A DNA stretch of 64,000 bases, taken from positions 104,501 through 168,500 of the forward strand of contig CM065879.1 of the NCBI GenBank assembly GCA_033439255.1, written 5' to 3'. The DNA is from Hericium rajendrae (lineage: Eukaryota; Basidiomycota; Agaricomycetes; Russulales; Hericiaceae). The position numbers were made by a program, and so were the translations under genes. Of this stretch, positions 1 through 64,000 are shown piece after piece. Each line of letters starts with the position of its first letter. Positions within the stretch are counted from its first letter, which is position 1. Below the pieces are notes generated by a model. That model was not told the origin of the DNA and ran no database searches. It worked only from the letters and a program-made list of their open reading frames with translations.

Positions 1-905
1 ATGCTCTCCTTGCTGCTCTTCGCCCATTTTGAGGTGCTGCTTGCTCTTATGTGAGCTCGATACATGAAAGTTCATCTCAAGATCACTCCACATGTTTGTT
101 TTCTGGCATCAGGAAGGTATTTTGCAGAGACAGCATCGTCAAGACACATCAATACCTGCAAACCGATGCGTTGATTAGATCATGTGCACCGTGTTCCCCC
201 CAATCTCATATCTACAGAACTGCAATGGATTTGGACAGGATCAACTCTCAGAAAGGGGTTTTGGGCCTTCCTGATTAAAGTCTTTGTTGGTGTTTTTCCA
301 GATTCAACCCACAAATGTCAGATCTGCTCCGATCTGGGTGGCAGATACAGGCCTGTACAGGCCTGTACAGATGACACGATAACTTATTTAAAAAAAATCT
401 CACAAAGACAGTATTTAGTTTGTATATAGCTATACATTCATGCATAAATCTAAGTGCCAGTTGTAGCTCACAAAAAATGTGTCAAATTAGGAAGGCGTTG
501 CCTCTCCCCATGGGAAGCAACTGTGTCGCTGATGCACCACTGTGTCGCAGAATTTTGACTGTGTCGCAGTTGAGTGTGGTTGTGGCTGTCAGGCACAAGT
601 GTGTCTGTGTCACATTTCGTTGGTCCTCAGCAAATTTTTATGTGGCCAGAGGCCGATGGTTCCCTTCTAGGTAGCGGTTCTCTTCTGGGCCAGGCGTAGT
701 ACCCGCGGTCCGTCGCCTATGTAAGATTTTTGCCGAAAATGAGCAGTGCGGCCTCCGGCCCAACTGACTGCATGCCCATGTATTCATGCCATATTGGGCC
801 ACAGAAGTGCTCAAGGTCACACCATGGCACCCTGACTTTGAGCTAACAAGTCTACACAGTTATCTACCTAAGTAGTTTGAGACTAAAAACAAGGTATAAT
901 ACATT
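1..905. other. Intergenic, no gene recognised
   Basis: No open frame here shows a recognisable domain or a convincing exon structure. Two small repeats are visible: a short duplicated palindromic word around CTGTACAG near 348-369, and the word TGTGTCGC three times near 522-568. The stretch lies 3' of the Crinkler-like gene, so it probably includes that gene's 3' UTR. Confidence 0.5.
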
Positions 906-3404
906 TCAAGTAAAACCAAAGCCCTTCTTCAACCCCTCAAGCAAAATAGTATCATGTTTCTTGTCCATTAAACCCCGCCTTGTCACACCTGCATCCAATC
1001 TAGTGTCATCTATACTCCAGGATGCTGGGTACTTCGAAACCTGGTGCTTGCCCACCCAGTCGAAATCAATCAGCATGGCACCCCCATTGGGCTTGGCGAT
1101 GATGTTGGGCTTTCGGATGTCACCAAACACCATGTCTTCGCTGTGAAGTAGGCTGATTGCCTTCTCGACATCCTCGTAGTCCTGCTGTGTCTCTGGTGGC
1201 CGCGAGCCGTGGATGTAGTCCATGACAACCATATGCATACCACCAACAAGAGGCGCGTGGAAGTGCAACGTCGGAGCAAGCCCCTTATCCGCCAGAAGCC
1301 GATGTGCCTTCTCGTTGTAGGACACGGCAAATTTGACAACGACGTCCATCTTGTCGGCAGGATCATCACCCTGCATAGTTGCCCGATAAAGAGCATATCG
1401 TCTCTCTGTCCGCGAGCCCAAGTCTTCCTCACTTCCTACTGTGTTTCGGCAAATTGCAATAATTTCTCCTTGGCGCGACAGTTTGCCGAGATACTTTAGT
1501 TTCGGAATGTGGAGACCTTCAACAGCTGACAAGGGGCAGGGATAGAGGTACGTGCAGTCCGCGTCAGCTTGAAGGTTGTCGTAGTACGATGTGAGTGCCG
1601 TCATGGCGTGAGATAGCGCCTTGAATATACGGCCCAGACGCAACACGGTTTCAGATTGCCAGGCATCAATAAACAGTTCCTGAGATACCAGCTTATCAAC
1701 GTAAACACCATCGGTGAAGATAGCAGATGATATTTCCAGGCGAGTGCCCATCATGCCAATAAGGATGACAGGGCAATGTGACCTCTCAACATACTTGGCA
1801 TACTACATTTTTTATAAGTATTAAGCCAGCATAAGACAATGCCAAAACGAACCTTCTGTTGCGCCAAGACCTTCGTGAACACGATCGTGCCTTGCAAAGT
1901 TGCATTGCCTCCAAGTCCGTCCTCATTCTTCATCTCGAAGATAAGCTGGGCTATATCTCCCCAGATAGCATCTGCAATTCCTGCTCTGCCTTCCAGAGTT
2001 GCTTCCCAGCGACCACCGTCTCCAAGAAGACGATTGAGGATTGGTCTCAAGGCTTTCTTGCGAGAGTCCTCGGATTCGTACAGGACAGAGTCCTCGGATT
2101 CGTACAGGACAGAGGCCTCGATAATCAGCTCGTGGCACCGTTCAAGCGTCAGATAAGAGGGATCCTCAAGTTGGTCCAGATGGTCTAAGGAGTGCTTGAG
2201 CCTGGCGAGGGCATGATTAAAGAGTGCAGTCGGTGGGCCATAATTTTCCGCAGGTCGATGACAGTGAATCAAATTGTCTTCGTTCATAAATTTCTTTATT
2301 CCTTTCTCATTCTTGATACCCTCCGACGGACTTGGAAGTTGTCCGATCTTGTCAATCCGAGACTGTCGTTCTGGTATCACTTTCAATAATGAGCGTCATT
2401 CGATGCGGGATGTTACTGACCTTTGGAGACTTGAGAAGCATACCCTGCAGTCCCAGGGAGATTCCGCAACAGATCAAAGCCCTCCAAAACTGAACATTTT
2501 CAGTCAAGCGTTGCAAATGAACAACAAAACACATACTGGAGCCGGTCGCAACGATAACATCTACCTTCTTCTGGTTCTCCGGCGCGGGACCATTAGGAAA
2601 ATACTCCGCCAGACGATTTGTGGGTACCATGAAGATTTCCTGATTGTTGATGTGCCCTTGAAGCCACTCTCGAGCGGGGTCAAAAGCAGTCAACGGCCCT
2701 GTGGAAATGTCGCCACACTGTACAAGGGCATGAGCAAGGTACAATGATGAGCGACAGACTCTGACCTTGTAAAGCCTAACGTCCTCGCCTTCCAAGGCTC
2801 GTTTGAACTCTGGATGACCACGAATCGCCGCCTGCAAGTCTTCGACTTCCGCCTCCTCAGGTAGATTGAACGGTATACACTGAGCACCACGCCCATGCGG
2901 CATGTAGACAGCGTAACGAGACTGTGGCACGACGATTGGTTGGACAGTAGCTGCTATGGAAGCTATGAGTCACAACATGATTTCAAGAGGAAAAGAGTTA
3001 CCTGGTGAAAGTTTGACGTCGAGGACGAACTGAAATTCTTTTGAAGAATCACAGTTGATGTACTGAGCAAAAGGCTTGTTGGAATTCAACCCTTGCATCT
3101 TGCCCTGGATAACACACTCCCGGACGCGAGCTTCAAGGGTGTTGCTCGGATCCTGAGCCAACGCGGCAGACTGGATCGAATGGTCAGATAAGTCGTACAT
3201 TTGAGGATGGTGGAGTGACGATACCAGACAGCAGAGATGAAGACGCGAGATGCCAACTTTTTGAGCCTCGAACTCAGTTTTGTATCTTTCAAAGATAGTT
3301 TCAAGAACGTCGCCGACAAGCGTATCCTCGTCGTCTACGTCTATCTTTATACAGGAAAGTTCGCATACATTGAGAAAGGCACTGTAGAACCAGATGCGTA
3401 TCAT
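906..3404 (-). CDS. Crinkler-type effector-like protein, REase + protein kinase
   Basis: Four exons join in frame: 3404-3002, 2953-2421, 2362-1853 and 1784-906, giving about 774 aa. The first acceptor is a NAGNAG pair, so exon 2 may start 3 nt later. The N-terminal part begins with a short ubiquitin-like stretch typical of Crinkler headers. Near residues 448-457 there is D-x6-E-M-K, followed by a Gly/Gln-rich stretch, which matches the PD-(D/E)xK nuclease-like module of basidiomycete Crinklers. The C-terminal 290 residues form a kinase-like domain with FGDIRKPNI in place of the catalytic loop and LIDFDW in place of DFG. Families of this kind are discussed as DNA-targeting, possibly toxin-like effectors used in conflict. 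I infer that role only from architecture. Exon 3 carries an in-frame 24 bp tandem duplication (2066-2113). The start M at 3404 was chosen because the family-like sequence begins there; an upstream M at 3584 is in frame. Confidence 0.72.
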
Positions 3405-3553
3405 GGCGACTGCAGAGGGAGGAGAGTGAAGGATGTCGATGACAGGAAGAGACAAAGTTGAGACCGAAGACTTCGAGACAAGGTTGTTGAACGTCCGTTG
3501 AGAACGTTTAGACTGGAGACGCAACGGGCCACAGAAGAGTTCAACACCACGGT

Positions 3554-3559
3554 CACGTG
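3554..3559. promoter_or_regulatory. E-box CACGTG upstream of the Crinkler-like gene
   Basis: A CACGTG palindrome lies about 150 bp upstream of the chosen start of the Crinkler-like gene and about 380 bp upstream of the divergent splicing-factor gene. E-boxes bind bHLH factors in fungi. A single six-base match is weak evidence of function. Confidence 0.25.
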
Positions 3560-3933
3560 ACATCGAGCCACACCGCCGGCGCATGGCTCTTTCTTATATT
3601 TAGATAAGTAATAGATAAACGCAAAAGCGTCTACCCACGTCTCAGCTGTTAGTGGGGAGAAGATCGAGCTTTAAATCAATTATAGAGTCCCAATTCTCGT
3701 AGTAACTTCGCCATGAATATTGGCGTCTCCGCATACCTACCACTGGGTTCACGACCCAATTTAATGTTATCGTCGGGAGTGGGGGGAGGTCGGGTATAGC
3801 CGTTTCGGACTGTCAAAATCCTCGGCCGCCTGCGGCTTGCGCCACACGTTCCATACGTAAGCCAAGAGTCCTTGGACTGCACTAACAGAACAGTCACACG
3901 CGCTTGAAGCTGCACACCTCACATTAGCCTTAC

Positions 3934-6863
3934 ATGGCCTACAACAATCGCGAATGGGACACCGGGAAGGCATATGTAGCTGAAGATGCATGGTATGGGA
4001 CTACTGGCAGTGATTCCCAGCGGGGCACCGTGAGGAGCAGAGTGGGCGAGGGTGACTATGGAGACGGCAAGCGACGAAAATACAATGACGGGGTGCGTCT
4101 ACTTGCTCTCACAGGATACTTGACCCACTCATAGTTTTGACGATATAAGGGGTATGATACCACGCAGACATGGGAAGAAGCCAGCTGGGATACCGACAGC
4201 TATCGTCGTGAAGAACGCTCTTCGCGTGGCGGCTTCGGCGCCAGTGTTGGTGCTGGTGCTGGTGCTGGTGCTGGTGGGTTTCATGGAGGCAAGAAGCGAC
4301 TTGTTCCGAGTGAACCCAGCCCCCATGTAATCTTTCTTGGACTCGATCCCGACTTCTCGGAAGCGGATGTTTGTCTTCGCCCTTCCTGATCCTCGATTTC
4401 GGCTCACTATGAATTCATGGACAGCTACAAGGTTATCTGTCTAACCATGGGTTTACTATCCAGACGGTCACAATCATTCGAGAAAGATCAACAGGCACTT
4501 GCCCATCACTTGCATTCTTAATTGGCTTTGTCCGTTAACGACTTTTTTTATGTCTCATTGCGACGCTAGGCCAATCCAAAGGCTTCGGTTTTGCTCAGTT
4601 CTCGTCTATTGAGCAAGCACGCGCATTCGTGGACCCGTCCTTTCCCTTCATCCAGGTCCCTCCACCTGCGTCCCATGGCGCTTCTGCCACCGCTGCGTTC
4701 TACAAGGCTCTCGAGACCGGGGTGCCGCACAATGGTCGTCGAGTCAAGATCGACTATTCGCAGAGCGCAAGCCCTGGGGAGAAGGGTCGGTTTGGACGGG
4801 GTCAGGTGAACGACGGCACGCGCGACATTGGCAACGCGCAAGCCCCGGTTCTGCTCTTCCGTGGACTAGATCCCCTCTCCGGTGTTCAGGCCATCGCGCA
4901 GGCCATGAAGACCTCCTCTGGACTCCACAGAGAAGGAGCAAAGGGAATGAAACGTATCATTCTCATCAAAGACAAGGTCACGATGGCCAGCTGGGGCTTC
5001 GCATTTGTAGAATTCGTAGATGTGCAGGTAATGTATAGATTCGCTTACACCTATTCTGGATATTTACGTGCTATCTCCTCGAATCTTCTAGTCAGCATCC
5101 GCCGTCCTCGCAGCGACAATGTCAATTCAACTCCACCCAAATGGATTTCGCATCTCAGATAGGCCTGTTGCTGCATCATTCGCACATCCATATTCGTTCC
5201 AACCTCTGGCTGATGTCATGCTTCGCGACGACGCTAGCATCCCGTCATCGGTAAACCTGGGCGGCGTTGAAGGCACATGGGTCAGGTACTGGGACGAAGC
5301 GTCTACGGCTGCTGTCCTCGAATTTGAAGTCGAACAGCCTGTCGAGCAAACTCAACCTCAAGCCAAGGAGAAGAAAGAGAAAAGGAAGAAACGTGACTCC
5401 CTTTATCGTTGCAGTATCACTCGACACACTAAGCACTTGTCACAGATCTCGAGTCCAACTTGTCAACACCTGTAGCAGCATCGGCCCTTCCTGTATCTGA
5501 CAAGCCTGTGACATTAAGCTTCAAAGCTAAGACTAATATTGATGCTGCAAGTCCGTGTTCCCCCCTGTGTCTTGTCGCTCGATGTGTTTCTGACACTGCA
5601 ACTCAGCTTCGGCATCAGCGAAGCCGGCGACGCTTCCTCTGGGATTCTCTGCGGCGGATGATCTTGACGCAGACGCAGAGCAAGCTGGTGATGAGATAGA
5701 CACCACAAGCAAAGAAGCTCAGGGTCTGTGGATTACTTCGGGATATGATTGTTGTCATCTCGCGAGCTCTGTATTGATGTTGAGTGCTATGCAGCTACTG
5801 CTTCCAAGAAGGTGGCGCCTATGATCGCGAGCAAGAAGGCATGTCCTCACAGCATATCGGGAGACCTTCTTTGTGCTGAGCGGGCCACGTTTTTAGACTG
5901 TCAGTAACATCAACAAGTGGAATCAAGTCCAGGAAGAATTAAAGCCTGGCGTACCGTCTTCCGCGGTACCTATTGCTGTATTAACCCTCTCTTACTGTCT
6001 TCTGCTTTTGACTGATGTATATCCATTTGGTTCAGGTCGCTCCCCCAGCATCAGCGGCGGTGATATCCGAACCGAAAGCCAAGTCCACGACTCCTTTGCC
6101 AGAAGAAGTCGAATTCGAATTTTCAGACATGAACAAGATGACATGCCTCCTGTGCTCGCGGCAGTTCAAATCTCTGGACCAGCTCAGACGTCATAACAAG
6201 GAGTCTGATTTGCACAAGGTCATTTCATTCTGTCCTGCATTTTGGAGCTATCTAACCAACCCCTTGCAGAAAAACTACAAGGATACTAGTCTCCGCGAAG
6301 TTGCCCGAGAGAAAGCCGAAGCTGCAAAGGCCAGTACCAGTGTCGCCGCCGCCACGTCCCAACCGAAGTATCGCGACCGCGCCTCAGAGCGTCGCATCAT
6401 GCACAATCAGCCGGACGTACCTCTCCCCGAGCTCTCTGAGGATAAGCGCAAGCCACGACGCTTCGCCGAGGGTCCGCCGCCACCACCGTCCCCACCTCCA
6501 GCGCCCGTCAATCCCGGAAAGGACGAGAAAAACGTAGGCAACAAACTGTTAAAGATGATGGGATGGAAGGAGGGCTCGGGGCTCGGTGTCGATGGAGAGG
6601 GCAGAGTTGACCCTATGTGAGTTGAATTCAACGATGAGGGAAGGGGTGGTGCTTATCTATCCCTCCCATAGACAAACTGCTATCTACGCATCCGGCGTCG
6701 GTTTGGGCGCCAGCAAGGGCAAAGAAGTCGGCAAATATCAGGATGGATATTCAGGCTATGTGCACATGGCACAAGATGCGGTGGGTGTGTTTCTCTATCG
6801 ACAGCTCTCACATGGCTGATCCATTCCATGATTCTGCAGGCACGGGAGCGCTACGAGAGTTGA
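3934..6863 (+). CDS. RBM5/RBM10-like splicing factor (RRM, RRM, C2H2, G-patch)
   Basis: Thirteen exons close a 734-codon frame: 3934-4092, 4150-4368, 4425-4494, 4570-5027, 5092-5392, 5446-5550, 5607-5723, 5795-5838, 5897-5965, 6036-6218, 6270-6616, 6672-6780 and 6840-6863. The visible domains are: a Gly/Ala-rich head; RRM1 (about 112-195, with VIFLGL and KGFGFAQF); RRM2 (about 240-335, with VLLFRGL and WGFAFVEF); a C2H2 finger (about 550-574, CLLC...H...H); and a C-terminal G-patch (about 663-720, GWKEGSGLG, GVGLG). That order matches RBM5/RBM10, spliceosome-associated RNA-binding proteins acting in the nucleus. I see no RanBP2 finger between the RRMs. Introns 3 (4495-4569) and 8 (5839-5896) begin with GC rather than GT, and only this choice keeps the conserved reading frame. 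The start is the first M, in a short basic Gly-rich leader. Confidence 0.88.
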
Positions 6864-9320
6864 ATAGCACCTAGATAATGACGTATTGCTCGACTGTACT
6901 CTTCATTCAGTTATGTTATTTATTTTGTTGGATGGTACCTCACATGCAGTGGTACAATTTCTTGCATCAAAAAAAAAAAAAAAAAAAACAAGCCTCGTAT
7001 AAATTCAGTGTTACGACGTCTTGCTTCAATCCTCCTTTCATCGAGATAGCGCCGGCGACTGACCATGGCATCCCTATCTGCTGGAGGGTCAGATTGATTG
7101 ACAGTCTGAGTAAGCAGGGAGTACGCCAATGCTATGCACATTGCTTTCAACTCAATAGGCTCTTCAAGACTCAGTCCTTCGCTCCGCCATTAAGGTCTCG
7201 ACGGTGCAGAGCATTGGCATCTTTAGACGCTGCTCCTCCCGCCGTGCCGCGAACGACTGAAGCCTAAAGCCTGGCTTGCCGTTGAGCGGCGCCCAACAGC
7301 AAGTAACGATGATAAGAGTCGGTAAATGCGACCCGTCAAATCTAAATCGTTGAGTCAATTTGATGTTGACGAGGATGAAACGAAGCGAATTTATGAAAGA
7401 AAGTCCAGCTCGCGGCGAAGAATCCCGTGAGGGCTGGAAATAAGTCCACCGTGCGAGAACAATCATGTTGTTTTTGCGAAGTATTTACTTACAGATCCGT
7501 GGCCTCTGTGGAATCTCCTCGATCAAGCTCAAGACGAGCTCATGTTTCAAGCGTCAAGCGTCAAGCCTGGAAGCCGAAACGGGGATGAGTACTACTTACT
7601 TGTATGCGTTCGCCTAGGCAACTGGAGGAATTCAAGATGACTGAGCAACCCTGACCGCTCAGCGCTCAGCATGATGGATCCTGGATCCGCCGTCCAGGTG
7701 TGAGCCGGTTTCCACACCCATCTATGTGCCGTCGGGCTGGGTATCTGTGTCGAGATATTCCGTGGACTGGAAAGGGAATGAAGGGTATGAGTACGATGGT
7801 GCCGGGTACGGATTGAGGACGAGTGAATGATAGCGACCTGCCAGTACTTCACATTCTTTCCGCTGTTTCAGCATTGTCTGAAACGCAGTGCTTATTGAAG
7901 AGAGAATGTGGTTCCTGGCACAATGTCATTATATTCTTCACAGGATTTATCCCTTGCACATTCGGGAGGCGGTTTTCAATTACTTGCACCATGCCGAAGC
8001 GATCTAAAATCGTCCAAGCAGCAATCTGGGATTAAGCTGGACATATGACATGCAGTTGAATAAATTTAAAGAACACACGTCTATCAGCAAAGAAACTCAC
8101 TTTATTGACCTCTAAGATATGCCGATCCATCCATTGCGGAAGGATTATGTCAGTTCCGTATCCAAAAGCTCGTCGGGTCCGGTAGACTAGAGTCGAGGGT
8201 CTGGTGTGCCTGTAATGCAGATAAATCGTACACCTTCATGAACAGGCAGCGAAAGTTGTCACGGATCATAGCCTAAAAGATCAATGGCGTAGGATAAGGG
8301 TACCAGACAGCGGACACGCAGCTTAGGAGGAATACTCACCAGCTTTTCCCGAGGACCTGTGATTAGTGGGAGCCTCTTCGCCGCACATGCACGGTGTCAT
8401 GGTGAGAACGAGGCTGCCGCCATCCCAATCACACTCAGTGCCGCTCCAGTTACTGAGGTCTTCGAGCTTCAGACACAAACCAAAGGCTCGGGCTAGATTG
8501 GAGGCTGAAATTTCTGGATCATAACTGAAGGAGCGAGTTGCGTATGGATGTGGACTACCGTGACGAGGAAGCGGCTGGCCAGGCATAGCGACAGACCAAC
8601 AATCCTAGTAAATTGGAGAAAAGAAAAAGAAAGGACTCAAGGACGCAGCATTGAAGATGCAGAACAGCGACAATCGATGTCGATGTCAAGACGGGGTCGC
8701 CGCAGTATCATACTCGAAGCTTCGTTTCTTACCGCGTGACGTCACCATAGACTAGCGTACATGATAAGTGCGAGAAACATAAAAAAACCATAATTACGGG
8801 CCCACCAGTGCCCCCAGCACATTCGGACGGGGTTTTCAACGAGGCAACACACAAAGCGACGACCCAAGAGAAGAAAGCGTCACAGCATTGCCACGGAAGT
8901 CGAAATCAAGGACAAAGCAACGATGGGCGCAGCGGCGAACCGAGTCTACTCTGCGAACGAGCCAAACCCAAGCTCACCACTGCATCTCACACACAAACCA
9001 CACACAAAAGCCACCCATCCAATATCGAACCCCCGCTCAATTATCTCTATCTACTGATGTACGCAAATCCATCCATATACACGAAACGAAGCCATCCAGA
9101 ATACAAAGGGTATAACAACCTGCGCGCATGGACAACGAAAGAGGAAGACACAGCGAGACAGGCTGCATTAGAAAAGAATAACGAAGCGCGCGCGAATAGA
9201 GAACGAGTGTGGGCTGCACCAGCGTGCAGCGAAAATACAGGGACAAGAATACGGCGAACGGCGAATTGGCTCCCGAAAGACAGTAAAGAAGCGCGTAGAA
9301 TACAAAGAGCGGGAAGCAAA
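6864..9320. other. Intergenic with a 20-A tract and one weak small ORF
   Basis: A run of 20 A residues lies at 6969-6988, about 105 bp past the splicing-factor stop. A minus-strand frame at 8586-8323 (starting MPGQPLPRHG, with CMCGEE near its end) has a good GTGAGT donor after it. Joined to the obvious acceptor near 8272 it runs into a stop after three or four codons, so at best it encodes about 90 aa. I do not recognise it and do not call it a gene. A CRE-like TGACGTCA lies at 8737-8744. Nothing else here is supported. Confidence 0.4.
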
Positions 9321-11893
9321 TCACAGCCCAACGGCAGGCGGAGGCTGCCCAATCGTCGACGGCATCCGCATGCGGCTCTGCGCCATCAGGTTGAGATCGA
9401 GCGTGCCCGAGCTCTTGCGGTACACCATGCCCGTGCCCGTGCGCGGGCGCGGCTTCGGCTTCTGCGGCATCGCGGGCGGCGTGCTCGTCGACGACGAGAG
9501 CTGCCGCGGGCTTGCGAGCCCCATCGCAGGGCTGCGCGCGGGCGGCGCGGTCGAGGGGCCCGAGGACGTCCGCGCGCGCTGCTGGTCGTGCAAGTTGCGG
9601 TTGTATCCGAGGAGCGATCTGCCCGCGGGTTCGCCGGGCTGCATGGTGGGGAGGTGCAGCGGCCGCGGCGTCGAGGAGCTGCGCGGCGGGGGAACGCCGC
9701 GGCCAGGCGTCGACGGCGTAACCGCGCGCGCCCCATGACCCATGGACGCGCCGATAGACGACGACGACGACGCCGACGACTCAGAGCGCTTGACAGTCGC
9801 AGGCCCGCGGCTCTTGATGCGCGAGCCGGTCGAACGCATGCTCGCCGTCGATGGGATACGCCGCAGGTCGCCCGCTGGCAGCGGCGGGAGGCTCTTCTCG
9901 CGGTCCCAGCGCGGCGTGGGGTACGTCGAGTCCGAGTCCTGCGGCGTCATGGGCGCGAGGAGGCTTGAGCTCGAGGCTGTCGACGGTGTGCGCGTCTCGG
10001 GCTCGTGCGGCCCCGGCAGCGGCTCGGAGAAGTGCGAGCTGCGATCGCTGCGCGCGCTGTGGTCCGGGATCGCGACGGAGAGCTCGGAGGTGCCCGCCCA
10101 GGAGGTGGGCGGAAGTGAGGAGCGGCCCTTGGACTGCTGGTGCTTCAGGCGGCGCTTGGCGTCGGCGGACTCGCCGGCGCTGTACGAGCGCGAGAGGGGA
10201 TGCGGACGCAGGGACGATGATGAGCTTTTCTTAACGACCGTGAGGTTGGACAGGCGTTTGGTCAGCGGGGAAGGCGCATCTTCGTCCTCGCTGCAATATG
10301 TCAGATGGAGATGATAGATGACATTGCGCAGCACTGACCTGTCACTCCATCCCAATCCGGTGGTGAGGCCGATACCCCCACGGAGAAGGCGTCCGTCTCT
10401 GTGTCTCACTCTGCGCTTGACCGTGTCGCGCTCATCCTTGAATATGCCCGACTTGGTCATAAATGATCCTGCAGCTAAGAATAGTCAATCAGCCCGCCAA
10501 AAAACTTCGAGAAGCAGTGCACCCACTCGATGACGCAACGCTGAGGATGCTGCCCGGCCGCCCGTCGAGCGTGGGCGGCAGCGGCGACGGCGTGCGCGAG
10601 TTCTGCGGGAGGATCTTGGAGTGCGGCGAGAGCATGCCATCACGCAGCATGAGATTGCTAAACAGCCACCATCAGAGGCTGAAACGGTGAAGGAATAGAT
10701 AGATGATCGACGCACGGGAGCGGTGTATGCAGATCGATACTTGAGTCCGAGTCGTACGCCCCGTTCTCGTTGTCCTCCCCACCCACCATGTCGAACCCGT
10801 CTCCGCCTGCCAGCACCTGGCCATAGTCCTCGACAAACGACTCGTCGTCCCAGTCCCCGCCCTGATCGAAGTGCATCGCGGAGCCGTCGCTCTGACGTCG
10901 GGAGAGGGAGGCCGCAGACACAGCAGCACTCGTTCGCCGTGACCCAGGCAGCGACTTGGCCGCTGCCGCGCGCGATCGGCGACTCGAGACAGAGTGCGGT
11001 CTCGAGCCGGCCGACGACGCCGACTGCCGGCGCGGGCGCGGCGTCGTCGCGATGATACTCGAGATATCCGGGCTCGAAGCACGGCTGTCTGGAACCGGCA
11101 GCTGGGGCGGCGCGCTCTTCGGAGCAGGGAACGGGTTGGGCAGGCTCGCGGCGGTGCTGGTAGTGTCGCTGCGGATCCGTGCGGCACCGGCGGCGACGCG
11201 CGACTTGTGCAAGGAAGTCTTCGAGCGGCTCGCGCGCATCTCAAGATGGAGGGCCCGCGCCGCGGTGTCGTGGTCAAAGGCGGCATCGTCATGCTCGTCT
11301 GCAGCAGGGAGGTCGCTGATGTCGATGGACGTGATGGAGTCGTCCGGGCCGGCGCCTCTGGGGAAAGGCATGGGCGAGGGTGTCGCACGTGGGATATCGT
11401 CGAGGGTGAGGCGGGTGAGGTCGTCGGATTCTTCCTCGGAGATGGCGTGGCCGAGGGAGACGCGGGGCTTGCTTGGATTGGAAAGGGAGCCAGCGGAAGC
11501 GAATGAGTGCACAGATCGGGCGGAGGATGCGATGGATCCGGTGCGGGAGCGTATGGGCCCGAAGGTGCCTGTACTGGGCGTCGGAGATGGCGGCTGCTTC
11601 AGGTGGCAATTGCTTGCGAGCGGTGTCGCCACATCATGGTAAGACGGAGACGATGAATGTGATGATGCGATGGAAATCTTAGATGTGCGGCGCGAGCGTG
11701 AGGACGAGACGAATCTGAGCGCCTCCTGCTCTGAGATGGGGGACGGTCCTGGAACAGGTGGAAGAGGGCTCGCTGGGGGCCTAGAGGGCGGCGGGTTGCA
11801 TGGTGATGCAGGAATGTGGGTGGGAGGGACAGGAAAAGAAGAAAGCAGATTAAGCTGCGTGGGTACGCTTCGTTCCACCCTGGAGCGAGACAT
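9321..11893 (-). CDS. Ser/Pro-rich disordered protein, unknown function
   Basis: Four exons close in frame to about 804 aa: 11893-10716, 10657-10527, 10474-10339 and 10290-9321, with GTGCGT, GTGGGT and GTCAGT donors. The protein is dominated by Ser, Pro, Arg and Ala with many SR/RS and SSS runs and no transmembrane segment, so it is probably mostly disordered and phosphorylated. The only segment that looks conserved is the middle one, exons 2-4, around FKDERDTVKRRVRHRDGRLL and GIGLTTGLGWSDSEDEDAPS, which reads like a folded or motif region. An upstream M at 11950 is in frame; the M at 11893 (MSRSRVERS) was preferred as the start nearest the continuous coding signal. Base composition is very GC-rich, so long spurious frames exist on the opposite strand. 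I do not recognise the family. Confidence 0.75.
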
Positions 11894-13661
11894 CCTAGAA
11901 ATGGAACAAGGACGGGTATACGCCCTTGGACTAGTAGGGTATAAGGTCAAGACAAGTCGTCGTCGTGGTCGTGCAACTCGGAGCTATACAGATCCCGGCC
12001 GAGTGAGATAATAGCTGTGTGAAATCCGCGTGCCAACCGGTGGTATTCTGGCCTGGCGCCAATGTCAGCGATAAAGCCAAACCTCCGCCGAGAACGAACG
12101 GGATAGCGAGCAAGGCGTGGCTACGCTCGCGGACGACGTGGGCGACGACGAGGGGGGAAGGCTGGGAGAGAACGGATCGCGGGTGGCTTATGCGCAGGGC
12201 CTCTTCTCTCGCTAAGCTTCCCTCGGCTAATTCTCTGATCCCACTTGATCTTGCCCAACGGTGGCAAGGCAACCTCCCACGACTCTGGCGTCGCTCAGGA
12301 CAGCGTTTGAAGGAAAGGAAAGTGAAATGCTGGCGGATAGGAATGACAGGTACTTGAATGCAGCACCGGTCGTCGATCCGTTCCCGCCACGTCAAGCCAC
12401 GTTCTTGTTAACGTTGCCGATCACCAGGCACCACTATTCTCTGTCTCCCGATTTCCTCTCTCAACCCGCGAAACATCATGACAAGTACAACCGCCTAGAG
12501 GCGGTAACGCTTCATCATGATTTCGGTTTCAAATTTGGATGGCGGATCCCACAGCCGCATCAAGTTCCTTCAATTGTCTTCAATTGCCTTAATTATAACT
12601 TCTCGTTCCTACTTCAAGTTTTTACAGGCGAGCTTGGACTCGTCTGAGCGCGATCTTGAGGATTGCACAGAAGCTGTGCAGGACGGACGTACGTGATCCT
12701 TCTCATATACATCCGCCTTACGATCGTCGACTTATCTCCGCGTCGTCAACGTCAGCTCACACATCCGAGTCTTACGTCTCACCTCTGCCGAGAGCAGCTG
12801 CAAAACGGATGCTGACTTGCTGGAGCTACGAAACAGCAGCCGAAACCTCAGTACTTGTAATTGACAATCTTTCTTGTCCTCTCAGTTCCGGAATCACTTT
12901 GGCAGGACTCGCTCCGTCTCGTGCGGACTTCGTCGGTAAGAACCAGTAAATGCTTCGAATTCGGATGTACCTATCCGCGTAATTCATACATCAAGCTTCC
13001 GCGAGGCCGCAAACTCCCCATTTGGCTCGTCCGCTGCCGCCGGCGACGTCGGCGCCACCGACCTCAGCGGCGCCGATGTTCGACTTGGTTCCGTCGTGAT
13101 TTTATCATGTCGATATATCAACAACGATCTGCATGTCTTGCTGCAGCGCCTCTCTTGCAATCATGCACGCGCCTGTGTAGTGACGTAGGCCGCTTCCAAT
13201 CAGTCCTTTCAATCTGATTCTGATAGATGCCACGATGTGTCGGCTTTAACCTGCAGCTGAATTACCGCTGAGCATTCAGCTGCATTTCGATTGATCACGA
13301 ACCCGCGATAGAAGCACCACTGCGGCTTCAAGGACCAATATCGCTCCACGTGTTGTGTCATCTCAGCATGCCCGGAGGCATGCCAATTAAGTGGGATGCT
13401 AATGTCTCGCGCAGGCGTGACAATTTCGTGAGGTTTCCTAGATTCGTTGACACGAACTGCAGTCCGTAGGAAACGACACAAACTGACTACTGTAAATCGG
13501 ACGCTAGGGGTGCTATTCAACTGCAGAAGGCAGATATTCTCTGCACGTCATACTCTCGCAATAACCTAACACGTAATGGGGTGATCTTAGATCTGTGCAG
13601 GAAACCGCGGAGGAGAGCAAAAACATTCTGAGCAGGTCCTCATCTCTAATCTGTCGCGATC
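11894..13661. other. Intergenic, no gene recognised
   Basis: About 1.8 kb between the Ser/Pro-rich gene and the first FunK1 promoter block. Short frames exist (for example 13520-13209 on the minus strand), but none has a recognisable motif, a good intron set or a paralogue in the window. Confidence 0.45.
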
Positions 13662-13810
13662 ACGTGGGTGCCGCGGAGCACGAAAACGCGCCTCGAGGCT
13701 CGCAATTCAGCTTGACAACGGTAAGCTGCTCCCCAGCCTCGTGTACATTACATAACGCTCAAGTCCACAATTCAGCATGTGTGGCATTCTTATTGTTGCG
13801 TCTCTATAAA
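13662..13810 (+). promoter_or_regulatory. FunK1-1 conserved promoter block (E-box to TATA)
   Basis: The block begins with CACGTG at 13662-13667, continues with GCCGCGGAGCACGAAA and a CTCAAGTCCACAATTCAGC stretch, and ends with a CTATAAAG TATA-like word near 13804. Diverged copies of the same order of words precede the other two FunK1 genes (16491 and 21083). The coding start follows about 135-140 bp downstream of the TATA-like word. Confidence 0.55.
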
Positions 13811-13943
13811 GCACCCATAAGCGCTCGGCCGTAAGGCATCATTCTCTGTTTTACCACAGTCAACAGCACCAAAGCCAACATTCACATCTTCCGGTGTAGA
13901 TCCTAAATCATAACGACGTTATTGCATTGGCCTCGCTCAAAAC

Positions 13944-16144
13944 ATGAGTATTGAATTTATAGGACCAATGCCGGTCGACGAGTTCCTCAACGAGTTTGTG
14001 TCACCACATTCCGAGCCTGCTCCCCAGGTTGGCGATGGCCTGGAGAATGCTGGATCATTGGAGGATGCTTTTGTATGTTCAGTTGTAATGGCAATTCACT
14101 CTCATCACTAAATATCTACTAGATCAATGCAGTGGCACGATACGGACTCTGTCCATCTCTCGAGCTTGTGAACACTACAAGCGATAACAAGGACGCGAAG
14201 CACTCTAAGCCCAACATATCGATTTTTGACTGCGAGGACATCATCGCAGCAGGCGCAGTGCAGGATTCGCCCGGTGAGACGAAGGACGCGAGCCATGTTC
14301 ATCAACACCTTCAGACTCCCTTGTCGCCAAAGAAGAAAGGCTCACGGCAAGCAGCACACGACTTTCACATGTGCTTCCCCATTCTCGAACTTCCAATCCA
14401 ATGCATACTTGAGGGCGATATAAACGATCCATTCACAGCCACCGGTTTTCTGCACGACACTTCAGACATGGACCACAACCTCGACCAGATGATCAAACAC
14501 CTTTCCGACCAGCTTTCTGCCCAATTCCAGTCGTTCTTGTTCTCTATGCTCCTGTTCCCAGACGCTTATCGCCTCGTCTGTTGGGATCAAGCAGGCGCCA
14601 TTGTCACCATGCACACAAGCCTCAGGAGAGACGGCCAGTCTCTTGCCGAATTCCTGTGGAGATTCAACCACATGACTCCCGAACAGCACGGATGGGATAC
14701 TACCATCTGCATACCAAACAGGATAGAAGCTGCCCTTGCACGAACCTATTTCGAATTAGAAGAGGTGCGCGAGCACCTGAAGGGCGAGGGCGGCGATAGT
14801 GACGTCTCCCTCACCATGCTCCACAAATTCCATGTCCACGACGAGCACACAAACAAAGACCACTACTTCGTCGTGCCGCACGCACTATGGTCCAACCTTG
14901 CGCCCACAGGAAGGAGTACATCTGGACATCTCGCCTACGATCTGCAGGAGCACCGCCTGGTCTACCTCAAGGAAACCTGGTGCGCTGACGTCCCCAACAT
15001 CCAGCCCGAGGGCATTACGTACCATCTCTTGCACACGCATGGGGTGCCGTACATCACGGGACTGGTGTGCTCGGGCAATGTAGGAGGCCAGAAGACGCAG
15101 ACGCAGGAATTCAGGATGAAGTCTTGGGTTATGGGCACGGTGCGGGTGGTTCCGCGCATTCACTACCGGGTCGTGCTCGATACCGTCGGCCACCCGTTGA
15201 AGACAGCCAAGTCGTCCCACGAGATTTGTGTTTCTGTTCGACATGCCATTGAATGTGGGTATTGTTTCTACTCGTCGTGTAGCGGCGTCGCTCATCGCCA
15301 TTTTGATTCTTCAGCCCACTGGATCGCCTATTCCAAGGCGGGCATTCTGCACTGGGATATTAGCAGCGGAAATATTCTCATAAGCAAGAGCAAGAACGGC
15401 GAGGGGCACGAAGGCTTGCTGATCGATTGGGAATTGTGCAAGTTCGTTGCACCCAAGATGCCAACGCGAGACTGGCGGACAGTAAGTGGAACTAGCATTT
15501 TTGTGTGACAGTGGTATACTGACCTGCCCATCTCGCAGGGAACGTGGCAGTTCCTCGCCGCCGAGATCCTAATGGAACCCCGCACGCCACATAAACTCCG
15601 CCCCGACCTCGAATCCTTCTTCTATGTCCTTCTTTACCACGTCCTGAGATATTGTCGCAATTCAATACCAAAATTGGAGAAAAGGCTATCCGAGGTGTTC
15701 GACTCCAGTGATGGGGAAGAAGAGCTGAAGACAATCACAGGCGGAGACGGGAAGAGGAGGCTTTTCCTTGAATGCACCTTCCCGTCGGGCCAACTGTTCG
15801 ACCAGTTCAAGACGCCCCTCGCGGAGTTAATCTATGATCTTCGGAAGAGCTTTAGGCTGCTCTATTTGAACAAATACACGCTAGGCTTTAGTTCAGAGGC
15901 ACTTGCTGCTTCCAGAGCCTTCTTGTCCAATTCCGAAGGCGTCATGGACATCTTTGACAAGCACCTCAAGGAGTTCGATTGGCCCGGCGACAACGCTGGG
16001 CGTGATAACCTGGAGGAAAACACGAAGAAACGCTCACATGATCAAAGCAGCGTAAGGGAGTCCCTCGTGCAGAGTCAGACCAAGCGAGCGCGGTTATTGG
16101 AGGACGGGTCAGGGGACTCAGAGCAGATGCATGCTCTATCGTGA
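13944..16144 (+). CDS. FunK1-type fungal protein kinase, copy 1
   Basis: Four exons give about 677 aa: 13944-14072, 14123-15254, 15315-15481 and 15539-16144. The N-terminal MPVDEFL motif, the RWDxAGAIVT-like segment, the GLVCSG segment and the C-terminal LLIDWEL...GTWQFLAAEIL...DLESFFYVLLYHVLRYC series mark the fungal-specific FunK1 kinase family. This family is greatly expanded in mushrooms and linked to multicellularity or recognition functions. The catalytic loop reads ILHWDISSGN, so the usual HRD Arg is Trp (residue about 434). The equivalent positions in copies 2 and 3 read HRD, so activity of this copy is doubtful. LIDWEL replaces DFG, as is common in the family. The C-terminal tail is Lys/Arg-rich with QTKRARLL, a possible nuclear localisation signal. 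The start was chosen because MPVDEFL and the exon 1 donor are conserved in all three copies. Confidence 0.85.
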
Positions 16145-16490
16145 CACTTTTCACGTTTCTCTGGCAGATGATTCAGGATAAAGGATGGGCAAGAATCTAG
16201 GAAATGGAAGCGCTGATAACCACGAGTGATGGGCGCTGGGCGCGGTTACGGTGGGCGTACAACCGCGGCGACTTGTCTCCACAGGAGACGAAAGAGACCG
16301 ACTCAAATGATCATCTGGTAGGGGGATTTTTCACCTTCAGTAAGTAGATATTTGTCTGTACCATGGTCTGACCGATGCGTGACGCGTAATGGATTGAATT
16401 TGGAGCTGAGCGGGAACCGCGAAGTCAAGGAGAGCAGAAATATCTCGAGCACTGAACTCCCCATTTCCGCCATTTCTGGGCTGTTGCGGT

Positions 16491-16641
16491 CACGTGGCAG
16501 CCGCGGAGCACGAAATTCAAAACGCGCCTCGAGGCTCGCACTTCCAGTCAATTGGACAACGCTCCTCCCAGCCTCGTGTACATTACATAAAGCTCAAGTC
16601 CACAATTCAGCGTGCGTGGCATTTTTATTGTTGTATCTACA
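16491..16641 (+). promoter_or_regulatory. FunK1-2 conserved promoter block
   Basis: This block has CACGTG at 16491-16496, then GCCGCGGAGCACGAAAT, CGCGCCTCGAGGCTCGCA, and CTCGTGTACATTACATAA followed by AGTCCACAATTCAGCGTG. It is closely related to the block before copy 1, although the gene behind it is broken. The clear CTATAAAG word seen before copies 1 and 3 is absent. Confidence 0.5.
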
Positions 16642-16792
16642 AATCACACACAGCTGCCCGACCGCAAGGTATCCTTCCCTGCTTTACCCTACTAGTCAAC
16701 AGCTCCGAAGTTAGCATTGGCTCTTCCAGTGTGCTATTAGAACCTAAATCATCACAACATCACATTAGCTTTCCTAAAAAAAAAACACGATT

Positions 16793-19029
16793 ATGGGATT
16801 CTTAGGACTAATGCCGGCTCACAAGTTCCTCAATGAGTTTATGCCACCACATTCCGAGCCTGCTCCCCCGGTCGGTGGTGGCCTAGAGAACGCTGGATTA
16901 CCAGTGGACGCTTTCGTATGTTCAGTCGTAATGGAGGTTCACTCTAATCACTCAATATCTACCAGATCAACACGGTGACACGACACGGACTTTGTCCATA
17001 CCTCGAGCTCGTGAATACCTCAGGCGACAACAAGGACCCGAAGCACTCCAAGCCTGATATATCGATCTTCAACCGCGAGGACATCATCGCAGCAGGCGCA
17101 GCGCAGCATCCGCTCGATGAGATGGAGGCGACCCATGCCCACCAACGCCTCCAGACTCCTTCGTCGCCGAACAAGAAAAGCTCACGGAAGGCAGCGCACG
17201 ACTTGCGCATGTGCTTCCCCATCCTCGAGATGCCAATCCAATGCATGCTTGAGGATGATCCAAACGATCCATTCACAGACGCCGGTTTCGCTGATACCGA
17301 TGACTCGGACGACGAGGCCGACTTTCTGCGGGACACTTCAGATGCGGACTGCAACTTCGAACGGATGTCCCAACACCTCTCCGCCCAGCTTTCCGCCCAA
17401 TTCCGGTCGTTTTCCTTCTCGATTCTCCTGTTCTCAAACGCTTACCGCCTCATTCGCTGGGATCGGGCGGGCGCCGTTGTCACCAGACGCACGAGTCTGG
17501 GGCGCGACGGCCAATACCTCGCCGAATTCTTGTGGAGATTCAACCACATGAGTCCCAAACAGCGCGGGTGGGATACTACCGTCTGTGCACCAAACAGGAC
17601 AGAAGCCGCCCTCGCACGAACCTTCTTCGAATCAAATGATGTGCGCGAGCATTTGGCGAGCATCGGCGGCGATACCGATGTGTCCCTCACCACGCTCCAC
17701 AAATTCCTCGTCCACGATGAACATACCAAAGCAGACCACTACTTTGTCGCGCCGCCTGCCTTGTGGTCCAGCCTTGCGCCCATGGGGAGAAGCACATCCG
17801 GATACCTCGCCTACGATCTGCAGGAGCACCGCCTGGTCTACCTCGAGGACACCTGGCGCACCGACGTCCCCGACATCCAGCCCGAGAGCGTCACGTACCG
17901 CCTCTTGCACACGCACGGGGTGCCGTACATCGCGGGGCTGGTCTGCTCGGGCGATGTAGGGGACCAGAAGACGCGGACGCAGGAATTTAGGATGAGGTCT
18001 TGGGTTATTGGCACGGTGCGGGTGGTTCCGCGCATTCACTACCGGGTCATGCTCGATACCGTCGGCCGCCCATTGAAGACAGCCAAGTCGTCCCGCGAGA
18101 TTTGTGTCTCTGTTTGACATGCTATCGAATGTGGATATTGTTTCTACTCGTCGTGTAGCTGCGTCGCTCATCGTCGTTTTCATTCTTCAGCCCACTGGAT
18201 CGCCTATTCCAAGGCGGGCATTCTGCACCGAGATATCAGCGGCGGAAACATTTTCATAACCAAGAGTTAGAATGGCGAGGGCTACGAAGGCTTGCTGATC
18301 GACTGGGAATTGTGCAAATCCGTTTCACCCAAGGCACCCCGGCGCGACTGGCGGACTGTGAGTAGTCACTAGCTGGCATTTTCTTTGCAACATGCTTACA
18401 TCTTAATACCGCAGGGGACATGGCAGTTCCTCGCCGCCGAGATCCTAATGGAACCCCGCACGCCGCATAAGCTCTGCCACGACCTCGAATCGTTCTTCTA
18501 CGTCCTCCTCTATCACGTCCTGCGCTACTGCCGCAACCCGCTCCCGACACTCGAAAGCGACATGGAAAATGTGTTCGACTCCTCTCGATGGAACGAACAG
18601 CTCGGCATAGACACAGGTGGAGCAGACAAGCGCAGCGTTTTCCTCGGTACTACCTTCCGCGGGAAAGAACTGTACCCCCGCCTCAGGCCTCCCATTGCGC
18701 AACTCATCCATCAGTTCCGATCCCGGTTTTGGATGATCTACGTGGATGAATGGACACCTGGCTTCAGTGAAGAAGCATGTGCCGCCTACATGGCTTTCTT
18801 GTCCAGTTCCGAAGGCATCATGGACATCTTCGACCGGCACCTCAAGGAGTGTGATTGGCCTGCCGACGACGCTGGGCGTGACAACCTTGCAAAACCCACG
18901 AAGAAGCACCCTCAAGACCGGAGCAGCATGAGCGAGTCACTCGTGCAGGGTCGGACCAAGCGGGTGCGGTTATTGAAGGAGGGGTCGAAGGGCTCAGAGC
19001 AGACGAGTTTCATGTTCTTCCAAACGTGA
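16793..19029 (+). pseudogene. FunK1-type kinase, copy 2, nonsense-mutated
   Basis: Exons match copies 1 and 3 with the same intron positions: 16793-16915, 16966-18116 (approximately), 18191-18357 and 18415-19029. Two in-frame stops break it. One is TGA at 18115-18117, where copies 1 and 3 have CGG/CGA-type Arg codons in CVSVRHA. The other is TAG at 18268-18270, in the segment after the HRD loop, where copy 1 has AAG. The catalytic loop itself still reads HRD. The rest of the frame is preserved end to end, so inactivation looks recent. It lies between two related kinases in the same orientation, consistent with tandem duplication. A truncated product of about 422 aa lacking the kinase core could still be made. 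Confidence 0.85.
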
Positions 19030-19460
19030 GTGGAGAAATCTCGCGGATCATGGTATGTCTTGCATTAAGACCAAAGTGGTATGTTCATCGTTGGATTGAA
19101 TTGTATGTACTTACGCTGTCATCTGTGAGTTTACCATGTCAGCTATGAAACAGAAGTTTGCGGATCACTTTCCTCCAGGCGATGGGCAAGGGTGGGTCCT
19201 ATGAACCTGATTCCATTTAGCGTAAATTTCTGCGTTAGGCCTTCCTGCTCGCCGCGTACTTCATACCTTCAGAGACGATGGTTTGGATGACTCGGATGAC
19301 TCCGCACCGGTGAAGCCAGGCAAACGATTGATCGTGACGAACGAGTAAACTTTATGCTGTCAAATACAGAAATCGACCTGATCTTGTCCAGAGACGGGCC
19401 TGGAAAGTTGAAAGAAAGCTTACAGTAATGGAAACTCGAAACCAACTTTTACAAGCCAAA

Positions 19461-19487
19461 CGCGTGACGTCACACCACGTGGACGCG
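19461..19487. promoter_or_regulatory. CRE plus E-box composite, copy 1
   Basis: A 27 bp stretch contains TGACGTCA immediately followed by CACCACGTGG and is flanked on both sides by the word CGCG. The identical 27 bp recurs at 48874-48900. Here it sits about 300 bp upstream of family U copy 1. CRE sites bind bZIP (ATF/CREB) factors and CACGTG binds bHLH factors, so a composite site is plausible. Function is inferred. Confidence 0.5.
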
Positions 19488-19784
19488 TGTCACAGTCGCG
19501 CCTCTGGCACGTCCGTTTGCTTGCGTCTGCTCTCGTCTGCTTCTGCTTCATTCGAGTCCTGCCATAAGTGAGCTGTCCCGGATGCGTACGTGACAGCCAC
19601 AGGTTGGATTGGCTATACATTCGAATTGCATCTCATCTGTCATGGTAGCAAGCGGCCAAGTCGCCATACAGCAACTTGAAACTGCATTTCCAAGGAATAA
19701 AGCACTTTCCGTTCTCGCGATAGAACCTTTACGTATGCCTATTTCTCGCGCGTGGCTTTGCTCGCTCTAATCTTCGCATGCAGT

Positions 19785-20229
19785 ATGGTCAGAGTCATCG
19801 CAGGATACATCGTTGATGAGCAACGTCTCGTTGCCTTTCTCGAGTCCGTCGGTTGTGGGCCTGAATATCCCGATGGAACACCAGACTTCTTTGATGTCTA
19901 TCTTGCCTGGAGTAACTGGTACCTCGAACAGCCGAAGGAAGCTCGCATTCCTAGGCCGAATTGTGTGTCTGTTCTTCCTTCTGCATCATCGTACCGACTG
20001 ACATTGTACAGGCTTCTGGGAGGATGACAAGTGGTTTCTGGCATTCGTAACCAGAAGCAGCCTCGAACGTCCCGCACTAAACGTTGCGCTATATGAGTCA
20101 CCTGTCGATCGCAAGATAAGAGACAGGTTCATTGCTGGTACTGACAACAAGCTCGACGCCACGAATCTGCAGTTCATGAACAGGCCTCAGGGTGTTTTTC
20201 ATTACCCGTTCATTGTTGTTGACAAGTAA
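19785..20229 (+). CDS. Uncharacterised small protein, family U copy 1
   Basis: Two exons, 19785-19962 and 20012-20229, give 131 aa. The intron splits a Cys codon (PRPN-C) at exactly the position seen in the two relatives at 48431 and 54323. The N-terminal half has MVRVIAGYIVDEQ and a Trp-rich SNWYLEQP patch. The C-terminal half has FLAFVT, IRDRFIAGTDNKLDA and a Pro-rich end. I see no signal peptide, transmembrane segment or known catalytic motif. The M at 19785 is preferred because all three relatives have Met there (M-[AV]-[RK]-[VI]). The gene sits between FunK1 copies 2 and 3. I do not recognise the family and propose no function. Confidence 0.7.
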
Positions 20230-21082
20230 GGCAAAATATCTGCGTTAGTCTTGTTCAGTGAATGTAACGCCTACGTGCTTGACTCATAAATCCTACTCGT
20301 GGTGTTTCCTGTATCTCATGGACTATGATTGTCTATTCGAGTGCCATAACGAACAGACAATCGATGGTGCATGTCTGCTTTGTACCTCAGTCCACAGAGG
20401 CATGACTCACAATAGCTCCGATAGCCCGAGTGCGACCTGCTTTGTCGGAGTGTTCCCTATCTGGTCATATTGCCTCGCTGTACGATACTATGATTGCATG
20501 CGACCACAAATGATTTGCAGCATTAGTACGACCGGAGCCATCCCTCGCCTTAAGGTCAAGATCTCAACTTCATGTCGTTGAATCTGACAATATCGTCATG
20601 ATTCAGTCACGCTGATTGAGATGGCTCAACACAGCAGGCTGTGGTTATAGCCGGATCGCTGAAGCATGAATGGGGGTCCGATATACTTAATAGGCCCGTC
20701 CGAATTTCATTTCCAGAGCCACGTCCACGTTGGGACAAAGGACACAATGCAAAGCCACCCTTGTCAATGCAAATGGGTGGCGAGGGGAGAGTGTGTGCAT
20801 GATCACTGCACAATAGACCGCAGGCAGTATTATGCAGGCACACACTGGAGCTTGTCATGACTCATGGTTATGCGTTGAGCGGCGAGCGTAGCGGACGTAG
20901 TAAACAACCAGATCAAATTGAACAGGACTCTTGCCTTCGTAAAATTGGTGCTTCTATTTGAGAGAAATAGTGGTCCTCATCTCACATCAGAAATTAAGTC
21001 CTGGCCCTGCGCCAGGGATCGTGAAGGGCCCGGACAGACACATCCTCGAGCAAATCCTTTAGCGAATAAGGCTTGACGCGGT
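20230..21082. other. Intergenic, no gene recognised
   Basis: About 850 bp between family U copy 1 and the FunK1-3 promoter block. Only short frames without motifs or splice support are visible. Confidence 0.5.
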
Positions 21083-21250
21083 CACGTGTGCGCCGCGGAG
21101 CGCGAAAACGCGTTTCGCACAATGAGCGTCTGAGTTTCAACTTGAACGCGTGCACGGCACGGTGTCGACTTCCTCCCAGCACATTCAAGTCCACAATTCT
21201 GCAAGTCCACTCGCAACGTGTGTGGCATCGCTATTGTCCTATTTCTATAA
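21083..21250 (+). promoter_or_regulatory. FunK1-3 conserved promoter block
   Basis: CACGTG at 21083-21088 is followed by GCGCCGCGGAGCGCGAAAA, two CAAGTCCAC words, the GTGTGGCAT word shared with copies 1 and 2, and CTATAAAG near 21244. It is the most diverged of the three blocks. The coding start at 21302 follows about 55 bp after the TATA-like word. Confidence 0.5.
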
Positions 21251-21301
21251 AGAATCCATAGCTGTACGACCGTAAGTCATTCCCCTCCCTCTCGCTTCAT
21301 C

Positions 21302-23809
21302 ATGCCTGAACAACCCGAGCTCCAGAGTACCCCAGTAAAGTATACCAACTCCAGAGCGGCGACGTTCACATCTTCCAGTAAAGATCCCAAAGCACAACAG
21401 TATCGACTTGATATTGCTCAAGACATGAGGATGGAGTTTGTAGGACCGATGCCGGTGGACGAGTTCCTCGAGGCATTTGTGCCATCACACTCCGAGCCTG
21501 CTCCTCAGGTCGGCGACGCACTCGGGACGATTGGATCGTCAGAGAACGAATTTGTGCGTTCTAGCTTATAATCGTCCGTTGTTCTCGCGCTGACTGTGTG
21601 CCAGATTAATGCAGTGGAGTCACACGGACTCTGTCCGTCTCTTGAGCTTGTAAACACCACGGCCAACGGGGACCCCGACCACCCGAAGTACTGCAAACCC
21701 GATATGTCCGTTTACAATCGCAAAGACACCGCTTCTGTAGGCCCATCGAAAACTCTCCCAGATGAGGCCAAGCAATCCGACGTTGTCTCTCCTCCCGCCA
21801 ACGACGTCTCTCCTCCCGCTAGCGATGTTGCCCCACCTCCTCCGACTCCCCCTCCCCAGCCCCCGAAGGCGAATCGTGGTTCACGGAAGGAGGACCGCGC
21901 CAGACATAACAAGTTGATGTCATTCCCTATCCTCGAGCTACCAATTGAACGCAAGCCTGACGCGTTAACGAATGATCCATTCATCGATCGCGATCCTGCC
22001 GATGTCAACAAGAAAACATCTCTTTTTCAGCGCGACGATGCTCTGCCGAAGGAAAACCGTGGCCAGATGATTTCATACATCACTGCTATGTTCTCCGCTC
22101 AATTTCGGTCTTTTGCTTTCTCAATCTTTCTGTTCCCCAAGCATTATCGCCTCATTCGCTGGGATCGAGCAGGCGCCATTGTCACCAGGCGCTTGAGTCT
22201 TGGGAGCGATGGTCAATACCTCGCAGAGTTCTTGTGGAGATTCAACCACATGACCCCTCAACAACGCGGCCGGGATCCTACCGTCTGTGTACCAAAGAAG
22301 GAAGAAGCCGACCTGGCAAGGACTTTACTCGAATCGAAGGATGTGCGCGAGTACATGGTCGACATGAATGGGAAGATCGACTTGCCCTTCACCACGCTGC
22401 ACAAGTTCCACGTTCGCGATGAGAAGACGCAAAAGGATCACTATTTCGTTGCCCCGGATCCGCGATGGTATACATATGCGCCCACGGGAAGGTGCACATT
22501 TGGGTATATTGCCTATGATCTACAGAAACGCGTCTTGGTCTATCTCAAGGACACTTGGCGTGCCGATGCTCCTGACATCAAGCCCGAAGGCGTGACTTAT
22601 CGGGACTTGCATGAGCACAAGGTGCCGTACATCGCGGGGCTGGTCTGCTCGGGAGATGTCGGCGACCAGAAGACGCGGACTCGTGAATTCACGCAGAAGC
22701 CTTGGGTAACCGGCGAAGTGCGGGTCGGTCTGTATATTCACTACCGGCTCGTGCTCGATACCATAGGCCGTCCGCTAAAGTCTTCGAAATCATCTCTCGA
22801 GATCTGCACTTCTGTTCGGCATGCCGTTGAATGTGAGTATCTTTATCAGCTGTCGTGTAACGTCGCTCATCGTCATTTTCATTCTTCAGCCCACTGGGTA
22901 GCCTATAACAAGGCACGTGTCCTGCACCGCGACGTCAGCGGCGGGAACATTCTCGTAAGGAAGAACAAGAAAGGCGACGGATATGAAGGCTTGTTGATTG
23001 ACTGGGAGTTGTGCAAGTCCGTGGATCTTAAGTCGCCACGCCGAGACTGGAGGACTGTAAGTGATCGATAGCGAGTCAGGTATGTATAACATGCTCACCT
23101 GTACATCTTGCAGGGGACGTGGCAGTTCATTGCTGCGCAGATCTTGATGCAACCCAGCACTCCACACGAATTACGCCATGACCTGGAATCATTCTTCCAT
23201 GTCCTCTTCTACCACGTTCTGCGATATTGCCGCAACTCGATACCGAAATTGGAGGGAAATTTACACACGGTATTCGACTCCGGCGATTGGGACGAAGAAT
23301 TGAAAACGATCACAGGTGGAGACCAGAAGAGGTCGCTCTTCTTTAATGGCACCTTCCCAAAGAAGCAACTTTTCAACCAGTTCAAGGCGCCCCTTGCAGA
23401 GTTGATCTACGATCTTCGAAAGAGCTTTAAACGGCTCTATATAGACGACGATGACGACGACTTCAGTCCAGAGGCACTTGCCGCCTCTCTTGTCTTCTTG
23501 TCGAACTCCAAAGGCTTCATGGCTATCTTTGACAAGCACCTCAAGGAGTCCGATTGGGCGGAGGACGATGCTGGTCGTGATAATCTGGCAGGGAATGCGA
23601 AGAAACGCTCTCAAGAGGGGAGCAACATGATGGAGTCGTTCGCGAACAGTCGTGGCAAGCGAGTACGATCGTTGCAGCAGGCGCCCGGGGACGCAGAGCC
23701 GATGGGTTCTGTTTCGTTCCATGCCTCATTGGCGGGAGTGGCAGAGGAGAAAGAGGTGACTGGAGCAATCTCGCCGATCGTCGCGGGCCCTGCAGCATCG
23801 ACGAAGTAA
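21302..23809 (+). CDS. FunK1-type fungal protein kinase, copy 3
   Basis: Four exons give about 780 aa: 21302-21553, 21605-22832, 22890-23056 and 23114-23809. The frame is uninterrupted. This copy keeps the canonical catalytic loop VLHRDVSGGNIL (HRD at about 506-508), then LLIDWELCKS and GTWQFIAAQIL. It is longer at the N-terminus than copy 1 by about 38 residues before MPVDEFL, and longer at the C-terminus by a Glu/Ala tail. A 21 bp repeat at about 21787-21826 encodes a doubled VSPPA-x-DV unit in the linker. The gene ends 154 bp from the left edge of the KDZ transposon. It is the best candidate for an active kinase of the three. Confidence 0.87.
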
Positions 23810-23956
23810 ACCGATTATCATTGGATTGGGATTGGATTGTATTTCGTTATGCTGCCGTCTATGTCTAGTATCTACCATGTTAACTATGAATTAGGATCAT
23901 GTGCATGCTTTTTAACTCAGCCTCAGACGTCCGCATCGCATGCAGCAGCCTACGAC

Positions 23957-23963
23957 CTAGATA
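23957..23963. repeat. Candidate target-site duplication of the KDZ element (left)
   Basis: CTAGATA directly abuts the left end of the element. The same seven bases abut the right end at 48203-48209. Confidence 0.55.
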
Positions 23964-24230
23964 GAGCCCATTCAGTACTAATTCCCATATGAGCATGCCG
24001 AGTCAGCTTGACACCGTCGCATCCTAGATGGTGGAGCTCACGTTGGCCAACATTCCAGTGTAGCCATAGTAGTATGCATAGAATAACAATATGGTTTCCC
24101 ATGTCCCCTTGCTCAGGAATACCTGCCCAGAGTCTCTATGCCTCGCATTAAGTTGCCATGGCACATTGCTTGGCCAAGTCTATGTCAATTCTGCAATGAT
24201 ATATGCCTGGGCCAAATGTACTATATTTCA
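23964..24230 (+). repeat. Left terminal inverted region of KDZ copy A
   Basis: Reverse-complement match to about 47960-48202 with a handful of mismatches and one 2-base indel. It contains the TTGGCCAA-like word that recurs in the neighbouring array. Confidence 0.8.
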
Positions 24231-24245
24231 AGCGGTGTGCATGTT

Positions 24246-25124
24246 GCTATGGGTTGGCCTACTCATAATGCCATATACCGCGGCATGCCACTATGGATTG
24301 GCCAAGCCGTGCTGCCGAGACCACCTCCATGCCGATATGGATTGGCCAAGATGGAATTTTGCAACTGTTGCATACCGCTATGGGTTGGCCAATGTGTAAT
24401 TTTCCACCTGTTACATGTGGCTATGGGTTGGCCAAGATGGAATTCCGCACAGTGTTGCATGCCGGTATGGGTTGGCCAGCATGCAATTCCGCGTCCTGTT
24501 GCATACCGCTATGGGTTGGCCAATGTGTAATTTTCCACCTGTTACATGTGGCTATGGGTTGGCCAAGATGGAGTTCCGCACAGTGTTGCATGCCACTATG
24601 GGTTGGCCAAGTTGGAGTTCCACACAGTGTTACATGCCGGTATGGGTTGGCCAGCACGCAATTCCACGTCCTGTTGCATACCGCTATGGGTTGGCCAATG
24701 TGTAATTTTCCACCTGTTACATGTGGCTATGGGTTGGCCAAGATGGAATTCCGCACAGTGTTGCATGCCGGTATGGGTTGGCCAGCACGCAATTCCACGT
24801 CCTGTTGCATACCGCTATGGGTTGGCCAGCACGCAATTTTGCATCCTGTTGCATACCACTATGGGTTGGCCAATGTGTAATTTTCCACCTGTTACATGTG
24901 GCTATGGGTTGGCCAAGATGGAGTTCCGCACAGTGTTGCATGCCGGTATGGGTTGGCCAACACGCAATTCCGCATCCTGTTGCATACCGCTATGGGTTGG
25001 CCAATGTGTAATTTTCCACCTGTTACATGTGGCTATGGGTTGGCCAAGATGGAATTCCGCACAGTGTTGCATGCCGGTATGGGTTGGCCAACACGCAATT
25101 CCGCGTCCTGTTGCAATGTGTAGC
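24246..25124 (+). repeat. Subterminal tandem array, 43-44 bp monomers, copy A
   Basis: Roughly 20 monomers of 43-44 bp, each carrying TATGGGTTGGCCA followed by a variable half such as GTGTAATTTTCCACC or GATGGAATTCCGCACA. Monomer types alternate in a higher-order pattern of about 131 bp. Because the period is near a multiple of three only in groups, long stop-free frames run across it (for example 24546-25214). They repeat one pattern in all frames and are not genes. Confidence 0.9.
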
Positions 25125-25672
25125 ATATTGTTATGGGTTCTCCAAGTGGTGAGTCAATTATCACTTGCATACTGTTATGGCTTGTCCAAGATGTCATTTT
25201 GCACTGTTACATAGTGCTATGGGTTGGCCAGTGTGCAATGTCACATGCTACTATAGCTTTGCCTATCCCAGTTTATGTAAAAGCGACCATTTGACCATCG
25301 CATGTATCATATACAACTGCATACCCCGCAATAGATCCAACATACCAGATTGATACATGCGGCATTCCTCCGTGTATCCCGCGGCATTTCCCCATGTATC
25401 CCGCGGCATGCACGCATGTATGCCGCTGCATATCGGGGTATACCCGCTGAGGCCACAACTTATATACGGCATGATAACCGCTATATGTTGCCACATATCG
25501 CCGGGTATTCTGCTATATTCAATTGCTATCATCGCGAACGGATAGAACGGGGATTTAATATGCCACGACATACTAATAAGGGAACCACTCGGGGGTACTG
25601 TCACGTGACATTGGGCGCTGCAGGCACAAGGGTCTTTACAACTGCGATAACACATTCTCCCCACCCACCATC

Positions 25673-26274
25673 ATGTCTCAATCACCAAATGCGAATACAT
25701 GGGCTTGCCATACCCCTGACATCCACGCCATCCATACACGCGTGATATCATTGCTCTCCGAAATAGCATCCTCATCTGATAAACAGATGACAGGAGCACA
25801 ATGGGTATATCAATATGTGCTCGATACCCACAATGCTAACTATTCATAAGGTTCAGTTATCCCGTGATATCGGCTTATTGAAACTTTACAACATCGGAGG
25901 ACCGCTGGACTCCCGCATCCCTGCAATATTCTGCCAGTTGGTGCAGGATTATGCCACGGTGACAGCAGGGATCTTTGGAAATGTCCCTGCCCTTCTTACA
26001 CAGGTATGCTATATTACCAGTCCTGTTCGGCATAAGTAAAGACTAATTCAACAATGTTCAGAGTGGAATTTACGCCAAAGGACCACCCACACCACCAGCT
26101 GATATCCTTGCTGCCCGGGAGGAGATCCTCAGCAACTTTGATAATGCAGAATCCAAGCTCCAATCACTTGCCACAGCAGTAAAGGAGTTATTGGAGGAAT
26201 GGCGCATTAAGCGTGGCATTGCCAAGCGTAGAATGGAGGAGGTCACTGCTCTGAAGCAGGAGAATGAATATTAG
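25673..26274 (+). CDS. KDZ accessory gene 1, small coiled-coil protein
   Basis: Three exons, 25673-25804, 25851-26003 and 26062-26274, give 165 aa. The first intron is 46 nt and contains a textbook GCTAAC branch site. The N-terminal part has the segments ISLLSEIASSSDKQ and LSRDIGLLKLYN. The last exon is a charged helix rich in Glu, Lys and Leu (AREEILSNFDNAESKLQSLA onward) that should form a coiled coil. The gene is preserved intact in the second element at 62413-63014. A protein with a similar C-terminal coiled coil is encoded near the other end of the element (43820-44892). I do not recognise a family. Confidence 0.7.
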
Positions 26275-26482
26275 ACAGGCAATATTGTGTATACTGCTAT
26301 CGGTTTTGATATTATTCTACTCTGAGCATCAACCACAGTGTCAATCTGCCCCGCCAGAGGTAACGTGACTCATTCCGCGGAATACACGTGTTTTCAATGC
26401 GGCATGGGCGTCAATAGATACCAATCATCCCCCAATCTCCTTTACATCGCCTCTACACATTTCAAGTCACTGAATCTCTGAA

Positions 26483-27391
26483 ATGAACACCCAGCGTGCT
26501 GCTCCAGGCAATGATTCTATGCCGCCCACTGGCTCACTCGCACAGGCCATTGTTAACGAAGTTACATGGCGTATTCACGATGCACTGAAGACCATTTCAA
26601 AGCCGCCGGGAACCTACGAGTACTGGTATGCATTCACCGCCATCCAGAAGGAACTGGTATGTTGTGGAGAATACATATGTTTATTACATTAACATGGGTA
26701 CATAGGATGTTGCTGCGATAATGCTTGGTTTTGCAGAGTTAGCCAAGATGCCGCCGTTGGTCATTCCGACGTTCCTACGAAATACCAATGCCATGCTGGC
26801 CTCCATCGGTGATGCCATAGCTGCGCACCGGAAACCAGACCCACTAGAACGCATACCATTCCCACGGGATGCCACGATGATGCACTACATGCCTCGATGG
26901 TGGCTACCCCGTGCGCAGTGGTGGCCGAAACCCATCTGGGACACGCTGCGCTCAATTTCATCCGGGGCTGTGGGTCATGCAGATGGATCTGCCAAGGATC
27001 GAAGGTACTGCAGTCCATATATCATTAATTACCCAGAGCTGAAAACGTTCAGAGGTAATGCCGGTGTGTGGTCCACTGCCGCGACACGTACGCCACATCC
27101 GCCAGACATCGTGGGATGTCTAGCCCTTTCCCTCAGTGCCCACGTGGACAAGGTACACAGTTATGATCTCTTTGGTTCCAACAATTACTCATGCCGCAGT
27201 AGATCCAGCGAATGGACAAGGTGTACAGTGCACTAAACGATGCTGTGGCCAGGTCTGAGAACATGACCAACTACCTGCAGGAATTCTGCGATGAGCGTGA
27301 GTACATACAAGGCAATTTGAGAGGGATGAAGAAGTGGATGAAGGATCCCGAGGGATGGTGGACCCTCTTCCAGGATTATCTGCGGGACTGA
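26483..27391 (+). CDS. KDZ accessory gene 2, unknown
   Basis: Three exons, 26483-26656, 26706-27152 and 27203-27391, give 269 aa. The middle exon has ELAKMPPLVIPTF, a Trp-rich MPRWWLPRAQWWPKP patch and a His/Pro-rich loop. The last exon is a charged helix (RMDKVYSALNDAVARSEN) ending in a Trp-rich WMKDPEGWWTLFQDYL tail. No catalytic motif is visible. It follows accessory gene 1 by about 200 bp in the same direction and is converging with the transposase gene. The second element carries the same gene from 63223, open as far as the window allows. Intact frames in both copies argue that it is or was functional. Confidence 0.68.
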
Positions 27392-27511
27392 GGTCATCTT
27401 GCATGCGTCTGAAAGGCCATTGAATACTTCTGGTATGCCGCGGCATGTCCTCTATCGTCTCCCCAGTCTTGAGTCATCCCAAGTATATATATGCCGAGGC
27501 CTACATGTACA

Positions 27512-30500
27512 TTAGTCTAACCCATATGTTGAACGTGGATCATCTCCTACAACCTCCTTGAAGCTGTGCTCGGCATGCCTAGCAAACTCCTGCCACATCG
27601 CCCTCTGTCTCGCACCATATGCTGCATGTCCCCGTAAGTTCTCCCCCTTCGCATACTCCACCCTCATGCCCCAGTCATCAGCACGCTTCTCAAACCCGGT
27701 GACAGTCCATTCCATCTCGAATGGGAGAACCACCATCTCCTCGTGCCATCGGTGCATCCTGGCGCGTGCATGAAGCCACTGGACTCTGTGAACTGTATGG
27801 ATCAAGAAGGTGTTATTCTGCCATGCATAAATCTCAATTGGCATGGACTTTATACGTACAGTCAGCAAGCCATTCACCCTGGTTGGAATCCCCATCAATG
27901 TCCATTGTCCAGAACCAGGGCAGAGTTGAATTGCGTAGACCAGCGATCGATGGATCTAAGACTGCAGTGCGAACCTTGAGATGATCTGGCAGGAGGTGTT
28001 TGAACTTTTGGAGAACAGTGTCATCTGCGCCCAGGGCTTGCATTGCTTCACGACATTTTGAATACACACGTGCTTGGTGCTGAACAGTACTCTCGATGGA
28101 TGTCACACCATCCCATGCCCACGTCTTCTTGCGTTGACTATTCGCATGCCGCACATCATGCCTGAAGACATAGGCCTTATATCTGAGGGCAAGTCGTAAG
28201 CTTTCCAAAGCGTCATTTGCCTGGCCTTGTCGCAGTTCTCGCTCGGTATCAACCAGCGTTTTCATCTGAGGTAAGCGTAGAATGCCTTGCTCGAGGCGGG
28301 AAGGAATGCTGATGGCCACGCGTTCGATCGGGATGTACCCTCCAGGTCGGCGAGGTGCGTGAGCAGGGGTATCATCTTCCTCGTCTTCCTCGCCAACCCT
28401 ATCAAATCTCTCACCATCGTCCGGGGCCAGAGGGACTCCGTGGCCTGTGGTATCAATGTCATATGGCAGGTAATGTGATGCCGCACGTTCAAAGGTTGTC
28501 ACCCGGGATTGCAGGCACCACCTCTTATCTTCAAGATCATTTCGTTGAGGTGCAGTAGGGCTGGAACCCAGCTTCTGTACAAGGGTCAATACCGACAGCC
28601 TTTGCCGCCAGATGTCAGTATGTATAATAGGATGTGCATATGGTTTCAATGTACTGAGTCTCTTGTATGCGGAGGCCCAGCATGATCCATGCCGCGGCAC
28701 CATGTCCCCTCCCACGATCAAGTTCCAGTTGATTGAGCTTCACTAGAACATCCGCTCTTGATGGTCCTATCATATTCCATCTGGCATCAATATGGGGTTA
28801 CTCTGAATATTGATTTGTCTGCCTGCCTTTCTTCACGGTAGTGTCATATATCTTGACCATCACCATTGGATCCTTCTCTCGCTTTCTTTGCACCTTCTGC
28901 TCTTGCCATGACCAGCGGCCTCGATTAGCATTCGATACTGTATAATCAATACTTTCAAATGCATCCTCAGCTGCTCCCAATTCCACCTTTCCATTCCGAT
29001 AGCGACGGGACAGATAGGCCACTTTAAACTCAGTCAGCAAATTACATTCATATGAAGAGATGTAGACGAACCCATTCCAATGAGCTTCTTCCAATTGGAA
29101 TCATTCATGTGATCGTCAAGTACCTCCCTACGATGGGATGTTGACATGCCACTAGTGCTCCTGGAAATTTCGTTCAATGGAGCCCACAGTGTCTCAACTG
29201 TTTCACCATCGAACTGCCGTGCACCAATGATATAGTTTGGTGAGAATGCTGGAACGGAATCAATAGGAATTCACTGCTGGCCACCCGTTGCTCGAATAGC
29301 TTCCTCCACTGGCAGACAATATCATAAACGTTCATGAAGATTTCGATACCCTTGCTGTTGTGATTCATGGCCTGGCAAGCCGAGTAATCCATGTTCATTT
29401 GCCTGTATATGCTCGTCACCATTGCCCTAAAATCATTCCAACCCTAATCGGCATACCGTTCTCCCTTCTGGAAGTTGACTGTAGAGTGTGGGTAAAAGCA
29501 CCCATGGCAACATGCCGTCGCTCCAATTCCGGTGTGCTCAACGTGATGCCTATCCGTGTTGACACGATTGACAGCCCGGTGCTCATTACATGTTGATCTC
29601 TAAATGCCGCGGGATACGTCAACACCGCGCAGGCATGCGATCGCAAGTTGGCGTACCTCGCGTAGGTCATTCGAGGATTTCAAATGCTTCTTATACTCAT
29701 CCTGTCCTACCATGAATCCAGCACCGTCACTGAGCTGCACGTCATTCGCCGGTCTCCGCATCTTTGACCCAGTGGACTCAAAATTCCCATCCATGATGAA
29801 CGTTCGCAGGAAGATCCATCTGAACCACTCTCAGTCACCGCCCAAGAATTGCAGATAAAATGCTGTACGCACCGTCGAGGATCACATGTCTTCCAGTCCT
29901 CTGGTAGATTGAACTCCGGCTGTGCACATGTAGGGCAGAACATCGCGCGGCATCCCGGTGTTTCCATCTCACTTGGATCGTGCCCCATACCAAACCATCT
30001 ACGCAGTTTCATATCCCGCCACTGCCGCTCAACGTGCAACAGTTCTCGGTATCGGTCCTATATTGCAATCAACAGGATACTTTTCAAAATCATGGAATAA
30101 CCATACGGGTACGGTTGATGGAAATGCGCTACTTGTGAGGCATCACAACTTGTGATAGAAATGGTAAGCAGTTGTTTTGCATTCCAAGTTGTCCAGACGG
30201 AAGTCGTCCAAGACTCGGAATGTAAATGCAGTCTCTGGGGTATGAAACGTGGAGGGGAACATCTGCATACGGAATAATTGTAAGGCTGGGGGGTCGGCAT
30301 TAGGACAGTGGCACCAGACGACCGGAATGCAGTGGACACCGGTCGCATCAACAATGCACATAATTGGGTTCCCATCAGAGTCCCCCGCCTTTTTGGGAAG
30401 CGTGTCTGTCTGGAAGGTTAACAGGTCCTCATCCACTTCAGGCCGGCTGAATGCCTCATCCCCATCATAGACTTCCAGATCGTCCTGTACATCCTCCTCC

Positions 30501-31224
30501 TGGGGATCTGGGCCAAATTGGTGGTGTTCTGAACTGGTGTGGGGACAGGGCTCTCCAGAATGCCCAGTGTGGATCTTGACACCCGCGAGGCGAAGCCATG
30601 ATGGTGCAAAGAATTCACCTGTCCAGCGTTCGACACGATGAAACGGCAGGGTTGCATGACGTTTGGCTAAGCACTGAGGACACTCGAACACCTGTCCGAG
30701 ACAGTCTAGACATCGCCAGCTACCTGGGGTTGCCTTGCAAGTGGCGCAGGACATGTTCTCCGGGGGGGAGTCTCCATCTAGCATTGCACGTATGTATTCC
30801 GCGCGTTTCGGGAGCCATTCCCACAGGTAATCGTGCTGTCCCTATGTCGCGGCATAAGCAATTTCTCCTGGGGCATGCAACGAAATGCTGGAAGTGCGTG
30901 CACCTTTCCATGAACGTCTGCCAATGGGTCTCGAATGCCGTCCTCATCCATAAAGTCGTTATTCATGACTTCATAATCCTCTGCCCATGGCCCAGGTAGA
31001 GCATTGAATATAGCTTCTCGAGATGGCCCGGATCCGTCCCTGTCTGGTGTAGACATTTCTAGAAATGTGGTGTCGATATCCAGGTGAGATCGGCGAGACT
31101 TTTTCAATGTGACTTGCTTGAATCCACGAGTTGTGTCCTGTACGACGAGGGTGACATGTGCACGGCCGCCCGTTGGTGCTGCGGAGTATCGTATCCCATT
31201 TTTGCGTTGTTTAGTGCATACCAT
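27512..31224 (-). pseudogene. KDZ transposase with CxC2 zinc cluster, disrupted
   Basis: Exons read on the minus strand: 31224-30904, 30841-30107, 30057-29873, 29819-29657, 29599-29457, then from 29402 onward to 27512. The CxC2-like cluster near residue 130-165 reads CATC...CLDC...CPQC-x4-H. The catalytic core has MDGNFE, GIGATAC, QMNMDYSACQAMN, YDIVCQW and ETLWAPLNEIS, with DHMNDSNWKK after it; these are hallmark KDZ (Kyakuja-Dileera-Zisupton) segments with the expected D, D and E. Three lesions are visible: TGA at 30143-30145 (codon about 340), a frameshifting internal deletion near 29255-29270 between the second D segment and ETLWAP, and TAA at 28798-28800. The transposase would move the element by DNA cut-and-paste. 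This copy should not make a full-length enzyme. Confidence 0.85.
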
Positions 31225-31359
31225 GAAGTCAACGGTGTTTGGCTGATAGCGTAGCAACGAGACCAGATACAGGGATGACGGAATGTCTCTGTAGGAAACT
31301 TGGTCATAGAGAAGAAACTGACTAATCTGTACAGATCTATCGTACATGCAGATCTGATC

Positions 31360-32749
31360 TTATGATAGTGACAATCTGGTAAGAGCATGGAGTGATCGCT
31401 CCAGATCATTGTCGGAATGGCTATGAGCCGCGCCATCATTCTCTCGGTCATACGCACGGATCCTCATCCATCCTGGAGCCTCTTGTCCAACCCGATCATG
31501 CACTACATCCTGCATGAACCATGCATAACAAACCCGTTCACCAGAGAAGTCCGAGACAGCATGCTCAAGGGCTCTGCCAGATATTGCAACCACAGTTCGG
31601 GGTTTATAAGCAAATTCTAGTCCGGTGCCTGGCAGGCTAAATGTGGCGCCGTGATATGATCCGATAGTGCAGAGGACATCATACCATGAGGCATGACTCT
31701 GGGAATCCCGATGGGACGGCGTTAGCCTGTTCGATATGACCGCAACACCGTTGAATACCGAGGGCCACTGTCGGAGTGCTGGTGCAAGTCGCTCTATGCC
31801 CTTCAGCTCCTTCATGACGCATGCCACGGCAATGTATAGCTCTGGGTGAATGACGCGGAGAATGGTGCTGAACAACGCGGCAGTCTCCGCAATGTCCGTG
31901 GCCCATTGCATGCCATCCGCGTTACCCTTTGCTGGATTGATCAATGGGGAGATGAATAAGTCGTCGTCTGGACCCTATGCACAGCAATGCTTGAGAATCG
32001 CAAAACAATATGAATGTCCATCAGTGAAACGCACATTTTTAGCCTGTTGAAACCATGCAGGAGACATTGACACGGTTCCAGGTGTAAATTCTTTGCATAT
32101 GTCCTCGGCATGAAAGAGAGTGGAGGATTCCCTCCAGGTTCCGCGTTTGCTGCTGCTCGACTTCTTCTGGGAAGGATTGGACTTGCAGACATAGGAATTC
32201 AGGTGCTGTGTTGCCGCCCGCATCTTGTCCTTTCATTATATAAGTATGAGGTATTGAACAGAGCACACTCGACATACCTCGCGCTCCTTTGATATGAGTC
32301 CTGGCAAGTACCAGACGAATTTTCTCCCATGCTTGTCAACCCCAATACATGGCTTCATATACCTGGGATGCCCGCAAGCTGGCGGATAGCGCTGCCGAAA
32401 TGTTGGAGAGTCCTGTTCTCTTTTACGTTCGGCATAGCGCTCCAGGTCCCAGTCAAGGGTGACTGTTCATTGTTAGGATGTTAATGAGCTAATTAAATGG
32501 ATATAAACACATACTACGACGATTAAATGCAGTTACAAGCATATCCGTGCAGAAGTCCAGCTCGGACAGCATAGTGATAGGGATGATTGTTGCTGGACGC
32601 GGAATGTCAGGAGGAATGGTTCGCTCTGCAACAGCGCAGTGGTGCTGATCGAGCACATTGAGAAACCGGTTGTAGAGATATTCCGCCATTGCAGGGGCGT
32701 AAGGACAATGAGACCCGGGGTCATTATCGGGAGTAGGAGCTGAAGACAT
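31360..32749 (-). CDS. TET/JBP-type 2OG-Fe(II) dioxygenase (5mC oxidase family)
   Basis: Four exons, 32749-32515, 32462-32278, 32229-32035 and 31974-31360, close to 409 aa with no internal stop. The third intron (60 nt, GTGCGT...CATAG) removes what would otherwise be an in-frame TAG. The double-stranded beta-helix core lies in exon 4. The HxD iron ligands are in TPSHRDSQ (H about 293, D about 295). FSLPGTGLEF and TVVAISG follow. The distal His is in ALEHAV (about 343) and the 2-oxoglutarate Arg in GERVCYAW (about 352), ending with VVHDRVG. This series matches basidiomycete TET/JBP proteins, which oxidise 5-methylcytosine in DNA and are often carried by KDZ transposons. It is the reverse-strand neighbour, about 140 bp upstream, of the transposase gene. 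Start at the only in-frame M of exon 1. Substrate is inferred from family. Confidence 0.82.
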
Positions 32750-33803
32750 TATGGCTATGCAAAATCAGCGTTTCTGGATGTATCGTTTTTAAATACTAAC
32801 CTAGACAATGGAACGGCATTGTCCACCATCGTATTGGAGCATGCATTGTCTATCTATGGTATTGTTCTATTGTTACTCATACCTGCTCCTTTGTTCATTT
32901 CCAGTGACAATGACAAGTTGCCTTTGTATTATTGTTGCAGACGACAATGCTCATTTAGTTGAGGTGAATATGTCCGATCAGTCATGTACAAGACATGTAC
33001 GTTCCAGGTTTCGTGCCGCACTATTATGCATATGCCGAGCTTGTGACATTGTTCTGTTGTTAACTCATACCTGCTTCCTCGTTTGTTTTCAGTTACAACT
33101 GCCATTTTATTCTTGTTACAGACAGTGCTCATTATAGTTGGGGAAAACACCTCTCCTCCCTCATATACAATGCACGCCTGACCGCAAGACAATAACGTTC
33201 CACGTCTCTAGTGCTACACTATTGTGCATATGGCACATTGATCCTTTGTTCACGCCAGATTCTTGAGGGACTCCGGCCCGACTTTCATAGCCTTATTAGG
33301 TATCTTGAACAGTAATCTGATGATCGGATCATTTGATGCCAAGCCGATCATCGGGTGGAGCGACGCGCGGAGTGATGGCAGAACAGACTTCTCCCACTCT
33401 GTCGGTCCACTAAAGTAGAGTGTTACTGACATGGACGGTTTACGGACCCTAAGCTATGTACCCTATATCTGCATCATACAGGTATTGGTCTGGAACTGAC
33501 TGGAATACAATACTGCCATAAGTCAACAGGCAGGGTGGTCTGGCAGTTTGGTATGATCTGTTGGGGAAAATGGTGAGCGATGTACCGCATGGATGCGCGA
33601 TCACCTTCGGCAAACGTGGAGTCCTGGGAGAGGATAAGGACAATTTCGAGTCCAGCCATGGTGTCATGGCATTCTAGAAGATTTCAACTCTAGCCATGGC
33701 GTGATGGGAGAGCGCAGAATTTGATTGTAGTCATGGTGTGATGGGAGGGCACAGAATGTTCAGCCTGCATTTTGTTTTACCAAGTCTGACCTCCCCTCTT
33801 GTT
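32750..33803. other. Divergent intergenic region between TET/JBP gene and accessory gene 3
   Basis: About 1 kb, AT-richer than its neighbours, with the word TTGTTACTCATACCTGCTCC recurring in diverged form near 33058. That gives a roughly 190 bp imperfect direct repeat (about 32800-32990 and 32990-33180). A tandem GCCATGG-type repeat lies near 33650-33740. It probably contains two promoters. No gene is recognised. Confidence 0.4.
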
Positions 33804-36800
33804 ATGGCCCGAGCAAAGAAACCCAAGGAACCGCGCAAGCATATATCCACACCACCAGACACTGCGGCAGCGACCACCAGCGCCGTTATCGAGCTCCAGC
33901 TCACCCTCCAGTCACGCCATCTGCAGTATCTTGAACCGCGGTTGCCAGATTATCGTGCTGCAGATTCTAGCCAGCGGGCAAAAATTGCGCGGGACTGTGT
34001 GGATACGCTTCAAAGTGAATTCAAGGACGAGTTCGATCCCTGGAAGAAATGGAAGCGGCTGGTCAAGCAGGTAAGGTCCAGGATTGCTTTGATGTCCCCA
34101 TTCTTACCTTGTCGGACAGCGCATCAAAATTTGGTTCCGGAATAATGGTCGGAAAAAGCCTAGCAAGGCGATAAGGAAGTATGTCAAGAAGGCAGATTGG
34201 CGGAATGTGTGGGCCCGCGTCGAGAAAGATGCCTTTCACGCGTACTTCGAGGAGCTCAACGGGGTCAAGGTGGGGTCGGTGAAGTAGGTCGGAAAGAGAC
34301 AGAGCACGCTGTCCAAGTGGTGCAAGAATATCAATGCCACGGAGAAGGCGAAGTATGTGGAGATGGTGAAGGCATGGAACTCTGGAGACATCCCAGTCGA
34401 CGTGCAATGAAAGTATGTGCCATGTCTGTCTATGTCGCGTTACTGTCACTCATTATGATCAGGAATGCATCGAAGTATGCGGCTAAGTTCATCAGTGCAT
34501 TTGCGAAGGAGATGTACTCGCAATGTGATATGCAGATGTTCATTCTTACGAAGTTCATCGACGTGAATGGTCATGTTGTCAATGCGGTGTACGTCATTCA
34601 CTGGTTTATTCTAGTCAGCTCCTCACCCACTTCCAGACAGGACTACACGCAGGAACTGTCAGGCGCACGGGGCTTCACAGAGACGCATCCAGATTGGGAT
34701 GATACGATGATCATGGAGAAATGGACTGAGTGGTCCCCGGGGGAATTTGGTACGTACTGCCGTATGCGTAGCAACTATCGACACTAAGCACATATCACTA
34801 GACCCAGACTCCGTGAATGCTCCATATTCTGGAAAGGCTGTCCTCAATATCCCGGAGATCGATTATGATGAAGAGGGATGGCCGATACTGCCCTCGATGG
34901 ATGTCTTCGAGGAGCTGGAGAGAAAGGAACGCAAGGCAGTGATCAAGCACTGGATGACTGTGCATTTCCGTGAGTGATCATTTCGTTTTGGCTACGAAAG
35001 GCTGACATGTCTTTCAGATATTGCCATTGGCCAGACAAAGGGTAGTGTACCATGGGGATTGGTGTTTTCTGAGGACAGCAAGTACTACTCGCGTGATTGC
35101 TTCCTGAACGACTACAAAGGATGGATTCACCCCTCCAAGTGGAACCGGCACTGGGTTCACGATGTATACATGCATTGGCATGTCCGCATTGACCTCGGCC
35201 TCATTCCGTTCAAGTGGGATGCTTATCCAGAAGTTGTGGAGGATCGCATCATCCGTCGTCCAGCCAATCCTCCTACCGGCATGCGGGGGCTCACAAAGAG
35301 ACGTAGTTTGGCTTCCCGTCCATCTGCAGCATCATCGGCATTGCCCTCCATCAATCCCATTCCCACCGCCAATCCTGCCTCCACGTCCAGGAAGAAGACC
35401 AAAGGCCAGAAAGGCTCTGGCAAAAATCCCAAAGGCAAGCAGAAGGCTGCAAATGATACCGAGGATGAGGCGCGGTCTTCGTCGTCGGACAGTGATACGC
35501 ATGACGATACGACCTCCAGCAGCGAGTCCTCATCTGATAGCGATTTGCCCGCTGCTGCCGATGATGATGATGATGAGGAGGAGGAGGAGGAGGAGGAGGA
35601 GGAGGTCATAGTGAAGGATACTCGTGAACATGGTGCACAGGAGACAGAGGCTGACGAGGCCCAGGATGCACAGTCTGCAGAAGAGGTCGACCGTGCACCC
35701 ACCGTACCCGCGGCATTGCCAAAGCCAAAGGCTGACTTGCGCAAGGCTGGTGCGGCTAAACCAAGAATGTCCACGCCACCGCAGGCCATCTCGAGCGAAG
35801 ATGAGGACGAGGTTTCGACAATGATGCAAGCCATGGGCCAGTCGCACAAGGCAAAAGCGACCCGCCTAACATGCCCTGCTGATACCCGCGAGAAGGTTGC
35901 ATTGCGCATGCAGTATCTCGCGACTCTCTCATGTGAGGTGGACTATTGCGAACTGCTCGAGCGGATCGTGGGAATGCCTGCGGTATGTCTCATGATTCCG
36001 TGGTCTGCGACCGAGTGTATACTCACTTTATTTAGGTTCCTGGTCCCGCCGCGGTATTGCTCCTTCCCGAGAGCTGGAGGGAGCCATGGGCTGCCTGGCG
36101 CAGCCAGCAGATATGGCTTCCTGCTGAGGTACATACTCTTCACGGTTTAGAGGACCTTGAGGGATGGCTCGACAGCGAACCATGGCTGTTGAGTGGCAAG
36201 GACCGGAATGCTGGGAGAATCATCTCTAGGCGTGGAATGGAAGTATTTGCTTTGGTCATGGGTAGTGCTATGCATGATATGCATGAGGGACAGTTCGCAC
36301 CGGATGAGGAGGAGGAGAGTGCTGGGCCATTATACCTTGCTGGATCGCCATTCGCGTTCACCTACATTGAGAGCATGATGATTCCTGCGATTCAGGAGGC
36401 AGTCATGGCACTTGCAAATGGGGCACCAGGGTCTCAATCCGTACGTCCATCTACCCATCCTGAGTAGCAGATTTGTAATGAACTGAACCGGTCTTACAGG
36501 TGCCCAAATCCCCGCTTCATGCCATGCTCACATCCTCCACATCAGTTCAGTCCTCTGCACCCACAGCGAAGGTATCAGGGAAGCACGCGGCATCTGCGAA
36601 TGGTGGTAAGGAGGCTGGGCCAAGCTTGATGAAGCCGGCGAAGACAGCTACCAAGCCGCCTCCAAAGAAGCGGAAGCCAGAAGTGCAGGACGAGAACATT
36701 GTGAAGGGTCGCAGGCAGAAGAAGCCAACATTCAAGGCTCTCGAGTATGTCGGAATGCATATCTCAGTTTGCCACCCATGCTAATGTACTGTGCAGACAG

Positions 36801-36887
36801 CCCCCACCATCTCGCCGTGCCAATAAGCCTTCGGAAACCGCTGCGGCATCTTCAGCGGCCAAGGGCAGATCCCGAAATATGGTATAG
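33804..36887 (+). pseudogene. KDZ accessory gene 3, WFRNNGRK-type protein, two nonsense codons
   Basis: The first exon is 33804-34070; exon 2 starts at 34120 and exon 3 at 34463. Later exons run to the TAG at 36885-36887. Exon 2 opens with RIKIWFRNNGRKKPSK, reminiscent of the WFNNHGR motif proteins common in mushroom genomes and of homeodomain helix 3. Further on come SKWNRHWVHDVYMHW, a long Ser/Asp/Glu linker with an 11-residue Glu run (about 35578-35605), and a C-terminal Trp-rich LPESWREPWAAW region ending in basic KPPPKKRKPE, a likely nuclear signal. Exon 2 contains TAG (about 34286-34288) and TGA (about 34408-34410), each where Trp (TGG) fits the frame, followed by perfectly open downstream exons. 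Function is unknown; a DNA-binding role is only suggested by the motif. Confidence 0.62.
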
Positions 36888-37624
36888 AGAGCCCCGAGCC
36901 TCCACCAGCCTGCAGCGGGATTCAACTCCAATGCCGCAGCATTGTACAACAAATGTGCCATGTTCGCGAGCTTCAACATGCCCAGCGACGTTCATTTCGG
37001 CCCTCCCCGTACCACTGCGAAGTGTGTAATATTCAGTTTCATTTGAATGCACTTTGGCTAGATTCAACATCTATCCCGCGGCATTGTACTATACTCGCAC
37101 CGCCTCAGGTCCTCAACGGCCAGCGTAAGGACATAGAATTGACTGTTCGGTTTGGTTCCCCATCACCCAGTATATGCGTGGCATTGTAGGTATTTATCGG
37201 GCAAATGTGCAAGCTGTTCACATCATGCCGCGGCATTGTACGGAGTCGCTGCCAGTTAGGAAATATTTCCTGCATCCCCTTTGCCAACGCCCTATAATGT
37301 AGGCGTATTGTACTTATATTCTCAATCGCTTCAACATGCGATAGGCCTAGCTGATCATTATGTGTCTGTCTGTCGTGTTCTCCTGTCTATCTTCAACATG
37401 GTAGCCATACATTCATCATGTAATTCGTACTATTGTGTCTTGTGAATACAATGTTTTCATTGTGTCCACAACTGAGAATCGTGCAAGTTGCACAAGATCA
37501 TGCATCTTTGTGAACAAGAGTGACAACGTTCCTTGCATTTAGCACACTCTATCTTTCGTACAAAAAATACCGCGCTATTTATACAGGTATCAAAACAGCG
37601 TATACGACATCTACAGTAACCTGC
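36888..37624. other. Intergenic inside KDZ element with palindromic SacII-type words
   Basis: Converging 3' ends of two accessory genes. It contains several CCGCGGCATTGTA words (about 37078 and 37228) of the element-wide ATGCCGCGGCAT palindrome class and no supported gene. Confidence 0.5.
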
Positions 37625-39795
37625 CTAAGATGCACCACCGCCTCCTCCAGGCCCTGAAGATCCTCCAGCACTGCCGCTACCTCTCCCGGCCCCTGCGCCC
37701 CACTGCACAGTCGGCGTCCGCGGTCCAAATAACCCCGCGGATATCGGGATGGATGGTGGAGGTGGTGGGGAAGCCCTTACCGTATCGCGAAGCTCATCCA
37801 CGCGGGTGGACATCATGGCGGACATTGCGGTAATGTCCTTGTGCAGACTCGTGGAGAGGCTGTCCAAGCCCGTGTCCAGGCGCTGAAGGCGGTCATCATG
37901 CGAGTTGAGGCGCTCGTCCGCAGACCCCTTATGATTTTGCACAATGGTGGCCAGCTCATCGACGGAGGCGGCAACCTGATTGACGTGGGTGGACACCGTT
38001 TTGACCGTCCCGGGAAGTTGCAGAAGATCTTGAAGGATCCCGTCATGCGTACGCAACTGCAGTCGCAGGCGCGCAATGTCCGTGGCAAGGTCTTCCACAC
38101 AGGGGCCCATGGATGCCGATGCCTCTGGTGTGGTGCTGCGGGGTGGATCGTTTATGGTAGCAATCGGAGGATGGGGGGACAGTACGCGCTGGCGGGAATA
38201 CGTTGCCGCCTGGCTGGGACCTCCAGGTGATTCCACGCCAGCTGAGGAGACAGGCCCGGCATGGGACTGGCCAGCGGGTGCACGGTCCTCCATGCCGGTG
38301 TTCGCGTCGATCTGCGGGCCATCTTCATCTTCTTCAGACTCGATGTCATGCTGCTGGTCGTCCTGATCCATCTCCTGTGGCTGGTAGTCCCCGCGGATAT
38401 CTGGCAGCTCATCACCCTCGTCCACCTCTGGTGGCTGCGCATCCTCCATCGCCACATCGTCATGCTGTTCATCTTCCTGGACATAGCGCCAGAAGTTGGC
38501 CTCCCCCCGCAAGTCCGGGAAGCGGGATGATGTCCGATCCTTGGGCCAGTCAGGTATCGGCTCCATAGAATGCCGCCAGAGGACATCGAGATAGTCCTCT
38601 GGATCCCAGTTGGCCCTATTGCCGGTTGGAGCACCCCACACGCGATGTTAGCACTTCTGCCGGCTGGTATGGCATCCCTTACAGGCGTTGCATGGCCCGT
38701 TGGGGTAACATGTCTTCTCTTGGGCAACGCAGAAGGTACAAGGATCAATCTGCGATTTCCCAAAGACAGTTCAGTAAGCGTGAAAGGCAATGAACCCTGG
38801 AATGGAGCCATAGCTACTAAATTTATAACGATACTACTATTATAATAGCCCAAACCATGTAACGACAATAACTATTATGCACTAATGGCTCCTATTAGCC
38901 TTATGGCTTTATCTAATAGGAATCATTAATGATATTATATATGCAAAATAAAATATATTTCGTAGGGTGCTTCTTTAAGCTATTTTTAGCACTTTCGTAA
39001 TCAGATCGGGATCCCGATCGCAGTTCTATGCAATCGGGCGCCTAAATTGTGTACAGTGAGCTTATCTAATCTAATCTCCCTCCCCACTGCCGCGCGCCTA
39101 CTCGATCGGCCTCGTTCGGCGCCGTGCCCGCCCCGCCTCCCGCCCCGCCGACGTCGGCGCTACCCGCTCGCTCGCTCGTCCCGCCCTCGGCTCTGCGCCC
39201 ACACCTACCGCCACAGCTCAGTCCCCCCCTGCTGTTAGCTCCCAGCCACCGCCCGCCGCTCACTCTGCGGAACCGTTGCCGCGACGTACGTCATCAGCGC
39301 TGCAGGCGCTGCTGCCGTCGTTGTTGCTGCGTGGTCGGCATGGCGCTACCCAGCGCGGGCGGTCGCCGGGACTCCTGCGCCATTGCTGTGCACCGCACGC
39401 CGTTGTTGGGGTATTCCGCGTGGGCGCTGGGCATCGCACGCGAGTGCTGGCGTTCGGTGTGGGTGCTGGGGCCCGAGCACGAGTGGGTTGGGGGGGAGGG
39501 ATAGCGCGCCGTTGTTGCGCTGTGCCAGGGGGCTCCACGTCACGCTGGGACCCGTCACCAGTATTGAGCAACGGTCGCGGGTGTTGAGGGCCACGGACGC
39601 GCGACGCGCGATGCGTATGGGCCCGCGGGCACGCGCGTCAAGTGTCGTCGTGTGCGTGGGTGCTGGCGCCGCGTACACGCAAGCCCGGGTGTTGACCGTG
39701 CGTCCATGTCGTTGTACGCACATGGGTATGCGTCTGGGGGCGCGTTCTGCGCGTCTGCACGTGTCGGACGTGGGCGGACGGCTGGGGTGGGCCGT

Positions 39796-39834
39796 GGAGG
39801 GCGTGGAAGGGCCGTGGAGGGCGTGGAAGGGCGG
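39796..39834. repeat. Short tandem duplication, GTGGAGGGCGTGGAAGGGC
   Basis: Two adjacent near-identical copies of about 20 bp inside the GC-rich block of the nested element. Confidence 0.6.
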
Positions 39835-41399
39835 CGCAGAGAGCGGACAATGCGGGCGAGGGCGGGAAAAGGGAGAGCGCGGAGAGAAGGACGTGTGAAG
39901 AGCGCAGAAGTGGGCATGTAGGAGGAGGACGGGCAGGAGGAGAGTGAGAGGCTGGAGAGCGAGTCGCGCACGAGCTGTGCTGCTCGAAAACGGCCGAGCG
40001 GCGGTGGCTGAAAGCCCGAGAAGCCCGATCGTCGAGGAGAGGAGTGCTCCCGAACGATTTCTGGACGGTATTGTCCCTGAATCTTGAGCCGGATGTGTAC
40101 TTAATATAGTCTTTATTGTATGTACAACATTTCGCGCAATATAGAGTATTGTTGGAGCCAGAATAAGTGATTTATGTTGACCCTACAGTAAGGGCCTACC
40201 TCGTATTTCCTGTAGTACAGAATTTACTACAGGAAGTTCTACTTATCTATCTGAGCGAAAAATATTATGATCCTGTAAGAAATGTAAATGCGAAGTATGA
40301 GATTTTTTGGACTTGATTCCAGAGCTTGAGATCTGAAATACACACGAAATAACAGTTCATGGAGCCGAAAACGCACGTATTTGGTTAGATCTCAAAGATC
40401 CAGGCCACTAAAAATTACCATAAAGTCGTAATACATACCTTACATATGCCCCAACGTATATAAGAGAACCGATGCATGATATGGACAAAATGTGCTGCAC
40501 AATTGCAGCTCGAATCTGGTGCCCGGCGTTCCCAACAGCTCAATTCGAGCTTGACGCGTTGACCATTAAGGACAAGCGCCGCACGTTTGGTACGTGCATA
40601 TCTGTATCTCGCCGATATCTCTCCTGCACTTCATTCGATTCATACAGTACTTAGTATTTAGTTTCATTAGCACTATCTACATGTCATACATTATTTGTAT
40701 ACTTTAATTGAATTTACTTGGGCCCGAATATCGACTTTGACGAACTCGGTGACATGTTCGGCAATTGCCGAACCGTGCCACAAGGCTCGTGGTTGAGGCT
40801 CATCGTGTCCTCCTCCGCCTCTCATCAAGCGGGTGGGCTTCGAGGCTCAACAGCCTCTCAGTTGTAAGTTAATTTCTTCTTCTATTTGTTTTCCTACTGT
40901 TACTGACTACAATCTACCTATTTTAGCTTCAGAACATGACGATGTGGCTCGCTGCGAGCTGCACGACGACATCACTGCCGTTGATCCCCCTGTCCTCGTG
41001 CTTCTAACTGCGCGCCTGACATCTCCCAGCCCCATGCACGAGGATGACCAGCTAGCAAGAGCTCGCGCTTGCAAGCGCGCCTACTTAGGAACTCCTGAAC
41101 GCGTGTGCAACGACTGCCGCGCCGGGCCACTCCCATTCACTGTCCCACCCCCACCACGCCACGTTCACGCTGACGTGTTCTCGTTCGTGTGTGCGTCGGT
41201 CCACCATCACACCCCATGGCGTAGCAACGACGTGTGGACGCCCTCAAAGCGCCCTCCCCCGCCGGCGCCCGATGTCATTCAGCTCCGTCCGCGTGGATTC
41301 CAGCCTCGTCCGCGTGGGTCCCAGCCTCGTAGTCGCGCGTTCCCGCACCCATGCACTCCAGCAACCGTGCGCACTCAAGCCCCGTGTCCCGCGTGGTCC

Positions 41400-41640
41400 C
41401 GCCATTCTCCGCGCACCCCGCGCCATGCCCCGCACGCGCCGTGCCTCGTGCGGTGCCCCGCGCACCTCGCGCCTCGCGCCTCACGCCATGCCCCACGTAC
41501 CTCGCGTCTCACGCCATGCCCCGCGCACCTCGCACCTCACGCCGTGCCCCACGCACCTCGCGCCGCGTCCCACACGCTTTCGCCGTGCGCCGCGTCCTGC
41601 ACGCTTCCGCCGTGTGCCGTGTGCCGCGTGCCTCAGTGCC
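41400..41640. repeat. GC-rich degenerate tandem repeat region
   Basis: Diverged tandem units of roughly 30 bp built around CTCACGCCATGCCCCGCGCA and CACGCACCTCGCGCC. They create apparent Arg/Ala/Pro-rich frames on both strands. No coding function is inferred. Confidence 0.55.
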
Positions 41641-41849
41641 ACGTGCCATGCCCTGCACGCTGTTCCAGTGTCCTGCTCGTGCATCGAATGCGTGGCCAGC
41701 GCGATGGAGGGCGCTCGCGCCAGCAGCGAACCGGCAACCCTGCACTGACCAGACCGCAGCGCACGCGCACTGCAGCGGGGGTGCGGCAAATAGCGCGCGC
41801 AGCGAGCATGCAGCGCGTGCGTAGCCGCGGGGCGGAAGCGGGAACGGCA

Positions 41850-41998
41850 GATGGAAGCGCCGGCAAGCGCGAGGGGAAGCGCCGGCGAGCGCGAGGGGAA
41901 GCGCCGGCGAGCGCGAGGGGAAGCGCCGGCGAGCGCGAGGGGAAGCGCCGGCGAGCGCGAGGGGAAGCGCCGGCGAGCGCGAGGGGAAGCGCCGGCCA
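41850..41998. repeat. 22 bp minisatellite
   Basis: Six to seven copies of a 22 bp unit, AAGCGCCGGCGAGCGCGAGG plus GG, nearly perfect. Because 22 is not a multiple of three, every frame repeats in the predicted translation. It lies just inside the right part of the nested element. Confidence 0.9.
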
Positions 41999-42015
41999 GC
42001 ACGCATCAACGACAT

Positions 42016-42040
42016 GGCCGAGATCCTTACGATCTCGGCC
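42016..42040. repeat. Perfect 10 bp stem hairpin followed by a T run
   Basis: GGCCGAGATC, a 5-base loop, then GATCTCGGCC, followed within four bases by TTTTTTTT. It could be a structured end of an RNA from the nested element. Pol III would stop at the T run, but no A/B box has been identified, so this is structure only. Confidence 0.6.
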
Positions 42041-43819
42041 GATGTTTTTTTTAATGAATGTCATATGTATGTTTTGCGGCACCTCCCGGTGCTGCCTTGA
42101 GATAAGATTAGATATGATGCATGATGCTGCTTAGTAAGGGTCTGATCCCAAGTCCGAGATACCCGGGTGCTATACGAAGCAATTAATATATAAGAATAAT
42201 GGTATTAAATCATGGGAATAAGTCTCCCCGAGGCCAAAGGCATTGGCCGTGAGAGCCAATACCTTTATATAGCTAACAAAGTAGCTTTATTAGCTTTGGC
42301 CTTTTAGTACTCTTAACAACAATAGTTGTTGTCGTTACATGGCTTTGCTTAATGTAATAGGGTTTCGTAGTATAAAGTAAGTAGATACAGTTGTGGAATG
42401 AACTCACTGGGATATTCATCGCCGCCTTGATAAACCGCTCCTCATCGTCTGTGTACTTCCTTCCAGCATGCTATGCCATGAGAAAATGGGTGAGTGCTAT
42501 GCAAATGGACAGGGGTAATCTGCAGGCATACCTTCTTTGCTGGAGGCTGGCCTCTGTCCTCCCGAGTGTCAACCTGCTCGACCTCTTGAGCTGCGGCTTG
42601 CCGTGCACTTTGCCTAGGGGAGGCGGCATTCGTCTGACCCGCCCGTTGCTTTTGGGGCTTCGCGGTGCGTTTGGTGGTCTTGGGGGCCGCCTTTAGCGTG
42701 CTGGCAGCTGGCATTGTGGGTGCAGGGGCTGCGGCGGCCTTACCCTTCCCTTTCAAGGTTTTGGAGGTGGTCTTGGTCGTGTTTGGGGGTGCTGCCAGCT
42801 GCTCATCCATGGCGTCGGCGCGGCACTTGCTCCGACGAGGCTCAGGCACTGTTGGGGCAGTTGGCGGGACCTTCGGATTGGCTGGCACCAGCTTCGACTG
42901 CTCCACGTGTGCGCGGTTGCAGTCGATCTGGGCCTGTACCTCCGCGGAGTCATCAGCACTCCGCTGAATGGGAACCCCTCCTTTCGTGACAGGAAGAAGG
43001 ATCGTGGGCTGCGGGCGGGGACGGGCGTGTGCATCCGTAGCCGAATGCGAAGGTGTCGGCATTGCAGCAGATTGTGCGAACTTCGGCAGGGCATTTGGGC
43101 GAGAGGTAGGGCATCCGGTATTGGATGTGGAGGCCACAGTGGCCCCAGGCTGTGCATCGCGTCCTGGAACAATGTTAATCAGGCTATACATTCAGAACTA
43201 AGCCCATACGCACCTTGGATAGACCACCATTCCTCCTGTGGCTGACTCCCATCTTGCAAGACCCTATACTCCTTAATGTCTGCTGGCCACACATCCAAAT
43301 GAAAGCGTTTGAGGTGATCGGGTGTCACGCGAGGGTCGTCCGGCTTGATGGATTGAAAGTTGACCGGGCGTACCTCACGGTGGGCTTGCACCATCTCCAC
43401 AAACCAGCTGATAAGAATGGGCGGGAGAATGTTACGTTCTCCTGCCTTCTTAGCTGCATTGAACGCAGCGGCAAGTGCAGTCTAAAGGTAATACTTAAGC
43501 AATAGCATATGAAGAGAGAACTCAGTCATGCACCTGTTCAGCAAAAAGGTGCTGCTCCCATTCCTGCTGGTTGACGGTCCCGCGGAGATTGAGTTCCTGG
43601 AGGGCCAGGAATATGCGGGCTGCATGATGAATGACACGTTCTTCAGCAGGGGTGTAGGAGGAGGACATGACGGTAGGTGCAAAGTGAGAGCAGGACACCT
43701 TGCTGACTTCGCCGTTGACGCGGCGAACTCACCATGGTCACGTGACTGATGCGCCGCGTGCGAAAGTCTGGTAAATTGGTGCCAAGGCAACCCTACGACC
43801 TCCTTCTACCTTCATCATC

Positions 43820-44892
43820 ATGGATGCCGACGATCTGGAGTCCTTCATGGCTACATTGGACCAGGACTCGCCGGCGGATACGCACATGGACGTCGACAAC
43901 GAGCAAGCTGGTTCTCCTCTACACTCTGCAGGGGAGAACGCTGCAAGGTTGGAGACACGGCGCGGAGTTCAGGTAAGTGAGAAGTTGAACGTTGTAGATG
44001 TTCTGGCTTATAGACAGTGGAAGCATGATACTGAGCTTGAGGCCATGGAGCAGGAGCTCTGTGGCACCGTGACCTCCGCAGAACCAGAAACGGGGTCTGC
44101 GGTACGGCAGGCTGACAAGGTAGGTGCACGCCGTACTGCTTTCACATCCATTGCTTACACTTCACAGGCAGATTATTCGGAGATTGAGGCAATGGAGGAT
44201 GCATTCTTCGCATTGTCGGATCCCCCCGCCATCCCAGAGGCCGATGAAGCATCGTTCTCTAGCATAGAACGCAGTAACGAGGTATGTTCCCTTGCTGCTA
44301 CAGTGTAATGATTTCTAATATACATTAATTTAAGGCTCGACCAACTCCGAGAACGGGGGATGGTGCTGCCGTCCTGCCAGAAGTGCCTGGAAGCCTGGAG
44401 GGATCCAAATTCGGACACCATACGGTGGATAGGTGTGTCACTACAAGTCCAGAGGGTAAAGGGAAGGCCCGAATGCCCCAAGATTACGATATTTTGATAT
44501 CCTCGGATTCTGTAGAGGCTGAGGTGCGTATTGTTTAATATGCGCATAAATGCTGCATGATCTGAAACATGCGCATGTCCATCAGCCACACGCTCCCACC
44601 CCTGGACCATCAGGCTCAGTAAGTATCGTTCGCGGATATTTACATATTTGTTTAGGTATTGATTGCACTATAGCCGCCACGACTGATCTTTCAACCCAAT
44701 CTGAGCACCGTCCGGCACCTCCATCCAGGCTCTCTGGGTATCATGGTATCCCAGCAGATCATGGCAGCAGAGGCTGCCAGATTTGACAGAGAAATGGATG
44801 TATTCAAGAGGTTACTTGAGGGTCATGAGGAAGTTTCCCGTGATCTAAAGAAAGCGCGGGATAGTTACAAAGATTGGATGGAGCGGTATTAG
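43820..44892 (+). CDS. KDZ accessory gene 5, acidic coiled-coil protein
   Basis: The start M at 43820 begins MDADDLESFMATLDQDSPAD. In-phase exons can be followed through LEAMEQELCG, a 48 nt intron (GTAGGT...TTCACAG), DYSEIEAMEDAFFALSD, RTGDGAAVLPEVPG with YDILISSDSVEAE, a short Pro-rich exon (PHAPTPGPSGS), and a final exon PPRLIFQPNLSTVRHLHPGS. The protein ends with a coiled coil ERY just before TAG at 44890-44892. No catalytic motif is seen. It starts about 150 bp from accessory gene 4 on the opposite strand, so the two share a divergent promoter that includes CACGTGAC near 43738. The C-terminal helix resembles that of accessory gene 1. Function is unknown. Confidence 0.62.
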
Positions 44893-46840
44893 GGAGATTT
44901 AGGAATATGTAGTCGCATCTTGGAATACCAGTCAATACACAGCAATTTACGAGCCCTCGGGATTCGGATGCTCCGTTGAGGCCTTCCGTATACGCTATGG
45001 CCTTCACTCGATATGCCGCGGTATGTATGCCTTTGTCATAGTGGCCCATAGCACGCGCTAGAGGCATGCCGCGGCATACCGCGGAAGTCACAATATGCAA
45101 GTACAATGACATATTTCAGACCCCTGCCCCACATGAAAACCTGGAACTTTCCCTGAACGGAATCCCATGGCATACTTCGGTATACTACCGAAGGAACAAC
45201 ATGCAGGTGAAATGGCATATACCGTACTTCTTCCAAACATGAAACCCTGAATTGTGGCCTGAAAACACAGGGTCACTGGCCCGTGCGGAGAGCAGAAATG
45301 CCACGGTACTTTATCCGTGGTGCCAGAGTCCCATGCCGAGAGCTAAAGAAATGCCGCGGCATATCACGGAAGGCACAATATGCAAGTGCAATGAAATATA
45401 CCAGACATGACATATACCTGAAAACGAAGCGGAACTTGCCAGTGCATAGAACAGAAGATGCATAGATAGCGATAGCACTGAGGTCCATAAAATAAGAAGG
45501 TCGTCAATTTGTATGGTCAGTATGTTATACAGTGCATGGCGGAGACACTCGGAATATTGAATAGAGAACTTGAAGTCTGTACAAGAGCAAGTCAAGCAGT
45601 TACCAGACAGTCCATGTGGCAAGCGCGAATCGGTCGTGCCGAGCGTTAGATCGCTTTGGGGCGGTTCAGTGTGGCAGGACATCTTGCGGCGATGGCTTAG
45701 GGTGTGGGTGTTTTCGGCTGTTTCGCGGTCTTGCTGGAGGGTATCGAGGGTGGCGTGGAGGCGATTACGACGTTGTTGTAGAGGGGTACAGCACCTCAGC
45801 TGGCTGAATTGCTGACCTTGATGCCGTAGTTCAGCTGTGTGTCCGGCGGCATGAAACGAGGTTGGTATCTGGAAGCGACATTGCCATGGAGTAAGTGATG
45901 GAAGAGTTGGGCGATATCGATGCGGTGTTAGGCTTGGGAAGCAAGGTGCGGGTATGGTCGAACATGGGTATCGAGGTTGAGGATCTCATGTTCGGATGGG
46001 GGAAGGGAGCGGGAACAGACTAGGGTAGGTTGGCGGGAGGGCACGGACCCAGGCCACTGAAGTTACCGTGGACCTGCCTTTCGAAATCGCACAGCATCAT
46101 AGGCCTGAAGTTGAGCTATCACTCTAAGTACCCTGATCTAAAGGAAGCACGGGATAGTGACAAAAATCGGATGTGGCAGTATTAGGGCAATTTGGGACGG
46201 ATATTGCTTTTGGTTTGAAATAACAGTTGATACACAGAAATGTGGGAACCCTCGGGATTTGGATGCTCCACTCAGGCCATTACATATATTCCATGGCCTC
46301 CACTGAGTATGCCGCGGCACCTTACTGTTCATTTTAGAGTCCCATACCAAGAGCCAGGGGAATGCCCTTGCAAACCGCAGAACTTTGCTTAATGCCGCGG
46401 TATATAAGGTGCAACGTACAATGCCACTGCGAACTAAATGACAATGTAAACTGTTTCGGGATACTGTTTACCAGAGAACAGCAGGTTATAAACAAGGGAG
46501 TCATATCCCGCAATCACCACCACCTCAAGGTGAGATGTGTCCAGATTATCGAGGTGATGTTGCAAGACGTTGCAGTAATATTGCGGACACAACCAAAACT
46601 TACCATCCTGACTACGATTTCCATCAGACATACTGATTCAGGGAACGTGCTCAGTATTTCTAATCAGTGTCACTGGTACAGTCATTCGCACCTACTGGTG
46701 ATATGGAAGAAAGAGTATATAACATAATTATTACTGACAATTGGTAATTAAATCTGAGGTATGCATGGTTTTGCTACAGGTTTAGATATACAAGTGTCTC
46801 ATTCTGATCAATCCTTGTTAACATGGTTCGGGATCCTTAC
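44893..46840. other. Gene-free right interior of KDZ element, diverged repeats
   Basis: The segment 46128-46320 is a degenerate copy of 44840-45030, i.e. the last codons and 3' flank of accessory gene 5. Three or four imperfect units of roughly 110-150 bp around ATGCCGCGGCATACCGCGGA and CACAATATGCAAGT occur between 45045 and 46450. A T/G-rich stretch (45600-46030) shows no coding support. Confidence 0.5.
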
Positions 46841-47950
46841 ACATTGGCCAAGCATATGGATATGCCTCCGCACGGCATTCCGAAACCTTGGCCAAGCATA
46901 GGCATATGCCTCTGCACGGCATTCCGAAACCTTGGCCAAGCATGGGCATATGCCTCTGCGCGGCATTCCAAAACCTTGGCCAAGCATGGGCATATGCCTC
47001 TGCGCGGTGATACGCCTCAAGCTGTGTTCAGCAACGTCAGACCTCATCTCACCATCTCCCATGCAGTTCCCCTTCACTCCCATCCAGCTTCCAGCTCCTC
47101 ACCCACCAACCCCGCTCAGAGCGGTGATGTCCCTCATCTCAGGAGTTGTCAGCTACTGCAGGCCTCACCGAGGTTTCCTCAAGTTCGCTCCAGGTCGTCC
47201 TCAGCGGTTTTGGTGAGCCAATCAGGCTGCTGGCATTATGGTACTGGGTCTGTGTTGTACAGGATGCCTGGATGCCGCCTTTTGATGGTTTCGGACCATA
47301 GATGTACCATAGAGCAGCCGAGTCCGAGATCGCCCGAGACCGCCAAGGGCGAGTTTCTTACTTGTATGGTAGACAGAGTCCCAGCTTCGAATAGAACCCC
47401 CAGTGCACCTTTCCCCCTCAGAGCTCAGACCTCAGAAGTCTCTCTCACTGTTGTTCTCATCGTTCCCCGGACTTTAGACAAGTTCGCCCTCTTTAGGCCA
47501 GTCCGCCCGCAGCATCGTTCGTCAGATTCAGTCATATCAGCCGCTTTTCAGTCCTTTTCTCTAGGATTAGTCCGTCGTATCGGAGACCCGTGTGTCTCGT
47601 CGTTCTCCTTGTCATTCTACAGCCGTTCCTCATCCTTCCCAGCCGCTTATCACCAGATCGCCTCAGACTCGCCCTTAGCGAACCGGTCGCTCCATTGTTC
47701 CTGCTGCAGTGACCCTCAGCTGCCCTCACCTCACTCCTCACTTGAGATACTTGGTCCCCTCGCACCCCCCGGTACTCTGTTGGTTTTGGTTTTGGCTGCC
47801 GCCTCCATTCCCAGGGTCCACACATCAGCGGCATTCCGAAACCTTGGCCAAGCATAGGCATATGCCTCTGCACGGCATTCCAAAACCTTGGCCAAGCATG
47901 GGCATATGCCTCTGCACGGCATTCCGAAACCTTGGCCAAGCATGGCACTA
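46840..47950. repeat. Right subterminal array, 44 bp monomers, split by solo LTR
   Basis: The 44 bp unit CCTTGGCCAAGCATGGGCAT with ATGCCTCTGCACGGCATTCC is repeated about four times at 46840-47007 and about three times at 47828-47950. The unit shares TTGGCCAA and its length with the left array but not the rest of its sequence. The two parts were one array before the LTR inserted. Confidence 0.85.
47008..47827. mobile_element. Solo LTR (820 bp) with GCGG target duplication
   Basis: The sequence starts TGAT and ends ATCA, the classic TG...CA inverted ends of an LTR. GCGG lies directly on both sides (47004-47007 and 47828-47831). Removing the insert with one GCGG restores the 44 bp array unit exactly. 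It has no internal coding domain, as expected for a solo LTR left by recombination. The parent family (Gypsy or Copia) cannot be told. Confidence 0.75.
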
Positions 47951-47959
47951 TCAATACAT

Positions 47960-48202
47960 CCCCTATCATTGCAGAATTGACATAGACTTGGCCAAGCAAT
48001 GTGCCGTGGCAACTTAATGCGAGGCATAGAGACTCTGGGCAGGTATTCCTGAGCAAGGGGACATGGGAAACCATATTGTTATTCTATGCATACTACTATG
48101 GCTACACTGGAATGTTGGCCAACGTGAGCTCCGCCATCTAGGATGCGACGGTGTCAAGCTGACTCGGCATGGTCATATGGAATTATAGTACTGAATCATG
48201 TG
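47960..48202 (-). repeat. Right terminal inverted region of KDZ copy A
   Basis: Reverse complement of 23964-24230, including the outer ATTCAGTACTA word (as TAGTACTGAAT near 48186-48196). Confidence 0.8.
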
Positions 48203-48209
48203 CTAGATA
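48203..48209. repeat. Candidate target-site duplication of the KDZ element (right)
   Basis: CTAGATA, matching 23957-23963. Confidence 0.55.
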
Positions 48210-48430
48210 AATGTAATTACATTCTCAGGGATAAGCACTCCTGAATCGGCATTGACCCTTCTGCTCACATCACTTGCTCTCCGTCCTCCCGCATGCTTGG
48301 CTTGTACACTTATAGCAACTCGAAAGCTGTTGAAGCCACACTCCCAATTGGTACAGTATCTCCTGACAAACCTTCACGTACGTATACTGCATACATGTGG
48401 CACATCTTCGCTCTGACTTTCGCGTGCAGC

Positions 48431-48816
48431 ATGGTCAAAGTCCTTGGAGGATACGTCGTCAATCAGGAAGCTCTGGTCGAATTCCTTAAGTCTGCTGGTT
48501 ACGAACCTGATGCTCCGGACGGAACACCAGATATCGTTGACATCTTTCTCGTCTGGACGAAGTGGTACATCTGCCAGCCGAAGGAAGCTTGCGTGCCTAT
48601 ACCAAATTGTGCGTCCGTTATTCCTGCCACATTGTTGTACTGACTGATGCTGTACAGGCTTCGAGGAACGCGACGAACTGTCGACGTCGTGCCAAAGCGG
48701 ACATCAGGCTCACAGAGGTGGACGGCGATCCCCCCATAAGAGATAAATTCATTGCTATCACTGGCAACAGACTCGACGCGAGCACCATGCGGTTCATCAG
48801 CAGGCCTCAAGCTTGA
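48431..48816 (+). pseudogene. Family U copy 2, frameshifted
   Basis: Exon 1 (48431-48608) has exactly the length of copy 1's exon 1 (178 nt) and the same split-Cys donor. It reads MVKVLGGYVVNQEALVEFL, then a PDGTPDIVDIF segment and PIPNC. Exon 2 starts at 48658. It begins in the expected frame (FEERDEL) but the conserved end, IRDKFIAITGNRLDA, is in another frame. The stretch between is about 26 nt shorter than in copy 1, so a deletion has broken the gene. Without it the protein would be close to 130 aa. An in-frame upstream M at 48293 exists but is not conserved. The gene is next to the right edge of the KDZ element. Confidence 0.68.
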
Positions 48817-48873
48817 AGCTTGAGGCATGGAAGGAAAATTGAAAGAAACCGTTGCGGCAAAATAGAAGGGAAA

Positions 48874-48900
48874 CGCGTGACGTCACACCACGTGGACGCG
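48874..48900. promoter_or_regulatory. CRE plus E-box composite, copy 2
   Basis: Identical over 27 bp to 19461-19487: TGACGTCA followed by CACCACGTGG. It lies about 75-100 bp upstream of the Sld3-like start codon, a plausible core promoter position. Confidence 0.55.
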
Positions 48901-48972
48901 CAACAGACGCGTCACGTCCGTTTGTTCTGCTTCAGCGTCACCTCAAGTTCGACTCGATAGCACCAGCATAAT

Positions 48973-50457
48973 ATGCACTACAAGCTCGCAAACACAGGCC
49001 CTATCAAATGGACTGAGAACCAGGAGAGGACCATATCACTCTCGAGTACCCTATTCCATCCCAGCCAGCCATCTGCCAGTCTCCACGAACGAGTTCGCCT
49101 CACTTATCTCCAATTTCTTTATCTGCCAGAGGTAAGTTGGAAGCATTTAAAATATAGAGAACAAATCCGACAAACTGCTCATCCTAATCAGGTCCTGTTT
49201 CCTCTGCGCCATCTCACGCGCATGCTACTGTCACTCGTCGAGAGCGACGACGCCGCTGCCCTGCACCCACCTTTAGACTCAATCTCGCTCACGAGTCGCT
49301 GGTGCTCGTACAAGTACCAAGAACAAGTTCCTAAAGTTCTCGCTCAGCGAGTCCCAAGCGAGCTAGAGGACCAGATGATGCTGTTCGCCTTTGATCACCG
49401 GGCAGAGTCGGAGTCTATGGATGACAATGACGAGGATACAAGTAGGAAATGGCTCGAGCAGATGGAGAAACGCGAGTACGAATTCTTTCCGCTACCTATT
49501 ACTTGTAAAGTGGCTAATAGGACTCGTAGAGTACAGATCCAGATTCTCATCCACCTCCTCCGCCTAACACTCCCGGGACCCTGCCCTCCGCCCACGAACC
49601 GCCCTATCCCCGCACCGCCGCGAAAGCGACGACGACTGCAGCACATGTCGTCCTCCGACACGGAAGAGGCGACGCCAGAGCACATCCTCGAAGACCGCCT
49701 CGAGAGCCTCATGGACCGCCTCGTGCTCTGGCAGATGGCGCTCCCCGCGACTGACGCGGAGCAGGACGCATTCGACGCGGAAGGGACGCAGCAACAGGCG
49801 GCCGTCGGCAGAGAACTACGCGACTGGACACAGGAGTTCTGCGAGGACATCGTGCAGCCGCTGTAAGCAGCCCTCCTGCCCCAAGCAACGGCTATGAATT
49901 AACGCACCTACAGGTTCGCGACCAAACTACCACATCTCTACCGCCTCCTGCGCATGAAGCTCTTCCGCATCCCACAGTGGTCCGAAGACGACGACGAGCA
50001 GCCCGACGATCCCGCGCCCAAAACCTCGCGCCCCGCCTCGCGCGCGCGCGATCCCGCCGATGACTCGACGCAGCGGGCTTCCGGCTCCCGCGCGCCCTCC
50101 CGATCCCGCTCGCGCTCCCTCTCCGTCTCGCTCAGCCAGGACGCAGAGCAGCTGCAGCGCAACACGAGCCGCAAGCGCATACTACAGCGCGAGGTGAGCA
50201 TGTCGAAAGTCTTCAAGGACAAGCCGCGGCGCGCCGAGCGGACGTTCGCTGCGCCGCGCGTCGCGCAGGAGCGGAAGACGAAGGCGGCGGGCACGGTTCT
50301 GGTCGCCGGGACGCCGCAGAAGGCCCGCGCCCGGGCGGGCGGACCTGTGGTTCTCGTCGCAGGGACGCCGATGAAGGCGAGGGCCCACCGAGGCGCGGGG
50401 CCCCGGGACGGGAGAGGCGGTGACTCGTCTGACGGTGAATCGCTCTTTGCTTCGTAG
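48973..50457 (+). CDS. Sld3-like DNA replication initiation factor (Treslin-related)
   Basis: Four exons, 48973-49131, 49192-49475, 49530-49862 and 49914-50457, give 439 aa. The second intron is 54 nt and in frame, so its retention would add 18 residues. The central part has SRWCSYKYQEQVP, KWLEQMEKREVQIQILIHLL, LEDRLESLMDRLVLWQM and DWTQEFCEDIVQPLF-ATKLPHL. These are features I associate with the fungal Sld3 domain. The Arg/Ser-rich C-terminus carries LQREVSMSKVFKDK and two TP motifs (VAGTPQKA, VAGTPMKA) that would suit CDK phosphorylation. Sld3/Treslin bridges Cdc45 to the MCM helicase when S-phase CDK phosphorylates it. The assignment rests on pattern memory, not a search. The 3' end of this gene is duplicated at 53055. 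Confidence 0.62.
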
Positions 50458-50745
50458 CGCGAATCCGCTTGGTCTTGTTTCAGTCGGAGATCAATCGAGG
50501 GATGTGGGCGTTACTGGGCGATGGCGAGAAATTTATGCTTGATAAACTGATCTCGACTGATTCAGCATTGGCCATAAAATGCATAGGCATAAAATGGTAT
50601 GTATGGGCGAGGCTGAAGAGTGTCGCATGATGCATTTCCTGTCAACAAGGTATGAAATTCGTCTATTGAGCATTTCATTGTTGAAAGCTCATTGTCCGAA
50701 TCCTATTGTTCATGAATGATACTTATAACTGTCACGCCTCGTCGC
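50388..50745 (+). repeat. Duplicated segment, copy 1 (3' end of Sld3-like gene)
   Basis: Starts within the last 25 codons of the Sld3-like gene and continues about 290 bp past its stop. Diverged direct copy at 53055-53411. Confidence 0.75.
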
Positions 50746-51028
50746 TGGCAAATTCTCCGACCTCTGTTCACATCAACGGACAAGCCACCGTCCTCAGTTG
50801 AAGTATTATCATTGGCTCGCTGTCTCAATCTCAGCGTAGCAAATTTAGCTGATACGAGCATCACCTGCGTTATGCATCTAGCCAGTTCTAAAGAAGGGGC
50901 TCAGTGCGTTATCAGAACTGGCTTAACATTATCTTTGCTCAAATTGCTTTTCTATTTGCAGCGACTACTGGACCCGGTGTTTACGGACAAGACTCGTTTC
51001 CACAGATGGCGTGTCTGCTTTCAGCGCG

Positions 51029-52655
51029 ATGGAAGTAGTCGAGCGCACTCGCGGTTTGCTTTTGGCCGATGTAAAGGCAATACAACATCTCGTCACCCTG
51101 ACAATGGCTCGCATCAATGATCTGAACATCACAGCACGATTGCCTGCCGAGGTGCTCATGCATATTTTCAGCATCCTCAGAGATGATGATCCTCCCTCTT
51201 CGAAGCCTTTGTTGGGCGACGACTCGGGAGACAGACTGCACCTCGGGTGGATTCCCTCCGTGACTCATGTCTGCCGGCGTTGGAGACTAGTTGACCTGCT
51301 CTCTGGACCAAAGTCGGAACCCCGCAAACAGGACCATGGATGAACGAAATGCTCGCAAGATCCAATAACGTCCCATTTACCCTTTCTGCATCCGTCGCAC
51401 GAGATCACAAAGTCTGCGACGCCATCATCAAGGCGGTCAGCCCTGATTTTCTGTGGCGAATGAAAGGCCTACACCTTTCAGACGAACGAATGAGGCCCAT
51501 TCTGGCGCCGGGCCTCTCCACGAACGCAGACTTGAAATTCTCGGAAGTCTCAACCACCCTGCACTCATGCTGGAATCGTTGACTTTGGACGATGTGACAA
51601 AATCCGCGACATTGCCGCTGCAAATTTTTGCCGACGGACTACCCCGTTTACGCCGTTGTGTCATTCACCAATGTCGCGGGATTCCTTGGAACGCCCCGTA
51701 CCTCCGCAGTCTCACGGAGCTTGAGCTGGGCCTCAAACTTGAGGCTCTTTCGGCAGCTAAATTAATAACATCGCTGCAGCAATGCCCCCTGTTGGAGAAC
51801 TTGAGGATCACTGGGGATTCATGGGCAACTGCGAATCAGGATCTTCCTGATGGCAATATCTCCTTACCCTCTCTCAGGTCATTCTATCTCGACATTAAAG
51901 CAGATTCGCAGGGCGCCGAATTCCTTGCGCGCCTAGAAATTCCGGCGACTGCACGGAAAGAGTTCAAGTTTCGGGGCCGTAATGCCGAGCAAGCACTTCC
52001 TCTCATTCATCAGGCTACTAGACTCGGCGATACAACGAATGACCTCTCTCATCTAACGCCTTCAAAGATGCGACTCGGTTGCGACAAATCCTGGGTTAAT
52101 ACGATCTCAGCAGAGGCATCGTTCGCAAAGGATCGCGGAATTGGGCCACTTGCAATACAATGGAAAAGTTTGCCACCGTATACAGCCGCAGATCACGTCG
52201 CAACAGCGGAACAGCTCGTTAGCTCCTTCGATGTCCGTAAGGTCACATATCTCTCCGTGACCTCGCCAAAATTCGACGACACCCTACAGAACACATTCGA
52301 GAACGTGTTTCGGGAGATGCCCTCACTGCGCAAACTCACGCTGAGAGGGCAGGGAACCAGAGCTCTGTTCGACCTCCTGAGGGCTGTAGATCCGGTCTCC
52401 TACATTTCCGCGGTTCACAAACAGGCTTCGGAAGAACAGCTTTGGTCTTTCCTCCCGAGATTGGAATACTTGCGGGTTATAGATGTGTCATTTGACGAGG
52501 ATGCGTCCAAGGGATTGATCCAAGCTGTCAGAAGAAGAGCCAAGCTGGGGAAAATTCTGCCGACATTGCTTGTGAGGAAACGGGACGGCTGTATATCACC
52601 GCAGGTTATGTTGCACCAACTTGGGAAGTACGTTGGGAAGGTGCGCGGTCGTTAA
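51029..52655 (+). pseudogene. F-box protein gene, two frameshifts
   Basis: The N-terminal half has the F-box LPAEVLMHIFSILRDD followed by VTHVCRRWR, the usual pattern of mushroom F-box proteins, and then WMNEMLARSNNVPF in a different frame. The frame changes near 51300-51306 (VDLL to LWTKVG) and again near 51525-51545 before RLEILGSLNHPALMLESLTL. From there 52655 is reached without further stops, through a leucine-rich-like region (SLTELELG, PLLENLRITG, PSLRKLTLRG, LPRLEYLRVIDV). Intact relatives would be SCF ubiquitin-ligase substrate receptors. No intron fits either junction, so these are true shifts or sequencing errors. The gene is flanked by the duplicated Sld3 3' segment. Confidence 0.75.
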
Positions 52656-53850
52656 CAGTAATTGATATTCGTGTTTCTTTTCATGTGCGACTCGAGCATG
52701 ACACCAATGATGGATAGATAATCTAGTTGCAAAAGACAAATACGAACCACAGACCTTGGCACTCTGATGCCTCGGGAATCGCAACGCTACTGCCTATCCC
52801 TCGTCGATAATTCAAGTTGTTCGAAAGGATATTAACGCATGACACTGCAGACCACCTTTGTGCCGCCGGGGGTTACTGCAAGGTAGGGCCAAGCCCATGG
52901 TTGACACCACGGTGCAGGGTACATCCAGACTTATCTTTGCTGCTCACAGGCCTTCGACCGACCGTATCAGGATCCGGACTGTGTCTACCTCCGTGCAGAT
53001 CTGCCATTTCAGAAGCAAGCTTTTACAATCCCGGAAAGCGGGGGGGACGACGTACCGAGGCGCGGGGCCCCGGGACGGCGACTCGTCTGAAGGTGGATCG
53101 CTCTTACTTCGTAGTGCGAGTCCGCTTGGTGGTGTTTCGGTCGGAGATTGATCGCGGTGAGGGCGTTACTGGACGATGGCCTGAAGGTGATGTTTGATTG
53201 AGTTTTGGATTGCGTTGGCATCAATTGCTTTGTGGGAATTCTCGCGTGGTGCGTTCTCCGTGAAGGTGGAAGGGCCGAGTCCACGAGAGTCCACGTGGGC
53301 AAATAAATTTCAGGTGTGAAATTCGCTGATTGAGGATCTCATTGTTGAAAGCTCATTGTCCAAAGCCCATTGTTCATGAATGGTAATTAATACTGCTCTG
53401 GTCTCGTTAGCGTGGATCGCCCTCTGCCCATCCTCTATCATTGCTCGTACCAACACACAGGCCACCAGCATCGTGTAAATTCTAGTTTTTGACGTGTTAT
53501 ACAAGGCGAAGACAGTTAGAATCATAACTAACCGTTCCATAGATGACAGGGTGCGGTAGTGGCCATGACAATTAGAACTGCTCTGCAAATGGTGAACTTA
53601 ATTCGAGGCCATTTCTAGAGTGAAGGATACAGTGTAGTTTATATCTCCTACGAGATCTGCGTAAACAGCTTCAGCACACAACCTCGAAACTGCGAGTTGA
53701 ATGGGACTGTCAAACGTCTCCGGTACGAGGATGAATGATGGGCAAAAAAATGAGACTAGAATTGCACGGGAACGATCACAACATGTTGAATAAGATGGAA
53801 TCAGGGATCGTACACAAGCGCAGGAGTTGCCATGTAAGACAAGGCCGCAA
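52656..53850. other. Intergenic, holds duplicated Sld3 3' segment
   Basis: Apart from the duplicate at 53055-53411, no coding signal is seen. Confidence 0.5.
53055..53411 (+). repeat. Duplicated segment, copy 2 (Sld3-like gene 3' remnant)
   Basis: Begins CCGAGGCGCGGGGCCCCGGG as copy 1 does and follows it through TCATTGTTGAAAGCTCATTG with scattered substitutions and indels. The ancestral coding frame is lost. Copies 1 and 2 bracket the F-box pseudogene. Confidence 0.75.
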
Positions 53851-54323
53851 TCAATCTAGAAAGAGCTTAGTGCCCAGGGGAAGATGCAAATACGTCTCCG
53901 GCGAACTCCAAAACCGCATTTTGTCTGGATTCAGCACATTGCCCGTCTGCGCGATGAACATGTCCCGGATCTCGATATCCTTGGGCATCTCCCTATAGCG
54001 AAGAGTCTGCCAGTTAGCTTTCTCACCGCTATACCGCGTCATGAAAGCCAGGATCTCATTGTCATCTTTGTCGTACCAGTCTGCCATGAATTTTAGTGCA
54101 TACGATACGCAGAAGCTCGAAGACTGTACGCACATTGTGGCCGTGGCAACGCTTTTGTCACGTCTTCTGGTTCGGGCTGCGCACAACGCCAGCTGATGAA
54201 AGTTATCATTGCTTCTTTCACGCTCAGTTCCGGCTCTCCAGGTTCAGGACCCCATCCTTGAGCCTTAAGCATCTTGACGAGCTCTTCGTGCTCAATAGTG
54301 TACCCCGCCACAATCCGAGCCAT
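53851..54323 (-). CDS. Uncharacterised small protein, family U copy 3
   Basis: Two exons, 54323-54134 and 54080-53851, give 139 aa. The intron splits the codon after PRPQ exactly as in copies 1 and 2. Conserved features are MARIVAGYTIEHEELVKML, a WRCAQPEPED stretch, PRPQ, then WYDKDDNEILAFMTR, IRDMFIAQTGNVLNPDKM and a terminal Pro/Leu tail. The frame is intact. An upstream in-frame M (54377) is not matched by the relatives. It is on the strand opposite copy 2, about 5.5 kb away. No function is proposed. Confidence 0.68.
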
Positions 54324-55360
54324 GGCCATGCTGTATGCGAGAAGAGTGTGAGCCATATACGAAGAGAGCACATACAACCTACAAACCTCGCTAGAAAGAT
54401 TGGTTACTATCGTAAAGTTCGTGTACGTAGTTGTGGTTTGGCGTTGAAGGACGCGAGATACCCAAGCAGCTTAAGTATCCGTACTTGAGCGCGAAGGAAA
54501 CAATAGAAAGACAACAATAGGACACAGGATGACACGCGATAGATGATCGGAGACGTCTGTGCCTGGCCGGGTAGTCTCCATGTGGGATACTCCACGTCCT
54601 CTGCAAGTCCTGGTACGTAGTCGAGGACTCAGGGCCGTAGCCCCCTTGGTTACCCTGCATGATCAGTAGTAGTGATTGGAAGTGAAGATGACGGACGTGC
54701 CAGCGAAGCGCCAGCCTTGCCTTGCTGCGACGCAGTGTGTGTTGTGGTCTCTATACCGTGCATGAAGGCTGAACCTTCTTCTGGATGTTCAAATGCCAAA
54801 ACGAGTGCGGGTCCTAGAATGTTTCAGTTGGCATCATCAATGATTGCTAACATTCACAACGGCTGTGAGGGATGCTGTGCAGCCAATGCCTCAGTAATGC
54901 CACAAAGCCCATACTGTATTGTTTTCCAGAGCAGCACCATATAAAATGGTAAGCATTGGATTGAATGCGCAATTCCCTTTCCTAGCGATCAGTAAGCGTC
55001 AACGCGACTACCTGGCGACCATTGATTCTCGAGCATAGAATGACTCGACAGACCATAGCTTGAATCAATCACAGGAACGGAAGGACTACAATTCGGACTT
55101 GAAGCCTAGTGATAGCGGTATGAATCAAGGGTGTTATCGGTGGAAAAAAGACGGACGTACCGGAAAAGGATGCCAAATGTATACCGTATGTATATGGTAT
55201 TAGGAGCTGGAAAGCTGGTAAGGCGACGAGGTTTCGATGGTTTCCCAAAGCATAAGTTCCCAAAGCATAAGGATTAATCAATCACACTGCTGTATTCGCT
55301 TACCGCGTCCCTACAAAGAAGGCCTGATCATAAGTCACATAGATTAACATCTCGTAGCAC
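54324..55360. other. Intergenic, no gene recognised
   Basis: Promoter side of family U copy 3 and 3' side of the P450 gene. Only short frames without motifs. Confidence 0.5.
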
Positions 55361-57718
55361 CTATCCTCTCTTCACTGGCGACACCCACAGCGGCAGCTGC
55401 GCCCCTGCCGCCATATCGCTCTTCAAAAACGGGCGCTGGACTATCTGCACCTTTGCTCTGATCTCCTCCAGAGGCACCGCCATGCCGAACTCGAAAGCGC
55501 GCACCAGCGTGTATAGCAGCGCCTTCATTCTGCCCAGCAATCAGCAATCTCATCTACGTAGGGTAAGCAGCCTTACTCGATGACGGAAAAGCGGTATCCA
55601 ATACAGGCGCGCGAGCCGCCAGAAAAAGCCAGGCTGTTTCCCCAGATGCCGGGGATAGCGTATATGGTGTCTGGGGGATTCTGCCACCGTTCCGGACTGA
55701 AGGGATGCTGGTCAGAAAACATCCAGTTTCATAAAATGTGATGCGCACTTGAACTCGTGAGCGTCCTCGCCCCATATCTCCTTGGCGCGATTGACAGCAA
55801 GAATAGGGATGAACACCGCATCTCCCTTGGACATTCTACGCCAGGCAGATAAGTTTAGCATACTGCCGAAACGCGAGACCTTCAACGCACCGGATGTCGC
55901 GGCGTTTCACGCCCTTGCGGTCAGTCCACTCTACGTCCGTCGGGATGATGTCGTCTGTGTTCGCTATCCGGACCGTGTTCGGCACAGGCGAGAAATGCCG
56001 CATTGCCTCGCGCACGACGGCGTCGAGATATGCCAGCGCGCTCAGGTCCTCCATAGTCGGGGCATCCGTGTCTACAGATAGCAGCTCCTTGCGGAGCTTG
56101 GTCTGGACGGTAGGGTGATTTGCAAGAGCGAGGAGTGCCCATGTCACGGCCGTGCTGTTTGATCAAGGCGATCAGAGAGGTTCATGGAGAAGCGACGTGA
56201 GCAGCCTACCTTGTCGTCTCATGCCCAGCGATAAGGAATGTCGGGACCTCTGAATGCGCGAGATCAGATAGAATAATGATTGACTACAAACAAAATGCAC
56301 ATACGCGCAAGCACGTCGGTGTCATCCATCCGCATGTTCTCCGCCAGATCTGTTGCCATATTCGCCTTGACGAGCAGACTCATTAGATCCCGACCTTCGA
56401 TATCGGTACGACCTATTTCGACCGTCTCGCCTGCCTTCTTCGACTCAGCTGCGGCAAGCACCGCTGCCTTCTTCTCTGCAAGGAGCTGATGGCCGATGCG
56501 CGACATTGATCTCTGAGCATCGGCGGCTGCGCGCGACTGTCTCGTTTGCTACGCGAAGTATTAGATTTGATGAAGGGCGTTCAAAAAGACGGGAAACGCA
56601 CGATGAATCCCAGCCACGGGACAAAGACCCTGATGATATCGAAAAAGCCTCGATTGTTGCCGCCGTCGACCATCGTCCGCACTGCTACGTTGAGCTCGTT
56701 TTCTTCTCCGTCAGCATTGAGCGCATTGAAGGCGTAATTGAAACCTGCATATATCAGACTAAGAAATCAGGCGAAGGATGACAATATCGACCTGCTAATC
56801 CAATGACATCGAGTGTCGCCTTGTTTAGCCATGACAGGACGTCGATCTTGGCCTTGCCATCGGTAAATTTCGCTTGCGCAATCTCGGCGTTCCAGATGTC
56901 ACGAAGCTGGGGAAATTGTGAGCACGATGTATGCGTGAGAAGGAGAGGTACTGACTTGGCACGATTTTTGCACAAAAATATCCGTAAGAGCGCGGACTTG
57001 AGTTGGGCCGAATGCTGGACTCTTCGATCCCATATCATATCAATACAAGATCTTGTGGGAGCGAGAAACAGAAGGAATTTACCATAATTCTACGCTGGAA
57101 CCAAAGGTATATTCTCAGTTGGTTCATTATGAAGAGCGTATGTTGCCTACCTGCTGTTTATGCTGATCGCCTTGTGATAGAGATCAGATTGGCGTCATAA
57201 CTCGAGAGATTGACTGCTAACCTTCCACGAACAGTAGACCTGAAATGTTGTTCTACAATGATTGAATATATATTTGAGGGAAAAAACATACCCTGTCCAA
57301 GAAACTCTCCCAAGCTACGCCGGACCTGTTCAGGCTTCTCATATATCATGGGATGAGACAGAACATGATTTATCGCCCGCAAATCCAATGTCAACACCCT
57401 ATCTAACTGCAGGATCGAAAGTAAGTCTGTGGGTTTTCGAAAACACGAAGTGCAACTAACGTTGAGGAAACCTTTATATTTCATAACGGGGCCATATTCA
57501 TCGAGCCATTTCTCGTGCAGGACCAGCACTTCTGCTTCGAAGATTTCTTTCATGTTGCCCCATATGAAGCTCGGTGATGCAGGTCCAGGTAGATCGCGTA
57601 AAGACGAAAGATATGGATTTATGAACACTCGCTGTGCGAGCTTGTAGAGGAGGGGAATGGCAATAACCAAACCCGCCGTCCATAGGACCGCAGGCTCATT
57701 TCCCCTGAGGAGACTCAT
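55361..57718 (-). CDS. Cytochrome P450 monooxygenase
   Basis: Many short exons on the minus strand run from M at 57718 to TAG at 55361-55363. The N-terminus has a hydrophobic anchor ([18 protein letters not shown]) and the Pro-rich hinge [10 protein letters not shown], so the enzyme should sit on the ER membrane. The I-helix reads FLIAGHETT. The ExxR of the K-helix is in VVREAMR. The PERW segment follows, and the heme loop is [14 protein letters not shown] with the Cys ligand. The meander and C-terminal tail end [10 protein letters not shown]. One exon is only 12 nt (57083-57094, encoding RRIM). The sequence is of the kind seen in expanded mushroom P450 families such as CYP5144 or CYP5150, but I cannot place it. 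The substrate is unknown; roles include lignin-derived aromatics, xenobiotics or terpenoids. It stands alone, not in a visible cluster. Confidence 0.85.
57083..57094 (-). other. 12 nt micro-exon of the P450 gene
   Basis: CGTAGAATTATG is flanked by TTCCAG before it and GTAAAT after it. It supplies RRIM between HKQQ and SPAFGPTQ; this RR-I-x-PAFG segment is conserved in P450s. Confidence 0.65.
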
Positions 57719-59954
57719 GGTTGACGATGGAGGTCTTGGATCAGAGACAAAGAGAGCAATTTATATGCCCAAGGCGGCCGGCCTAGAGGGCCACTGTGTT
57801 GCCCACCAGCAACCGGCAATGACATCGGAGTCCCGACGGCCCGACGGACGATGAGATGAGAAGATGCTAGGTTGGCTGGGGCCTTTATGTCCTGGATTTC
57901 ACGGAGGTTCCCATTGATTGCGAGTTCGCAACGCCTCGTGTCGTGTACGCACAATTACAGTATGAGGAGTCGACATGGTGTCGCGATGACCTGCCAGAGG
58001 TCGCGGCTGAAGTTGAAGCGCTGATGGCCCGATGCAGCGGAACGTTTCGAACTCAGTTCATTCTCAGCCACAATACCCCATCCTGCCGAGCCTCGGCCGC
58101 AACGATCGAACTTTCACTGCAACTTGCATTCAACTAAGGCTCCAACTATTTTGTTTATTTACTGTGTATAATCCCGAGGCCGCACAGTCGTGCGGCAGTC
58201 CCACTACCTCGCCCGTTACAGTACACAGTTTGTGCATATTCAATTTTCATATTTAAAGATGGTGTTTGATCACAACAGAGATAGGAAGGGAACCATATAA
58301 GGTAGAGCAAAGGTAGAGGCAGAGTTTGTGGTGTGATAGATGTGGTAACTATCTGACGTAGAGTACATAGTAGCACTCAGGCCAATGAGAACTGAATTAT
58401 AGAGCCATCCAGCTCAGAGAGATACATGTAAAATACAGCACAGTTGGGAAGGTCAAAATGCGATGGTCAGTAGAGAGCAAGTTGGGGACGAGCGAGAGAC
58501 TGAGGGAGAAGGAATCGAAAGGAAAGAGCCAGCCGACGCAGCTGCCGGAGAGGTGAAGTCACTGCGGCCCCGATGTGGATCTGCACACCAAAAGTCGAGC
58601 GACAGAAATGAGGTATAAGACCCACTACATAGGTAGCGGGAATAAATGGTTTTTACTATTTCTTTTTACTATTTATTTACAGGGTGCCTTGAAAACATAA
58701 AATATATAGTAAAGTAAAGGGTAAAGGGTATTGGTTATTAGTGCTAATAAGGTGCTAGGATGGTCAGAAACTAATACATGAGTCATCTATACTCTGTGAT
58801 TTTAGTGTTTATATAGATTGGTTTAGTGTTTTTTGAGCATGTTTATTTTAAGGATGTGAAAAACACTCTGAAGAGCATTGATAGTTTGCATTGCAGGACA
58901 CATCTAGCAGTAAAGTCAACCCAATGGATATTCTTGTGCTTGTTATCAATAGGAGCAAGATAGCTACAAGAGCTTCAATTCTAAAATGTAGCAAGATTCT
59001 CTGAGTCATTATACTCTTGCTAATTATAACATCTGATATTTGCTTGCTGCCAGTATATTTATGTTGTTCAATTCTATTTCTCATAGTCCACATATATTCT
59101 CAATATATAGACATTCTCAATTTTTCATCTTCTGAGTTCTATATCTGCTATATTGATAGCTTGCTTAGTCATTGAAAAGAAAACAAGCAGTCTTCTCTGA
59201 TATACAAAGCAAGAGAACTACCAAGACTTTTCTATTATTGCTTGTTTTGCACATAATCCTCTTACTGTTTTGTATTATTCAGTATTTATTAAAACTTGAT
59301 TCTCAATTTTTTAGTAATAAATGAGCTCATCCTTGCAAAGGCTGAGATACACTTCTTCAACCATTTATACTGTTTATTTACTATCTATTTACTATCTACA
59401 TACTATTTACCATTTTTTTTTAGAAATTTCAGTAAATGTAAATAAAATGGTTGGAGCCTTACATTCAACGATCCAAGACTGATCCCGAATCAAACAGTGT
59501 ATCAAAGTTGTTAAGTATTCTCTGCTGATTCATGCGGCCAAGATCAATGTGACAGTGTTACGCAATGTAGAAGCAGAACACTAAACAGAACATGCTCCGT
59601 ATCGGCCATGTTAAGTCCGCTATCTCAGGCAATATCCTTCCTTACCTCCTACCATCACCGCTGTCTCTCTCGCAAGCTGCTGTAAGTCTTCTAATAGTGC
59701 TTATGTTGATCCTCCCTTAGTCCTGTGTTTGACAATCTTGTCGCTATCCGGAGTCACAGAGGCTGGGTCGAATGGCTTCTCTACCCAATCTCTACCTGTC
59801 ATGAGGACAACATGAGGGTAAGAAGTTATCATCATTCCGCCAATACGGGAAATACGGCTGATTTCACAAATCTTCAGCCATCTTGGCATGCTACATATGT
59901 ATGCTATCGCTCAGCGCTTCGTAACGATGATATCTATCTGATGTGCTGTCGCAA
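57719..59954. other. Intergenic, AT-rich in the middle
   Basis: From about 58640 to 59470 the sequence becomes very AT-rich, with recurring TTTACTATTT-type words at both edges (58650-58682 and 59370-59412) in the same orientation. No coding signal is visible. It may be a decayed element. The remainder shows no supported gene. Confidence 0.45.
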
Positions 59955-60236
59955 GAGCCCATTCAGTACTAATTCCCATATGAGCATGCTGAGTCAGCTT
60001 GACACCGTCGCATCCTAGATTGCGGAGCTCACGTTGGCCAACATTCCAGTGTAGCCATAGTAGTATGCATAGAATAACAATATGGTTTCCCATGTCCCCT
60101 TGCTCAGGAATACCTGCCCAGAGTCTCTATGCCTCGCATTAAGTTGCCACGGCACATTGCTTGGCCAAGTCTATGTCAATTCTGCAATGATATATGCCTG
60201 GGCCAAATGTACTATATTTCAAGTGGTGTGCATGTT

Positions 60237-61864
60237 GCTATGGGTTGGCCTACTCATAATGCCATATACCGCGGCATGCCACTATGGATTGGCCAAGTGG
60301 TGCTGCCGAGACCACCTCCATGCCGATATGGATTGGCCAAGATGGAATTTTGCAACTGTTACATATCGCTATGGTGTGGCCGCAACATAATTTTCCACCT
60401 GTTACATGTGGCTATGGGTTGGCCAAGTTGGAGTTCCACACAGTGTTACATGCCAGTATGGGTTGGCCAGCACGCAATTCCGCGTCCTGTTGCATACCGC
60501 TATGGGTTGGCCAATGTGTAATTTTCCACCTGTTACATGTGGCTATGGGTTGGCCAAGATGGAGTTCCGCACAGTGTTGCATGCCACTATGGGTTGGCCA
60601 GCACGCAATTCTGCATCCTGTTGCATACCGCTATGGGTTGGCCAATGTGTAATTTTCCACCTGTTACATGTGGCTATGGGTTGGCCAAGATGGAGTTCCG
60701 CACAGTGTTGCATGCTACTATGGGTTGGCCAAGTTGGAGTTCCACACAGTGTTACATGCCAGTATGGGTTGGCCAGCACGCAATTCCGCGTCCTGTTGCA
60801 TACCACTATGGGTTGGCCAATGTGTAATTTTCCACCTGTTACATGTGGCTATGGGTTGGCCAAGATGGAATTCCGCACAGTGTTGCATGCTGGTATGGGT
60901 TGGCCAGCACGCAATTCCGCGTCCTGTTGCATACTGCTATGGGTTGGCCAATGTGTAATTTTCCACCTGTTACATGTGGCTATGGGTTGGCCAAGATGGA
61001 GTTCCGCACAGTGTTGCATGCTGGTATGGGTTGGCCAGCACGCAATTCCGCGTCCTGTTGCATACCGCTATGGGTTGGCCAATGTGTAATTTTCCACCTG
61101 TTACATGTGGCTATGGGTTGGCCAAGATGGAGTTCCGCACAGTGTTGCATGCCACTGTTGGAGTTCCACACAGTGTTACATGCCGGTATGGGTTGGCCAG
61201 CACGCAATTCCGCATCCTGTTGCATACCGCTATGGGTTGGCCAATGTGTAATTTTCCACCTGTTACATGTGGCTATGGGTTGGCCAAGATGGAGTTCTGC
61301 ACAGTGTTGCATGCCACTATGGGTTGGCCAAGTTGGAGTTCCACACAGTGTTACATGCCAGTATGGGTTGGCCAGCACGCAATTCCGCATCCTGTTGCAT
61401 ACCACTATGGGTTGGCCAATGTGTAATTTTCCACCTGTTACATGTGGCTATGGGTTGGCCAAGATGGAATTCCGCACAGTGTTGCATGCCAGTATGGGTT
61501 GGCCAGCACGCAATTCCGCGTCCTGTTGCATACCGCTATGGGTTGGCCAATGTGTAATTTTCCACCTGTTACATGTGGCTATGGGTTGGCCAAGATGGAG
61601 TTCCGCACAGTGTTGCATGCTACTATGGGTTGGCCAAGTTGGAGTTCCACACAGTGTTACATGCCAGTATGGGTTGGCCAGCACGCAATTCCGCGTCCTG
61701 TTGCATACCGCTATGGGTTGGCCAATGTGTAATTTTCCACCTGTTACATGTGGCTATGGGTTGGCCAAGATGGAGTTCCGCACAGTGTTGCATGCCACTA
61801 TGGGTTGGCCAGCACGCAATTCCGCGTCCTGTTGCATACCGCTATGGGTTGGCCAATGTGTAGC
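60237..61864 (+). repeat. Subterminal tandem array, 43-44 bp monomers, copy C
   Basis: The same monomers as 24246-25124, about 17 units (749 bp) longer. Long stop-free frames across it (for example 60843-61892) are by-products. Confidence 0.9.
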
Positions 61865-62412
61865 ATATCGTTATGGGTTCTCCAAGTGGTGAGTCAATTA
61901 TCACTTGCATACTGTTATGGCTTGTCCAAGATGTCATTTTGCACTGTTACATAGTGCTATGGGTTGGCCAGTGTGCAATGTCACATGCTACTATAGCTTT
62001 GCCTATCCCAGTTTATGTAAAAGCGACCATTTGACCATCGCATGTATCATATACAACTGCATACCCCGCAATAGATCCAACATACCAGATTGGTACATGC
62101 AGCATTCATCCGTGTATCCCGCGGCATTTCCCCATGTATCCCGCGGCATGTACGCATGTATGCCGCTGCATATCAGGGTATACCCGCTGAGGTCACAACT
62201 TATATACGGCATGATAACCGCTATATGTTGCCACATATCGCCGGGTATTCTGCTATATTCAATTGCTATCATCGCGAACGGATAGAACGGGGATTTAATA
62301 TGCCGCGGCATACTAATAAGGGAACCACTCGGGGGTACTGTCACGTGACATTGGGCGCTGCAGGCGCAAGGGTCTTTACAACTGCAATAACACATTCTCC
62401 CCACCCACCATC

Positions 62413-63014
62413 ATGTCTCAATCACCAAATGCGAATACATGGGCTTGCCATACCCCTGACATCCACGCCATCCATACACGCGTGATATCATTGCTCTCCG
62501 AAATAGCGTCCTCATCTGATAAACAGATGACAGGAGCACAATGGGTATATCAATATGTGCTCGATACCCACAATGCTAACTATTCATAAGGTTCAGTTAT
62601 CCCGTGATATCGGCTTATTGAAACTTTACAACGTCGGAGGACCACTGGACTCTCGCATCCCCGCAATATTCCGCCAGTCGGTGCAGGATTATGCCGGGGT
62701 GACAGCAGGGATCTTTGGAAATGTCCCTGCCCTTCTTACACAGGTATGCTATATTACCAGTCCTGTTCGGCATATGTAAAGACTAATTCAACAATGTTCA
62801 GAGCGGAATTTATGCCAAAGGACCACCCACACCACCAGCTGATATCCTTGCTGCCCGGGAGGAGATCCTCAGCAACTTTGATAATGCAGAATCCAAGCTC
62901 CAATCACTTGCCACAGCAGTAAAGGAGTTATTGGAGGAATGGTGCATTAAGCGTGGCATTGTCAAGCGTAGAATGGAGGAGGTCACTGCTCTGAAGCAGG
63001 AGAATGAATATTAG
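62413..63014 (+). CDS. KDZ accessory gene 1, copy C
   Basis: Exons correspond base for base to 25673-26274 at an offset of 36,740. The three-exon frame is intact. Differences are scattered substitutions such as RLQ/C-type changes in the second exon and W-C for W-R in the coiled coil. Preservation in two copies supports coding status. Confidence 0.7.
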
Positions 63015-63222
63015 ACAGGCAATATTGTGTATACTGCTATCAGTTTTGATATTATTCCACTCTGAACATCAACCGCAGCGTCAATCTGCCCCGCCAGAGG
63101 TAACGTGACTCATTCCGTGGAATACACGTGTTTTCAATGCGGCATGGGCGTCAATAGATACCAATCATCCCCCAATCTCCTTTACATCGCCTCTACACAT
63201 TTCAAGTCACTGAATCTCTGAA

Positions 63223-64000
63223 ATGAACACCCAGCATGCTGCTCCAGGCAATGATTCTATGCCGCCCACTGGCTCACTCGCACAGGCCATTGTGAACGAA
63301 GTTACATGGCGTATTCACGATGCACTGAAGACCATTTCAAAGCCGCCGGGAACCTACGAGTACTGGTATGCATTCACCGCCATCCAGAAGGAACTGGTAT
63401 GTTGTGGAGAATACATATGTTTATTACATTAACATGGGTACATAGGATGTTGCTGCGATAATGCTTGGTTTTGCGGAGTTAGCCAAGACGCCGCCGTTGG
63501 TCATTCCGACGTTCCTACGAAATGCCAATGCCATGCTGGCCTCCATCGGTGATGCCATAGCTGCGCACCGGAAACCAGACCCGCTAGAACGCATAACATT
63601 CCCGCGGGATGCCACGATGATGCACTACATGCCTCGATGGTGGCTACCTCACATGCAGTGGTGGCCGAAACCCATCCGGGACACGCTGCGCTCAATTTCA
63701 TCCGGGGCTGTAGGTCATGCAGATGGATCTGCCAAGGATCGAAGGTACCGCAGTCCATATATCATTAATTACCCAGAGCTGAAAATGTTCAGAGGTAATG
63801 CCGATGTGCGGTCCACTGCCGCGACACGTACGCCACATCCGCCAGACATCGTGGGATGTCTAGCCCTTTCCCTCAGTGCCCACGTGGACAAGGTACACAG
63901 TTATGGTCTCTTCGGTTCCAACAATTACTCATGCCGCAGTAGATCCAGCGAATGGACAAGGTGTACAGTGCACTAAACGATGCTGTGGCCAGGTCTGAGA
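63223..64000 (+). CDS. KDZ accessory gene 2, copy C, 3' end beyond window
   Basis: Matches 26483 onward. Exon 1 is 63223-63396, exon 2 is 63446-63892 and exon 3 starts at 63943; the window ends inside exon 3. No stop is seen before the edge. A few amino-acid replacements separate it from copy A (for example MPPLVIPTF becomes TPPLVIPTF). Confidence 0.68.

Follow-up and report, generated by a model that had tools for sequence, protein, structure and literature searches.

TET/JBP enzymes oxidise 5-methylcytosine (5mC), and TET genes were reportedly described in KDZ elements by Iyer in 2014. The presence of such genes on transposons is usually explained as a means of escape from host methylation.

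TET genes have been reported in Kyakuja, Zisupton and other elements and have been sorted into three types; according to the same source, the function of transposon TETs has not been experimentally validated (Kojima, 2025; PMC12730594). Similarly, transposon TETs are listed elsewhere as yet to be functionally characterised (PMC13297926). In Coprinopsis cinerea, 46 Kyakuja-associated TET genes and oxidised cytosines around them are mentioned (PMC12730594, Discussion), and an enrichment of oxidised cytosines at transposable elements (TEs) and TET genes, together with weak TET expression, has been reported in Laccaria and Coprinopsis (PMC8889193).

The window analysed here is a 64,000-nucleotide stretch of Hericium rajendrae contig CM065879.1, and it holds a KDZ element, el1, with a TET/JBP gene (Table 1). 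As described for AG-type TETs in Kyakuja (Kojima, 2025; PMC12730594), the TET gene lies beside a KDZ transposase, the target-site duplications are 7 bp long, and the enzyme has the Asp and Gly/Ser pattern. The Kyakuja families of Laccaria are described in that source with 5'-CA..TG-3' ends and no terminal inverted repeats (TIRs), whereas el1 ends in GAGCCC...CATGTG and has TIRs of ~240 bp; el1 is therefore filed as a KDZ element and not as Kyakuja. Zisupton elements belong, like el1, to the KDZ class with TIRs, and some of them carry TET, but their reported duplications are 8 bp long (PMC12730594) against 7 bp in el1, which sets el1 apart from them. TIR motifs have been reported on KDZ and Plavaka elements in Marasmius oreades (PMC8290104), so that the presence of TIRs on a KDZ element is not in itself new. 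The Hericium genome resembles the TET set described for C. cinerea in having many KDZ-linked TET copies and a methylation-type signal on the elements; oxidised bases have been mapped in C. cinerea, whereas here a mutation scar alone is seen.

TET genes in KDZ elements are thus known, and the window element is an unusually complete member of the class. The new observations are a transposase that is dead in this copy, a CpG-scarred sister pair, an equal scar in TET-carrying and TET-less copies, and neutral-looking changes since the sisters split. No CpG-transition test of TET-carrying against TET-less elements was announced among the papers searched, which were judged mostly by their listings.

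The element and its sister

The giant KDZ transposon proposed in the sequence-only reading of this DNA is borne out as an element of 24,239 bp with TIRs and a perfect 7-bp target-site duplication (7/7). A sister element, el2, is located 36 kb from el1 at 59955-80613 (window numbering), so that most of it extends past the end of the window; its target-site duplication matches at 6 of 7 positions (GTCGCAA/GTCGCAG). Segmental duplication was rejected as the origin of the pair, because each element has a target-site duplication of its own; the separate target site of el2 implies two insertions. The stretch 33048-36035, which holds a third gene in el1, is absent from el2. In the C1 copy, this third gene has a weak HMG-box-like stretch that scores 14.3 bits against a cut-off of 22.4.

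Three fungal-type protein kinase paralogues (Pkinase_fungal) lie to the left of el1, at 14123-15508, 16948-18117 and 21572-23071, and the region of the third has a further copy beyond el2. To the right of el1, at a distance of 0.75 kb, lies the frame 48961-49866, whose similarity to the replication regulator SLD3 is marginal (25.5 bits against a cut-off of 24.9). An 84-bp direct repeat, 85% identical, is found between the two elements at 50648-50731 and 53312-53395.

Table 1. Features of the window, numbered from its first nucleotide
Feature	Position	Strand	Basis
Whole KDZ element el1, 24,239 bp, ends GAGCCC...CATGTG	23964..48202	.	Both ends of el1, el2 and other copies aligned
Left target-site duplication, CTAGATA	23957..23963	.	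Flanking sequence
Right target-site duplication, CTAGATA	48203..48209	.	Flanking sequence
Left terminal inverted repeat	23964..24201	.	Arm 23985-24201 99% complementary to 47964-48180
Right terminal inverted repeat	47964..48202	.	Pairs with left repeat
Minisatellite array inside left end, periods 131/175/306	24328..25115	.	
Broken KDZ transposase gene with CxC2 and KDZ domains	27512..31224	-	Profile matches; exon borders partly modelled
67-bp frameshifting deletion junction, KDZ core	29255..29256	-	Stretch present in el2, C1, C11 and C9a
Premature TGA in transposase	30143..30145	-	Sense codon in el2
TET/JBP gene, 409 codons, four exons	32749-31360	-	Frame from sequence
TET/JBP exon 1	32515..32749	-	GT-AG splicing; conserved exon lengths
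TET/JBP exon 2	32278..32462	-	GT-AG splicing; conserved exon lengths
TET/JBP exon 3	32035..32229	-	GT-AG splicing; conserved exon lengths
TET/JBP exon 4, catalytic domain and stop	31360..31974	-	GT-AG splicing; conserved exon lengths
Third gene, approximate limits	33804..36150	+	Part conserved in C1 subfamily; in-frame stop here; absent from el2
Start of sister element el2, continuing past window to 80613 (window numbering)	59955..64000	.	End alignment

The TET/JBP gene and its predicted product

An intact TET/JBP frame of 409 codons had been claimed for the window, and the predicted exons agree with it: joined across GT-AG introns, they give a stop-free frame of that length. In the C1 subfamily, at ~75% DNA identity, the exon lengths (235/185/195/615) and the splice sites are identical in copies C1, C11 and C9a, which supports the four-exon model. 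Splicing that would destroy the frame was considered and none was seen, the predicted exon lengths and splice sites being kept across subfamilies. The gene is intact in five of the eight copies compared (window, el2, C1, C11 and C9a) and damaged in the other three: C9b has lost one base in exon 3, and the C18 and C4 genes are split by ~2.7 and 3.1 kb of extra DNA, respectively. Named proteins at 30-40% identity come from Auriscalpium, Jaapia and Lactarius.

The sequence-only reading had suggested a profile search and a structure prediction as checks, a best match to another 2-oxoglutarate dioxygenase family being the result that would speak against a TET/JBP enzyme. The Pfam search gave Tet_JBP at 70.9 bits (cut-off 34.9) and no other Pfam family up to E=1. 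The catalytic ligands picked out earlier are all kept, namely HRD at residues 293-295, the distal His of LEHAV at 343 and the Arg of GERVCYAW at 352; in the alignment to CcTet of Coprinopsis cinerea, they comprise the metal triad (H293, D295, H343) and the 2-oxoglutarate Arg (R352). CcTet (PDB 7vpn, 7w5p, 8jkk) is the closest solved relative both by sequence and by fold, with ~26-30% identity in fold alignments. Among its functional residues, 12 of the 13 that can be aligned are kept; Gly331 of CcTet is Ser in the window protein, and Thr90, Arg92 and Arg96 have no confident alignment to it. The structure model was poor when built from 6 sequences (mean pLDDT 43.7) and reached 71.1 with 53, and the modelled structure has the TET fold. 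Another 2-oxoglutarate dioxygenase family was ruled out, CcTet scoring far above other folds in the comparison.

The AG-type pattern of Kojima is present as well, with the Asp at CcTet position 337 corresponding to D304 and the Gly/Ser at position 331 to S298. CcTet is reported to be active also on 6-methyladenine (6mA) (PMC11040006), and both 5mC and 6mA activities are expected by Kojima (2025; PMC12730594) for AG-type enzymes. The window gene is predicted to encode a CcTet-like enzyme that would act on 5mC, and perhaps on 6mA.

The KDZ transposase

The TET gene had been placed beside a KDZ transposase, and its position stands: the transposase ATG is found 135 bp downstream of the TET stop on the same strand (the gap is 164 bp in C1). 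What had gone unnoticed is that the transposase is broken in this copy. The CxC2 domain of the el1 protein still scores 88.8 bits, and the KDZ domain (PF18758) scores 61.9 bits over profile positions 4-154 of 217 (cut-off 26.6), against 137.2 bits over positions 4-217 in el2. Judging from the premature stop and the 67-bp frameshifting deletion, the transposase of el1 is dead, and el1 would therefore be movable only with help. This tight arrangement on a single strand, with TET first and the transposase second, suggests that the two are co-expressed.

TET genes and KDZ elements in the genome

The claimed association of TET/JBP genes with KDZ elements holds genome-wide. There are 46 Tet_JBP matches, and at least 36 of them are followed by a KDZ match less than 7 kb downstream on their own strand, where ~0.6 of 46 would be expected by chance. 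This count uses the KDZ rows among the matches listed, without some second rows of the same gene; for the remaining 10, no KDZ among the matches listed lies within 9 kb.

The left TIR has 32 matches in the genome, which pair by eye into nine large and five short elements and leave four single ends, the C18 pair being the least certain. Eight of the large pairs span 20.7-26.5 kb and one spans 61 kb, the latter perhaps with nested insertions. All nine hold one Tet_JBP match and at least one KDZ match. The five short pairs (5.2-6.3 kb; L046-L050) have neither Tet_JBP nor KDZ among the matches listed. Each has a perfect 7-bp target-site duplication (7/7), their CpG observed/expected ratios (o/e) are 0.41-0.47, and L047, by its listed frames, is filled with repeats. 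These short elements look like non-autonomous relatives. Both orientations of the two kinds of end, GAGCCC and CACATG, are seen relative to the window (L046, L049, L050, C9b and C18), which suggests an exchange of ends or an inversion of the interior.

CpG transitions in TET-carrying and TET-less elements

Of the 15,873 sites compared between the sisters el1 and el2, 386 differ, and 263 of these differences are CpG transitions, a 23.5-fold per-site excess over other transitions. Such transitions are found along the compared length, the TET gene included. The comparison covers the blocks 24438-29255, 29256-33047, 36495-38804, 42394-47004 and 47828-48202, with gap-adjacent sites skipped; it includes ~0.7 kb of minisatellite, and neither the 463-bp block 36036-36498 nor the element's left 474 bp forms part of it. 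A neighbouring kinase repeat, immediately outside el1 and 1.2 kb away from el2, shows a 2.0-fold CpG excess at 4.4% divergence, and the two excesses differ strongly (Fisher p 5e-16). The CpG o/e falls from 1.10 and 1.13 outside the ends of el1 to 0.66 and 0.69 inside. For el2 the values are 0.77 and 1.07 outside and 0.55 and 0.72 inside, the left border being less clean because its flank is also low (0.77).

Counted per site on both strands, C/T differences amount to 75/347 at ACG, 67/414 at GCG, 69/429 at CCG and 40/343 at TCG. The order ACG > GCG, CCG > TCG is not that of TCG-type hypermutation, which Kojima cites for rusts, and this candidate was rejected. General CpG hypermutability is disfavoured by the kinase repeat and, less cleanly, by a pair of TET genes unlinked to KDZ (L001 and L002; 2.2-fold at 14.6% divergence), as enrichment falls with divergence. 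The genome has five C5-methyltransferase matches; one catalytic exon reaches 43.8 bits, and a BAH-like exon at a second locus is below the cut-off. Long-standing CpG methylation of the elements would be the simplest reading of the scar, which sums over long times and carries no readable timing.

Similar scars were found in other TET-carrying elements. The 32 pairs compared consist of el1-el2, 15 pairs of the C1 subfamily, 15 of a 293-codon family and one of a 194-codon family. CpG enrichment was 7.9- to 45.8-fold in all 15 C1 pairs and 28.6- to 119.5-fold in 14 of the 15 young pairs of the 293-codon family, the other one having no non-CpG transition; the 194-codon pair gave 9.4-fold at 8.2% divergence. 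Among seven TET-less KDZ pairs, five gave values of 7.1, 14.1, 34.7, 35.6 and 115.7, one had no non-CpG transition, and one was identical. Left out were a retrotransposon pair with CpG already sparse (8.5-fold at 5.8% divergence) and four pairs of short repeat-filled elements that are apparently saturated (4.1- to 5.4-fold at 10-11%); two other retrotransposon pairs gave no alignment. Pooling the pairs that share no copy (6 of the 32 TET-carrying and 5 of the 7 TET-less, one of these five without any difference), CpG versus other transitions numbered 503/220 and 88/38, respectively (odds ratio 0.99, p = 1.0).

Because TET proteins are able to act in trans, TET-less copies may be treated alike, and the comparison tests only a cis effect. 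With few pairs and families that differ, the pooled result speaks against no more than a strong effect in cis.

These values bear on the usual view, in which an element escapes silencing because its TET enzyme clears it of 5mC. Kojima (2025; PMC12730594) favours escape on the ground of conserved frames, and some young TET-carrying pairs (C1, C9a, C9b, C11) have few CpG transitions (5-13 per ~14 kb), as recent copies should. Against this view stand the el1-el2 scar, the still higher enrichments in the 293-codon family and the equal values of TET-less pairs. The sequence-only reading had likewise proposed that the element could escape host CpG methylation; the strong form of this proposal finds no support, the scar being 23.5-fold in the element and 2.0-fold outside, and pooled TET-carrying KDZ copies being scarred as TET-less ones are. 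As the comparison shows, an intact TET gene has not kept the element free of CpG-methylation-type mutations. A standing methylation shield is not supported, and we regard it as unlikely; a transient or trans-acting demethylation is possible.

Selection on the TET gene and the transposase

For the TET gene, window versus C1, dN/dS is 0.165 across the whole frame and 0.109 when restricted to the Tet_JBP domain. Comparable values were obtained for the KDZ core (0.108; el2 versus C1, 140 codons) and for the exon after it (0.114; window versus C1, 260 codons); since dS exceeds 1, all of these are approximate. Between el1 and el2, 18 of the 30 changes in the TET frame are nonsynonymous, where random placement gives 20.0 (s.d. 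2.4; P = 0.26). In simulations that place the el1-el2 changes at random, the frame is stop-free in 30% of trials, so that an intact frame today is weak evidence of current use. These values show strong long-term purifying selection on TET across transposition cycles, and no sign of it since the el1-el2 split.

The long-term constraint matters for two other readings. One holds that oxidised cytosines laid by TET are a repressive, self-limiting mark, which helps to silence TEs, including the TET elements themselves, and so spares the host while the elements persist. Oxidised cytosines at TEs and TET genes in Laccaria are indeed reported to be linked with low expression, and autoregulation is proposed there (PMC8889193). 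Such a mark does not easily explain why every large element retains a selected TET gene, and we consider it improbable. The other takes the TET gene to be a decaying passenger, open but unused, as the changes since the el1-el2 split, the simulated survival of the frame and the damage in 3 of 8 copies would allow. The domain dN/dS between subfamilies, as low as that of the KDZ core, and the TET match in all nine large TIR pairs make this very improbable for the elements as a group; it may still hold for the window copy today.

Possible role of the TET enzyme

We prefer, with about even confidence, the reading that a CcTet-like TET likely oxidises 5mC only briefly, around mobilisation of the KDZ element. 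Brief oxidation is favoured because element DNA bears the CpG excess expected from standing methylation. A fresh or reactivated copy would make transposase and TET together, and TET would oxidise methyl-CpG long enough for transcription or transposition. The host would then re-methylate the new copy, which would decay by 5mC deamination, so that selection would see TET only across transposition cycles. The window copy would be at the decaying stage, at most supplying TET, or itself moving, in trans. Both co-expression with the transposase 135 bp downstream and the timing of oxidation are points that we infer. A search of the genome for a UDG-superfamily glycosylase, with genes searched exon by exon, gave no match. 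In Marasmius oreades, low CpG methylation is reported at source copies of active transposons (PMC9674265), which means that other mechanisms may protect active copies.

That 6mA rather than 5mC is the main substrate, as the 6mA activity of CcTet (PMC11040006) and the dual activity expected for the AG type (PMC12730594) might suggest, is hardly credible, given that D304 is kept, corresponding to the Asp that CcTet reportedly needs for 5mC and not for 6mA, and that the 6mA-favouring Gly331 of CcTet is Ser in the window protein.

The reading of brief oxidation can be extended, more tentatively, to transposon TETs in general. Rather than serving as shields, they would act only briefly, at about the time of transposition, or would serve the KDZ community as a whole in trans. 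The elements would live and die methylated, scarred like their TET-less relatives, with the TET domain constrained like the transposase core, and methylated, transposase-dead copies would persist as shared TET sources.

What makes the locus interesting is that an enzyme under strong long-term constraint is encoded by DNA with a full methylation-type scar. Any escape from host silencing through this enzyme is likely to be brief. The locus offers sister elements whose ends are known, TET and transposase genes in both intact and broken form, TET-less relatives that end in the same way, and unscarred neighbours; such material could separate a cis shield, a brief burst and a supply in trans.

Other TET-like genes

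Six weak Tet_JBP matches resemble one another, with scores of 27.5-30.2 bits (below the cut-off) and open frames of 125-129 codons. They are located at C2:33965, C2:3866436, C4:1122998, C9:549710, C4:348987 and C14:67218, with no KDZ within 7 kb among the matches listed, and are perhaps another TET lineage or remnants. The best Tet_JBP scores of the genome, 88.8 and 85.7 bits, belong to L001 (C1:1705501-1705935) and L002 (C12:2182408-2182842), the diverged and little-enriched pair mentioned above. Both have no KDZ nearby among the matches listed and keep an HxD motif, and they may by now be host TET genes.
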